Below are positions 1 through 64,000 of a DNA stretch of 64,000 nt, piece after piece (positions within the stretch are counted from its first letter, which is position 1; each line of letters starts with the position of its first letter). The notes below the pieces were generated by a model. The model had not been told where the DNA came from, made no database searches, and was given only the letters and a program-made list of their open reading frames with translations. Source of the stretch: Rhodamnia argentea (taxonomy: Eukaryota; Streptophyta; Magnoliopsida; Myrtales; Myrtaceae); NCBI RefSeq assembly GCF_020921035.1, contig NC_063157.1, positions 24,011,015 through 24,075,014 on the forward strand. Direction: 5' to 3'. Made by a program: the position numbers and the translations under genes.

Positions 1-517
1 TCTAGTTCTTGGGTACTTTAACTAACTTCCATATCTGATTTCGATGGAGTGATTCCATCTATTCACTTATAGCCCCTAGCCCTTGTGACGACTCAAAACT
101 AGCCATCGCCTCAGAGTAAGACGAAGGCTCATCTGTCTCCACCTCGTCACCTACAGTCAAAGCATAAGCAAAATATGTATAAGCATAACGTATCGGTTGT
201 TTAATTTGCCTTCTCTGTCTATCTACGGTTATACTATGCTTCGGCCGTACTGGTTGTTCACTATCACCGATCGTAGGAACCGCGGCCTCATCTGCAGTCT
301 CAACATTTGTTACCTTTAAGGTTTTCGGAGTCTCCACCTGAAGCTCCACCTCACTACTAATACCATGATCCGTATGCTCTGCTGGTTGTGTCTCGGAACT
401 CCTGCGTCGAAGCATTGCGGTCTCGTCGAAGATCACATCTCTACCGATTAGAAAATCGGGTGATTTGGGATCGATGCACCATAACCGGTAGCCTTTCACC
501 CCATGTGCATAACCCAA
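1..517 (-). pseudogene. Copia integrase C-terminus to reverse transcriptase start
   Basis: GYAHGVKGYRLWCIDPKSPDFLIGRDVIFDE is the conserved Copia segment after integrase. It is followed by an acidic linker and by EPSSYSEAMAS, the usual beginning of the RT domain. A stop at 59 interrupts the frame. The last bases still encode MESLHRNQIWKLVKVPK, the first RT block, before the window ends. Confidence 0.85.
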
Positions 518-631
518 AAATATGCACTTTTTCGACCTCGACTCCAGCTTACCATCACTCGCATGAGTATACGCTTAACATCCGAATACTCGTAATATGG
601 AATAATCAACAGGTTTCCCCGACCATACTTC

Positions 632-1038
632 CTATGGAGTCTTCCATTGGATATAAAATAATGGAGATCGATTAATCGGGTAACATGTCATGTTCACTGC
701 TTCGACCCAAAATTCCTTGCCTATCCCAACATGCGAAAGCATGCTCCGAGCCCACTCAAGTAAAGTTATGTTCTTCCATTTTGCTACGCCATTCTGTTGT
801 GGTGTTTCGGTGCTTGTACGGTATCTCACAATCCCTTCTCTCTAGCGGAACTCAATAAAATCTTTACCACGTAACTCCATACCGTTATCGGTTCTCGTGC
901 ACTTGATCCGTTTATCCGATCGTTTCTCAACCAATGCCTTAAATTTCTTGAACCGATCAAATATTCCAAGAACGCATTGTTTCTCAACCAATGCCTACCT
1001 GGAATAGTTGTCGATAAATGTCGGTATATAACGAGCAC
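632..1038 (-). pseudogene. Copia integrase core fragments
   Basis: Two minus-strand pieces in different frames cover the integrase catalytic core. The distal one reads TPQQNGVAKWKNITLLEWARSML, then FWVEAVNMTCYPINRSP, the conserved DDE integrase tail in which the usual E-R-x-N-R has become K-W-K-N-I. A frameshift near 830 separates the two pieces. The enzyme would insert the element's cDNA; this copy is dead. Confidence 0.85.
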
Positions 1039-1066
1039 CTCTTTTTGAACGAACGGGAGACGAGCC

Positions 1067-1660
1067 CTAGACGTCCGAATGAATATATTTTACCGGTTGC
1101 TTAGTCGAATGAATACTTGTAGCAAACTTAATCTTGCACTGTTTTCCAAAGATGCAGTGCTCACATAAGTCTAACTTACTTGTCTTCTGACCTTTTAACA
1201 ACCCTCTATCACTCAGCATCGTCATATCTACCTCATTCATGTGTCCTAGACGCATATGCCATAAACGAGTTAAATCGGAATCTGGCTCACATGATGAAAT
1301 TGCAGTAGCTCCTGTCACGATCTCTCCTAGTAGATGATAGAGAGAACTTACTTTCTTTCCTTTCATCACTATCATGGCACCTCGAGAGATCTTTAATACT
1401 CCACCTTCAGCGGTGTACTTACACTCAATATCATCAAGTGTCCCAAGAGAAATAAAGTTCTTTTTTAGCTTCGGTACATGTCTCACGTCTATCAATATGC
1501 GCACTACACCATCATGCGTCGAAATCCGAACTGTCCCTATCCCCACAACCTTATAGGCTGCGTTATTCCCCAATAAAACTCTACCACCATCTGCAATATG
1601 GTAAGTAGTAAACCAGTTCCTATTAGGCATCATATGATAAGAACACCCCGAATCTAGCAC
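1067..1660 (-). pseudogene. Copia protease and GAG-pre-integrase domain
   Basis: The fragment begins at MLDSGCSYHMMPNRNWF, the Copia aspartic protease active site (D-S/T-G followed by C, H and M). It continues through GGRVLLGNN and VRHVPKLKKNFISLG to the GAG-pre-integrase domain with TRLWHMRLGHMNE. The integrase zinc-binding histidine/cysteine region ends in LCEHCIFGKQCKIKF. The frame then runs to YIHSDV, the first catalytic aspartate region of integrase, and stops. Confidence 0.9.
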
Positions 1661-1756
1661 CCATTCATTTCCCGATGAACATGTAGTCGCACATAAGATA
1701 GCCTCTATATCACTAGTGCTCTCCTCAGCAATGTTCGCTACACTGGTTGTGACTTT

Positions 1757-1948
1757 CTACTTATCATTTCTGTTTCTCAACTTAGGACAATCTTTCCCGA
1801 TGTGCCCCTCCCGGTGACACTCAAAGCACTTCACGCGTCCCTTGAACTTTCTATTGAATGATTTAGACCTGCTTTTACCTCTACCGCTATTGGACCCCCA
1901 TTGTTGCTCTCTACCTCGAATTACTAGTCCCCGCGCTACATCCCGCAC
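1757..1948 (-). pseudogene. Copia gag zinc knuckle (CCHC)
   Basis: The peptide contains CFECHREGHIGKDCPK, a C-x2-C-x4-H-x4-C nucleic-acid-binding knuckle, preceded by an arginine/serine/glycine-rich stretch. Both are typical of the C-terminal part of Copia gag. A stop separates it from the preceding gag piece and from the following protease piece. Confidence 0.88.
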
Positions 1949-1972
1949 CGGACTATCATCTCACAACTTTCT

Positions 1973-2527
1973 CTACCACTCCTTAGAAAATAAGGCGGAC
2001 TTTATCTCTTCCGAAGTAATCATAGTACGCTCCTGCAGCAGTGAATCAATAAAGTGCTCACATGACTCTGCTAAAGAAGCTAACAACATCATGCCCTGCT
2101 CTTTATTATCAAGTGTCTTACCGACATTCTTCAAACCCATCATGAGTTTATTAAATTCATCTAGGTGGGTTTTGACAGATGTACCTTCAGTATATCCGAA
2201 CCGGAAAATCCTCTTCAACATGTATAAGCGATTGTTCAAACCCTTCGTTACATAAAGTGTCTCAAGTTTTGCCCACAATGTTACGGTATCCTTATCCTCG
2301 CCTCCCTCTATTAACACTTCATCCGATAAATTCAACACGCTTAAAATTCTTGTTTTCCTCATTACCACATGCTTTTCAGTATTTGACATCGTTTCGAGCA
2401 ACTCGACCTTGCCCTCCAATGCTTCTGCTAAACTTTGAGTGGTCAATAACACATCTATCTTGAGGCTCCATAACCCAAAGTTGTTCATTCGGTTAAACTT
2501 CTCAATTTCAACTTTCACTCCGGACAT
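1973..2527 (-). pseudogene. Copia gag (UBN2-type) fragment
   Basis: The likely start is the internal methionine at 2527 (MSGVKVEIEKFNRMNNFGLW), because upstream codons run through the primer binding site. The sequence has the Copia gag pattern of a W followed by a helical segment (LWSLKIDVLLTTQSLAEALEG), then WAKLETLYVTKGLNNRLYMLK and a conserved LDEFNKLM. It stops at 1973 before the zinc knuckle, which follows in another open stretch, so the polyprotein is broken. In an intact element this would be the capsid domain. Confidence 0.85.
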
Positions 2528-2600
2528 AATTGCAATCACAGAATATCCAAATAATAATCGGACAAGCAAAAGCCCCAAATCGTAACCCAGAATATATGAA

Positions 2601-2616
2601 CCTGGTTTCGATACCA
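2601..2616 (-). other. Primer binding site (initiator Met tRNA type)
   Basis: The minus strand reads TGGTATCGAAACCAGG directly after the LTR end. The first bases, TGGTATC, are the usual start of the plant Copia primer binding site that pairs with the initiator methionine tRNA 3' end. The later bases diverge from the usual TGGTATCAGAGC. Confidence 0.7.
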
Positions 2617-2618
2617 AT

Positions 2619-3314
2619 TGTTGAAATATAACGCGGAAGCTAATCAAGATCTTGCAAATAAATCAATGTGAAAAGCCTAGAGAAATAATGAGAAACGATA
2701 AAAGACACAAGAGATTACGTGGTTCGGTCCGAATATCGGTATCTATATCCACGGGAGAGCCAAGACGAATAATCCACTATAATCAGATAATCGGAATTAC
2801 AATCGCTCAATACGCTCTTGTTTCCCGCACTTAGATTATATCCAAAACCTAAATGTTTATAAATAAAACAACTCAATTGAATATAATAAATACTACACTC
2901 ACGAAGCATAAATCACGGTGCACAGCAGCCACTTCTTGCGTCCGCCATAACTTCGCATTCCTGTACTGTGCAATCCGAAAAACAAAGAACGTCCCAGTTC
3001 TTTTCTTCTTCTTTGCGGCGTGGCGCTCTCGGTTGAAGGACAAGACTCACCTGAAGTCCTCCCCCCTTTTTTTCGTTTTATACGGCTTCTGCAGGTTTCA
3101 CGAAAAGGGAGAAGCAAACCCTTCTTTTTTTTTTCTTTTATTCCTCCATGGGCCCCACGATATAATGCATATAATACGAGCCCTTCCTTTTATTTGTTCT
3201 GTAACGTCCAAAATCAAAAAGTCCACTGCAGCATATCTTGGTTGGTCAAAATCTTGCAATTTTAACGAGCTGATCTATATCCGTAAACGATTCAAACTCG
3301 AGACATATTTAACA
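2619..3314 (-). repeat. 5' LTR of the Copia element
   Basis: The inner boundary is clear: TGTTGAAATAT on the plus strand at 2619 sits two bases from the primer binding site. The outer boundary is placed at 3314, where ATATTTAACA gives an imperfect inverted match ending in CA; this is less certain. The plus-strand stretch near 2715-2755 (acgtggttcggtc, then tccacgggag) resembles a motif I associate with R/U5 regions of plant Copia LTRs. A TATA box lies inside on the minus strand. Confidence 0.5.
3076..3082 (-). promoter_or_regulatory. LTR TATA box
   Basis: TATAAAA on the minus strand in the context CCGTATAAAACG, inside the Copia LTR and upstream of the U5-like region. This is where an LTR promoter is expected. 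Activity is not shown. Confidence 0.45.
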
Positions 3315-4553
3315 AATCCGGAGCTTTACATGATCATGTTCCGTCCGGAATGGCAGGCGAAAGATCTTTCGCCGAAGTGCTAAACCTTCGATTTTTTAGA
3401 TTGGTCTCGGCGTTTCGTGGGGATTCGGATGGGAAATGAATTTGGCGAATATGACAAACAAAACCGGACTAAACTAGAGATAACAACCGGTAAAGAATGC
3501 TGATAAAAAAAAAAACCCCCATAAATGATTGGTAAGCTGAAAAGGTTTTATTGATTGCGGGATTCTTTTCTATAGAATTCTCTTGGCCATTTATAGCCGG
3601 ATACATAAAGAGTAACCGTCATCGACGCTGACTACTTCTAACCCTAATCGGATGATTTCCGACTGCGTATGTTCCTGGATAATTTCTTAGTGCTGCGCAC
3701 CGAACGTTTCGTTACCTGCTGATTCTTGGTACTTACCCGATGTCTTTCATCAGTTACAGCTGCCGCTCTTGATCCTCCAATTTATGCTGGATTCATGGGA
3801 CAATCTGCTCATGACATCTCGCGGACTCTATGGTTCCATCATGGCCAACACCACTCTCCTAATACGCCGGAGCTCGAGCTTTTGACTGGATCGACACGAC
3901 GATTCTTTCAACAAATACTACGTGAAACTAGCACCCGGGAGTCGAATCAATTTTCACGCATCACTTCCATGTTCCGAGTGCTAACCGGCACACGAGCACG
4001 AATTACACTTCGGAAACCTTCAAGGGTTGTTCGAGAAGCAACGCTAGGTCGACGGGCCGGCCATCGTCGACGTCATCATCCCAGCAATTCAATAATGCAA
4101 GCTGATCAAACAATTATCGACCAAACCTGCTTTGGTCGGTATGGTGTGATATTGATTGAAAATGCAATGGTACGTCATCGTTTGGTCGACCCCATGATGC
4201 GATGACGCGTTTTGGCCTATAGACAAAGCTCCCAAGAGGAAGTGATGGAGGAGATGATGACAAGATTTGTCATTTTGCTCCCCTCTTTTTCTCAATTATA
4301 TTGTTTGTATTCATGCTTCTCCCTTCGGCCACTCAAGCTCTTATTAGTCGGCAAAACGATGATGGATTGGAATAAACAATTGCCGACATCTTGCGTGGAT
4401 TTTTCAACTAGGGTTTATCAATTGTTGCAAAGGGAGAATCCTAGGCGGGAGCAAGTAACAGTGCACGTAAGTCACTCTAGAATCAATTCCCAAATGTTTG
4501 CGGAATGGAATATGGAGGGTAAAAAAATAACTACTCAGTTGAAATAAGTACTT
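3315..4553. other. Intergenic, no supported gene
   Basis: The 159-codon open frame at 3726-4205 (plus) has no domain, no recognised family and an arginine/histidine-rich composition, so I do not call it a gene. A plus-strand TATA-like string (ccatttatagccgg) near 3590 and AT-rich flanks could belong to an old LTR, but I cannot find its ends. Confidence 0.4.
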
Positions 4554-4850
4554 AGGGTCCATTTATTCGAAGAAGGGAAAAAAAATGAAGTATCTCCGGA
4601 AATTTGTTTTACGGATTTTTTGGTGCTTGGATGCCGGAAAAATAATCGATTTACTGAAAATATTTTTCATGGACTGAAAATAACCAGCTTCGATCGGGGA
4701 AAATTTACTTCCTTTCCTAGTAAGAAGGCGGTTAATTTTCCTAAATCACAAGACAAATGAAAACTAACCATTTTTCTTGAAAATGATTTTCATTAAAAGA
4801 ATATTTTTCTTTATCATGAAGCTTTCAGTGAAACAAATGCGAGAAGTATC
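4554..4850. repeat. hAT-like MITE remnant
   Basis: The left end reads GGTCCATTTATTCG and the right part contains gtgaaacaaatgcgag, whose reverse complement matches the ends of other elements here (46010-46200 and 59351-60677) that begin with tccatttgtttc. The inside is AT-rich and rich in ggaaaat/attttcc pairs, as in hAT MITEs. Exact ends and target duplication were not found. Confidence 0.45.
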
Positions 4851-4978
4851 CGTAGCGCGTTCTTAAAAATTTTCACGGCATGAGAACGATAAAGATGAGA
4901 GGTACATATTCTTTAGAACGTTGTCTTGGAAAAATGCTCCGACTAAACACACATAGTTACAGGTGAAAGTGAAGGAAT

Positions 4979-5468
4979 GTATCGCAAACCGATTCGTAAC
5001 GATCACACAGATAATAGAAGAAAATTAGACGACGCACGGTTTACCCAGATTCACCCCGGAATAGGGCTACGTCCCGCAAAAAGATTTCACTATGATTTAG
5101 GTTTACAACCGCACAACTCATTACAATAATCAGCCAAAAACGAGTAAATATATATGCCTTAAACGGACCCAAAACCTAAACTTATTTGAAACCCTTTAAT
5201 CCCTCAACAAATGAGCCTTTCGAGGGAGCTGCGCCCGAACCCCCTCCCGCTCACCGGCGAGCGGGGCAACCGTTTGCTCACTAGGGAGCGGAACCCCCGC
5301 CCGCTAACCGGGCAACTAGACACCCATGTCCGGAGCGTTGCCCTTGAACCCCCGCATTCCGTGCGCAGAGATCACATGTCGTCGGATCATACTTCATTTT
5401 TCCTAAGCTCACGTGGGCGTACCCGGTGTGAGAAACAAGGGTTCTCGAAATATTCGCTAACTCCAACA
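4979..5468 (-). repeat. Probable solo LTR or LTR remnant (Copia-like)
   Basis: The stretch starts with TG, ends with CTCCAACA, and carries on the plus strand cacggtttacccagattcac followed by ggctacgtccc. That is the motif pair also seen in the reversed Copia LTR at 2619-3314. The GC-rich tract at 5211-5330 (repeated cccgctcaccgg) resembles one in the solo LTR at 58040-58510, so the two may be one family. No clean 5-bp target duplication was seen. The open frame at 5211-5510 lies within it and is not a gene. Confidence 0.45.
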
Positions 5469-8435
5469 AAAAGGACCCTGTCTACTTTGACACTTAAAAA
5501 GAATGGATAAGTGCGTTGAAGGTCCTAAAATTTGTCACGAAAGTACAATTGAATCGGAAAACTTTTAAAAAATGCAATTAAGTCCTAAAGCTTGTCCCGA
5601 GAGTCTTAAAATGTTCAAAAAGTACAATTAAGTCATAAAACTTTCAAAAAGTGCAATCAAGTCTTAAAACAAAACTTAACATGTTGAACGAGCTCGGATT
5701 GGCTGGGCTTCAAAAAGTGAGCAACTTGGATTGGCTGGGCTTCTCAATGCAATATCACTTGTGGCTGAGGTATCACGGCAGCAACTTCATGGACATTTGT
5801 GGATGTTTGACTAAATCCTCTTTTCAACTCTTTGAGCATCCACACGTCATATGCAAGGAGCCATAATGGATCAAGATTCGGCTAAACACAATAAACTTCT
5901 CGTGTGTGCAGAGAAAGACCGCCGAGTGTGGCAATGGAGAGCAATTCGAGAAAAGTTCTCGATCACAATTTTTGCTCCCTAATTTCTAACATGAATTTCT
6001 GATTTTTCAGAGTGAGAGTCTGACACCCCTTTGTACTCTCTCTACTATTCTTCTGTCCAATCACCAGTCAAAGACCTCTGACTTTTGTACTGTGCCGTAC
6101 TCTCTTTCTCACCTTCTTACCCTTTTTGACGAAGCCCCCTCAAAACCCTTCTCACTTTCGTCTGGACGTACTGTGAAGCTCTCTCGATGCTCCCTTCTCC
6201 CTCTTAACCTCACTGGACGAAGCGCTCTCAGAACCTCTCTCTCTCTCTCTTACCTTTATCTGTTTGTGCCGTGCATCAACGAATGGCCTCCCCCATTGAA
6301 CGTGCTAAGGTGTCCTATTTATAAGCACAGGAAACCTGAAAATAATCGCTGAGATAACGATCGTATCTTTTCAATTTTGCAAAATATCCTGGTTATCAAT
6401 TCTGCTTTCTACGTTATCTCTTTTCAAACCAACAAATCTTATCAAAACCCCTTCTCTAACTACCTCAGCCCACTTCCTCTTGATTCACGCCCCCAAGTAC
6501 CATGCCTAGGTGACGAAAATTTTCAACAATGAATTGTTTCGAATTTCAATCAATAATTTAGGCCGTTTAAGAAAATAACAGACTTTTCCAAATCCTCTTT
6601 CTCCGCGCACTTAGTTCAATCCGTTTTATCTCATTCATCGTCGATCGAATGCAACTATATGCATGCTATAAACATAAAATAAAATAGAATAAGTGCAAAC
6701 TATATGCAAGATGATTTAATTATTTTTTGTAAGGATTAAAGTTAATCCCTAATTTTTATGCAAAGGTTAATGACTAAAAAGGATGGCTAAAATTTAGGCA
6801 TCAACAAGTTTTAGGACTCAATTCCATTTTCTTGACAAGTTTTAGGACTTCCGCCACATTTATCTCCAAAAAGAATGTTGAATTCGTGTCACGTGCCAAC
6901 ATCGTCACTAGCCGCCTAAGAATAGTATTTAGTTCGAGATAATGAAATTCGTATATTCTACCAATAAAAGGAGATTAAGCCAAGATGGACTCTCATGAGA
7001 AGTTCTATGAAATGAGATGACGAAGTGGGTTTAGTCATAGCCGGAAATGCTTACCAATTTTGTGTTTTGCGAGTTAGGTCTCATTTGCACGGCTACTACA
7101 GTTTGATAGCACCACTTGTACATCATCCACGTCGGCCGCCTAACTCTTAAATCATTTACTATTCTCGTGGTCAAATTAGGGGAAAAAAGCGTGCGTTTTA
7201 TTCCGGCCGCTTTCCTCTCGCTACACCGCCGATACCGTCTCTTTCCTGTTTGTATTCAAAGCCCTTTATAGTCTTCGGAAAATTCTCTCCTTTCGGCCAA
7301 ATTGAACGAGCACATTTCAAGTTAGGCGGGTTTTGACTTTTGTGTTTTCAGCTGGTGCTCACAAAACTGTCTTTGTTTTCCTAAGTTTTTTTTTTTTTTC
7401 GGTTTTTTCCCCCAATTTCAATTAGATTTCAGATTAGTTATCCAAAAATCAATATTAATCTGGCGACATGAGGGAGACGTCGAATAAAAAGCTCCCTAGA
7501 AACATTTTCATCTGGGGGTCAATGTGGTTTCAGGATAGAACTTGAAACTTGAAGCCGAATAGATGGGTAATCGGTGCGGTTTTAGGCTCCATGGTGTGCG
7601 GTGTAGGTTACGGGTTTGAGCTGCGATTGGTGGACCGTAGCAACAAGTGGTGGTCATTAAAAACGATGATGATTTACTGCAATTGTTCGGTTAAAACATG
7701 CACGTGGAATCTGGGTAAACCTTAGAATCGATCATGGAACATGTAATTGTAACATGGTATGTTCCGGATTTCAAGTGAAACCTATACGGAATCTGGAATC
7801 GCTCACCTCTAATTTTATCGCAAATTAGAGATGAAATTGTGGATTTGGCGTTAGCCGGAGAAAGCGTCTTTTTATTATTATTATTTTCTAATAAGAAGAT
7901 AAATTTTCTTAAAAAAAAAATCGAGATGATAATGCATGACATATTTTTAAGAGTCAGGAACATGGCACGCGTGCTTGCTATTGCTGAGGTGTCTTAGCCG
8001 ACCTTTGCTCAGATGTGAACGGAAGAAGCCGCCCGCGGCGCCAGCAAGATCCGCGTCAGCACTCGCGCCAATTAATTTAATATCACTTTTTTTTATTATT
8101 TCAATTTTGCGATCGTTGAGAAAAAGGGATTAAAAACAAGGAGACAATATAAAATCATTATAATCGCCGCCCCAAAAAAATAATTTAATTAATCGAGATT
8201 GCATCAGTGAAAGTCTTGGGAGACATCCGACATCATCATATCGGCTTCATAGCGCTAAACTCTTTTTAATAACTCTTGAATACATTTTGACTCATTTTGT
8301 ACCTTTTTTACATAATCACCGTGTGTATTGGACAAAAAAAAAAAAAAAAAACCTAGTCACCGTGTGTCATATGGTTAAATGAAAATTTTGGTGGCTGGAA
8401 ATGTCCAAAGGACATTTTGTTACGGGGCTAAATGA
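5469..8435. other. Repeat-rich intergenic stretch without a supported gene
   Basis: At 5515-5690 and 6770-6860 there are copies of a degenerate repeat built from short units such as aagtacaattaagtc, also seen near 14050-14120 and 27310-27370. A 30-bp direct repeat around ggattggctgggcttc lies at 5697-5745. From 5980 to 6420 the sequence is CT-rich with a minus-strand TATA box. From 6880 to 8300 it is AT-rich with homopolymers. No open frame here has a recognisable domain. Confidence 0.4.
6313..6325 (-). promoter_or_regulatory. Minus-strand TATA box, possibly of an old LTR
   Basis: CTTATAAATAGGA on the minus strand is a very good plant TATA box, followed downstream by a purine-rich leader-like stretch (complement of the CT-rich 5980-6290). 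No coding region follows, so an LTR or dead promoter is the best reading. Confidence 0.3.
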
Positions 8436-8660
8436 TACAAATGGTTCTTAAACTTTAACTCGATGTGCAATGTGATTCATGAACTTTTAATTTGACGAAT
8501 ATGATCTACGAACTTTTGGAACATATTCAACTTAGTCCCTAAACTTGAATTAATAGAAGAACTACATTGAATATCTTTCTATAGTTTATGGATTAAGTTG
8601 AACATGTTTCAAAATTTCAGAAATTATATTAATCAAATTAAAAGTTCAATGATGACATTA
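8436..8660. repeat. Foldback MITE remnant
   Basis: The left arm (aacttttaatttga, then acatattcaacttagtcc) and the right arm (aattaagttgaacatgt, then tcaaattaaaagttc) are imperfect inverted copies around a short centre near 8560. No autonomous coding capacity is present. Confidence 0.5.
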
Positions 8661-9130
8661 TATATGGAGTCACCAGTTAGTTGGGTGCAGAGCACATGGA
8701 CGGGAACCATGTCGGTAAATCACTTGTTGAGTACGACCAAAATCCAAGATTGGTCTCGTCCTCTCCATGTGTCAAGATGTGAAATTGGAGCATGGGAACA
8801 AAACCCGCCGAAGAAAGCTATTGATATTTTATAGATGCGGAAAGATCAAACCTCCCGGCGAGGCTCGTCCAAGAAATCACGCACACCCATCGACAGTTCC
8901 ACACCAGGGAGCGAAAGATTATCTTTTGATCTTTATCTCTTCATTGGCGAAGTAAGTATCAAATGGGGCAGAGAATCGTTTAGGTGGAAGTGACAGCAAA
9001 TTTACGAAACAACTCCCTCTCTCTCTCTCTCTCTCTGTCTGGGAGGTTGCTGCCGGGTGTTGCTGCTGACACCCTTTTTTTCTTGGTGGGGTGTTGGGGG
9101 CGGGGAGGTCTTCGATCAAAGAACGCAGCA

Positions 9131-11003
9131 ATGGCTTCCTCTTCCTCACTCCTCAGACTCGTCTTCCTTATCCTCCTTTCTCTCTCAGGTTCGTTCTCTC
9201 TCTCTCTCTCTCTCCTTCCGCCGGGTCTTTATCGCTTCCCTTTTAGCTCCCTCCTGATCAGCTGCTGCTACTGGTAAGAAAGACCGCTTTTTTTGCGAGA
9301 AACCCGAGCCTCTTCGTCTTTTAGAAAGCGGAAAAGACTCCATCAATGATGGTCGCATGTTGCTTTCTTGGATTGGACTCTAGTAGATTTTCTTCCGCTT
9401 CTCTCTCTCTCTCTCCCCTCTGTGGGAAATGACCGGAGCAAGAATCGGGAAATGAGACTTCTTGCTGCGAGTTTTGCTAAATCTTATCGCCCTTTTTCTT
9501 TCCAAACTTTCCGGGCTTTGAGGGAAAAATTTGGATATAGATTCGCTTCACTTCATATCAGTTATGGGTGTTTTTCCCTTTGGTAGTGCCGAATTCTGGT
9601 GAGAGTGAGACGAGATTTTTTGTCACTAACAATTCCCACATGCCAATGTGATGGGACGAAAGTTAGCATCTTGAAAGGGAAAGTTTGCATCAGTAACTAA
9701 TATGGATGTGTGGAGATTCTGGTTTGACGGTTTGAATAGTTTTCTGGTGATCTCTGTCTCTCCAATTTTACATGTTTCTTTCTGGTTGTGACTCTGTTTA
9801 TTCCTTTGTGTTTCAGATTCTGCAATTCAAATTATGGGCGTGGAATTCGGGATTAATTATGGCCAAATAGCGAACAACCTGCCCTCACATTCTCGGGTGT
9901 CCACCCTCCTTGGATCCCTCAACATCAGCAGAGTAAAGTTGTATGATGCAGATCCTAATGTCCTCCTCGCGTTTTCCAAATCCAATGTCGACTTCATCAT
10001 AGGTCTAGGCAATGGGGATCTCCAGAATATGACCGATCCCGTCAACGCCCAAGATTGGATCCAACAGCACGTCCAGCCTTACATCGGCCAAACCCGGATC
10101 ACCTGCATCGTGGTCGGTAATGAAGTGCTCAACAGCAACAATACCCAATGGATGGCTTATCTCCTCCCGGCGATGCAAACCGTATATTTAGCACTTTCCA
10201 AACTTGGACTGAATCAGCAAGTTGCGGTCACAACCGCGCATTCGCTCAATATTTTAGCTACTTCATACCCACCCTCTGCAGGTGCTTTCAGGCAAGATCT
10301 TGCCGAGTACCTCCAACCCCTGTTGAATTTTCAGGCGCAGATAGATACTCCATTTCTCATAAACGCCTATCCTTACTTTGCCTATAAGGATAATCCGAGC
10401 GAGGTGCCGCTGAATTATGTGCTTTTCCAGCCTAATGAAGGGCTCACCGATCCCTTCACCAACTTACACTATGATAATATGTTGTACGCTCAAATTGATG
10501 CGGTTTATTCAGCTATTAAAGCGATGGGACACACTGATATCAACGTCAGGATTTCCGAGACAGGTTGGCCATCCAAGGGTGATGCTGATGAGGCAGGGGC
10601 TACTCTGGAGAATGCACAGATATACAATGGGAATTTGTTACAGAGGATAGAGCAGAAACAAGGTACCCCGGCTAAGCCATCGGTGCCTATTGACATATAC
10701 GTGTTTGCGCTATTTAATGAGAACTTGAAGCCTGGTCCGACATCGGAGAGGAACTATGGACTCTACTATCCAGATGGTACTCCAGTTTATAGCCTTGGCT
10801 TGCAACGTTATCTTCCAGAACTATATTCAGCGGTTTCAGCGGCTGGAACAAGAGTAAGACGAATTCGTTTCTTGCTTAAGTGATTGGGCAATTACAGCTA
10901 GATTTGAACCTGATGATGTTTTCTTTGGCTCTTTATGTTTTTGCAGGTATTGCCTTTCTTTGTTGTTTTAGTATCCATCACGACATTCTTAATGCTTATT
11001 TGA
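9131..11003 (+). CDS. GH17 glucan endo-1,3-beta-glucosidase, probably GPI-anchored
   Basis: Exons: 9131-9188, 9817-10853 and 10947-11003, all with GT-AG borders and matching phase; 383 residues. Exon 1 encodes a signal peptide (MASSSSLLRLVFLILLSLS). The mature start IMGVEFGINYGQIANNLP is the classic GH17 N-terminus. Catalytic residues are visible as the acid E122 in VVGNEVL and the nucleophile E267 in SETGWPS. The barrel closes at RNYGLYYPDGTPVYSLGL, and there is no X8/CBM43 domain. The short third exon adds a hydrophobic tail (VLPFFVVLVSITTFLMLI), as expected for a GPI attachment signal; reading through intron 2 would instead end in a basic tail at 10883. The enzyme cleaves callose-type beta-1,3-glucan in the wall or at the outer membrane face. 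CT repeats at 9010-9037 lie in the probable 5' UTR. From memory, the likely syntenic counterpart is Arabidopsis At2g27500. Confidence 0.93.
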
Positions 11004-12380
11004 GAGCATGCTAATCTGTTTACCGAGGGAACATTTCGACAAAACATCTGGAGATTGTTTACATGTCAAAGCAGCCTTTTAGGTGACCATTTCGTCATTT
11101 ATGGCTGTGCTGACCATCTTCTCTGCCCAGTATTGCCGACTATCCGACTGGTTACTCGTGGTTGTTTTTTTTTCCCTCTCTCTCTGTTGAATGACAAAAT
11201 GTATTGTCTTGTAATATGGGAGTTCCACTCCTGGCTCATAATCTTGACGAGTTCAAGGAACATGCGCTAAGAAGGAAGAACGAAGGCACTTCCCGTTGAT
11301 TTTCTTTGTACTAGATATAATTCTGCATCAAGGGGCACATAGCTGGTACTGCACTTGATTCAGAAGACAGGCTAAATTTAAGGACCCTATTCATATTTAC
11401 AGTGACTAGACTTTAGATCAGGATTCAAATTATACAGTAGATTCACTCAGCATGGCTGCCAATTTTTTTTAAACATATAAGATTGGCATGACATGGTAGT
11501 GTTAGCATGTCAAAATAGGCGGGCCTTTTCTTTTGCTATTCCTGCTTTGTATTTCTGCCATATGAACGCAATCTCCTTATACTCATTATTTATGAAAGAT
11601 ACGCCTGTAATGGGTCTCTCTTCTTTAAACTTCTGCCTCACGAGTCCAATCCTCCTTTTGATCATCATGTATGAAAAGATGTGGTAATGGGTCTCTGCCA
11701 CCTTTTTCTCTACTTTCTATTATGCTTGTGAATCTTCATGGGGCAAGATTCTTCTTGTCTTCAGCTATACAAAAGTCCAAGCTGGTTTCTATCAGGGAAA
11801 ACGGCAGCCTTATTTTATTTCGTTAAGTTGGCCCTAACTTTCGACCCTTCACCAGCTCTCTCTCTCTAATAACCTGTGTTTTTTTCTTCTGAGTCTCGAA
11901 TAAGAATTTCTTTGTAGAAGCAGCCTTAGTTGGAAAGTGTCTTGAGAACCTTGAAAGGTATGCAACTTAGGTTATTTTCAAGAATTTTGTGGTCCCTCCC
12001 TCCCACTCTTTCCGCCCCATAAATGAACACTCAACAAAAAGTTTGAAAAGGACATACATGACCACTTGGAGAGACAGTTCGCCAATCGCCTCACTATTTG
12101 CCTGCTGAAAATATCTTATGAAACAAACCTCCAATAACCACCCCTGGTGAATGCAGTCTCTGTTGAATTTGAAAGGTCAGAACAGGGGAAAACTAGAGCT
12201 CCAATGTGATTCGACCTTGTAGTCAGACCATGGGACTGAGAAATGATATTTTTTGCTGCCCTAGAGTCACAAATTCACGGAGTGCTGGTTGTTGGCTTTC
12301 TACATCATGGTGGTCTGGCTCTCTGCTTTTGTAGATTCCAGCAATGGTCTGAAAGAGAGAGGGATAGGATTTAAATATAA
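11004..12380. other. 3' flank of the GH17 gene, no further gene
   Basis: The first few hundred bases are T-rich and probably 3' UTR. The short open frames here have no domain or codon bias and are not called. CT-rich tracts lie near 11180 and 11860. Confidence 0.4.
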
Positions 12381-12900
12381 GGGTTAATACCATGAAAAAC
12401 CCTAAACTGGTACGCACATGACAAATTTGCCCTAAATAATTTTTTTGACCACGAAAAACCTCAAACTGGTACACCTATGACAAATTTACCCCAAACTATT
12501 TTTTTGACAACCAAAAATCCTAAACCGGTATATCTGTGACAAATTTACCATAAATTAATTTTTTTGATCACGAAATACCCCAAACAAGTACACTTGTGAC
12601 AAATTTACCCCTCGTTAAATTGATTTAATATCACGAAAAATCTCAAATTGATAAACTTGTGACAAACAGAGGGTCAAAACCCTATATTGGTATACCCGTC
12701 AACTGTCACGTGTCACCAAATCAGCAATTTGATAGTTAAATTTTAAAAAAATTAACGGAGGGTAAATTTGTCACATGTGTACCGATTTAGGGTAAATTTG
12801 TCACAGGTGTACCGGTTTGTGATTTTTTATGATAAAAAAAATGGTTTGAGGTAAATTTGTCACAAGTGTACCAGTTTGAGGTTTTCCGTGGTATTAACCC
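12381..12900. repeat. Mutator-type MITE, family A, copy 1
   Basis: Terminal inverted repeats begin GGGTTAATACCATG on the left and GGGTTAATACCACG on the right (reverse complement) and continue for over 30 bases. The element is flanked by taaatataa and tacatataa, a 9-bp target duplication with one mismatch, which points to Mutator-like mobilisation. The body is a series of short units around gacaaatttacc and ctggtaca. The open frame at 12787-13044 is a by-product of the repeats. Confidence 0.85.
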
Positions 12901-14349
12901 TACATATAATGACGCGACACCTACCCATATCTGGGATCGTTTTAATATTGCCGTCGCGTATATTATATGATCCATTTTGAGCTTGTTTGTAATGTCCTTG
13001 TCATGGCCACCAGTAAAGTGCATGGCCAAGAGTCTCAAAATCAATCAAATTAGGAAGAAGCTTTGACTTTTAGGAGACACCCACTACTTGATAGTGATTT
13101 AAATGCAGAAAGTTGTTACCTTTTTTTAGTCATTAGCAATGTAATGATGTTCTGTTGCTTGTGTTTTCACTAAACATTGAAAGGTTTTTCGCCCGTTCAT
13201 TTGCAGGAGATTGCAGAGAGTGGGAGTTGAACTTGACGAATGTACTAGTACGTCTATCATTCACAGTTGAAAAACACAAACTACTTACTAAAGTGTAGGA
13301 TCTTAGGAAATTAACACGCTGATTCACGGCACAACTTATACGATAGATCATTAGATATAGCGGGTCGATATGATCTTTGTACGAACGCGTTCCAAGAGGG
13401 AGAACCTGCCGATGTGGAAGAAGGTTTGAGCTCTTTCGTCGTCTCTCTTTCTCTCGGGGGTGTACGGACTTTACGTTATTTTCACCTCAGTCAATAAGAT
13501 GGAGCGATGAGTTTGTACCGGATAGATTGCGGATTTCTCGCGGTTCGCCTTTTCGATCGTGCTCCTATATGCTTTCTGGCCCGAGTTTCCCTGCAGGTGG
13601 GTGAAGTTGCGATGTCCCTTTAGATGTAAGATTGTCCCTTTTTCCGCCATCCTTGAAGCACTTTGCAACTATGACAACTCGAACACCATTTGGTTATCGT
13701 TCTTCAAATTGCCATACTCTGGGACGATCTGTATGAGATGAGAACCCAAATGCTTCTTGTGACAGGTCGTCGTACGCTCGAGCCTGAGAAATCTCTTAAG
13801 CACGTCTCAGGAGATGCTAAATCAAAATGATTCTGTTGTAAAAGGAAGTATCTTGTGTTGCTTACGGCATTAGTACATCGGATTTTGTCTTCATTTTTTA
13901 ATTAATTTAAGTAAAAATTATATTAAAAATCAAAATTGAGCCCAAACGGCATTGTTTTAGAGACGTCATCTCCAACAAGGAGAGAAAAAATATTTAAAAA
14001 TATCACGTCGGCATTTTCCATTAGCCAAAGTGGACGGAGTCAACAATTGCATCAATTTGATAAGTTTTAAGGCTCGATTGCACTTTTTGCAAGTTTTGAA
14101 ACTCAATTGTACTATTTGTGACACTTATGATGAACATACCCCTTAATTTAATAACAATTATTTTATTTATAATTTTTTTCTTTTGAAGCTTATTTTTATA
14201 AAGTAAATATCAATAATTAATTAAGATATATAATTAATAAATGATTTTGCATTTATGTAATTAATTAAGAATATTCATAAAATAAAAGTGCCGAGATATA
14301 TGAAAAACATGTAATTTTCATAATAGATAATAATCGTTAACCGCAATTA
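12901..14349. other. Intergenic, no supported gene
   Basis: Contains AT-rich DNA and, at 13920-14120, another copy of the degenerate repeat with units such as ctcgattgcactttttg. The 13377-13741 open frames on both strands overlap each other and show no domain, so none is called. Confidence 0.4.
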
Positions 14350-14352
14350 CAT

Positions 14353-16385
14353 CTATCGACGATGTCGTCTTCCTTCATGACCTCCTATTCCGCAATTAGG
14401 TTCTCTTCGGTGCTCGACGGATCTAGTATTGTACCGACGAGGACGAGAATCCGGTTGAGGAGGATGTGTAGATAATGAAGGCATATATTGTAAAAATATG
14501 CCATGCCCGGACGGTACATATCCTATCGTAGGAAAACTTGGATAAAAAGGAGAGAAATCGAACCCATACGAAGCGGGAGAAGGAGCTGGAATCTGCGCTA
14601 GTGGATTGTCGGGAAATGCAAAAGTATATCCCTCGGAAAATGAGAGGGCAAACCGGGCGAATCCCGCATCGAAACCTGTCTGGCCTAACCCTAGGGTGAA
14701 ACCTGGAGCAAAATCTATCGTATGATACTCCAAGGTGTAATGAACGACATCGCCAACTACGTGAGCTCGAGGAGTCCTCCGGGTCGACCGAACAGGCTCA
14801 TGTGGGTCGTCATCATGAGGACCAACGGGTGTTGCTATAGTTGCTGGTTGGGATGGTAGCGGTATTGTTAGCCGTCTCTCCTCATTATGGGCATATATCA
14901 TTGCCCTAACTATCCTCCCCACATATGCCCATGCCCGACAAGATGGACGTAAATTTGTTATAAATAAGATTTGTTCGGCGCCATCACCCCGGTAATGATA
15001 TCACAAGTAACAAAAGTTATCAAATGCCAATAACTTATGTTACTAAAATAAAATTAATGAGTTAAATTGAAAGTATTTTCACGAACCGTTGAACCCATTG
15101 CAGCTCCCGTAATAGAAATCCACTTCCATGTATGTCTATGGAACCACTCCATATATTCTAAATGAAAGTGAAGTTCCTCCGTTGTAAGATCAACATGGAC
15201 TATATATTCGATACATCCGTCCCACATAGCGATCCATCGTCCATGCTTAGCTGCCCAATCTTTCCCAAGTGGCCTATTGTCAATATCATGAAAGGCTTTG
15301 TAATCGTTAGGAGAAGTGGGTATTGGCTGCTGCATACCAAACCGGTGAAGTACTCGGTCCGAATAATGCCACTTAACTATCTAGAAATAAATGAGTGGGA
15401 CACGAGCCCCCCAAATATCTTATCCCTACAAGCGATAATACGGTAGAATCTCCAGAATATTGTCGACGTAGGGCTCCCAAGTAATTTGTTATCATAATAA
15501 AACATATCAAATTAAATTAAGAATTAATTTTAAAGCTAACATTATATTAAACTTATTCGTTGCTATTATTACTTACATATTCGGATACCAATCTATCATG
15601 TTGGTAGCGCAGATGTACCAACATATGTGTGGGGACCTCCGTTGTGTTTCAACCTTGATTCTAACTGCAGAAATAAAAAACATTCAATTTTCATATATTA
15701 TACGCACTGGAAAGAATTAATGACACACGAACCGAAAATGTAATATATCACATACCGACTACCGAAAGGTGTATGTACTAAATAAACATTAATCGTCGGG
15801 GATGGGGAGAAACATCTGAAGCACTTCCACGCCCAAGTCTACGGAACATGTACAAGACCGCCCATTTACTTCGCTTCTAGGTCGGTTGTACGGCATATCT
15901 CCCGATACAACCATTCAAGTGCTTCTGAACCCCAACCGTATCGCGTAGGGATGTTAAGGTTCGCTAGTAGTGGAAGAAACAACAAACTAACTCGGGCACC
16001 TGATTTGTCCGCGAAAATAGATCCTCCTAGCAGATGGAGAATGAATGCCCTAACATGCTGCACTACGATGATGTCATCGACTTCTGCTGGAAGATCTTCA
16101 AAGCGTTGTCTCAACCAGCTTAAACTTATCTGCGTGCCACGCAACCGGACCGAGTGAGCACCAAGTAGATCATAACAGAAAGTGGCCCAATTTACATTAG
16201 TGGGGCCAATAATTGCATATCCATCTATGGGAAACCCCGTAAGCACCGCAATATCCTGCAGTGTGATAGTGCATTCACCTTCCGGCATATGGAAGGTGTG
16301 GGTCTCGGGCCTCCACCGCTCGACTAATGCAGTAATCAAATGTCAATCAAGCTGCACAAATCTCATTATATAAAGGTCATAAAAT
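14353..16385 (-). pseudogene. Plant mobile domain (MAIN-like) protein, degraded
   Basis: At 16339-15866 the frame reads VERWRPETHTFHMPEGECTI, then LQDIAVLTGFPIDG, DDIIVVQHVRAFILHLLGG and LLFLPLLANLNIPTRYGWGS. This is the signature of the plant mobile domain. Just upstream, QLD is followed by TGA where a tryptophan codon is usual (QLDWHLI), so an in-frame stop is present. A second piece at 15335-15054 (FHDIDNRPLGKDWAAKHGRWIAMWDG, then FHLEYMEWFHRHT) and a C-terminal piece at 14922-14353 ending in RYNTRS belong downstream. Gaps between pieces may be introns or decay. Such proteins occur in host genes for silencing and meristem maintenance and in MULEs; here the MULE context favours a transposon gene. 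Confidence 0.75.
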
Positions 16386-16899
16386 TCCGAAGCTTGCAGA
16401 TACGAGACTATGCGTGGATCAAGTTCACATATGTGTAGTATCACTCGCTGACATCTAAGGGCTTCAATCGGATGTATCCGTGAAATGTGACATGAATAGT
16501 TAGTTACAATTTTGATAATGTTGTTACAAAGGACAAATCAACTGCTAAATTCTTCGATTATCTTAACGTCTCATATAGCGTGAGATCTATGTCGGGCTTA
16601 CTCAGTAAGTAGTGAACCATCCTCCGGGCCTGGCCGAATGTAAGTACTATGTACCATATCTACACAATTGTGATATTATAACATTACAACAAATTCACAT
16701 ATGTATGGATAATATGGAACATATGAATTGAATAAATATCACGCAATTGTGATATTATAACATTATAAAAAATATATATATATATGTAATGTAAAAACCT
16801 GGAAAAAAATGAACTTTATAAATATCAATCCAATAATGATATTATAACATTACAAAAAATTCATCAAACTAATTTACATAATTAACACAAATTGTGATA

Positions 16900-19305
16900 T
16901 ACTCTCGGGCCGATCTGTGTGCACAAGTTTTCCTGTTATGCTATGATTTTCCACAGTGTGTGCAATGATTTCGCGAAGTGCTACTGCTCGGCCTTCTCCA
17001 GTCTATCTCATTATGTATTTGTGATGCACGAGGCCTTACTTTCTTCCGAATACGACTCGAGGTTCGGCACTAATGGCAGCTCATCGGGTTCAAGCTCGTA
17101 ATTAAGATGCTCCAACGGATGAAACATGTATCGATAGCACTAAAGGGTTTTATCTAACGTATACCATTCATCTACGTACGATCCACAAACAATGTCATAC
17201 GCTTGACATGCTGTAATTACGTGTAAAAATGGGATTTTCAACCCTTGAAATTTTCACATGTGCACGTTTGCAATTACTATGTGTTTGTGGCCCCTCGAAC
17301 CCCCGGATTTGTCATGTCCAGTTTTCACTTCGAAAATCTTGCTATCGTAGTCGAAACATGTTATTGCATGCCTATTTGCTTTTTGATTGTTGTGCTCGAG
17401 TGTGGCATCTGCAAATTACGTATATTTCCACTCATTGTCTTTCTGCACCTTGTATATCGTTCTTCTCGTATCAAAATAGAGCACCAAATGGTAGAATATC
17501 TTGTCCATCATGGATGCTATTGGCAGACCACGAAAACCTTTCGGCATCCCGTTGACCGATTCAACTAATTTGTCGTCATCGATCTATATCTCCTCCCTTC
17601 ATCATAAGCCTTTGTCCATTTTTCTCTTAGAATTTGATTGCACCATGCATCTGCGGCTGGATCAACCCCCCTTATTTGGCTCATGATTTGATTGAACTTC
17701 TGCCGTTGGTTCGTGTAAACCGTACGTTATAACAATAATTAGTACTTCGCATTCAAATTTTTGAACATTTATTTTCCTGAAATTTACAAATTCAAGAATT
17801 TACCTGTCATCTCAACAAATCTTTTGCATTTGACATTTTTTAATTGTTTATTATAGTTGCTGACAATGTACCGAATGCAATATCTATGGTGGCCATGTGG
17901 AGGATGTCACCGTCTTGTCTCCATTGCTCGTTGAATCCCGATATGTCTGTCTGATATTACACAAATATTATCTCTCTTAGTGACATGTCTTCGCAACAGT
18001 TCATAAATCAAGTCCAATTATCAACAATTTCCCGATGGATTATAACAAATGCCAATGGGAAACTATGATTGTTGTCATCAAGTGAGGTCGCATAAAGGAG
18101 CGTTCCTTGGTATTTTCCGTACAAAAATGTACCATCAACAAATATCACAGGATGACAACTTGCGACGCCTTCAAAGTCTACTTGAAAGTCCAAAACATCC
18201 GGTTGAAAACCGTGCAGCCCTGATCTAGGTTGATGTGATCATCCATCATAAAATGCGAACCTGGATTTCGGCTCTCCATTTCAATCATCCACGTCCTCAA
18301 CCTACCATATGACTCGTCCCAACCTCCAAATTAGGCGGCAATCGCCATTTGTTTGGCCTTTCGGGTTTTACGGTAAGTAGGTTCGAAGTGCAGCTTGTCT
18401 TGAATCTCTGCCATTAGTGGCTTGATTTTGATATATGGTTGGGCGGCGACCATTACTTCTATCCGGCTGCAGAAGTACTTTTGGTCAAGGTGCCGATGAT
18501 CTCGTGACATTTGCGGAGAACTGCATGTATGTGGCCCATTGTACGTACTTATTTTCTAAAACATGCCACCCGATTTAGCAATTGCGGGGAGCCTCCAACC
18601 ACACGGTCCATTTGGATTGCTACACTTTATCACACATTCTGTTTTCTTTATCATATAACTGCGAAAATTTTGATTTCTCCTAATAGAGTACTCTTTCGCA
18701 GCCAACCGCACCGCTTCCTATGATGAAAACAATATGCCAACATCAATTTTTTTTTATGGATCAAATAACATACGGCCCGGCTTGGCTCTTGTATTGTCTT
18801 ACATCATGTCAAAATCGATCTTTGAATAAAGCGATGGATGTACCAACGCCAAAATGGGATTATTGACTTGGGTATTGTAGTAAGCATTCATATTGCTACA
18901 TCCGACATCTTTTTCATCATTGCCATCGGTGTCCATCCAATGATCATCTTCTTCATCATCATCATCATCATCATTATCATCGATCGCTGCGCGTCGATTA
19001 AGCAAATCGCCATCTTCACCAACATTCGAACCTTCCTCGCCTGAATTATCTCTCATTTTGTGTTCGGCTACGGTTGCATAAAACCGTAAAAACCCCGTAG
19101 CACCAAACTGAAGTGCAAATTGCTGGATCATCATAATTATAGCATCATCATGCACCTTTATAATGTCACATGTAACACAATTGCGTATTACAACTGGATA
19201 TCTATACACCACTATTTGAATATCTTGGTTTCCTGTTATATTCAACGTGCTCTCAATCGAAACATGTAACTCATCAAATGTCGATATGTTTGCAATTCCG
19301 AACAT
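16900..19305 (-). pseudogene. MURA-like MULE transposase, degraded
   Basis: The fragment at 18193-18008 reads CHPVIFVDGTFLYGKYQGTLL, then ATSLDDNNHSFPLAFVI, which covers the first catalytic aspartate of the MULE transposase domain (VDGTFL). The N-terminal part at 19305-18799 (QDIQIVVYRYPVVIRN and a run of aspartates before DDEEDDHW) resembles the PB1-like head and acidic linker of MURA proteins. Downstream, 16900-18000 is frameshifted and keeps no complete domain that I can read. In a live element the protein cuts and moves the transposon; this copy cannot. Confidence 0.7.
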
Positions 19306-19550
19306 GGTAGATTGTCCGCCTTTGTAATCAATTCTATATTCAGTTCATACAATTGTACCTCCTTAGTGCACAATCGCAAAAGATGTAGACGACATTACGC
19401 TAAATAAATAAATTAGAAATTATTTCGCACCTACAATTTGGTAAATATTGTCCCGTATACGTTAACAAATTAACATTACCACTATCAATATATCAAATGA
19501 AATAAATGTTCTAGTATAGCCTTAAAGGCTTAGAGAATGTGTAATCAAAA

Positions 19551-20372
19551 TACCCCGAATCGTCCATGGCCAGTTGATTGTGGTTATTTCCTATTTTTTG
19601 GGATTTTTTACAATTTTCTTGAGAGACAATTTGTTAGAAGGGAAAAGTCGTCCTTTTATTAAAGTTGTCGGCCAAAATACCCAAAATCGTCCATGGCCAG
19701 TTGCTTGTAGCCATTTCCTATTTTTTGAGATTTTCACAATTTTTTTGGGAGATAATTTTTTAGAAGGGAAAAATCGTCATTTTTTGAAAGTCGTCGACCA
19801 AAATACCCTGAATCGTCCATGGCCAGTTAGTTGTGGCCATTTCCTATTTTTTGAGATTTTTTACAATTTTCTTGAGAGACAATTTGCCGGAAGGGCAAAA
19901 TCGTTATTTTTTTAAAGTCATCGACCAAAATATCATGAATTATCCATGGCCAGTTGATTGTGGCTATTTCCTATTTTTTAGGTTTTTTTACAATTTTTTT
20001 GAGAGACAATTTGCCGGAAAGGCAAAATTGTTATTTTTTTTAAAGTTGTTGGCCAAAATACCCAAAATCGTTCATGGCCCGTTGATTGTGGTCATTTCTT
20101 ATTTTTGGGGATTTTTTATAATTTTCTTGAGAAACAATTTGCTAGAATGGCAAAATCATCATTTTTTTAAAATCGTCAGCCAAAATACCCTGAATTGTCC
20201 ATGGCCAGTTGATTGTAGCAATTTCCTAATTTTTGAAATTTTTATAATTTTTTTGAGAGACAATTTGCCAGAAGGCCAAAATCGTCATTTTTTAAAATCG
20301 CTTGCCAAAATACCCAAAATAGTTCATGGCCAGTTGATTGTGGCCATTTCCTTTTTTTTTTTGAATTTTTTA
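19551..20372. repeat. Tandem array of a ~127-bp unit, seven copies
   Basis: The marker atggcc(a/c)gttg occurs at 19566, 19693, 19819, 19946, 20074, 20201 and 20325, giving spacings of 127, 126, 127, 128, 127 and 124 bases. Each unit holds the marker, a T-rich centre around gagacaatttg and a segment like caaaataccc. Copies differ by scattered substitutions, so the array is not brand new. Long open frames across it are repeat translations, not genes. It begins about 240 bases from the MURA-like start and may be the MULE's subterminal region or an independent satellite. Confidence 0.9.
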
Positions 20373-21655
20373 AATATTTTTTAGTCATTTTTTTGGAAAG
20401 TTTCTATGATTTTTCTATATTTTCAATCAATTTTCTATTTTTCTAATTTTCTAATAGTCGAACTTTGAAATTATTAAAAACATATTTTTCAGACCGAGTC
20501 AAACCCCGCCCCCGCTTCTCGGGCCATCTGATCACCCTTTTTTTTTTTTTCCAAAAATTCATTTTATACCCCTAAATTTCTTTTTCATATTTTGAAAATC
20601 GTCAAAATGAATATGGACATGTTGCAAAAAAAGTCCCAAAAAATTTATTTTTACGAGATTAAGGTGATTTTTTTATTTACCTAAATTCATAAACATTATA
20701 ACTATTGAGGGTACAAATAATAATCAAATAAATAAAAAAATACTTACGAAACCGCAAAAAATAACTATAACGAAATTTACCTCAAACTATTGAGGGTAGA
20801 CACGTCTTGAATGAAGAGCTCAAACTATCAAGAGAAAGCACCGAGTAAGGAGGCCAGCTTTGCTTTTGTCTCAACTTCTGCAAAATAAAAAAGTCCCAAT
20901 TTACTTTAAACATGATGAAAATATTAGCAATAAAATAAAAACACTAACAACCTATAATAACATCAATAAAGGCACCTAAGAGGAGAGGGATCTCCTTCAA
21001 CGAACAAATGAGGCCGATGAACAGTAAGGGCGAGAAAAAGCGAACGATAATAATGAAAGGATGTCTTAGAGAGAGGGCTTTTTGAGGCGAGACGAGGGAG
21101 GATTCTCCGAGAAAATCTTCGTGAGCCGTGTGAGGGAGAGTGCAAGAGGAGAGAAGGCTCTGAGAGTGTGAGAAGAGGGAGAGTTTTTACTTCTGAAGAG
21201 CTTTTGAGCGTAGAAGAGAGCTTACGAGCGGAGAGAAGAGCTTATGCGGAGATGAGAGTTTTCGAGAAGAAGAGGCCTTCTGAGCGGAGAGCCTTCGACT
21301 TTGATTTAAGCGGAGCTGAAGGCTCTGTAATGCTCGTGAAGGTGCTGCAACAACTTTGCGGGCGCCAGTATCGGCGCCTGATTAAAGATGCCGGTACGCC
21401 TTGAAAATGGTAGGGGCCCCCACCCGCTACAGCCAACACACTTGCAAAGCAGCGGTTTTTGTCTTTGTGCTCGCTGCCTTTTCTCGCTTGGCAGCGATAG
21501 CGCCGAGCGAGAAACCTGCTCGGCGACTTGAGTCGCCGAGAGGCCCTTGCTCGGCATTTGAAATGCCAAGCGGGACCCGATCAGCATTATGACCGTCGAG
21601 CGGACCCCAAACTAGTAAATATGTTTTTTTTAACTTATTTTGGTTTTTTTTTCTC
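20373..21655. other. Intergenic between the repeat array and the CML48-like pseudogene
   Basis: AT-rich until 20960, then a purine-rich tract (21080-21290, rich in gagaga and gagcg) and a GC-rich tract of short inverted pieces (gctcggcgacttgagtcgcc near 21510). The mutually overlapping open frames on both strands have no domain, so no gene is called. The composition could be an LTR leader or the MULE end. Confidence 0.35.
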
Positions 21656-22225
21656 ATAATTTGGAAAAAAAGCCCCATGAAGTCATCATATCCGAGTGTT
21701 GCCGATCCCGTGTATCGTCAATCTTTCTCTTTGAATCTCTCCATCAGTCCTTGAAATGCAATGTTGAGTAACGACATGATTGCTCGGTTAGCCATCGAAG
21801 CATTCGTGTAAGGTGACAACACAGTTCATAGAGTTCATATTGTACCTTCACAATCATTCCACACCTACGCATCCGACATGACATTAATAAGGTGCGTGTT
21901 CAAATCTAGTTCTTCTCAACTCAAGTGGGGCTGAAGGCTAAAGGGGAAGAAGGTGCATACTCGACGAAAGCATCGAAATTAAATTCGTATCCCCTACCGT
22001 TGCTATCGGAACTCGGAGAACGGACGGTGGGATCGCATAGCCTAGACTGTAAAGAGCAACCCTCGGTTCTGTTGAGTCAATTTTTCCGCTTCTATCTCTG
22101 TCGAATCTCTTGAATATGGCATGCGATCACCAATTTGCATGTGAATCATTCTTAATTACCGCATGCAACGGGAGAAGACCCGCAGAAAAACCAAGTATGC
22201 TGCTTTGCCTCGACTAACGTCCAAA

Positions 22226-22409
22226 TTATTTGGAGCTTAGTACTGGAATAGTGATTGATGATGAGTCAAAGACATTGCTTCAGAATTTTGTGCCCACTGA
22301 CCAAAAACCAAAGCTTAAGCCGCTAAACGAAGTTGAAACTTACCCTCCATTACCCGATGCAGCTCCACGAAGCAGCGAACTCTTTGGGGCTAGAAACGGA
22401 TCGGCATAG
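22226..22409 (+). other. Unidentified open peptide stretch inside the CML48-like pseudogene
   Basis: The plus strand reads an uninterrupted peptide including GIVIDDESKTLLQNFVP, then PKLKPLNEVETYPPLPD and SSELFGARNGSA before a stop. The composition looks protein-like rather than random, but there is no start codon at its head and I cannot name a family. It lies where an intron of the CML48-like gene on the other strand would be. It could be an inserted gene fragment. Confidence 0.25.
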
Positions 22410-22805
22410 GTAAATTTTAGCGCAGACAACATCCCTTTATTTTTATTTTTTTTTTCTGTCTTTCGATTTCTTGGCGGCCTTTGAAAGTGACACGGGATGG
22501 ATAAAATCCGTGAGCTTGAGACCTTTTTATGCTAATGCACCACTCAGTAATGAAACCAAGTCGAAGTCAAATCGCACAAACCCGACCATGAATCAACCAA
22601 ATCATATATAAGAATTAAAAAAAGAATGAACACCCAACAAGTCGAAGAGGGTCATTGAGATTCTTGAACAGGAACATGAGCAACCGAACGGTTCTGATCT
22701 TGAACCTACGATACGACACGAAACGGAGAGCCTGTTGCAACTCTTTCTCGTCGATGTACCCGTAGACATGGCCAAATGAAACCGGTCCGTTGACCGGGCG
22801 CACGA

Positions 22806-25620
22806 TTACATAATTGTCGGAACCGGCGGTTCCGAGCTGGTTCCGACCTGTTTAATTTTTAAAAAAAAAGTTCGGGGGTTATGCCCGGTGGGGAAAGAGC
22901 CGTTGGGCTCTTCCCCACCCCAACACCCCCTCCTCCACCCCCGGCGGGCCCCCCTCCCAAAAACAACGGCTCTTTGGGCCGTTGCATGTGCCAAAAAAAA
23001 TTATTATTTTTAGTTAAATAACTCTCGCCATCTCTATAAATACCCATCCTCCCCCTTTCATTTTTATCACAAATCCTCTCAACAATTTTCTCAAATTCTC
23101 TCGGTTCTCCCAAATTCTCTCAATCCGCTCAATTTTCTCAATCCCGCCTCAATTTTCTCAATCGGATTTCCGATCAATTTTCTCAAAAATGGCAAGTGGA
23201 AGCAGAAATCTCGAAAAGGCCAAAATGGCGATGGAAGATTCTGAGTATTCTATTCCTAGATATGATCCTCCCGAGTATGCATATTGGGAAGCCGACGATG
23301 ATAATATCAACGTTGTTCCCATTCCGAACGTCGAGCACGTCCCAACACAAGAAAGTCTTCATCCTCCTACTGGTGTTGAAGAAATGTCGACGGCAAATGA
23401 GCCGGAACGGAAGGGCCGAGAGAGTACATCCGACTTGTGGCTGCACTTCGATAAGGTATATGATGAAAGCGAAGGTAAGTATAATATAAATTGTAAATAT
23501 TGTTCGCAAACATACAAATTTACGAAATGAGACGGCTACGGAACATTCCGTCGGCATCTGAAAAAAAAACATCCAACGCAAGCGGGGATCGACACTAGGC
23601 AATAATAAATTTCCGGGTACGCTAATTCTAATAGTCATCCTTTATTTCGTTACACTGATGCACTTTATAAACAAACATTAGCTAAATATGTTGCCCCCGA
23701 TTATGCTCCGTTTACTACTAGTGAAAATTTTAATTTGAAATATTTGATAAATACTGCGTTGGTTCCGCAAGCACCAACTATTCCAAAATTTACTATTAAA
23801 CGCGAACTTTTACATCTTTATAAAAAACAAAAAAGATCTTTAGCAAATTTTTTGCGAAATTCAATGGACATGTGCATTGAGGTAGCGATATTTGGAATGA
23901 TCCTTGACAAATTCATTCTTATATGGGTGTCATGTGTCCTTGGATAGGTGACGATTGGACCATTCAAAAAAGACTTATTGCATTTCGAGTTTTTGATGAA
24001 AAATATTCGGTTCATAATATTTATAGAATAATTAGGCAAGTTTTAGAATAATATAATTTGATAAATAAAGTATTTTTAATTGGTTTTGATAATGCCGCCG
24101 TAAATACCGCTTCTATTCCCGAATTAGAAAATATTTGCAAACCCTCTTTTGGCGAACAATTTTTTCACATTAGATGTGCTTGCCATGTTTTAAATTTATG
24201 TGTACAAGATAGTTTACGAACTATTGAGACTTATCTCGCCCCAATAAAATGTGCAATTAAATTTTTATAGACTCGTGCCCATTTTATGAAAGCATGAAGA
24301 AAACTTTGTAAACAATATGGGAGAATGGCAAAAAAGTTTCCAAAACATATTCCGACTCGTTGGAATTCTACTTACGAGTTGCTTCGTCAAACTTTTGATT
24401 ACAAAGATTTATTATGTATGTTTATTTTACAAAATATTCCCGAAATTACTTTACTTCCGCAACATTAGGACGTTTACAAAAAAAATTAGATTTTTTGAAA
24501 AATTTTAATGATGCTACTAATACTTTATCTGGTATTTATTATCCTACTATGCATTTATTTTTAATAGAGTGTGTTAATATTGATGGTGTTTTTAGTGAAT
24601 ATGAAAAAGATACTAAATTAGATCGGACTATTTTAGTAATGCGAGAAAAATGGTTACATTATTATTTCAAAATTCCTCTTGTTTATTTAGTTGGTATTTT
24701 TTTTTATCCACGTATTAAATTAGATGGTTTACTAGATTATCTGAATGTGTATTATTATGATTATTTACATTTGAAAGATTCGATAGATATTTCAAATATA
24801 CAAGAAGAAGTTAAATAATTTATAGTAGTATCATATGAAACATTTTATACTATATATGGTTTAAATGATTATGGATCTTTACAATCTCATGCCTCACGAA
24901 GCGAAACCGGTAGTTCACTTAGTAGAGGGTACAATATACTTAAGAGTAGACAAAAAAAAAGGGGGGCAACAGATAGTATTTCTGAATTAGAAAAATATTT
25001 AACCACTCAATTTGAGTTTTGTGATGTCGAACATAGTATAGATTTCCAAATCCTAGAGTGGTGAAAGAGTTACTTAATCGACTACCCAGTTCTCGTCCTC
25101 ATCGCTCGCCATATATTAGCAACCCCTTCATCAACAGATTCTGTTGAACAAACATTTAGCGCTGGAGGATTAGTTTTGGACTCTCGCCATTCAAGATTAA
25201 ATCCGAAGTTTGTAGAAGCTCAAGCTTGTGCCGACGATTGGATGAAGGTTATATTTCGACACCAATAACTCTATCGAAAACACGAATTTTTTAGTGAGGA
25301 TTGTGAAAATACCACCACCATGGGTACCACAACCGGTAACAATGATTGACAATGATGTAAGTTGGGGTTATCAAAGGTAAAAGAACTACATGAGTTTTGA
25401 TTCTTCTATCCCCAAGAAGATATGTACGCACTTAATGATAATTCATTAAGTTCGAGCTCATTCCTCCTCTCTCTCTTTTTTTCCCAAATTTTATTACAAT
25501 GTACAATTTGATTATAATTTATAATTTATAATTTATTATGCTTTTTTATTATTTATTATTTTAAAAATTAAATTTAAAAAATGGAACCGGAACCGGCCAC
25601 GTCTATGTACCCGCTCCTAT
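22806..25620 (+). mobile_element. Dead hAT transposon inside the CML48-like pseudogene
   Basis: The element carries one degraded hAT transposase on plus. Its probable ends are mirrored: the left has tcggaaccggcggttccg (about 22817) and the right has ggaaccggaaccggcc (about 25582-25598), consistent with imperfect terminal inverted repeats of a hAT element. I could not identify an 8-bp target duplication with confidence. The CML48-like exon 2 stops right beside the left end and exon 1 lies beyond the right end. Confidence 0.75.
23189..25268 (+). pseudogene. hAT transposase (RICESLEEPER-like), degraded
   Basis: The start at 23189 gives an acidic head and then a BED zinc finger, CKYCSQTYKFTK, a stop, and DGYGTFRRHLKKKHP (C-x2-C and H-x4-H). 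Downstream pieces in several frames read NFLRNSMDMCIEVAIFG, GDDWTIQKRLIAFRVFDEKY, FFHIRCACHVLNLCVQDSL and IPTRWNSTYELL. These are the standard blocks of plant hAT transposases. The C-terminal dimerisation region is recognisable only in fragments around 25070-25265. At least eight stops or shifts make it non-functional. Confidence 0.88.
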
Positions 25621-25689
25621 CCCTATCGCCCATCTCAAAGCTCCGAATCGCAGAATCGAGTCCTCTAACATTGCCGGGGGTGACGTGAT

Positions 25690-25850
25690 CGATTCGGGCC
25701 GTCCAAATAAAAAATGGAAGGCCCGGATTGATCCACATCACTTTTTTAAAATTTTAAAATTTTTTGCCAAAAAATTTTCCCTCATTTCAAAATTTAATGT
25801 GGATGAATCCGGACCGTCCATTTTGAAATGGACAGCCCGGATCCTTCAAT
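25690..25850. repeat. Foldback MITE next to CML48-like exon 1
   Basis: The left arm gggccgtccaaataaaaaat and the right arm (attttgaaatggacagcccg) are inverted copies, with matching inner pairs around atccacat and atgtggat. It would form a long hairpin with an AT-rich loop. No coding capacity. It separates the hAT element from the CML48-like exon 1. Confidence 0.7.
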
Positions 25851-26320
25851 ATCACCCCTCCCTTTATGGTAGGGGATCCGGTTCCTCGGGTCGGTCCCCG
25901 GCGGGAACCATGAACAATACTTGGACCCGAATGACGATGACGCCGACGACCCCGTACGGAGGCCGAGGTGGATACTATTGATGCTATCGTTGGTCGTAGC
26001 CGTAGCCGTAGTCGTAGGGGTCGTGCAAAGCCAGAGCGAAGGGTGTGCAAGATTGATGAGGAGGAGGAGGCCGGTCGTAGCGATCGCCGTAGGAGGACGC
26101 CATGAACGGCGCGAGGATGGCATTCCGGTTGAAACTCGAAGAAGGTTCGACCGGGATTGCGGGAAAGAAAAGGTTGGAGAGTGATTGAGAAATGGAGGAA
26201 GGTGACGACAAAGTCACGACTAAGACAGTTCGACACGTTTATTTGCGGGCAAATACGTGTCAGAGATGGCGGCGATTAACGTCGGCTATTCTCGCCATAT
26301 TTTCGAGTTTACCTTTATAT

Positions 26321-26781
26321 AGAGAAAATTTCAAATAATAATCCAAAATCCTCTCTTTTTTTCAAATAAGGACCTCAAGTAAACTTTCTCGCCAAGGCGC
26401 TGGCAACCCCGCTTGCCTTCGCCGTCCACCCCCCTTTCCCCTAGAGGTGGGGCGGCGACCACAAGCAAGAGGGCTACACTCCCGCCTATGTATGTTGTCT
26501 TTTTGTTTTTTAAATTTTTTTGTTAATTTTTGAGAAAAAAAATAAAAGAAAAGTTTAATAAAAAATAAAAAGATCAAATAAGTAAAAAGATGAAAATGCC
26601 CTTGAAATCGGGCCCTTTATTGACATTTTATGGCCACTTCGGGTCATTATTTGAAATAATATTCACTTCGGACCCTTGTTTGAGAAAATGAGAGTACTTT
26701 AGGCTCTTATTTAAACATGGTTCACTTAGAGCCCTTATTTAAGAAAATGAGAGGATTTCGGGTCTTTTTTTGAAATTTTCC
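26321..26781. repeat. Mutator-type MITE, family C, copy 1
   Basis: Inverted ends read agagaaaatttcaaa on the left and gggaaaatttcaaa as the complement of the right. Flanks cctttatat and cttttatat form a 9-bp target duplication with one mismatch. Inside are repeated phrases like cttatttgaaa and a GC-rich centre near 26395-26480. Related copies lie at 40471-40695 and, truncated, at 42165-42295. Confidence 0.75.
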
Positions 26782-26790
26782 CTTTTATAT

Positions 26791-27478
26791 ATTAAGTTGA
26801 GAAATTAAAATTAGAAAAAAAAAACGCATAAAAAGTGCAAGTTACCATGGATAACGATACGGGAAATTCGAAAAATCATTAAATTTTCTTATGGAACGGT
26901 GATGGTCACCAATTGATTGACGTTGGCGGGAGCTGCGACTCTTGCCCAAAGTTGATTGAGGGGATCTAAAAAAGGGTTGCGGCCTTCTCTAGATTTTGGC
27001 GAGGGCCAGCAGGCCATTGGCCTTCGCTTATGGTCCCCCTCGTCCATGCCAATGTCCCACTGGTGATTGGGCTGTGGCTGGGCTCTCTTGCCCATATATT
27101 TTGTTTTAAAATAATTCTAACTTTTTATTTTTTAATCTAATTTAACTAAAATATATGTGAAAATTTGAGATATTAATTAAAGCGACGTTCGTTTAATGCT
27201 TTAGTTAACCTTAATGACATGTAGAACTCTAAGAAAGAGAAAATAATTAAAAAAATCACATCACTGTTTTTCATTAGTTAAATTAGATGGGGTTAATGGA
27301 AGGATTTAATTGAATCAATTTGATAAATTTGAGGACTTGGATTGTACTTTTTAAAAATTTTAAATATCAGCTGCAGGACTTATTTCTAAATTTTTCTTAG
27401 GGAACGACGGGCCGGGCTTTGTCGTTAGAAAGCCCGCAAGAAAGCCCGAAATTCAGAGTGAACGCCCACAAATGGGAA

Positions 27479-27509
<31 letters not shown>

Positions 27510-27619
27510 ATTGTTGGCGGGAAAATTAAGCCCTAACCGAGTTCGCGAGCCACATACCCCTGCCCCCCTCCTCGAATTCGCCGAGATCTGCGCCAATCGT
27601 ACCGGGCACGGGAATCTCA
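26791..27619. other. Upstream region of the POLE3/NF-YB11-like gene
   Basis: AT-rich DNA with a GC-rich island at 26930-27090 and another degenerate repeat copy at 27310-27370. A (CT)n run at 27483-27509 precedes the coding start by about 110 bases and probably lies in the 5' UTR. No TATA box is obvious. Confidence 0.45.
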
Positions 27620-30128
27620 ATGGAGACGGCGGCGAAGGTGGTGAGCGAGGCGGAGGAGCTCCCCAAGACCATCGTCCGGCGCGTCGTGAAGGAGAAGCTC
27701 TCCAGGTGCTCCGACGACGGCGACGTCGCCCTCCACAAGGAAGCCCTCCTCGCCTTCTCCGAGAGCGCTCGCATCTTCATCCACTACCTCTCCGCCACGT
27801 AAGCATCTCTCCCCCAACCACCAACCCCCCCCCGCGGCGCCTCTCCCTCTCTGGTTTTGTTCTCTAGGGTTCTTACTATGTTGACTTTAATAATAGGACG
27901 CAGGGTTCGTCGAGGTTTCCTTTCGTTTTTTCTTGGTTTCGATTTGCAGTGAGATGCCGTAGTTCTCTTCTGGAACTTGCGAAAGTTCTGCTTAGTGAAG
28001 CTCCTCCTTTATCATTTTCAGTTTCTGCGATATTCGACTGTTCAAAATTTTTTTTTTTTTATCTTAATTCTTGACGTAGCTTGACACCATGAGCAGCCCT
28101 TGATGAGCTACTACCTTTGAAATTAGGGATATTTGGAATGCTAAAATTGAAGAGCTCGTGTCTCTTTGCTGGTTCTGGAATTAGACACAATTTAGTATTG
28201 ACACAGTTCGTTTTTTCACTTTATGGCAGAGCGAATGACATATGCAAAGAATCGAAAAGGCAGACTATTAATGCTGATGACGTATTAAAGGCGCTGGAGG
28301 AGATGGAATTTCCCGAGTTCATAGGCCCTCTTAGAGCGTCCCTTGATGGTTAGTAAGATTTGTAGTCCTGAGTTCATTACTTGCTTCTAATGGAAGCTAC
28401 TTGAGTACGATTGCTGAAAATATGGCATATTTGCATTTTATAATCTGAGCAATATGAGGCATGATGAGAACCTTCTGTCTTTCTGGGAAATTTTGTTAGC
28501 ACCGCGGGCTGTGTTTGTACACGTTACTTATGCTTTGGCATCCTATACCTGCAGAAGGAATTGGTGTTATTGGAAGGAAATTATGTCTGAAGAATGGATA
28601 ATATTTGGTCGACTTATCAGATGGTGGAATTTTTTTTTTTAATTGTTTGTTAGCCCATCTTCCTAGAAACGTGACAAATTTGACGTGATTTCCTTGTGTT
28701 TTGATGACTTCTACACTTGCAACTGCATAGGGCATCATTTTTATCCTGTCAGTGGTTTATCCAGTTGACAAACTGAACTACGTTTTTTGCTACAGCCATG
28801 AACGTATAAGATTTTCCCAAAAGTTAAGATTGTTAATGCCGTGTATTGTTGGTCAAAGCTTTAGTGTGCAAGAACTCTGCAATTGTATCCCCTATGCTAG
28901 AGCAACAAAGATTTCGATATTGCATGCCATAAATATGGTTCTTATGCAAGTTTCCAGTGTCTTCTTGGTTTGCTATTGACATCACTAATATGTTTCTTAT
29001 GCAAGTTTCCAGTGTCTTCTTGGCTTGCTATTGACATCACTTTGTTTTCATATTGTGCTATGATTTCCGTGCAATGCTGGGTCCTCTGCTAAAATATCTT
29101 TTTTAATGTAATATTAGGCAAATCAATTAATTTAGCACACAATTTCTTAGTTTTTCCTACTCTTGTCGGTCTCCAGTGTTCAAGGTTTGTGCTTAAATTT
29201 CCGTCATTTGTCTTGCAATTGGCGGATGAAGCGGTGACCGCAAGGTTATGGTCTTCATTGGTTTTGTTTTTCAAATAATTACATGTGGTGGTTCTTAACT
29301 GCATTGCTGCTGAATTCTATGCATATCTTTGAAGTGTCTTGGGATGCTTAGCTACAGGATTTTGCTGATTTTTGGCTTGTCATGTCAAATTTTTCTGCTT
29401 TCGGATGATAAGAAAAGCGGCACAACTTCTTTTTTCTTGATTTCCTAGAGTTCAGGAAGCAAAATGCTGGAAAAAAGGAAAGGGCTAAGGCAAAAGAATC
29501 GATGAAGAAGAAGATGGAGGGAGAACCTTCACAAGCAAAAGGAGATGGTGAGAGAGAGAAAAATGGAGGCACTAGCAATGGCGCTGAAGAAGAAAGTGGA
29601 ACTGTGGTTAAAGAGAAGGCTAAGGCCAAAGAATCAGCCAAGAGAAAGATGGAGGGAGATCCTTCCCAAGCAAAAGGAGATGGCGAGAGAAAGAAAAATG
29701 GAGGCACAAGTAATGGAACTGAAGAAGAAAGTGGAACTGTGGTTAAAGACAAGTCTAAGGCTAAAGAATCGACCAAGAGAAAGGCAGAGGAAGAACCTTC
29801 TCAAGCAAAACGAGATGACGAGAGAAAGGAAAATGAAGGCACTAGTAATGGAACTGAAGAAAGTGGAACTGTGGTTAAAGACAAGGCTAAGGCTAAATCG
29901 ACCAAGAGAAAGACGGAGGGAGAACCTTCCCAAGCAAAAGTAGACGACGAGAGAAAGAAAAATGGTCTCACTAGTAATGGAACTGAAGAAGAAAGTGGAA
30001 CTGTGGTTAAAGACAAAGCTAAGGCCAAAGAATCAACCAAGAGAAAGATGGAGGGAGAACCTTCCCAAACCAAAGAAGGTGGCAAGAGAAAGAAAAATGT
30101 AGGCATTAATAAGGGCTCTGAAGAATAA
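27620..30128 (+). CDS. NF-YB11: Histone-fold POLE3/DPB4-like protein (NF-YB11 type) with repetitive C-terminus
   Basis: Exons: 27620-27798, 28230-28348 and 29449-30128, with GT-AG borders and consistent phases; 325 residues. Residues 1-100 are the H2B-like histone fold: ELPKTIVRRVVKEKLSRC, then HKEALLAFSESARIFIHYLS across intron 1, ANDICKESKRQTINADDVLK and MEFPEFIGPLRASLDEFRK. This is the plant POLE3/NF-YB11 signature, not that of canonical NF-YB subunits. Family members pair with an NF-YC-like histone fold in DNA polymerase epsilon, and some also work in transcription. Arabidopsis NF-YB11 (At2g27470, from memory) is about half as long; here residues 122-325 are a Lys/Glu-rich repeat tail with several KRK clusters that could serve for nuclear import or DNA contact. 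Low-complexity genomic expansion is the likely origin. DNA replication or chromatin roles are inferred from the family. Confidence 0.92.
29514..30125 (+). repeat. Coding minisatellite, 135-bp unit, ~4.6 copies
   Basis: Each unit encodes 45 residues from MEGEPSQAK through SNGTEEESGTVVK to KAKESTKRK. Units cover residues 122-166, 167-211, 212-254 (two residues shorter), 255-299 and a partial 300-325. All length changes are multiples of three, so the frame is kept. The DNA copies are close to each other, which suggests recent expansion. Confidence 0.92.
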
Positions 30129-32026
30129 AGTTTAATTGAGGTCGACGTCTGAGTGGGCGAAAAGTTATTTGACTGGACGAATTACAGGTTCCTATCAGCA
30201 AGCAGCAGCATGCAAAGTGAGGCATCCAATGGAAGAAACACATCCCATATATCATCTACTCAGGTTCATAAAAGTCAAGCTTCATGATTTAGGGCATGCT
30301 TAGAATGAGCTCACTCCATCCAAGAACGGTTCAGCATATAAGAGCATCTTCTATCAGTAACTGATGCTAGTGGATACTTTAGAACAGCTTATATGTCCAG
30401 TTCGTAATGATCAGTGGAGTGGTGCCGAGTGGTGTTTGGTAAATTGTATTGTTCTGGCTTCATATGTTTTCATTAATATTATCTGGTTCTCGAACAAGTA
30501 ACTTTTATAGCTCATGGATACTGTGATCTTGCCCACTTTCTGTTGCCTGTGTTGACCATTATTTTTGCAACGTTGATCGTGTATCTCGTGGCTTCACCCT
30601 GCTGTACTCACTGGTTGGTAAGAAGGTTGGTTCTTTTCGTTGTTCTTGACTTAAAAGGGTTTCTTTGCCAGAACTTGTCAGTAGTTTTTGTTGAGATAGG
30701 CACGGCCACAGAGGCATGTTGTTCAAATGGAGAACTCCTCAATGCTGGAAAGTATTCCTAGATGGTTTTATAGTCTCCTGGTGAATTCCATGCCTTGTAG
30801 GTCAAGGAAGGCAGATGCTAGCGGAGCTTTTGCATGTATCGTTGAGACCCGTCTCCAGGAAAGCCGATGCTTATTTGCGAACACCTCATCATTCTCATCC
30901 TTGCACGATTGGGCAAAGATCAGACATGAGCAGCAACCTCTGCTAGTCAGTCTCCGAGGCTTGCAAAGTTCTTGAAACATGGAAAAGATACCAACCGGCA
31001 TTCTAGTTAGGCATTGTCTGCCTTCCAACCAGTATTTCTTGGCAGGTTGAAGAAAGAGGAAGAATGTACCATTGTGGGATTCCTGGTCTTGTTACTCTGT
31101 TTTTGTTCATGGTGACCTTACGCCAAAGCAGGAAGACAGCAAAACGTCATGGTTGGTTCGCCAAATGATATAATTTTCTTTAGAAAGCTCGAAGAACATA
31201 TAATTTCCCCATACACTGCTGCACCCACAGAAATCCTTTTGAGAGAACTGAAACCCGAATTGGTAATCCTCTTAAGTTCCAACTAGCATGGAAGCTTATG
31301 CGCAAGTAAGGAAGAGAGAGCCCACTTCCGAATGCCATTGTCGCCTCCGGCTTTTTTTTTTGTCAAAACCTCCGGCCTTTCTTTGCCGTGTAAATAAGAT
31401 TTTAGTATGCATGGGTATTACATGTTCTCATAAATAATCAAAGCTCAAAGCATCACGGCTATAGCTAATAGCTGTGCTACCAAATCGTCGGTCCAAAACT
31501 TAAAATGAGTGATGTCAGATGATGAGTAAAAAATAATTAAGTTGATTAATCAATTGAAGAAACGTATATATTATAAACTATATAAATAAGAATATCGGTC
31601 TTTATATTTTTTTAAGGAGGGATTCGAAACATTGGTCATTGGTCAAGTCGAAGTTTATAAATCTAAAAAACCAATCCTATGTAAAATCAATATATCGAAT
31701 GCTGGAATGTTTTGCTTTGAGGATGCTTAGTCAGCCATATATATTATACGATCGACAGGAACCTCGTATAACATCCTCAGAAACAATAAAACCTGATCCC
31801 CCATCATTTTCTGTCTCTGTCAGTTGTCAAACTGAAACGTTCTTCTTCTTCTTCCTTTCTCTCTCTAGAATCCAGCAGAGCGGCACAGTGAAGTCATCCT
31901 ACGACTGGTGAAGACTGAGGAATCAAAGTAGGCGTTCGTCTCTCTGCTCTGGCGTGCATCAACCCTAAAAAAACGATTGATTTTTGGGGGGGTGACGGAA
32001 AGGAGTCGAATTTGAAGCTCACTCCA
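30129..32026. other. Intergenic between the POLE3-like and amidase genes
   Basis: The first part is probably 3' UTR. No open frame with a domain is present. A TATA-like string (ctatataaataag) at 31577-31589 and a CT-rich stretch at 31840-31870 lie upstream of the amidase start and could be its promoter and leader. In Arabidopsis one extra gene sits between the corresponding neighbours (from memory); I see no trace of it here. Confidence 0.4.
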
Positions 32027-34827
32027 ATGGAAGGAGGACGAAAAGTGGTGGTCTCAACCCTGCAATTCTCTTGCACCGACGACGTCTCCACCAACGTCTC
32101 CACTGGTGAGAGGTCCTCCTCCTCCTCCTTCTTCTTCATTATGCCAAAAAAAGGCTTTTTTATGTCCGGTTTCTGAGTGTTGCTTTCTTCTTTGTTATCT
32201 CCCCGATTTTGTTCTTCCATCTTGTAATTATGATTCATTAATTTCGTCAAACTTCTGAAGGGTTTTAGCTCCTCTTTTCGCGTTAGAACGGAGCATTGAG
32301 CTGGCGAAGCTTCTTTGCTTTAGCCCTCACCAGCCCAAAAACTGGCTGCTTCTTGGTGCTAAACTCAAGTTGTTACAGGCCTCTGAAGAAAAAAACAAAG
32401 GAAGTAGAGTAGGATTTCTTTATAGGTGGGATATGATTGTTGTCAATTTGCGAAAGAGCTATCTCAAGGAAATTGGAATTACCAAAAAAAGGAAAAAAAG
32501 GGGGGGAACGTGATGCAATCGCCACACCTCTTTGTTAATGTCAATGGCCCTACAATAGATTCAACTTGCGGTACTCTTTATGGAGTCGTGGATGCTCGAA
32601 ATTAATTGTCTTTGCGTTACTCGTGATCTGTTAACAATGCCACTACCGCTTGTTTCCTCGTTCTGGGCATTCCACCACAGGTCGCCTTTTCGCAAGTCTG
32701 GGGCAAACGCTTGTGACTGAATACTATTCGAATTTGGTTCATGGAGTGCATTGATGCATTACACCAAGATTGCTGAATGATCTTCTCTAATGTAGGTTGG
32801 TTAGAGCTGCTCATGGGAAGGGTGCAAACATCATTCTCATTCAGGTATGAGCTCTTGAACTCGGAACATTTTATCCTTGTAAACCTTAGTATACTTGGTA
32901 GTCATTTCGTAGAATATTTTCCTCAAGGATGTCCTTGACTTTATTCTAGTTACTGCCAATCTTCCATATTATGAGTGGAGGAATATTTATGGCCTTAAGG
33001 CTCAAAATGTCAGTTTGATGTCCTAGCTTTTGCTTTTAGGAACTTTTCGAAGGATACTACTTTTGTCAAGCACAGAGGGAAGATTTCTTTCAGCGCGCAA
33101 AGCCTTACAAGGGTCACCCAACTATTATGAGGTAAATTGTGCATGTCATTTTGGATTACCAGAAGAGATTGTTGGACATAGTGCTCTGTTTGACATGCAG
33201 ATTGTTCCTGCTTCTGCTGACATGTTTGAGGCCTTATTATTCTTTTGATATGAAAATTTCCAGCAAGATGACACAGTTGCAGTAAACATTTTGCTTAATT
33301 CCGTGTTACATAGGATGCAGAAACTTGCGAAAGAGCTGGGTGTAGTGATACCTGTCAGCTTCTTTGAAGAGGCAAATAATGCCCATTACAACTCTATAGC
33401 TATGATTGATGCTGATGGAAGTGATCTTGGATTGTATAGAAAGTCGCACATCCCCGATGGACCAGGTCCATAACTTACTATCTTTTTATGCCCTGAATCT
33501 TTATTTGCTTCATAGATGATGAGTTCACTGGGAAGTGCATCTTCAGGTTACCAAGAGAAGTTCTACTTCAATCCAGGGGACACTGGCTTTAAGGTGTGTA
33601 TGAGCAATTGTATTAGTCAATTTTCGATCTTCTTTCTCCTTAGCTATGGACTGTGACAGTGAGATTAATCAAAGATATTCTATAAGATTGACTTTGATTT
33701 TCTGGCTAACAGGTTTTCGAGACAAAATTTGCCAAGATTGGAGTTGGTAAGGAGCTCTATATGTTATACCTGCAGCTTTTTTTTCTCTCTACATAACCCG
33801 CCTGTTGCTACACTATTTTCAAAATCCATGAGAAACCACCCGGAGCAAATAGCAATCGCCTTCTTGCGACATCCTCTTTTTTGAGTTTGAACTCGCAATC
33901 TTGGTTCGCAAGTATTTCATGCAACTTGTAACATTTCAGGCTGATTCTATAAGTCAAGGCTGAAGGGTAAGATCTGACAGGTTGATCAACTTTATTATTT
34001 TTGCCAGCAATTTGTTGGGACCAGTGGTTTCCTGAGGCAGCTCGAGCAATGGTTTTGCAAGGGGCAGAAATATTGTTATACCCAACTGCAATTGGTTCTG
34101 AACCACAGGATGAAGGACTTGATTCTAGAGAACACTGGAAGAGAGTTATGCAAGGGCATGCTGGGGCTAATCTGGTACAATCTCTGCTAGATCAAATCGT
34201 GTACTAATTAGTAATGTTGGGACATTAATCTGCCCGATTAGTGTTTGACACGCAAACTTGTGAAAGTAAATGGGTTTCATCTTTTTCATGAAAATGCTTA
34301 TCTGATCTTTCTTCTTTTAGCCAATGAGTAGTAATAAGTACTTAACCTAGAGCAATTTCTTGTTGCATTATGCATTTGCTCTCCCTAGTCTTCCTCCTTT
34401 GAGGTCATGTAGTTAATTATTGCTTTACAGTATACTTGTGAAGGAATCTCATTGGACTTCGACAAATATAGGTACCTCTGGTGGCTTCAAATCGAATAGG
34501 AAAAGAAGTAATACAGACAGAGCATGGAAAGAGTGAGATCACATTCTATGGCAACTCTTTCATAGCAGGTATTAGGTCGACAATTGCAAGTTATTCTAGA
34601 ATAGAGATATTCTGCTTGTGATATTTTGAAGTAGGATTACGTATTGCACAGGACCAACGGGAGAAATTGTGGCAAGCGCTAATGACAAGGAGGAAGCTGT
34701 TCTTGTGGCGGAATTTGATCTGGCTACTATAAAACGCAAGAGACACAGCTGGGGAATATTTCGAGATCGACGCCCAGACCTATACAAGGTGCTTCTCACC
34801 TTGGATGGAAGCAATCCTCAAATGTGA
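32027..34827 (+). CDS. CPA: N-carbamoylputrescine amidase (nitrilase-like)
   Basis: Nine exons: 32027-32112, 32796-32844, 33040-33131, 33314-33465, 33547-33593, 33713-33746, 34008-34174, 34472-34568 and 34652-34827; 299 residues, the family length. It hydrolyses N-carbamoylputrescine to putrescine, CO2 and ammonia, the last step of the arginine decarboxylase route of polyamine synthesis. The nitrilase triad is visible: E46 (QELFEGYYF), K119 (YRKSHIPDG) and C156 (AICWDQWFPE). Other family blocks are SFFEEANNAHYNS, GYQEKFYFNPGDTGF and MQGHAGANLVPLVASN. It ends with DRRPDLYKVLLTLDGS. The first donor is chosen as AG|GTCCTC because it keeps the frame (STGERLVRAAHGKGAN); a better-looking GTGAGA seven bases upstream would break it. 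Probably cytosolic, since no targeting peptide is seen. The Arabidopsis counterpart is At2g27450 (NLP1), from memory. Confidence 0.95.
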
Positions 34828-35607
34828 TCGCACGGTGCCTCCTTGATTCCTTGAGATTAGGATAATCCTTCAGTTGTAGGAAGAAAACAACTGAAAAGAG
34901 AAGTATGCTACTTTTGCGTGGAGAATTGAAAGAGGGATTGAATAATTGTAGACCGCTCTCCCGAATGATTTCCGGTGAAGAGGGGCTTGGCACTTTTCTC
35001 TTTGTCTCTCGACTGTAGGCTTCACATGCTAAAGATACACTATTTACAGTGAGATTGAGTGATTAATTGTGCTGCCCAACTTTTTGTTTGAGTCGTGTTT
35101 GTTTCTGACAAAAATCTGAACGGATTGCATTCGGGTGCTCTAATGCGTCATGAGAGAAATCGATGTCAGATGGCGTGTTGCTTAGCTGCTAGCTAGTCCT
35201 AATGGTGGATATTTGCTGAGGAGGGGTCGTTCCATTTGAAAGTCAATTTCTTGTACACTGGGGAGTGACTATTACTGGCTCATCTCAATTTCTTGATCAT
35301 ACTTCGAGGTAAATTTTGAGAGTTTCTCCACAGAGAACATTCATTAGGTAGAAAAATGCATGTTAACATATGCAAGGCCGCATCACTTTAAGATTCGAGA
35401 GCGGCACGAATGAATTCTGAGGTTAATGGCACCATTCCTGTGCGAATTGGATGGAGAATGCAGTGACAACCAGGTACTGCATATGCTAATTATGCTCTAA
35501 TCAACACGAACACGATTGTGCCATAAATTTGGGCACCCATTTCATGGAATTGTGCTGTTCTCCATCCAGGGAATTGAATGTCGGGAAATGCAAGTCTTCA
35601 TGTAGAC

Positions 35608-35643
<36 letters not shown>

Positions 35644-35880
35644 AAGGCCACAAGAAACGGGAGCAGTACAAGGTTCCAACGACAAGCAAAGACGAGTGAA
35701 TCTCCACTGAGCTAGTATGATCACAAGTGGAATGTTGTCGCAACATCAAACAGTTTCAAACAATCCTAAGACATGGCACCGTGAAAAAAAAAAACATAAA
35801 TTCTTCACAAAACCTCCCCCGACTCCGATTCATACAAACTTACACAATTAGAAGCTTGTTCCTAGAAGTGCAGAAACATT
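34828..35880. other. Convergent intergenic region between the amidase and RopGAP genes
   Basis: Holds the 3' UTRs of two convergent genes. A (GA)n run lies at 35610-35641. No supported coding frame. Confidence 0.5.
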
Positions 35881-38800
35881 TCATCTCCATGCCTCAATCC
35901 ACTCCGTTCTTGAATCTATACGGCTTAAGCTGCCAATTACCAGGCTCTTCTCTACAGGCATTGTCACCTGGAATGCAGGTTGATGCAAGTCCAAAAATGT
36001 AGGACCCTTCTCAAAGTCCGTCTCACTAGATTGGCCAAAGCCGGTCTTCCTCCCATCCTCTTGGATTCCAGTGTTAGTAGGATCAAACATTTTGGCCTCT
36101 GTCTCACATTTGAAAATGTCGATAAATGTAGGACCCTTCTCAAAGTCTGTCTCAATAGATTGGCCAAAGCTGGCCTTCCTTCCATCCTCTTGGATTCCAG
36201 TCTTAGTAGTATCAAACATTTTGGCCTCTGTCTCACATTTAAGAATGTCGAGTTCCATCACCTCCTCATGACGACATAATTCTTCTTCAGTGATGCTCGC
36301 CTTTTCATCTGAGTTAGAGGAGCCATCTATATCGGGTTCTTCAGCAGTGAAAACTTGCTCGCGTTCTTCATTGTCCTCGGCAGAAACTCCTAGACAGGGC
36401 TGGGAAGGACTCTGGTGTCCACTCTCATCAAAAGGCTCGAGACTGGAAGGCCGAGCTGGTTCCACTGAGGAGTCCTCTCTTTGTTGCAGGGTTCTTATTA
36501 TTAGCATCTTGAGGAAATTCATCACTTGGACAGCATACATCAAAGCAGTCAAGGGATCTGCCATCTGCAATACAATAAAAGACAGTCACCCAAACCGAAG
36601 CATATCTGTAAAGTTAAACTGATAGCACAAATTGTAAATGAACCAAGATAAAAGTTCTTGGCCTATGCACAAATTCTATTATCTACATGACAACCTCTCC
36701 TCCAATCAACTTTGATGTTTACGAGATCATGAGTTCACTGTGTCAAGTTAAACTGATGCATAATGCAGCATTTGCAGGCCATTTTACAAGAGAAACCTTC
36801 ACTGAAGTATGCGATGTCTGATGGAAATGCACTTAAAAGGACACAAAAGAGACCTACTTTATATAGCAGCACCAAAGCATGAATCAACTATGCAAAGCAG
36901 GCAAGCCAAATACTCCACAATTTAAGAACAGAAGTAACATTCACTAGCGGAGTCTATATTTATGGCCCTGTAATTGTCCATGGAAGAAAATTAACCTGAG
37001 TCATATTTGGAGCAAAAACCATGGCAATATTGCGCGCATCCATTTTGTTTAGATGCTCCATCTGCGCTACATCAGCCATAAGATTGACTGCCCAATCCAG
37101 TAATGCAGCTTCTGTTGGAGGTAGAACCCTCACAAGTTCGGCACATTCTTCCTCAGTCTGGCATTGCATTACTTGCTCTGGAGAAAGAGGATCCAGCACA
37201 CCAGTGGGAAGTTCTCGAAACCATGCCTACAATTTGACACGGAATAAGTCTACTTTATCTTATAATAATAAGAGAAAATGAAATTCAATTGTTTGTACAT
37301 GAAGATCATGCATTCAAAGAGCAAACAATTTATAGAACTCGCCAGGTATAAACATTATTTTGGGATCTTAATTTTCATCTTTAGTCTGTAGTCCTGATAT
37401 CAAGACTCAACTAAGCATAATTTCTCACATCACATCACGTCATGTTCAAGGTGAGAGTATTTTGTGCCGCAGAGCATCGTGCACACCATGAAGTAGTTCT
37501 GACTGTGCTGCAGAACAAAGTAATCAAGGGGAGTATCACTTCTCTATAAAAATAAGGACAACAGGCCAATCGTACCCAACCTACCCTTAGAAGAAGATAG
37601 AAGACTACATGATGCACCCAAAACAAATCCCAATAAGATGGCATATGATGCAGCATTTTGGATAAAAACACTTTAAAATGGCATTAGATTGCAGAATGCA
37701 CATTTCTTTCCCATAGCTTTATTCTGTGCATTTACCGACTCCACTTCAGAATATTTTCACACTCCCGTTGTCCAGTCTCCTCATCAGAATAAAAAAAAAA
37801 AAAAAACACATACCACTTCAAGTACTACAGGAAGATGGCCAGTTACATAAAATGTATTCCTGCACATACTGCTATTCATGAACTTAACCATTTGGGAGGT
37901 CATGAGTGGTATTGGGACTATAAAATAGGATATGCAACTACGAAGAGGAAAAGAAGTAAGAGCTTATGCAGTAGTGATCAAAGCTTAAACCTTGATAAGT
38001 CCAGCTAGGCAATGCACATCGATGCCTTCAGGTACAACTCCCCTATTTAATTGGTCTCTAACGGACTCCTCCTGACTGTTTTCTGCATTTATCCTGAAAA
38101 TACCTTCTGCCTGCAAGAATGAAACACGCCTAATGATGATACTAAAGATTTACGAATTAAACTGGCTGGGATTTGACTACTACCAGAAAAGGAACTGAAT
38201 ATATGCGATTCTATCAAAACCCTGTTATATGTGAACCGCTATCTCCACTGGATCTAACTCGAAAACAATCATGGGCTAAGAGAGAAAGTCATAACGAACC
38301 TGTAAACCTCCCTGAGAATACAGCTTTCGTTGCATGAGCAGCAGTATTGTTGGCACACTGTTCCCTCTAGAGTCATAAGATAACTGCATGGATTCCGTCG
38401 AAACTCCAAAAACATGTGCACTAGTTCAAGAATACTGGATCAGAATATATGCAGGTTTCAAAAGGTATCCGTCTAGTTACAATTGGTAACCATTCTCACA
38501 GAAAAGATAGACAACTAAAAACTATCCTCAAAACATTGGCTTTGAAGCATCAGCAAAGGAAGAGCATATCATATACTGTGATGTCAACAAAGTAACAAGG
38601 CACAGGAGATTAAAAAGTTAACAAGTTAACATGAATTGTCCAGCGAACATTGACCCTTCTGAGTTGTTGTTAATTGCAGTTAGTTGAGGCCCCATTGTTT
38701 ATATCTTTACTAATCATATAAATGCAACAGAGACTTGACGACTCAAAAGACCTGTTGTTTCTTGTGAAGTGTGAACAGTGTTACAACTTCATTCGTTCGA

Positions 38801-40001
38801 GATATATCATACTCCACATATAAATGAAGAGAGTTTGGCAGAGCTCAACGTAATCTCAGGGACTACAAGGAAACCTATGATTATTATTCTAAAAGACTAC
38901 AAGGAAACATTTGAATATGATTCTAAAAGATGTCAAGCGTCTCATGGTACAGATGAAAGAAACCAGCCTACTCCATGAACAAGCAAGGAGAGAATACGCA
39001 GGAGAACTAAACAGGGGTCAGTTGCGACTGCTAACTTTTCTTACCCAAAATGCTACAACTAGTCCTCAAATGTCATGGCTGGCTTATTCTGAAGATCAAT
39101 ATCAAAGCCCTCCAATTGTGACTACCAAAAACTACCTCGAAAAGTTTGTAGTCGCCCACAGTTTAGACTTTCAATAAGTGCATCCGGATTTTATAAATCA
39201 TAAAATTTCCTGAACAGATAGAAACAAATGGCAGCAATGTTCTCCGTTGTCAATCTACAGTGCATACCTCTTATGGCAAGATGCTAAATGAGACTACTAT
39301 TCTAAGCCGATAACTCGAAATTCACATAGGCAATGCAGTGGGAAGAAAAGTAACCATCACAAATTCATAACCCAGACGCCACACCACAATTAGCGAATGG
39401 CCGCTCATAGCAGATACATCAAATAAAGTCATCTCCAACACATAATCGGACAACACTGAAAGGAGAAAATCGCAATTCCAAGAATAGCAACGGTCGATGC
39501 GGCAACAAGAACAGTGAAAATGACAGATTCAAGGGTCAAATCCAAAATGCACCTGGCGCTAGGAGCTCGCGTGGGCACCTCGGGCTCCAACTCGACGGGC
39601 AAACCCAGGAACCCGTTGAACCGGTCGAAGGTGACGTGGGCCACGTGGCGCACGTTGGTCGGCCACCCGATCTCCATCGCGCAAATCTCCCTCCGGTCGC
39701 TCTTGCACGCGACGAGGGACTTCCTAAAGATGGCGAACAGCAACGCCAGCAGCGAGAGCTGGTCACCCTCCCGGCCCTCCCCCTCCTCCTTGCAGCCCTC
39801 GCATGCCTCCTCCTCCTCCTCCTCCGCCGCCGACGCGGAGTCGTCGCCGTAGTCCGCGGCGGCCGAGGAGGGCGGCGAGGGCGGGGCGCTGAGGGCGGCG
39901 TCACCGCCGGGGCGGGGGGCGCAGGACAGGGAGGAGGACGAGGAAGGTGGGGAGGCCGGGGAGGACGGGAAGTGGGAGGGCGAGTGGAGAACCTCGGCCA
40001 T
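35881..40001 (-). CDS. ROP GTPase-activating protein with CRIB domain (RopGAP)
   Basis: Exons in transcription order: 40001-39553, 38420-38300, 38110-37991, 37226-36996 and 36564-35881; all phases agree and the product is 534 residues. Residues 1-85 are Ser/Pro- and Glu-rich. The CRIB motif is at about 110-135 (IGWPTNVRHVAHVTFDRF, then NGFLGLP). The RhoGAP domain spans about 160-330, with the arginine finger R196 in AEGIFRI and later AWFRELPTGVLDPLS and MDARNIAMVFAPNMTQ, closing in DPLTALMYAVQVMNFLK. It speeds GTP hydrolysis by ROP GTPases at the plasma membrane, restraining polar growth and stress signalling. The C-terminus carries a 43-residue duplication not usual for the family. The start follows an upstream in-frame methionine at 40151 that I rejected because the added peptide has no family features. 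Counterpart At2g27440, from memory. Confidence 0.93.
35983..36240 (-). repeat. 129-bp coding tandem duplication in the RopGAP tail
   Basis: Residues 416-458 and 459-501 are two copies of a 43-residue unit starting KCETEAKMFD and ending TDFEKGPTF plus four residues. The copies differ at only a few positions, for example TTKTGIQEDG against PTNTGIQEDG, so the duplication is fairly recent. It lies outside the CRIB and GAP domains. Confidence 0.92.
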
Positions 40002-43000
40002 TGCTGAGCTCGGAGTGGGGAAACGGAGATGGCGGTTACTGCTTTTCTTGATTCCCCCCCTCTCCCCCCTCCTTTTGGGGGAATCAGGAGAGCGAAATTG
40101 CGGATTCACGGGAAGTGGGTCTGTGAAGGGAAGAGCTAAAGTGGGACCCAATGGATCGCTGAGTGGCGATTTCCTGGTTTCTTTCCCAGATTGGGAACGG
40201 ATCTTGATTTTCCTTTCTTGGTTTCCGAGGATGACGAGGCGCGGATACAGATGAAGATTGAAGATTGAAGGTTGAAGATGAAGATGGTTCCGGAGGGAGG
40301 AGAGGTCATTGGTGGAAACTGTTCTCGGGCTTTACTTATATGTGTTTTTATTTATTTTCTTAATTTTTTTTTTAATCTTTCTTTGTATTTATTGGGTTTC
40401 ATATTTCGCACGTAACATGTGGAAGAAAAGTAATTACGACGCATTTAGCAGTTTACATTAATTAAACATAGAAAAATTCCAAATAAAGGTTTTTCTCGAT
40501 CAAAATTTCAAATAAGGGTATGACTTCTCCGGCCTGCCGATCAAGGGTATTTTCGTCAAAATATAATTTTGACTTAATTTTTAGTTGGTTTAAATTTAAA
40601 ATTTAAAAAGGAAGAAGAATAAGAGAAACATAAGCGAGAGGTTTCAGGTCCTTATTCGAGAAAATTAGGGCATTTCGAGCCCTTTCTTGAAATTATATAA
40701 ATGTCGGATCTCGGATTTTGATTTCCACGGTGATTGTATAAAAAAGGAATAGCTATTTATTCATCGAAAATAGTCTAGAGCGGAGCCAATCACCCTTCAC
40801 TTACTTACCATGTCCTCGTGTTAGACACATAACATGTTTTTTGATATATTAAAAGATTGTTTGGTAGATTTTGTCGATACAATCATCGTCATCGAATTTT
40901 GTTTACTGCGGACACGTTTAGTTTGTTGTTTTCGTGGTTATTAAAGTAGGTAAACGAACTAACAAGGAATAAACTCGCTCTCTCTCTCTCTCTCTTGAGT
41001 GCATTTATATTAGTATGAGATTATGGCAAAGTGACTTTTTTTTTTTTTGACAGGTCCTGTTTTCACACCTCTTTTAATCTCTTTTTGGGGATGGGGTGGG
41101 TCAAAACACACCTCTTTCCATGGAGAACATGTTCTTTTCAGGTAACTATGGATATACTTTTGTAACATCAAATCTGATCAAATATTTATCTTGACTCTTT
41201 TTTTTTTGTTCCTCTCATTCCTTATTTATGAACAGTCATTTCTCTATTTAAATCTGTTATGTAATGTTGCCTATTCTTCGTTTCTTTATCGTCTAGAAAG
41301 ACGTAAACGTTTATCTTTCTCCTAAATTATGCAGTTGATTGAGAATTCATGAGCTCTCGCAAACGGAAGCTTCTAATTTTCTGTATAGCTCGTGCGATTT
41401 CAAGGAAAAAAAAATGGGGTTGTGAGTAAAGATTAAGAACTTTCTTCAAGTAAAGTGGCAAGTTGAAGATAAAAATGATATCATGCTAGGAGAAATTATG
41501 TTATTCGATAGAGATCAAACTAGTTTTCTTGATTAACTTGGTAAAATGAACAGTAAATTGAAGAGACATAAAGGTGTTTTGTCGGTTAACATAAAAAAGT
41601 AAGTGTCTTAGATAGAATTGGGGGGTAGAAATAGGCCCACTGTTGCTAGTATAAGACATAATAATCTTCTTTCTCTCTTGTTCTCACTCGATCTTACGTC
41701 AACGATGGCTGGCGGGATTGATGATGCCAACACGAGGGTCGGCCTTCACCCGGACTTGGGAGAGGGTCATGGCCCTCTCCCGATTCAGGTGAGGGCTAGC
41801 CCCTTGCCTCCGATCGAGGAGGGTCACCGGCCATCACCGATGCTTCACTGGCAATGGGGTGGTGATCACATGAGGAGGGCCTAGATTTTTTTATTTTTTG
41901 TGTTTTTTTAAATAAGTTTTAGCCTTTTCTTTTCTTCTTTGAGTTTGTCTTTTTAATGGAAAAAAATTGGATCTTTTAACCTAGGCAATGCTGGCCCTCG
42001 ACTGTGGTTTTTGAGGGTGGCCTCACCTAGCCCTCTCTAGGCATCGCTAGTGGCCGACCATCGTCCGAGACCGGCCATCGTGAAAAGGAAAGAAAAAAAA
42101 TGTAAAAAGGAAAAAAGAAAGAAAAATTAAAAGGAAAAAAATGTAAAGAACAAAAACGCTTTTGACCAGCCGGTGAGGTTAGGTTCTTATTTTTAGATTG
42201 ACATGATCATTTTAAATCCTTATTTGAAATAAAATTCACTTGAGACCCTTATTTGAAAACAAGGTCCACTTCTAGCACTTCTTTGAAATTTTTTCATAAA
42301 ACATTTTCCCATTAACATGGAATTGTTTTATAAATATGAATTGGGTATGGGCCACTAGAGTTGCATTACGATAAATGAGTCTATTTAGATCAAACGATTT
42401 ATAATCGAGTTCGATCCATCCAATTTGATGGGTCTAATAAGATTTACCATACTCATTGCATCATGTCATGACTTCACAAATGGAGAGCTTTCATGGTTCG
42501 TCTGCTACGTATCATCTGATCTTGAACGTGGCTTAGATCCAGCTGAATACTCTCTGTTTCCTTTAAAGACAAATGAACTGAGATCGAAATTGGAGTAGCT
42601 GGATCACGAGAAGTTCCCCCTGCTGTAATGATTTTAAAAGCCACAGAGAGAGAGAGAGAGAGAGAGAGATCTGTTTAGAGGCCAGAATATCAAATTCTAC
42701 CCTCTCTCAGATGCCCATTTTCTAATGCCGTTGCTGAAATGATAATGCACTGAATCGCATGGAAGAAACTTTGGGTCGAGGAAGATGTCAGAGCCAAACA
42801 GTTTCTGTTGGTCGCACCATCATGGACCTGCTCTTCTCTCTCTCTCTCTCTCTAAAACCACATCATTATCTTCATGTTTGCTGTCGCAGCAAGATATGGA
42901 GTAATCATACAGAGAGATCTAAGGATGTCCAAATGGGGTTCGTCCTTTGTGGGCGTGCTTGGCCCTCCACGCGTGATCCCTAAGCCTTTCGGTTGGTTCC

Positions 43001-44807
43001 CTTCCTCATGCTTAAATCCAAGTTCATAATTGGGTGTCGTTGGATTCGTGTTAGAGACCGGAAGACAAGACAACATGATCGGCCAACTTGGATCGCGATC
43101 ATCGCTCATTCGACTCAAGCACATGTACTACCTCAGCAAAGCATGTGCATTTTAGACCTGCCCGAAAGCTCAATTGGAATATTCAACGTGTCAATGAAAA
43201 GTAGGCTCATTCCCTCCATCAGTCCGAACGTTGCGAGATGGTCTCACAGGAATTTCTCTATTTGCGATCGGAAAGTTGCGATTGCTTGAGAAGAACTGCG
43301 AGAGTTGCCGGAGGAGCATCCGCGACTTCCATCTCCTGAATATTGGTTTTTGTGGGTGCGAAATTAATATCATATATCATGTGTAATCGAAAGCGTATGA
43401 GTGTCTCGCCAACTTGCTGAACATTAGATAGAAAAAAAAAAGGGAAATACGGGAGCCGCCTCTAAGATAAAACTCGCATTATGATCGACTCGGACCGGGG
43501 CTAAGGTTGGGAGATTCATTTGCATTGTGACATTCTTTGTCGCACGGGAATGGAGATCCTTTATATTATCCGGTGCTCTTATTGGTATCTCGGCTATTTC
43601 TCGGCGGTTAATATATAGGGATAAAATACACGGCTAATGTTAATGTCGTTCATAGTGAACAAATTAAAAGCCTATGAGTGATGATACAAATTGAACTAAA
43701 GTTTAGATATCATTTGTGTAATTTTTTCTAATGTGTATAAAGAAGGTAAGCGTCAATTATTGAGATACCAGCGACAGCGCCACGTTGCACTGAGAATGCA
43801 CGTTCATCACAAATGACAATGGAAAGCCGACGTTTATGTGTGTTAATGGAAGGCCTTTTGAGCCCATCAAAGCCCCTCTTTCCTAGATTAACCTCGTTCA
43901 TTTTGGCCCAAATTCCTAGAATCACACCATTGAGATTGATCTTCACATTGTGCCTGGTTTGGATATGGGAGAAAGCTCGGTGAGAAAATGCAAAGACTTT
44001 TGGGCTAATTTTTTTTTTTTGAAATATAATTATGTTTGGCAAAATGTCCTTTATAATGCAACTTTGAACTAAATAGTATTTGGTAAAATTCTTCTCGCCA
44101 AAGACTTTGGCTGTAATTTTTTCCCTATTTTTCACTAGAAAAAAAAAACTTAAATCCTTTGCCGGCGAACAAGATCCGGCACCGGCGGCCGTCATATGAG
44201 GTCGCACGACCCTTGTAAGGGTCTTGCAAGGGCTGCCTAAGGTCGCGCGCACACCGGTCGTCGCCCGGGGTGGCACGACCTTACCGACCTTTCACAGCCA
44301 AATCTGGCCATGCCCGGTCGCCCTTGCGTATAAAAGATGAACAGTAACAACAAAGGCAAAATTGAAAAATGAAAAAATTGATGAGAGTAGGTTTGAAAGA
44401 AAAAAAATATTTAACCTTAGAAAAAAGCCATCCTCAAATGCTGAAGGCTGCCTTGGCCTTTCAGTTTTGTCAAGGTCAGCATTTGACAAAAGCTTCCAAA
44501 CTTTTTTGTCGCCGAGCACCCCATGTTTTTCTCGAAGGGTTTTGGAGGGGAAAGCTGAACTTCCCAAAACGCAGCATAATCACTCGTTTAGCTTGCTTTA
44601 GTTATCGTTCAATCCACTTTACCATCAATCAAAATTCCCAATTTCCTCAGCCAATCACGGTCCAACTCTTAAGTAAATCCATAATTAATCAACATGTAAT
44701 ACCAATTTTTTTGATTAATTTCATATACTACATCTGCAATTCCGACCTTCAGACATGAAAATTACAGGGCCGCTAAATCCACGGGAGGGCGTTTTCGTGA
44801 AAAAAGG
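40002..44807. other. Long intergenic region, no supported gene
   Basis: Contains a family C MITE copy at about 40471-40695, a truncated copy near 42165-42295, (CT)n at 40978-40994 and 42836-42853, and (GA)n at 42643-42669. There are GC-rich islands at 41700-41880 and 44160-44330. The 43.7-44.6 kb open frames on both strands overlap each other and consist of AT-rich translation without domains. I see no gene remnant I can name. Confidence 0.45.
40471..40695. repeat. MITE, family C, copy 2
   Basis: The left end gaaaaattccaaataaagg and the right end (complement aatttcaagaaagggctc) mirror the ends of the element at 26321-26781, with the same inner phrases (caaataaggg and ccttattcgagaaaat). A target duplication could not be assigned. 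Confidence 0.55.
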
Positions 44808-45359
44808 CTAGGCGAGGAACACCTCGAGCTCCGACCTGTTCTCCTGCTCGATCACGTCGAGGAACACCGGGTCGACCGTCACGTGACTGTCCATGCGCAC
44901 CCGGAAGCGGTGGTCCCACCACAGAACCCTCGCGACCCCGGCCACGTCCAGCTTCGCGTCCAGCACCATCTCCCGCCGCGCCACGTCGGCGAAGAACCTC
45001 CCCGCGCGGTGGGCCAGCTCGACCCCGTCGAGCCGCGCCGGGAGGCGGAGCAGCTGGCAGGACCTCGGCGGCTGGGAGCCGGCCGCCACTTCGGCGGAGC
45101 CGAGGGGGGAGCCGTCGTAGAGGATGGACATGGTGGTGGAGGAGTAGTGGACCGGGGCGACGTTGGGGTTGGTGACGTGGACGGTGAGGAGGAGCTCGGC
45201 GTCGAGGACGGGGAGGTTGAGCTTGAAGGAGGTGAGGCTGATGGAGATGAGCTGGAAGGTCGGGTCCTTGGGCTTGGCCAGGAACACGGCGGTGGCGGCG
45301 GAGGCGGATGCCGCGCCGATTAGGGCGGAGGTCCACGACCATTTGACCTTTTTGCCCAT
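44808..45359 (-). CDS. LEA_2 (late embryogenesis abundant group 2) membrane protein
   Basis: A single exon of 183 residues from the preferred start at 45359 (MGKKVKWSWTSALIG); an upstream in-frame methionine at 45395 would add 12 residues. A hydrophobic helix (SALIGAASASAATAVFLA) near residues 8-26 is followed by the beta-sandwich LEA_2 domain: FQLISISLTSFKLNLPVLDAELLLTVHVTNPN, given here only as the region 34-65, then PVHYSSTTMSILYDG, GSQPPRSCQLLRLPARLDG and VLWWDHRFRVRMDSHVTVDP. It ends with EQENRSELEVFLA. Relatives sit in membranes and are linked to desiccation and defence responses; no precise role can be assigned. The coding sequence is strongly GC-biased compared with its surroundings. 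Confidence 0.88.
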   Translation of the reverse strand: MGKKVKWSWTSALIGAASASAATAVFLAKPKDPTFQLISISLTSFKLNLPVLDAELLLTVHVTNPNVAPVHYSSTTMSILYDGSPLGSAEVAAGSQPPRSCQLLRLPARLDGVELAHRAGRFFADVARREMVLDAKLDVAGVARVLWWDHRFRVRMDSHVTVDPVFLDVIEQENRSELEVFLA

Positions 45360-45395
45360 CGGATCTCGCGGTATTTGCTTCGTGGGAGAAGACAA

Positions 45396-47158
45396 TTGGG
45401 TCTATCTGTCTCGCTAAGAGAGAGAGAGTGAACAGAGTAGAGCGATTGTGAGGTAGTGAAGCGGAGGAGAAATTTACATTGGCGAAATTGCCCCTACGTC
45501 GTTACGCCGCGTTCCGGTTCCTTGGAGAGACTGGGAGGGTCAGTTTAGCCAATTCACATGTGGGGAGAGAGTCGGGCAAAAGAGCAAACGATGCAAAATG
45601 AAAGTGGCAAAAGTTCGCCCCAAAAATGGAAAATGAAGAAAATGACGAAAGTCTCAAGTCGCAAGTGATGCGATGCAAATTATCACATTCGATCACGTAA
45701 ACCCGATGAGCTAATTGTAAATGCTAGCGCATTCGATCACGTGAGATTTATGAGCTAAGCGCAAATACAGAGGGCATTTTTTCTTTAAATGATTCATAAT
45801 AAAAAGAAATACTTTCCGAATAATTATTCCCCTTTTTAGGTTAGGAAACTCTTTTTTGTTTTATCGTAAGCATGTATAATTTTGTTTTTTACTGTAAATG
45901 ATCTCCTAGCAATCTGAATGCGTAACGATCCTGAAAATTAATTCGCGGAAAACTCTTCCATTAAAATAAACAGAGCCGAAAAATTTATGCCAAAGGGAAG
46001 AAGGAAAATGATTTATTTTCATTTATTTGGTAGCTTTAGAAAAAATGCTTTTCTTCTTTATTTTTTTTTATTTTCAATCCACAGCAAACGCTTTGAGTAC
46101 ATCGATTAATGTTCCATCATCCAAACACTAAAAAATCAGAAAATTATTTTCCCGAAAAATAGTTTTCATTTAAACAAACGGATCCTAATTATCAAAATGT
46201 GGTGCGGATGTGCATGGATTGGGTTCTCAGTAGGCGCCTTAAGTTTTGATTTACGTCTTTTGTGTGACAAATCTAGGGTTTTGAGAATTTTGATATATTT
46301 TCTTCTCTAGGACATTTATTCGATATAATAAATTGAATTTATTGTTTCGATTATTCTTAGTTTTTCCAAACTTTTTAGACACTTCATCTTTGATTGGAAG
46401 ATGCCGTAGAACTCAGCTGCTTTTTCCAACGTTTTGCTAGTGTGACGTGACATTCTCGTAGAACTTGTTGATTGGAAAATTCCTGAGTTAGGGTTTTGGG
46501 CATATAAATACGCGCTTTTGCTTTCATGTAATTCAGTCTGCCTCTTTTCACAATCCTAAGAATTATATAAGTTAGGGTTTTGTGTCCTGATCATTCCGAT
46601 CATGACCGTATAAGTCGTAGGAGAATGCTATTTGTCATTAAACTCGAAGTCAGAGTACATCAATATTTGAGTTCAAACATCTATAATTAAAAGATGCGAA
46701 ATGAGATCGCTTTCATTCTCAAATTAACCATACCCCATCTCATTTCGATTGAAACCGATCGCTGTGTGATAATCACTCCAAAAAAATGAGCATCAGAAGC
46801 CGATCACTACGTGGTGATCACTCCGGAAAAATAACATTAAAATGCTGACACGGAAGAACCAGAGATCAGCATTTGAATTGGACCTCGTACGAACAATTTG
46901 TGCAGTAAAATGGAAAACATGTGTAATCTCACATGGGTACGCATCTCTCTTGCCATTAGGGTTTATCACTGTACGTGTACGCACGTTGGTGGTCAACAAC
47001 TACACCATTCGACGAGATCATACCCCCACGTTGTGATGGTCGTGCGACGCAGTGATCTCGGTAATTCCCCCGTTTCGCAATCTCTCTCCATAAAATGAAG
47101 AAGAAGGAGGGCTTGCTTCTTCAATTCGTGACCGAATTCAAACCCTCGAGCGAAAACG
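45396..47158. other. Intergenic between the LEA_2 and peroxidase genes
   Basis: Contains a hAT-like MITE at about 46010-46195 whose right end (complement ggatccgtttgttt) fits the family at 4554 and 59351. It also has a good plus-strand TATA string (atataaatacgc) at 46501-46512 and a short near-duplicate at 46757-46830 (gatcactccg). No supported coding frame. The TATA is about 650 bases from the peroxidase start, too far to assign confidently. Confidence 0.4.
46010..46195. repeat. hAT-like MITE
   Basis: The left part (gaaaatgatttattttcatt) and the right part (aaaattattttcccg, then catttaaacaaacggatcc) are imperfect inverted copies. The style matches other hAT-type MITEs in the window. Ends are approximate. 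Confidence 0.45.
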
Positions 47159-49125
<1,967 letters not shown>

Positions 49126-50126
49126 ATTAGCGTTTGCCCTCCCGCCGATTGTTCGGATTTTGCTGCATTCTTTCATTCGACGACACCATTTGGACGCCGG
49201 TGCATGATTTTGACTTGGATCGATATTCTATAGGGACAATAGTCACGTGTCGATACCATCAATCGATGTCCTCTTTTTTTTTTTGGTTGCTTCGAGGCGT
49301 AGAAATTAATATCTTTCTGTTGATTTTTTGTTTTGTTGTTGTTGTTGAATCCATCTTATGAGTGGATGCCCTCGGCAAGTGGGAGATATACAACTTGTAA
49401 GAGATGAATTGGATAATTTCTTGTTGCTTTATATTTCTGTTTGGCTTTTATTGGTATTTTATTTATTGCCATTTCCTGAAGTTCTGTTTTTTGTTCCTTT
49501 CAAAAAATACAGAAAATGAAACCTCAAAAAAAAAAAGAAGAAAAAAGAATCGGCCAAGTTCTCTAGATCAACCCTGGAGCCGGACCGGATCAGTAGGGTT
49601 GGTTTTAAGGTCTATAGAATCGGGTTTCAAATCCTAGAATTTGATAACCGAACCTCTTAATAATTCTATCAATTAGAGGCCCATGATTAGAATTTGCGTT
49701 TATAAAAGCATTGGCAAATTTGATATTAGAGTGGAAGTTATGGGGTATAACTTGGAACCTAGAATCACCAGGTGGAAACATGTCCAGTTCCAAAATTTTC
49801 AAGGTAAGTATGAGGAGAAACCTGTTTAGATGAGTAAGTGTTATATCTCGGGTAGGTGGAATCTAAAATCTTCAGGTATGTTTTAAGTTTTAGTTGAAAT
49901 CTGAAATCTTAGTGCAAGTTGAAAACTTTTTTGAGACAAAAAAAAAACAAAGTGTCGGATAAAATTGAAATTAGACGTGAAATTGGGATTTTTACTGGGA
50001 ATTAGTCCTCCAATTTATATGTATGCCCCCGCTACAAGACGTCATTGTCGCCTCCGGCATAAATCATCCCACTGCTATTGCCCACCTTCCCTGTACTCGG
50101 GCGAGACCTGCCTGGTCGGATCTCCG
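49126..50126. other. Intergenic between the peroxidase and S40-like genes
   Basis: The 3' UTR of the peroxidase is followed by AT-rich DNA; at 49560-49810 there are phrases such as ggaacctagaatcacc and ccggaccgg that recall ends of hAT-type repeats. No supported coding frame. Confidence 0.4.
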
Positions 50127-50885
50127 ATGGAAGGAAACGGGCCGTCCGCCCGGCTCCGCCGAGGAAAATCTTTCTCCGCCGAGCGCCTCCTTGGTGCATT
50201 ATTGCCTCACGCTCCACCACTTAACCCCGCCGGAGCCAGCACTTCCTCCGCCGCGGCCGTCGGCGATGAGCTCAACGAAGACGATGTTTTCTTAACCGGT
50301 GACTTGACCGCCGATATCGCACAGCACAATCACGAGCCATCGTCGTCGACACCTCCGTCGTCCTCCTTCTCTTCCTATCCACGGCATCACCTCCGCAAGG
50401 CGTTGCCAGTCGGTCGGTCGGAAAGCTTCGGAGTCCTCGCGGCCCTGCCGGAGAACGAACCTCGCTCCGTTTTTAACCGCAAAGCGTCAATCTCCTCCTC
50501 CTCGTCTTCTTCCGCTTCCTCCTCGGCTTCGTCCTCGAGAATGATGTCAATCCCGACGGTTCCGAAGCCTCCACCGGAGCGCCTGTTGCCAGTTGCTTCG
50601 TCCAGTTATGGCTCGAGGTATCACCGATCGGCGCCGGTGAAAGTGCCGGCGTTCCCAGCGTTGATGTTGAGGAGATGTCGCGAACTCGACGAAGTCGATG
50701 ATGATTATGACGACGACGACGGAGATGGACCGATGTTGCCACCGCACGAGATTGTGGCAAGGAGTTTGGCCCGGTCGCCGATGATTGCGTGCTCTGTGCT
50801 TGAAGGCGCTGGGAGGACACTCAAGGGGAGGGATCTGAGGCAAGTTCGTAACGCCATTTTTCGGCAAACAGGTTTTCTCGATTGA
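50127..50885 (+). CDS. S40-type (DUF584) senescence-related protein
   Basis: A single exon of 252 residues from the methionine at 50127 (MEGNGPSARLRRGKSFSAER), chosen because KSFSAERLLG is the family head; an in-frame upstream methionine at 49965 would add an atypical leader. The middle is Ser/Pro-rich and disordered. The C-terminal S40 block is complete: MLPPHEIVARSLARSP, then CSVLEGAGRTLKGRDLRQVR and NAIFRQTGFLD. An acidic stretch (DDDYDDDD type) precedes it. S40 proteins are small, often nuclear, and associated with leaf senescence and stress; the molecular function is unknown. Confidence 0.88.
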   Translation: MEGNGPSARLRRGKSFSAERLLGALLPHAPPLNPAGASTSSAAAVGDELNEDDVFLTGDLTADIAQHNHEPSSSTPPSSSFSSYPRHHLRKALPVGRSESFGVLAALPENEPRSVFNRKASISSSSSSSASSSASSSRMMSIPTVPKPPPERLLPVASSSYGSRYHRSAPVKVPAFPALMLRRCRELDEVDDDYDDDDGDGPMLPPHEIVARSLARSPMIACSVLEGAGRTLKGRDLRQVRNAIFRQTGFLD

Positions 50886-53800
50886 TGAACATGTATAAAT
50901 GTACCCTTGAGGAAATTGTTATCATCGAGGAAATAATTGTGGTTGATTACTCTCCAATTCTGACGATCTAGTCATTTGAATCCATTCGTTCTTTGGTTTA
51001 TCATCTATATCTATGTGGTTCGATGCTCAGTCGATGCGGCAGATATATCATATTGCTGATTCGGATTGAATTTCAGAACCAGAACAAGAGCTACATTGGA
51101 ACTTTTGAATACTTACATGTATACCACATATGATGCGATCAATTAGTGTATCTACTTTTCCGATCCGAATTATTCAGGGGTGCCCTTGAGAATCTGTGCA
51201 ACTGTCTATTTGGTAGTTGGTACAAGTAATTTCAGCTTCTGGGAAGTTGAGGTTTCTTTTAGCGATTAGAAAAATTCCTCAATAGAGAGTTTGTTCTGAC
51301 CATGTAATTTGCATAATAATGTGATAAGCTACAAGAGTTTGAAGACTGGGACTAGAAGTAGAGTGGCCTTCAAGATGGAACTGTTTGTTCAAGTGACCCG
51401 TTAGTGTCACTTTGTGTTGCTCTTTTAGCAGCGGTGAACTGGATTTTCATGGAAGATGACTAACTACATGGCAGAGGACACAAGAACTTCTTAAACTTTG
51501 GATGGGATTGTGGCAGCCAATTTACAACCTTGGCTTGCTACTTTGAAGAAGATAATTCTAACAACATTAGCTGAAACAGCTGCATTTACACATTATGACC
51601 AAAGGAATCTTTACCGCATGCAGACCTTGATGGAGAATATGAATGATGATGATAACCGACGATATCTGGAGATTTTTTCGTTGGTAATGCTGAAAAATAT
51701 GTGTGTGAGAGAGAGAGGCATTTGATGTCCTTACAGATTCTCCTGCGCGACCTGCACGTTGAGCTTTCAACTTCTTTTTTTCCTCTCTTTGCATGTCCAC
51801 TTTTTAAGAAGCCGAGTGTTGTTTCACAAAGTTCGATTCTGTGTATGTGCTTGATCTTATGGACTATGGATGGCAATTATGAAATGCCAGATGGATAACA
51901 ACTGTTTGTCAAAATAGAAGATGATACTCTTCCTTTTTGACAGTTTGGCACCTGATACTCTAGAAAGTGGGGATCATATTTTCCATATCTTCCTTTATCT
52001 GATTCTGTGGAATTGTTTCTATTCCAGATGTGGTATCATGTATGCCTTTTGTAAGAAAGTAACTAGTTACCCTTGCAAGAAGTGGAACCCAAAATGATGC
52101 TATTACTTTTGAAGCTTTATTAACCGTCATTTTTTCATTAAGCAACTCTTAGCTCTAGTAACTTGCATATGGTGCAATAGAATGATTTTTCACGCCTTCT
52201 GTCTGCATCAAATTTAGTGGATAGAAGCCCCTCTCCTCTCTTTGTAAGTAGGAAGAGGTTTTTATATTATTCTAACTACATCAGCATGATCAAGAAGCTG
52301 CTCCTACAACTGGTGGCGGATCAAGCTGTTGGAAGCCCCTGAAAGAGCATGTCTCCTGTGGCGTTGCTTTATTATTCTATCTTATGATTGTAGCCATCTT
52401 ACTCTAGAGCAAGTTCAAAACTTGGTGGTGAATCAGTCTAGTTGTTATTTGGGGTACTGCTTTGATATAGATTGTCAGTGCACTTTCAACTGTCATTCTC
52501 ATGTTATATATTGTTTCTTTGTACCTTTCAGAAAAACATATTATTTCTCTTGCATTCTCTAGACGGGGAATTTGTCTTGTTTGATTTTTAGGGTATTTCA
52601 TTGATAGAGCTTTAATGCGATTTCAAGATGGTCATACAGGTTAAAATTAATTCTTGTGTTATTGACATCAGGTGGCCAAACTTTGACCATGCTGATTCCC
52701 ATCAAATTGAATTTAGTCCTTTCGAATTTTCTTCAATGCTTTCTTTATTTCATAATCCGTTGGCTGACTTGAAGAAATGCGGCCAAATACTATTGGGATG
52801 CTAAAGTTGAATGTAGCATAATACTTCACTTTGAATGCAGGGATACTAAAGCAGGTTGTTCAGAATAATAGAAAGTGAAACAAATCAACTTCCATTCTAT
52901 ATCTTATGTATGAAGACAAGATGATTGTTGATTGGATGCACCCATGTCCTTGTGGGCAACTTTGGTACATCATGTATTTCCTTCTTGGTGCATAAGGAAC
53001 CCTAAGAATTATTTGTTTTCCTTATCATAATAACAAAGTCAAAATAGATTGTGCGGGAGGCACCAACAGCGTGAGTTATATTTTTCTCTCTGTTTCCCTG
53101 TCTCCTCCATCTTTGGATTTGGCGTTGGCTGTCATGAGGTGATTTCCAGGAGCAAAATTCTTCCGCATTGATCCTGTGTGGCTGGACTACTGCTGACGGA
53201 TATGGATATTGGAGACTTGTAGTTTGGTGTATTTTTTTTTTTTCTTTTTTTGGTCGAAGTAGTTTGGTGTAGTTTATGTGGAGCACTTTCTCCTATTTGT
53301 CAGATGGTAGAGACCACGCAGTTATCTCACTGATTAAGAGTTGCTGTTTATTTTCATTTATGAGGGTATTTTAGGTTGTCTTGCTTTCTTTGACCAAGAT
53401 TTGCGTTTGAGGAACAGGGAAGTTCTGAAATGCAATGAATTCCACTCCAAAATCCTGGTAATAGGTTCCATCTATATGAGAGTAGTGACTAAATTGTGCA
53501 GTCAAACTATCTAGCCTCACAGACAGAATTTAATTGGAGGTTCCGTGTTGCACTTGATACTGAGTTGATTATTACTAGTGTTGAAATCTCACATAGCTTG
53601 ACAATATGATTTATATGCTCTTTATATGTATGTGGTTTCCCTCCACCTCTTAACTTAAGCTTTTGGATTGGATTTTCCATTAACTAGATTCTTGTGGATA
53701 GCTTGTTAATAGGTTTTGATGGAGGCAAACTCTTCTTCAAGCAAGACATTGATACCAAATTGTCATCTTCTCTTGGGGTCTTTGAATTCAATGCGGATAA

Positions 53801-56800
53801 TGTTTTCTAATGTGAATAACGAGCAAGATTCTGTTTGCCTGATCGACATCTGACCTCACAGAGTGATATTGCTTTTAGCTTTGCTGCTTTTCTTTGAGCA
53901 ATCTCTTGTTGCGATAGGATGTTGAAGAGATTTGTCCTTCTTTTTTTTTTTTTTCTGCCAATGGTGTTAGTATGTTTCTGTGGCTTTTGTTCTGTGTTAG
54001 CTTGTCCTTTTGATTTCATCTGATCATCATGATTTTCCACTGTTGCTTTCTAGATGCTGATATCAGAGTTGATTTCACTTTTCTTGCTTTTCGTTGAAAG
54101 AAGTGAAATCAACTCTGATATCAACACTGTTCGAGGCACAGTGGCCGAGTGAAGAATGCATATGTGACAATGATACCTTGTAAGCAATCAAATGACTTTT
54201 CTGGCCATAATTTTGGACATAGAATGGCAACAATTGTGATGTGCCATGAAAGAAAGATCTCTTGATTGCTTTGTTGACCATATTGTCACGCCCTGTAATA
54301 AACACTGTACGAGTATGAGATGCTGTCTCCAGTGGATGATGACCTCTGCGGTGTCCATGGATTCTCTTTTTCTTTGTGTAGAATGGTGTTTGTTGACTAT
54401 ACTTTCTATAGTTGATGGAATCTCCACACGGGGTGAGAGGCGACTTTACTTTCAATTGATGCTTGAGTAATGAAAAGGACATCATCAGGACTCGGGAGAA
54501 GATTGTTTACCTAAAGCAATAGCACATGGGTCAGTCGTCCTCACCCTCCTTTTGGATATGTAACTGCAGATGCTGTTGTGCATAAATATTTCGTAACTGA
54601 AGCATTTCTGATGAAAGATCATTTTGTAACACAGCTTAATGATCAAAGTTGCTTTTGTGGGTAAAATTTGTTGAGTTATATACCTGTGTACCCATGTGCT
54701 TTGGGTTCAAGTTGTTAACTGCTCATATCATGTGCTAGCTTACTAGTTTCTCTCAATCTTTAGTGGACCACAACCTTTTCTGATCCTGCTTTCGAATCTC
54801 CCATCTATGATTTGCCACTTGCTTTGCCAACTTTCTCTGAGGCTGCTTTCGAATCTCCCGTCTATGATTTGCCTGATTATGCAGATTACTCGTCAAGTAT
54901 GTTGATGCCCTGTCGATGCATCTGGAACTGGACCACAAAAGGTGGTGGGATGATATTCAAAATTCCGTTACATTTTTCAGTGGATTGTACATCTTCTTAT
55001 CATGATGATTTACATCCTTTGTTTGGATATTTTCATGTCGATCTCTCACTTTATCTTGACCATGAAGCCTCTCTCTCAGGTTCACCTCTTCAGCTAATTG
55101 GAGACTCTTTTGAACTATGAACAGATTTGTCATTTGATGGCTGTTGTTTGTTACTGGGCAGGCAATCAAGTCAGTAACATGTTTGTAATAGGAAAGAAAA
55201 CTAGTTAGGATGGTGTGGATGGGTGATGGAGTTTGAGAGGGGCGAAGATATGATATCCACCATTTATCGGTCGCATACACATTGACTGACTAGTTGTGGT
55301 TGCAGTTGGACTCTCTTGATGTGTGTTCTCGGATGGTGGGTCGGTCCGCTTGGGATGTTCACTTCACCTGTGGAGGACTTTATAACCGTACTTCTGGTTT
55401 AGGTAAGTAGTAATGGTGATGGCTGCGTGAATCCCAGCGATGGTTTTTATGGATTGACTGATTGATATTGATTGATGTCTTGAAACTCTTCCTTATTCAA
55501 CAACAATGTGCGTATGTTCCGCCCCCCACCACAACCCCCCAAGCATGATGCGACTGCTCCCCCGATGTATGTTGTACATGGTCCCTTCTCGAATGATGTC
55601 TCAGTTTGTTGAGTATATGCATTGGAAGTGTGCCATCTCGACAATATCGCTGCAGTACAAGAGCATTTGCGAGGGTCAAATTCTTTATATGCGGCTAAAA
55701 GCCCCTCTCTATTCGCTGTGCGCAACCGAATTCTTAACGATTCCCGTGGCGTTTGATCTCTTATGGTCTGCCAGAAGTGATGTGAACTTGTGAGAATCCC
55801 TGTTGTTCTGAACTTGAATTACGTCGAGCAGTTGATTGTCGGTGAAAGAGATTCATGTCTTGAGACTTTTGGGGTGCTTCTGGGGTCTACGAAGGATTAC
55901 CAACTGCCTACACATCTTTTCGGCTTGATCCGTGTAGGCCCAATGATCGATTCTTGTTTGTACGTCGGCAGGTGGCTTGGGACGAGTGGTTACAATGGAC
56001 ACGTGAACTATTGCCGATGACCTTAAGAACCGTTGTTGATATTCACATACGTGGATGACCATGAATAAGCTGTCGATACACGATAGAGTATGATTGATGA
56101 TTATCATGGCAGAATTAGTCGGTAAGGACACGGACTAAAAAGGGATCGGCAGATTACCGATTGTGACACCGAATGAGAATTGAATGCTTGGAGAGGTGTC
56201 GAAATTCATTATGTTACTCAAATTTGAAATCATCGGTGTATAGGGCAATGAAGTGCGGTGGATCGTGGAGGAAGAATAAAGTTAACTCGACAATTACAAA
56301 TGCGAGAGATCAAGGTGCGATTTTAAGGGAACAGCTACCTGGAGGTGAAATCATGGAAACGTCAGAATATGGGATCAAGATTCTTGGAGATGTATAAGCA
56401 TTGCTAAAACTGCGGAAGAATTGCTCGTAGGCAATGACGTTGTGAACACTATAAATGCTGGTGTTCGTCTATTGAAGATCCCACGCATAATACACAAAAC
56501 ATATTATCTTTTAATTCATGTAGTGTACTGATGTCTGTAGATTTCAGATACTGCGTCGTCATTAAATTTTGACTTGAATCTTTGTTATAGTTTATGGGTG
56601 CTTCGTCGTCGATTAAATTCGACCGTTGTATCTTTATATCCTCACACTTTTTCATCGATTAAAAAATCAAAAAGCAACTTTTGATGAAAGGCATTTTATC
56701 GCAGAAGTCAATTCCAACGAAGCAATTCCATTTTGGCCCATACCTCATTGTGAGAGAGTATCTTACAAGGGGGTCACATCAAATAACACCGCACATGGAA

Positions 56801-56844
56801 TCTGCTAGTAAAAATGGCAGGGTTTCGGAATTTAACCGTAAAGG
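50886..56844. other. Six-kilobase gene-poor stretch
   Basis: Reads as single-copy-like AT-rich DNA without tandem or transposon signatures for most of its length. All open frames are below 140 codons, overlap frames on the other strand and show no domain. Specific items are a perfect foldback at 54058-54123 and a 57-bp direct repeat (gctttcgaatctcc at about 54788 and 54845). A long non-coding transcript or a very decayed gene cannot be excluded. Confidence 0.4.
54058..54123. repeat. Perfect 23-bp foldback with 20-bp loop
   Basis: The arm tgatatcagagttgatttca plus ctt at 54058-54080 is followed after a 20-base loop by its exact complement at 54101-54123. The match is perfect over 23 bases and stops abruptly. 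It could be a hairpin RNA gene, a young inverted duplication or a replication/assembly product. No miRNA family is recognised. Confidence 0.85.
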
Positions 56845-56853
56845 ATGATTGAA

Positions 56854-57510
56854 GGGAAAATTACTAAACCAGTTCTAAACCTATTGCAATTGTGTCAATT
56901 CAAACCTAAATATTTTTTTTTTATTAATTCAGTCATAAATATTTTTACATTTGTGTCAATTTAATACATTTGATCGGCTAGTGCTGACGTGACACTTTTT
57001 AAAAAAATAATATTTAATGATTCTTTGAATTTTTATGAATTTTCTTCTTTAGTCTTTTTTTTTTCCCAAACCCTTGGGCTGGCGAGAATGTTGTGGGCCT
57101 CGCGGCCATTGCCCAAACTAGGCGAGAGCGTCGTGTCCCTCACTTGGTCCGGGTGAGGGCCATGACGCTCTTGCTTGATATGGGCGAGCGAGGTTGTCGC
57201 GGCCATCGCCCATCCTAGGTGAGGGCCAGCGAAGGTCCTGGTGTCCTCGCCGGCCCAATGGTTGGAAAAAAAAACAAATCTAAAGAAAAAAAAGAGAAAA
57301 AAATCATAAAAATTCGAAAAAAATGATTTAAATATTATTTATAAAAGTGGCACGTCAACGCCGGCGTGCTACGTCTACACCAGCCGGCCAAATTAGTTGA
57401 ATTGACACAAATGCAAAAGGTTTAGGACCGAATTGACAAAAAAAAGAAAAGATTTATGATTGAATTTGTACAATTACAATAAGTTTAGGAGGATTTTGAT
57501 AATTCTCTCA
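56854..57510. repeat. Mutator-type MITE, family B, copy 2
   Basis: Flanked by a perfect 9-bp target duplication, atgattgaa at 56845-56853 and 57511-57519. The arms gggaaaattac and tgagagaattat (complement of the right end) continue into ctaaacctattgcaattgtg and its partner. The centre has a GC-rich block (57070-57260, ggcgagag and gggtgagggcc phrases). The same family as the MITE in the peroxidase intron. Confidence 0.9.
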
Positions 57511-57519
57511 ATGATTGAA

Positions 57520-58039
57520 ATGCATATCAAATGGATAATGCGATTGATCGGTTATGACCCCTCATAATAGTAGAGCTTGAGTCATCACCAACATCAAGAG
57601 ATACGAGGATAGCTATAGCTCCAAAAAGTATGCACCATTTGTACTTTTCCCAAATGGATGCAAATGACGTATGGAAATGAGGATTCGCCTCTCTTTTTCA
57701 CCGAAACAAATCCAAGTTACTCTATCCAACCAAGATTCAACTCCAATCCCGGGGCGTCAAACACGTCTGAAAATGTCCAAAAGCTATCATTCTCAAAAGC
57801 TGCGGAGCGATTTGATTGGGATTTCAAAGGTCCCGCGGTGGGAGGGTTTCCAGCCGCCACCCCCACTAAACCAAATTGGATCTTTCATGATTGATAGCGT
57901 TTGGCTAACCCATTCCATTTGAGCATATATCCTGTAGAAGTCAATTCGCTTGGTTAATTGAATTAGTCAAAGAATGAATCGTAATAGAGTATCTTGGAAG
58001 TTCGATTTCGCAAACAAGAAAATTGCAGCAGTGTGGTTC
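57520..58039. other. Intergenic, no supported gene
   Basis: Two overlapping frames at 57658-57922 have no start context or domain. A fragment such as KAAERFDWDFKGPAVGGFP is protein-like but not recognised. Confidence 0.3.
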
Positions 58040-58510
58040 TGTTAGGATTCGACACACAATCACAATGAAATAGAGCGTAAAAATAATAAAGTGAAATCAA
58101 GACACGATTCTTATCTTGATTCATCTTAAATTATGGCTATATCTAATAGATAATTTCACTATAATTAACATGTTGTAACTCTTTGTCACATCACTTTTTT
58201 ACAAGTGAAAGAGATAATATATAACAACTTATGGGCCTAAGCCTAAACAACCAATAAAATATGGGCTTAAATTATGAAAGCCTTATGACGGCTCGAGGGC
58301 GCTGCTCCCGTGACCCTCACCGGAGCGGCCCTCAGAACCCCGCCCGCTCACCGAAAACGGGGACCCCCATGCCACCCCAATAGCTTCTCGTCCCTAGAGT
58401 AACTTGTTTTTCCATGGAAAGTAAGAACGGGGCGTCGAGATTTACTCTAGTGACTTTGTACATTAGATCTATCCAAAATGATATTGACCCAACGTGAAGG
58501 TTTCGCAACA
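58040..58510 (-). repeat. Solo LTR
   Basis: Starts TGTTAGGATTCG and ends TTTCGCAACA, with TG and CA termini. It is flanked by ggttc (58035-58039) and gattc (58511-58515), a 5-bp target duplication with one mismatch. No internal retroelement region adjoins, so recombination between LTRs is likely. A GC-rich stretch near 58290-58360 resembles one in the LTR-like piece at 4979-5468. Orientation is assigned by analogy to the Copia LTR and is tentative. Confidence 0.65.
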
Positions 58511-58782
58511 GATTCACCTACGCCTTACTTGAAAAGATATTCTATCTAATTTTTTTTTTTCTGTTTTTTTATTATTCAAGCATAAAATCTTTAGTAAAAT
58601 ATTGTTGTTAGAACTGTGCAATGGCACGCTCTTTATTATAAGAATGGGCAATCGAGATCAGCAATCTAGGAACACGATCTCTTTTTCTCCGATGTCCAAG
58701 AACAAATGAAATTCGTTTACCCCAGTCTTCAGAAATATCCTTGCATCTTCCTTTTGCTGTCTTTCGGAGAACACTGAAAGGG

Positions 58783-59328
58783 CTGCGTTTGGTTGTCCGT
58801 ATAAAACTCGGGATAAGATATGTTTTATCTTATCCCGTATTTAGTAGGTGTCCCGAATATTATAATGTCGGATATAGATGGGATATAACCCGGATAAAAA
58901 AATCCGAGGGGAGGGCTAGGATAAGGTCGGATAAGATTTCTTTTATCCGTCATATAAAAGCTAACTTTTAGAATGATGACAACTTTCTTGTCTCATTTGT
59001 TTCTATTTTCATTTCATTTTATTTATTTTTTGCAAAGAGGTTTGAAAATCTAATAAAATGTGTATATTTTCAAGTTTTTTTTTGTGTATGAGAACGTTAT
59101 TTTTATAGTAATAAGATCGGAATATTTCATGAGCATCACGTAGGGGCATATATGTCCTTATCTTGATATACAATTTCTACCAAATGCGGGATAGTATATG
59201 ATATGAGAATATCCGACTTTAAATCCATGATTCACCAAACAGTGGATATGATATGGCCAAATCCCTAGATTTCTTATCTTATCCTATCCAATCCTATCCG
59301 ACCGAGAAATCCCGACGACCAAACGCAG
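58783..59328. repeat. TIR element (MITE), 546 bp
   Basis: Left end CTGCGTTTGGTTGTC and complement of the right end CTGCGTTTGGTCGTC are near-identical inverted repeats. The inside is rich in ggataag/cttatcc pairs that fold on each other. No clear target duplication was read, so the superfamily is not certain (Harbinger or hAT). Confidence 0.75.
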
Positions 59329-59350
59329 ATATTTGATTTATTTGATTCAC

Positions 59351-60677
59351 CTCCATTTGTTTCACAATAAATGCGAAGTCTTTAGAAAATAATTTCTAAA
59401 AAATAATTTTTCAAAAAAATGATAATATTTTTCGGTGTTTGGTTAAACTATGAAAAAGACCCGGAAAATATTTTCCATCGTTTGGTATAGAAAATCAAAT
59501 TTGATTTTTCTCTACGGATTCTTTTAATATTTTTTTGTTTTTCTGTTTTTTATTTTATTTTTTATTATTTTAAATTCGAATTTTTTTAATTATTTATCCT
59601 TTATCTTTTTTTTATTTTATTTTTATTTTGGTTTCGGTTGATCTCTGGCAGTAGGCGAACTCGAGGCTCGATCCGGGGTGAACCAGCCGAGAGCCACGCC
59701 GAACTGTCCAATCACGCACATGTACTGCGCTTGCCTAGCATTGCCACTATCAGCGACGTCAGGATCCGAAGGTCACCTCGGCCCCGATCACATTCGACAT
59801 CCACCTCCACCCTCCTCGCCCTTGGAACGCCCCTGCGAACGGCGCCTCCAAGTCGATCTGCCGCCATCGAAACAACGCAGCAACCGTTGTCAACGGCGAC
59901 AAGAAAAAAAATATCAAGAAAAACACGTGGATGGACTAAGAATCGTGACGATTGTGCTCGTGCCCAACTCGGATTTTATTAGATATCTTAGACGCTGATT
60001 GAGAGAGAGAGAGAGAACTCTGCTCTCTCTAGTTTCATCTATTTTCTTATGTTTTTGCAGAACATCGAATGCTCGCTGAAGAGAGATGGAGAGAGAGAGA
60101 GAGAGAGAAGATGAGGAATTACTTGGAGAGAAAATGTTAAAGCAACGCAGTGCCCAACGCAACAACCTCTTAGCCAATGTGCTACGCTGTACGCACACCA
60201 AATGATTCAGACAAAACGATCGATGGGCGGATTTGCGATTCTTTACCATGTCGTAGGGGAGGAAAATGGATATGGAAGCGGCCATCAAGCAGTAGAGGAC
60301 GTTGACGAGGACGACGGAGCCTGAGACTCCGATGGGTCTGTCCTTAATGGGGTTCTTCACCTCCTCCGTCATGGTTGAGATCGCCTTGGCCGAGCTCGAA
60401 CCTTGCTGATCTGGCGGAGGAAGGAGGAAAAAGGAAAAAAAAATTAAAATAAAAGAAAATTAAAAAAATAAAAAATAAAAATTTTCGAATTTTGAAAAAA
60501 ATAAAAAAGAAAAGAAAGTAATAAAATAACTAAAAAGAAAAATATTTTCCCCACTTTTGAAGGAGTTTTTTTTCATAGGAAAAAATATTTTTCGGGACTA
60601 GCTTGTTTTCTGCCTCCAAAATCCGAAAAATCCAAAAACCGTTTTTCGAAAAGTTATTTTTCGCGAAATAAATGGAG
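59351..60677 (-). mobile_element. Pack-type hAT-like element carrying transporter exons
   Basis: Long imperfect inverted arms of roughly 200 bases: the left starts ctccatttgtttcac and the complement of the right starts ctccatttatttcgcg. Both continue with ttttcgg and ggaaaatattttcc pairs. The unique GC-richer core (about 59640-60420) holds two minus-strand exon pieces of a cationic amino acid transporter. GA runs at 60001-60014 and 60090-60108 lie between them. No 8-bp target duplication was found, so end positions are approximate. Confidence 0.65.
59665..60400 (-). pseudogene. Captured fragment of a cationic amino acid transporter (CAT family)
   Basis: Exon piece A (about 60400-60247, minus) reads AISTMTEEVKNPIKDRPIGV, then GSVVLVNVLYCLMAASISIF and LPYDM, ending at a normal GTAAAG donor. 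This is the conserved CAT segment around STMAEEVKNP. Exon piece B (about 59800-59665) reads TSLIVAMLGK and, after a one-base deletion, AQYMCVIGQFGVALGWF, matching a later CAT transmembrane block. The two lie in gene order with intron-like sequence between them, so a genomic piece rather than an mRNA copy was captured. Intact CATs carry basic amino acids across membranes; this fragment cannot. Confidence 0.75.
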
Positions 60678-60690
60678 TCTTAAAATGGTT

Positions 60691-61559
60691 GTAATTTTTC
60701 CAAATATTGCGTGTGTTCTTGACTTTTATTATCAAAATGATGATTTTCGAGAGGAATAGGGAGTCAAGCTCGCGAGAACACGAAATGTCGGAGAAATTAT
60801 AAACGAGCCTCGTGAGAATGTTACAACACAGCACAACCCAACAAAATCATGATGGGAGACATCCACCGAAAGTGGACTATCTTCTCGTGGAAAAAACAGT
60901 GAACAAACACCCATAAAAAAAAAAAATTGGATTAAAAACAAGGATAGGACATCATAAGAGGTACGGAATGTTCGTGGTCGTTAATTATGAATCTAAGATA
61001 GTCAAAGATGGGTCCTCATTTATTTCCCTTTTGGCCTTTTTCTCTATGTTTTAGCACGTCTACCGGGTGTGTTTGGATTGACTTTTACAGTTTTATCTCT
61101 CTTGTTTGTTTTTTTTATTGCTCAATCTAAATCTATAGCGCACGCGTATTATAAGTAAGTCCTCTTCTTTCTAATATATCTCAAGCCCCGTTATAAAAAA
61201 ATAATAATAAAAAGAAACGAGTTAGTACGGTACCGAATCAAGTAAAGGCGGATTCTTTAGAATAACTATTAAATTCGATTATCCCGCACTGTATCGACCC
61301 GACGGTTATGTTTAATCGTCACCGCAGTTGCCGTTGTTTTCTCGACCTCGGAGATGGTTGAGGCACCAAAGCTATGTAATTTCAAATGGTGAAAAGAAAT
61401 GAAAGACAGAGAAAGAAGTGAGGAATTTCTTGAGTTGAGTGCCTAGCGGAATCCTAAAAAATCAATAAGGCATATCTCAAATTGTTGGCCAGTCATCTAC
61501 GTAACTTCAATGGAAGTCGAGAGAATGAAATGACTCTCGCCAGAAGAAAGGTAAACTAA
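60691..61559. other. Intergenic, no supported gene
   Basis: AT-rich DNA with no domain in any frame and no repeat structure that I recognise. Confidence 0.4.
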
Positions 61560-61568
61560 ATGAAATAA

Positions 61569-61938
61569 GGGTTAAAACTACGAAAAGCTCAAACTGACCC
61601 AAATTTATTTCAAATTATTTTTTTATCATAAAAAAGGTAAATCGGTATACCTATGATAAATTTACCATAAACTATTTTTTTTACCACAAAAAATCTAAAA
61701 TTAGTACACTTGTGACAAATTTACTTCAAATTAATTTTGTGACCACAAAAAATCCCAAATTGATACATCCGTAACAAATTTATCTTCTCCTAATTTCCAT
61801 TAAATTGGGTTGATACCACAAAAAATCTTAAATTGATACACATGTGACAAACAGAGGATAAAAATCCCAAACTGGTACATCTATCAATCGTCACGTATCA
61901 CAAATCTATCGGTTTGGTGTTTTTCGTAGTATTAACCC
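61569..61938. repeat. Mutator-type MITE, family A, copy 2
   Basis: Perfect 9-bp target duplication atgaaataa at 61560-61568 and 61939-61947. The ends gggttaaaactacg and gggttaatactacg (complement of the right end) match family A at 12381-12900, and the body has the same gacaaattta units but is 150 bases shorter. Confidence 0.9.
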
Positions 61939-61947
61939 ATGAAATAA

Positions 61948-63640
61948 ATACTCTTGTTTCTTATTCTGCTCTTAGGGCTTCGACTTTATGTTAAAATTTG
62001 AACACTTCAGTTCAGGTGGGATCGACAAGAAGGAAGAACTCAAAAATTTTCCGAAGTGTCTCCTTATTGAAATTGACTGAAATGCATAATCTTCTTAACC
62101 TAGATGCAGAAGTTCATCCATCTAAACCAAATTAAACGCAACTTGCTGATCCAGAGCAAACTAGCACCAGCCTCGATGCTTCAGGTGAATGTCGCTTCTC
62201 TGCTTAAAATAATTAATCCTCCACAAGTTGTCTATAGCGTGCGATTAACGAAGGTGACTGGTCAATGCGGCAGAAGGTCGAAACTTTTCACCAGCATGGA
62301 ATTCAACTTAGAACAACTATCATGACAGCGATGGGCGACGCTCTATGGTTATAGAAAAAAACTTTTTGATGATTCAACTTAGAATTGTAACAACTAAGAA
62401 CCCTAGATGTGTTCAAGGAAAACCCTGACTAGATAGAAATAGAATTGGTCATGTGTTTAGTGGCTTATGCCCCAAATCAATCTGCTCGCTTAGGCCAAAA
62501 CTGGGTTTCATGAAATAAGGTTAACAAATAGTACCGAGTTACAAATTGGTTGGTCGAGGATTCAATGTATATAGACGGAGAAAATGATGCATCGGTTCGA
62601 GATTTGAAGGGACAATTTCTAGGCAGATTGAGCTATTTTATTTTTCAAGAAGGATGCCCACTTGGGATGATGTTCTCCTTAGATTCGAGACAAGATTTTA
62701 CAGACTCGTATATGGAGGATGTGATCGTTAGAATCGCCACGATGCGATACGTGCTTAGAAATGTATGTTCTTTTGTTGGTCCAAAATAAAATGAAATTCC
62801 CTACTCTTATACAAAGTTGCGAAAACAAAAATTTCATGCATTCTAGACTTTTCGTGTGGTACATAATAGGAACATTAGTTTGGATAATCCCCAGAAATGG
62901 ATAGTCAATTCGACATTGTATGGTTATGCTTGGTAAGCATAGTCGATGAACTTAGTAATTTCATAGTCCCTTGATTTAAGTTTTTGTTTCAATTGAGTTT
63001 AGGATTCATTAGTATTTCTAATACTCTGTTAACGGACCAAGCAAATTTTAGTATTAGGCCCCACTATGGACACAGTAAAGCAAAACATATGCCACTTTTG
63101 TCAAATCGCATTAGCTATGAAATCAATCAAAAAGTGTCTTTTCAATTAAAGAGTCGATAGGTCCGTTCATATTATTTCACTGGTTGACCTTATTTTATGC
63201 CTTCTTTTTCTCCCCTAGGGTTTCTCTCCCTCCTGCCGTCGCCTCCCTTCTCTTTTCTGCAGAAGCCTTCCCAAGGGAGAGAGAGGGTCCTTTCCCCCAC
63301 TCTCCCTCCCTTCCCATTTCCCTTTTTTCTACATTGCTTTTGTTTTCCCCGTACTTGTTCTTTTCAATAAATTTCTTCGTCAATTTTGTGGAGCTGCAAT
63401 TGACATCTAAGCTCTCCGAATATCGAAACGCGAGTGCATCAGAAAAATTTGCTCGCTTCAACTTTGAGTGTTTGCTCCAGATTGTTGAGTGCTCTGCAAA
63501 TTGTCGAAACTTTTCCCTATCAATAGACTTATCTGAAAATAATTTTGTGATCAACACGTATCCTTTTGTAGTTACTCTCTCCCGATCGAAAATTAGATTT
63601 AGATTTGGGTGTTATTTTATTCCGATCTATAAATAGATTT
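61948..63640. other. Intergenic, no supported gene
   Basis: Short frames at 62104-62325 and 62550-62789 have no domain. At 63200-63340 the DNA is CT-rich, as in a 5' leader. Nothing can be assigned. Confidence 0.35.
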
Positions 63641-64000
63641 GGGATTTGTAAGGCATTTTTTATGCTATTTCAACCTGTTGAGGTTGTTGTTATCTCTGCG
63701 CGGTGATGGTGTTGAGGACACCAAACCTAAGTGTGCATCGCCTTTTGGCAAAGCCGTTGCTATTAGAGAGGGACTTCTCGGTGTGTGCTCATCATTGATG
63801 ATGATGCGAGATTCGGTGATCGGTAGCTGGTTGTGCTTGAATGCAATGTCAGATTCGTCTTTGAAGAGTGAGCGAGTTTCTACAACCTAGATCAAGTTGA
63901 TTTGTTTTTCAGATTTACTTACTTTGTGGGATTTTCATTTTTATTTTGAAGTGATGTTTGTCTTTTTGATATGAAATGAAAATTTTTCTTTCGACGAAAA
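63640..64000 (+). pseudogene. Possible LINE 3' end with RNase H remnant
   Basis: The plus-strand peptide KCASPFGKAVAIREGLLGVC recalls the A-x-A-x-REGL block of the RNase H domain in plant LINE retroelements. It is followed by a stop and an AT-rich tail reaching tttcgacgaaaa at the window end, as in LINE 3' UTRs before poly(A). The evidence is a single short block, so this is tentative. Confidence 0.3.

Follow-up and report, generated by a model that had tools for sequence, protein, structure and literature searches.

Exon remnants and neighbouring genes

The window, the 64,000-nucleotide stretch of DNA analysed here, lies on contig C8 of the 346.7-Mb Rhodamnia argentea genome (74 contigs). 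Minus-strand translation revealed collinear remnants of a CML48-type penta-EF-hand gene at 26103-21676, flanked by DPB4 and GH17 genes that both look intact (Table 1). All five exons of the intact paralogues were represented, with introns kept and exon 1 split into three pieces. A sequence-only reading of the window had named four remnants in order on this strand (FPPGTDP, GYIDEKELQQAL, FDRDRSGKID and KD-stop-RYTGSATLGYDDFM), and all four were recovered by translation. It had missed exon 2 (22389-22344) and the micro-exon CGMIVK (21864-21846), and its starting point for the gene, 21660, falls 16 bases inside a Mutator-like element whose border is at 21675. The FPPGTDP stretch is encoded at 25907-25887, in a different frame from the N-terminal start, and GYIDEKELQQAL begins at 22761.

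Table 1. Positions in the window of the gene remnants, inserted elements and flanking genes
Feature	Position	Strand	Remarks
Flanking DPB4/POLE3-like histone-fold gene	27620-30125	+	Open frames; head-to-head with the ruined gene
Pseudogene exon 1, piece A	25887-26103	-	Starts with ATG; P/Y/G-rich N-terminal region, to FPPGTDP
MITE inside exon 1	about 25653-25885		Relatives genome-wide
Exon 1, piece B, AIRSFEMGDRDRSG	25606-25651	-	First EF-hand loop; ends with first hAT target duplication
hAT target duplication, copy 1, CGGGTACA	25606-25613	-	
hAT element	22763-25605	transposase remnants on +	2843 bp; perfect 8-bp target duplication
hAT target duplication, copy 2, CGGGTACA	22755-22762	-	
Exon 1, piece C, IDEKELQQAL...NDPLRL	22639-22754	-	
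Exon 2, PKEFAASWSCIG-stop-WR	22344-22389	-	TAA at 22352-22350; donor present
Exon 3, AIFKRFDRDRSGKID...FDAFVE	21961-22120	-	Two frames; contains FDRDRSGKID; donor present
Micro-exon CGMIVK	21846-21864	-	Both splice sites kept
Exon 5, GLMERFKEKD-stop-RYTGSATLGYDDFM	21676-21750	-	TGA at 21720-21718; cut at 21675
Mutator-like element	14147-21675	-	7.5 kb; inserted in exon 5
Flanking GH17 glucanase	9831-10880	+	One open frame; PF00332, 5.4e-86, positions 2-304 of 306

The exon plan, taken from the splice sites of the paralogues on C10 and C7, has a first exon that starts with the N terminus and reaches TRKI, a second reading PKEF...WR, a third reaching NFIE, a CCLTVK micro-exon and lastly exon 5; since the window remnants fit this plan, five exons are present here, the first in three pieces. 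The C10, C7 and C11 proteins each matched the same three pieces of the ruin, all correctly ordered and oriented, at E 3.5e-10 to 7.7e-4. The same searches gave a few weaker rows within the window (E 0.06 to 0.8), some of which aligned one EF hand with another, and the reversed window, used as a control, yielded no row at E <= 1 with any of these proteins. Pfam searches of five pieces of the ruin gave EF-hand matches (up to E 10) in three of them; none reached its curated cut-off, and exon 3 scored best (7.5e-5). By its alignment with the paralogues, and by the match of the C7 protein to ALG-2 structures (3e-28), the ruin is identified as EF-hand, penta-EF-hand sequence.

Small lesions separate from the transposon insertions numbered at least six, with stops present in exons 1, 2 and 5. 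Piece A of exon 1 contains two TAG stops (25986-25984 and 25977-25975), followed by a frame change before FPPGTDP; exon 3 carries a frame-changing deletion at about 22009; and exon 2 seems to start one base short compared with the paralogues. These stops and the frame change in exon 1, the deletion in exon 3 and the TGA in what had been called exon 4 (exon 5 here) had all been read correctly from the letters. Exons 3 and 5 no longer have an acceptor where the paralogues have theirs, an AG surviving one base further into exon 5, and the exon 1 donor is unlike that of a related fragment on contig C5.

The exons of the DPB4-like gene, placed by eye, lie at 27620-27798, about 28230-28348 and from about 29439, and two of them, joined by eye, matched CBFD_NFYB_HMF (4.1e-10). 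No other close DPB4 copy was detected in the genome, where the rows outside the window were of 28-40% identity only. In the tail of this gene (29483-30131) a 135-bp unit is repeated 4.9 times in tandem, within a single open frame. Between that gene and the ruin, at 26321-26783, two 64-bp arms in inverted orientation are separated by 335 bp; they are 78% complementary and perhaps belong to another MITE. Further genes in the window encode a CRIB/PBD protein (39432-40331), an LEA_2 protein (44811-45401), part of a peroxidase (48700-49122) and a senescence regulator (49935-50882).

The Arabidopsis counterparts have published locus codes: DPB4/NF-YB11 is At2g27470 (PMC6801657), CML48 is At2g27480 (PMC5983762), CoaE is At2g27490 (PMC9328179), and a list of GH17-family genes includes At2g27500 (PMC4033164). 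From this numbering we infer the Arabidopsis order DPB4-CML48-CoaE-GH17. In Rhodamnia, CoaE was found on C7 instead (3 rows, consistent with one gene); GH17, DPB4 and two CML pieces had no match in the 19.5 kb around it, and frames of at least 30 residues from that 19.5 kb had no match in window positions 8001-30500. The conserved block that the sequence-only reading had described is thus partly supported: DPB4 and GH17 do flank the ruin, so that two of the three expected neighbours are in place, but the match is partial because CoaE is not between the ruin and GH17. The ruin resembles Arabidopsis CML48 in its place next to DPB4, as judged by locus code, and differs from it in the displaced CoaE and in being non-functional, with three transposons and many small lesions.

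Transposable elements in exons 1 and 5

The element interrupting the first EF-hand loop of exon 1 is a hAT element: it is flanked by short terminal inverted repeats inside a perfect 8-bp duplication, and its broken plus-strand frames matched the hAT dimerisation domain (PF05699, 5.8e-12) and, at a score short of the cut-off, an RNase-H fold (PF14372, 2.5e-5). The window copy departs from the superfamily pattern in being decayed. Its family is large; among the best 40 of 1051 genome candidates, which were scored, matches longer than 1.5 kb were 85-89% identical. The terminal GCCATGTCTA recurred at, or at most 16 bases from, the projected end in two of seven other copies (L031 and L037), the remaining copies being truncated or different there. 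Dating the insertion by family divergence was dropped, as the nearest copy may not be the source.

The MITE has relatives across the genome (best 40 of 120 candidates scored). One of them, L050, showed by eye a 9-bp target duplication, which suggests a Mutator type; this is one of ten copies inspected, the flanks of the others being too uninformative. No target duplication was recognisable around the window's own MITE copy. Both elements had been placed between exons 1 and 2; they are present, but that placement is wrong, because in the intact C10 and C7 genes exon 1, which begins at the N terminus, does not end until TRKI, beyond both insertion points, and both elements accordingly lie within exon 1.

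The hAT element had been taken as what splits the gene. It is one of three elements, and the Mutator-like element cutting exon 5 had been overlooked. When 1 kb spanning the end of exon 5 was used as a query, 95 rows came back; none of them, apart from the self-match, begins before 21681, and many begin at about 21675. The window aligned from 21675 down to 14147 in three of the four longer copies (L060, L061 and L062), and in the fourth, L063, down to about 19540 only. In L060, L061 and L062 the terminus recurs in inverted orientation and closes the element, and 9-bp duplications were exact in L060, 8/9 in L062 and, once the border is moved by one base, 7/9 in L061. The element in the window resembles Mutator-like elements through the terminal inverted repeats and 9-bp duplications of its relatives, and differs from them in carrying a plant-mobile-domain gene (PF10536, 3.9e-38, at 15869-16342) and in the lack of its far end. 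Neither the right (far) terminus nor the rest of exon 5 was found within the window; four 9-mers of the left junction recur between 8000 and 21650, and none is a fitting target duplication. No domain was recognised at 18802-19344, the one frame of the element tested for transposase. A 127-bp satellite (19546-20359) is internal to the element, and its extent seems to vary among copies. Of the 10.8 kb that separate the ruin from GH17, the element accounts for about 7.5 kb.

Related copies and the branch of the gene

The genome was searched exon by exon, and only the best candidates were scored. A joined query of the ruin's pieces gave 31 rows: six in the window, one on C5, three on C10, four on C7 (two loci), one on C9, two on C11 and a further 14 elsewhere at E 0.0013 or worse. 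A DNA query over exons 1C-5 gave two matches, itself and C5. With these queries, among the best candidates scored, no intact CML48-type copy was found in the 346.7-Mb assembly. As for the intact paralogue that the sequence-only reading had proposed looking for, the genes on C10, C7 (10791157-10792981) and C11 do look intact, but they resemble CML49/50, sharing with the ruin the penta-EF-hand family and the micro-exon plan and differing from it in the micro-exon itself (CCLTVK or CCLIVK versus CGMIVK). Because the intact-looking genes are of this type, the genome probably has no working CML48. Partial CML49/50-type copies also occur, at G000:C9:23407239-23407454 (with two internal TAA) and G000:C7:10776095-10776226.

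The C5 fragment is a 344-bp part of exon 1 and intron 1, at 4806-5149 of L021 (G000:C5:25768500-25778400). It has a stop of its own, adjoins an unrelated gene with a ribonucleotide-synthetase-type domain, and had no exons 2 to 5 near it in the 9.9 kb examined. The fragment is contiguous across both the MITE and the hAT sites and therefore serves as an empty-site comparison for the window. Between the two copies 18 of 54 codons differ, 13 of these in residue or by a stop. Changes at residues conserved among the paralogues were more numerous on the C5 side than in the window copy (by eye, in small numbers), which hints that the window copy may have stayed functional longer than the C5 fragment.

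The assignment to a branch was made with provisional reference sequences for Arabidopsis CML48 and CML49. The paralogues were 72-82% identical to the provisional CML49 core and 41-44% to the provisional CML48, whereas the ruin barely separates the types: its pieces were 56.7% identical to the provisional AtCML48 and 54.2% to the provisional CML49, and 50-56% identical to the paralogues (55.5% to C10 and to the intact-looking C7 gene, C7a). The motifs RSFE, LRL-PKE, CGMIVK and YTG-ATL of what we take to be the AtCML48 sequence are common to the ruin, which presumably also agrees with it in STE/STQ-R and in two one-residue insertions. The shared CGMIVK and RSFE and the two insertions would favour CML48 over CML49/50, as a lead and not as proof, because the references are provisional. 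Position next to DPB4 separately supports the CML48 name.

Probable mode of loss and its meaning

Taken together, the locus is very probably a CML48-type gene, head-to-head with DPB4, that was inactivated in place by three transposons and by small lesions. The hAT element inserted into exon 1 within the first EF-hand loop, a putative Mutator-type MITE into the same exon just upstream of the hAT site, and the 7.5-kb Mutator-like element into exon 5; to this damage come the stops, the frame changes and the lost splice sites. Loss in place, as the sequence-only reading had proposed in preference to a stray copy, is supported by the remnants of five exons with their introns, by the intact-looking neighbours, by the well-defined hAT insertion and by the failure to find an intact CML48-type copy among the best genome candidates scored.

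The existence of the C5 fragment means that pieces of the gene have moved, and the ruin could itself be a stray duplicate that decayed after landing, with the true CML48 elsewhere or relocated. This seems improbable, since it is the window copy that has all exons and introns and stands between two neighbours expected from the Arabidopsis codes, whereas the C5 locus holds partial exon 1 and intron 1 beside an unrelated gene, and no intact copy came to light among the candidates scored. About equally improbable is that the lesions are polymorphic or specific to this assembly, with a working allele in other haplotypes. The data do come from a single assembly in which no second allele was found, but the hAT element is itself broken in several frames, and this decay, together with the at least six separate small lesions, suggests an old loss.

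Continued function of the gene, with the elements spliced out or a shortened protein made, is the least credible reading, to the point of being nearly negligible. Exons 2 and 3 do keep their donors and the micro-exon both its splice sites, and several exon stretches are well preserved; against this, the stops in exons 1, 2 and 5, the frame changes, the two lost acceptors and the missing C terminus could not all be avoided by splicing.

Inactivation in place being the preferred reading, the ruin is most likely a unitary pseudogene, and an ordinary if well-preserved one of its kind: it carries lesions, no intact copy was found among the genome candidates scored, and it would represent the ancestral, once-functional locus. 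The gene presumably worked until some lesion killed it, and CML49/50-type genes would suffice without it. Plants commonly carry such pseudogenes, and the significance of the case is therefore modest; it does offer a clean, well-delimited example of a gene lost in place, in which the insertions can be set against an empty site within one genome.

A broader reading, in which this lineage and perhaps a wider clade no longer have any member of the CML48 branch and retain only sensors of the CML49/50 type, is conceivable and is put forward tentatively. Literature on CML48 with Eucalyptus or pseudogene concerned, by title, maize, chrysanthemum and a soybean survey, with no CML48 loss recognised among these, and we found no paper on calmodulin-like gene loss in Myrtaceae. 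If the branch is indeed lost, the lineage would be a natural knock-out for CML48, whose function is poorly known. For Arabidopsis CML48 a review table shows nothing but question marks beyond the EF-hand count (PMC5983762); a species that lacks the gene could therefore help in asking what CML48 is dispensable for.
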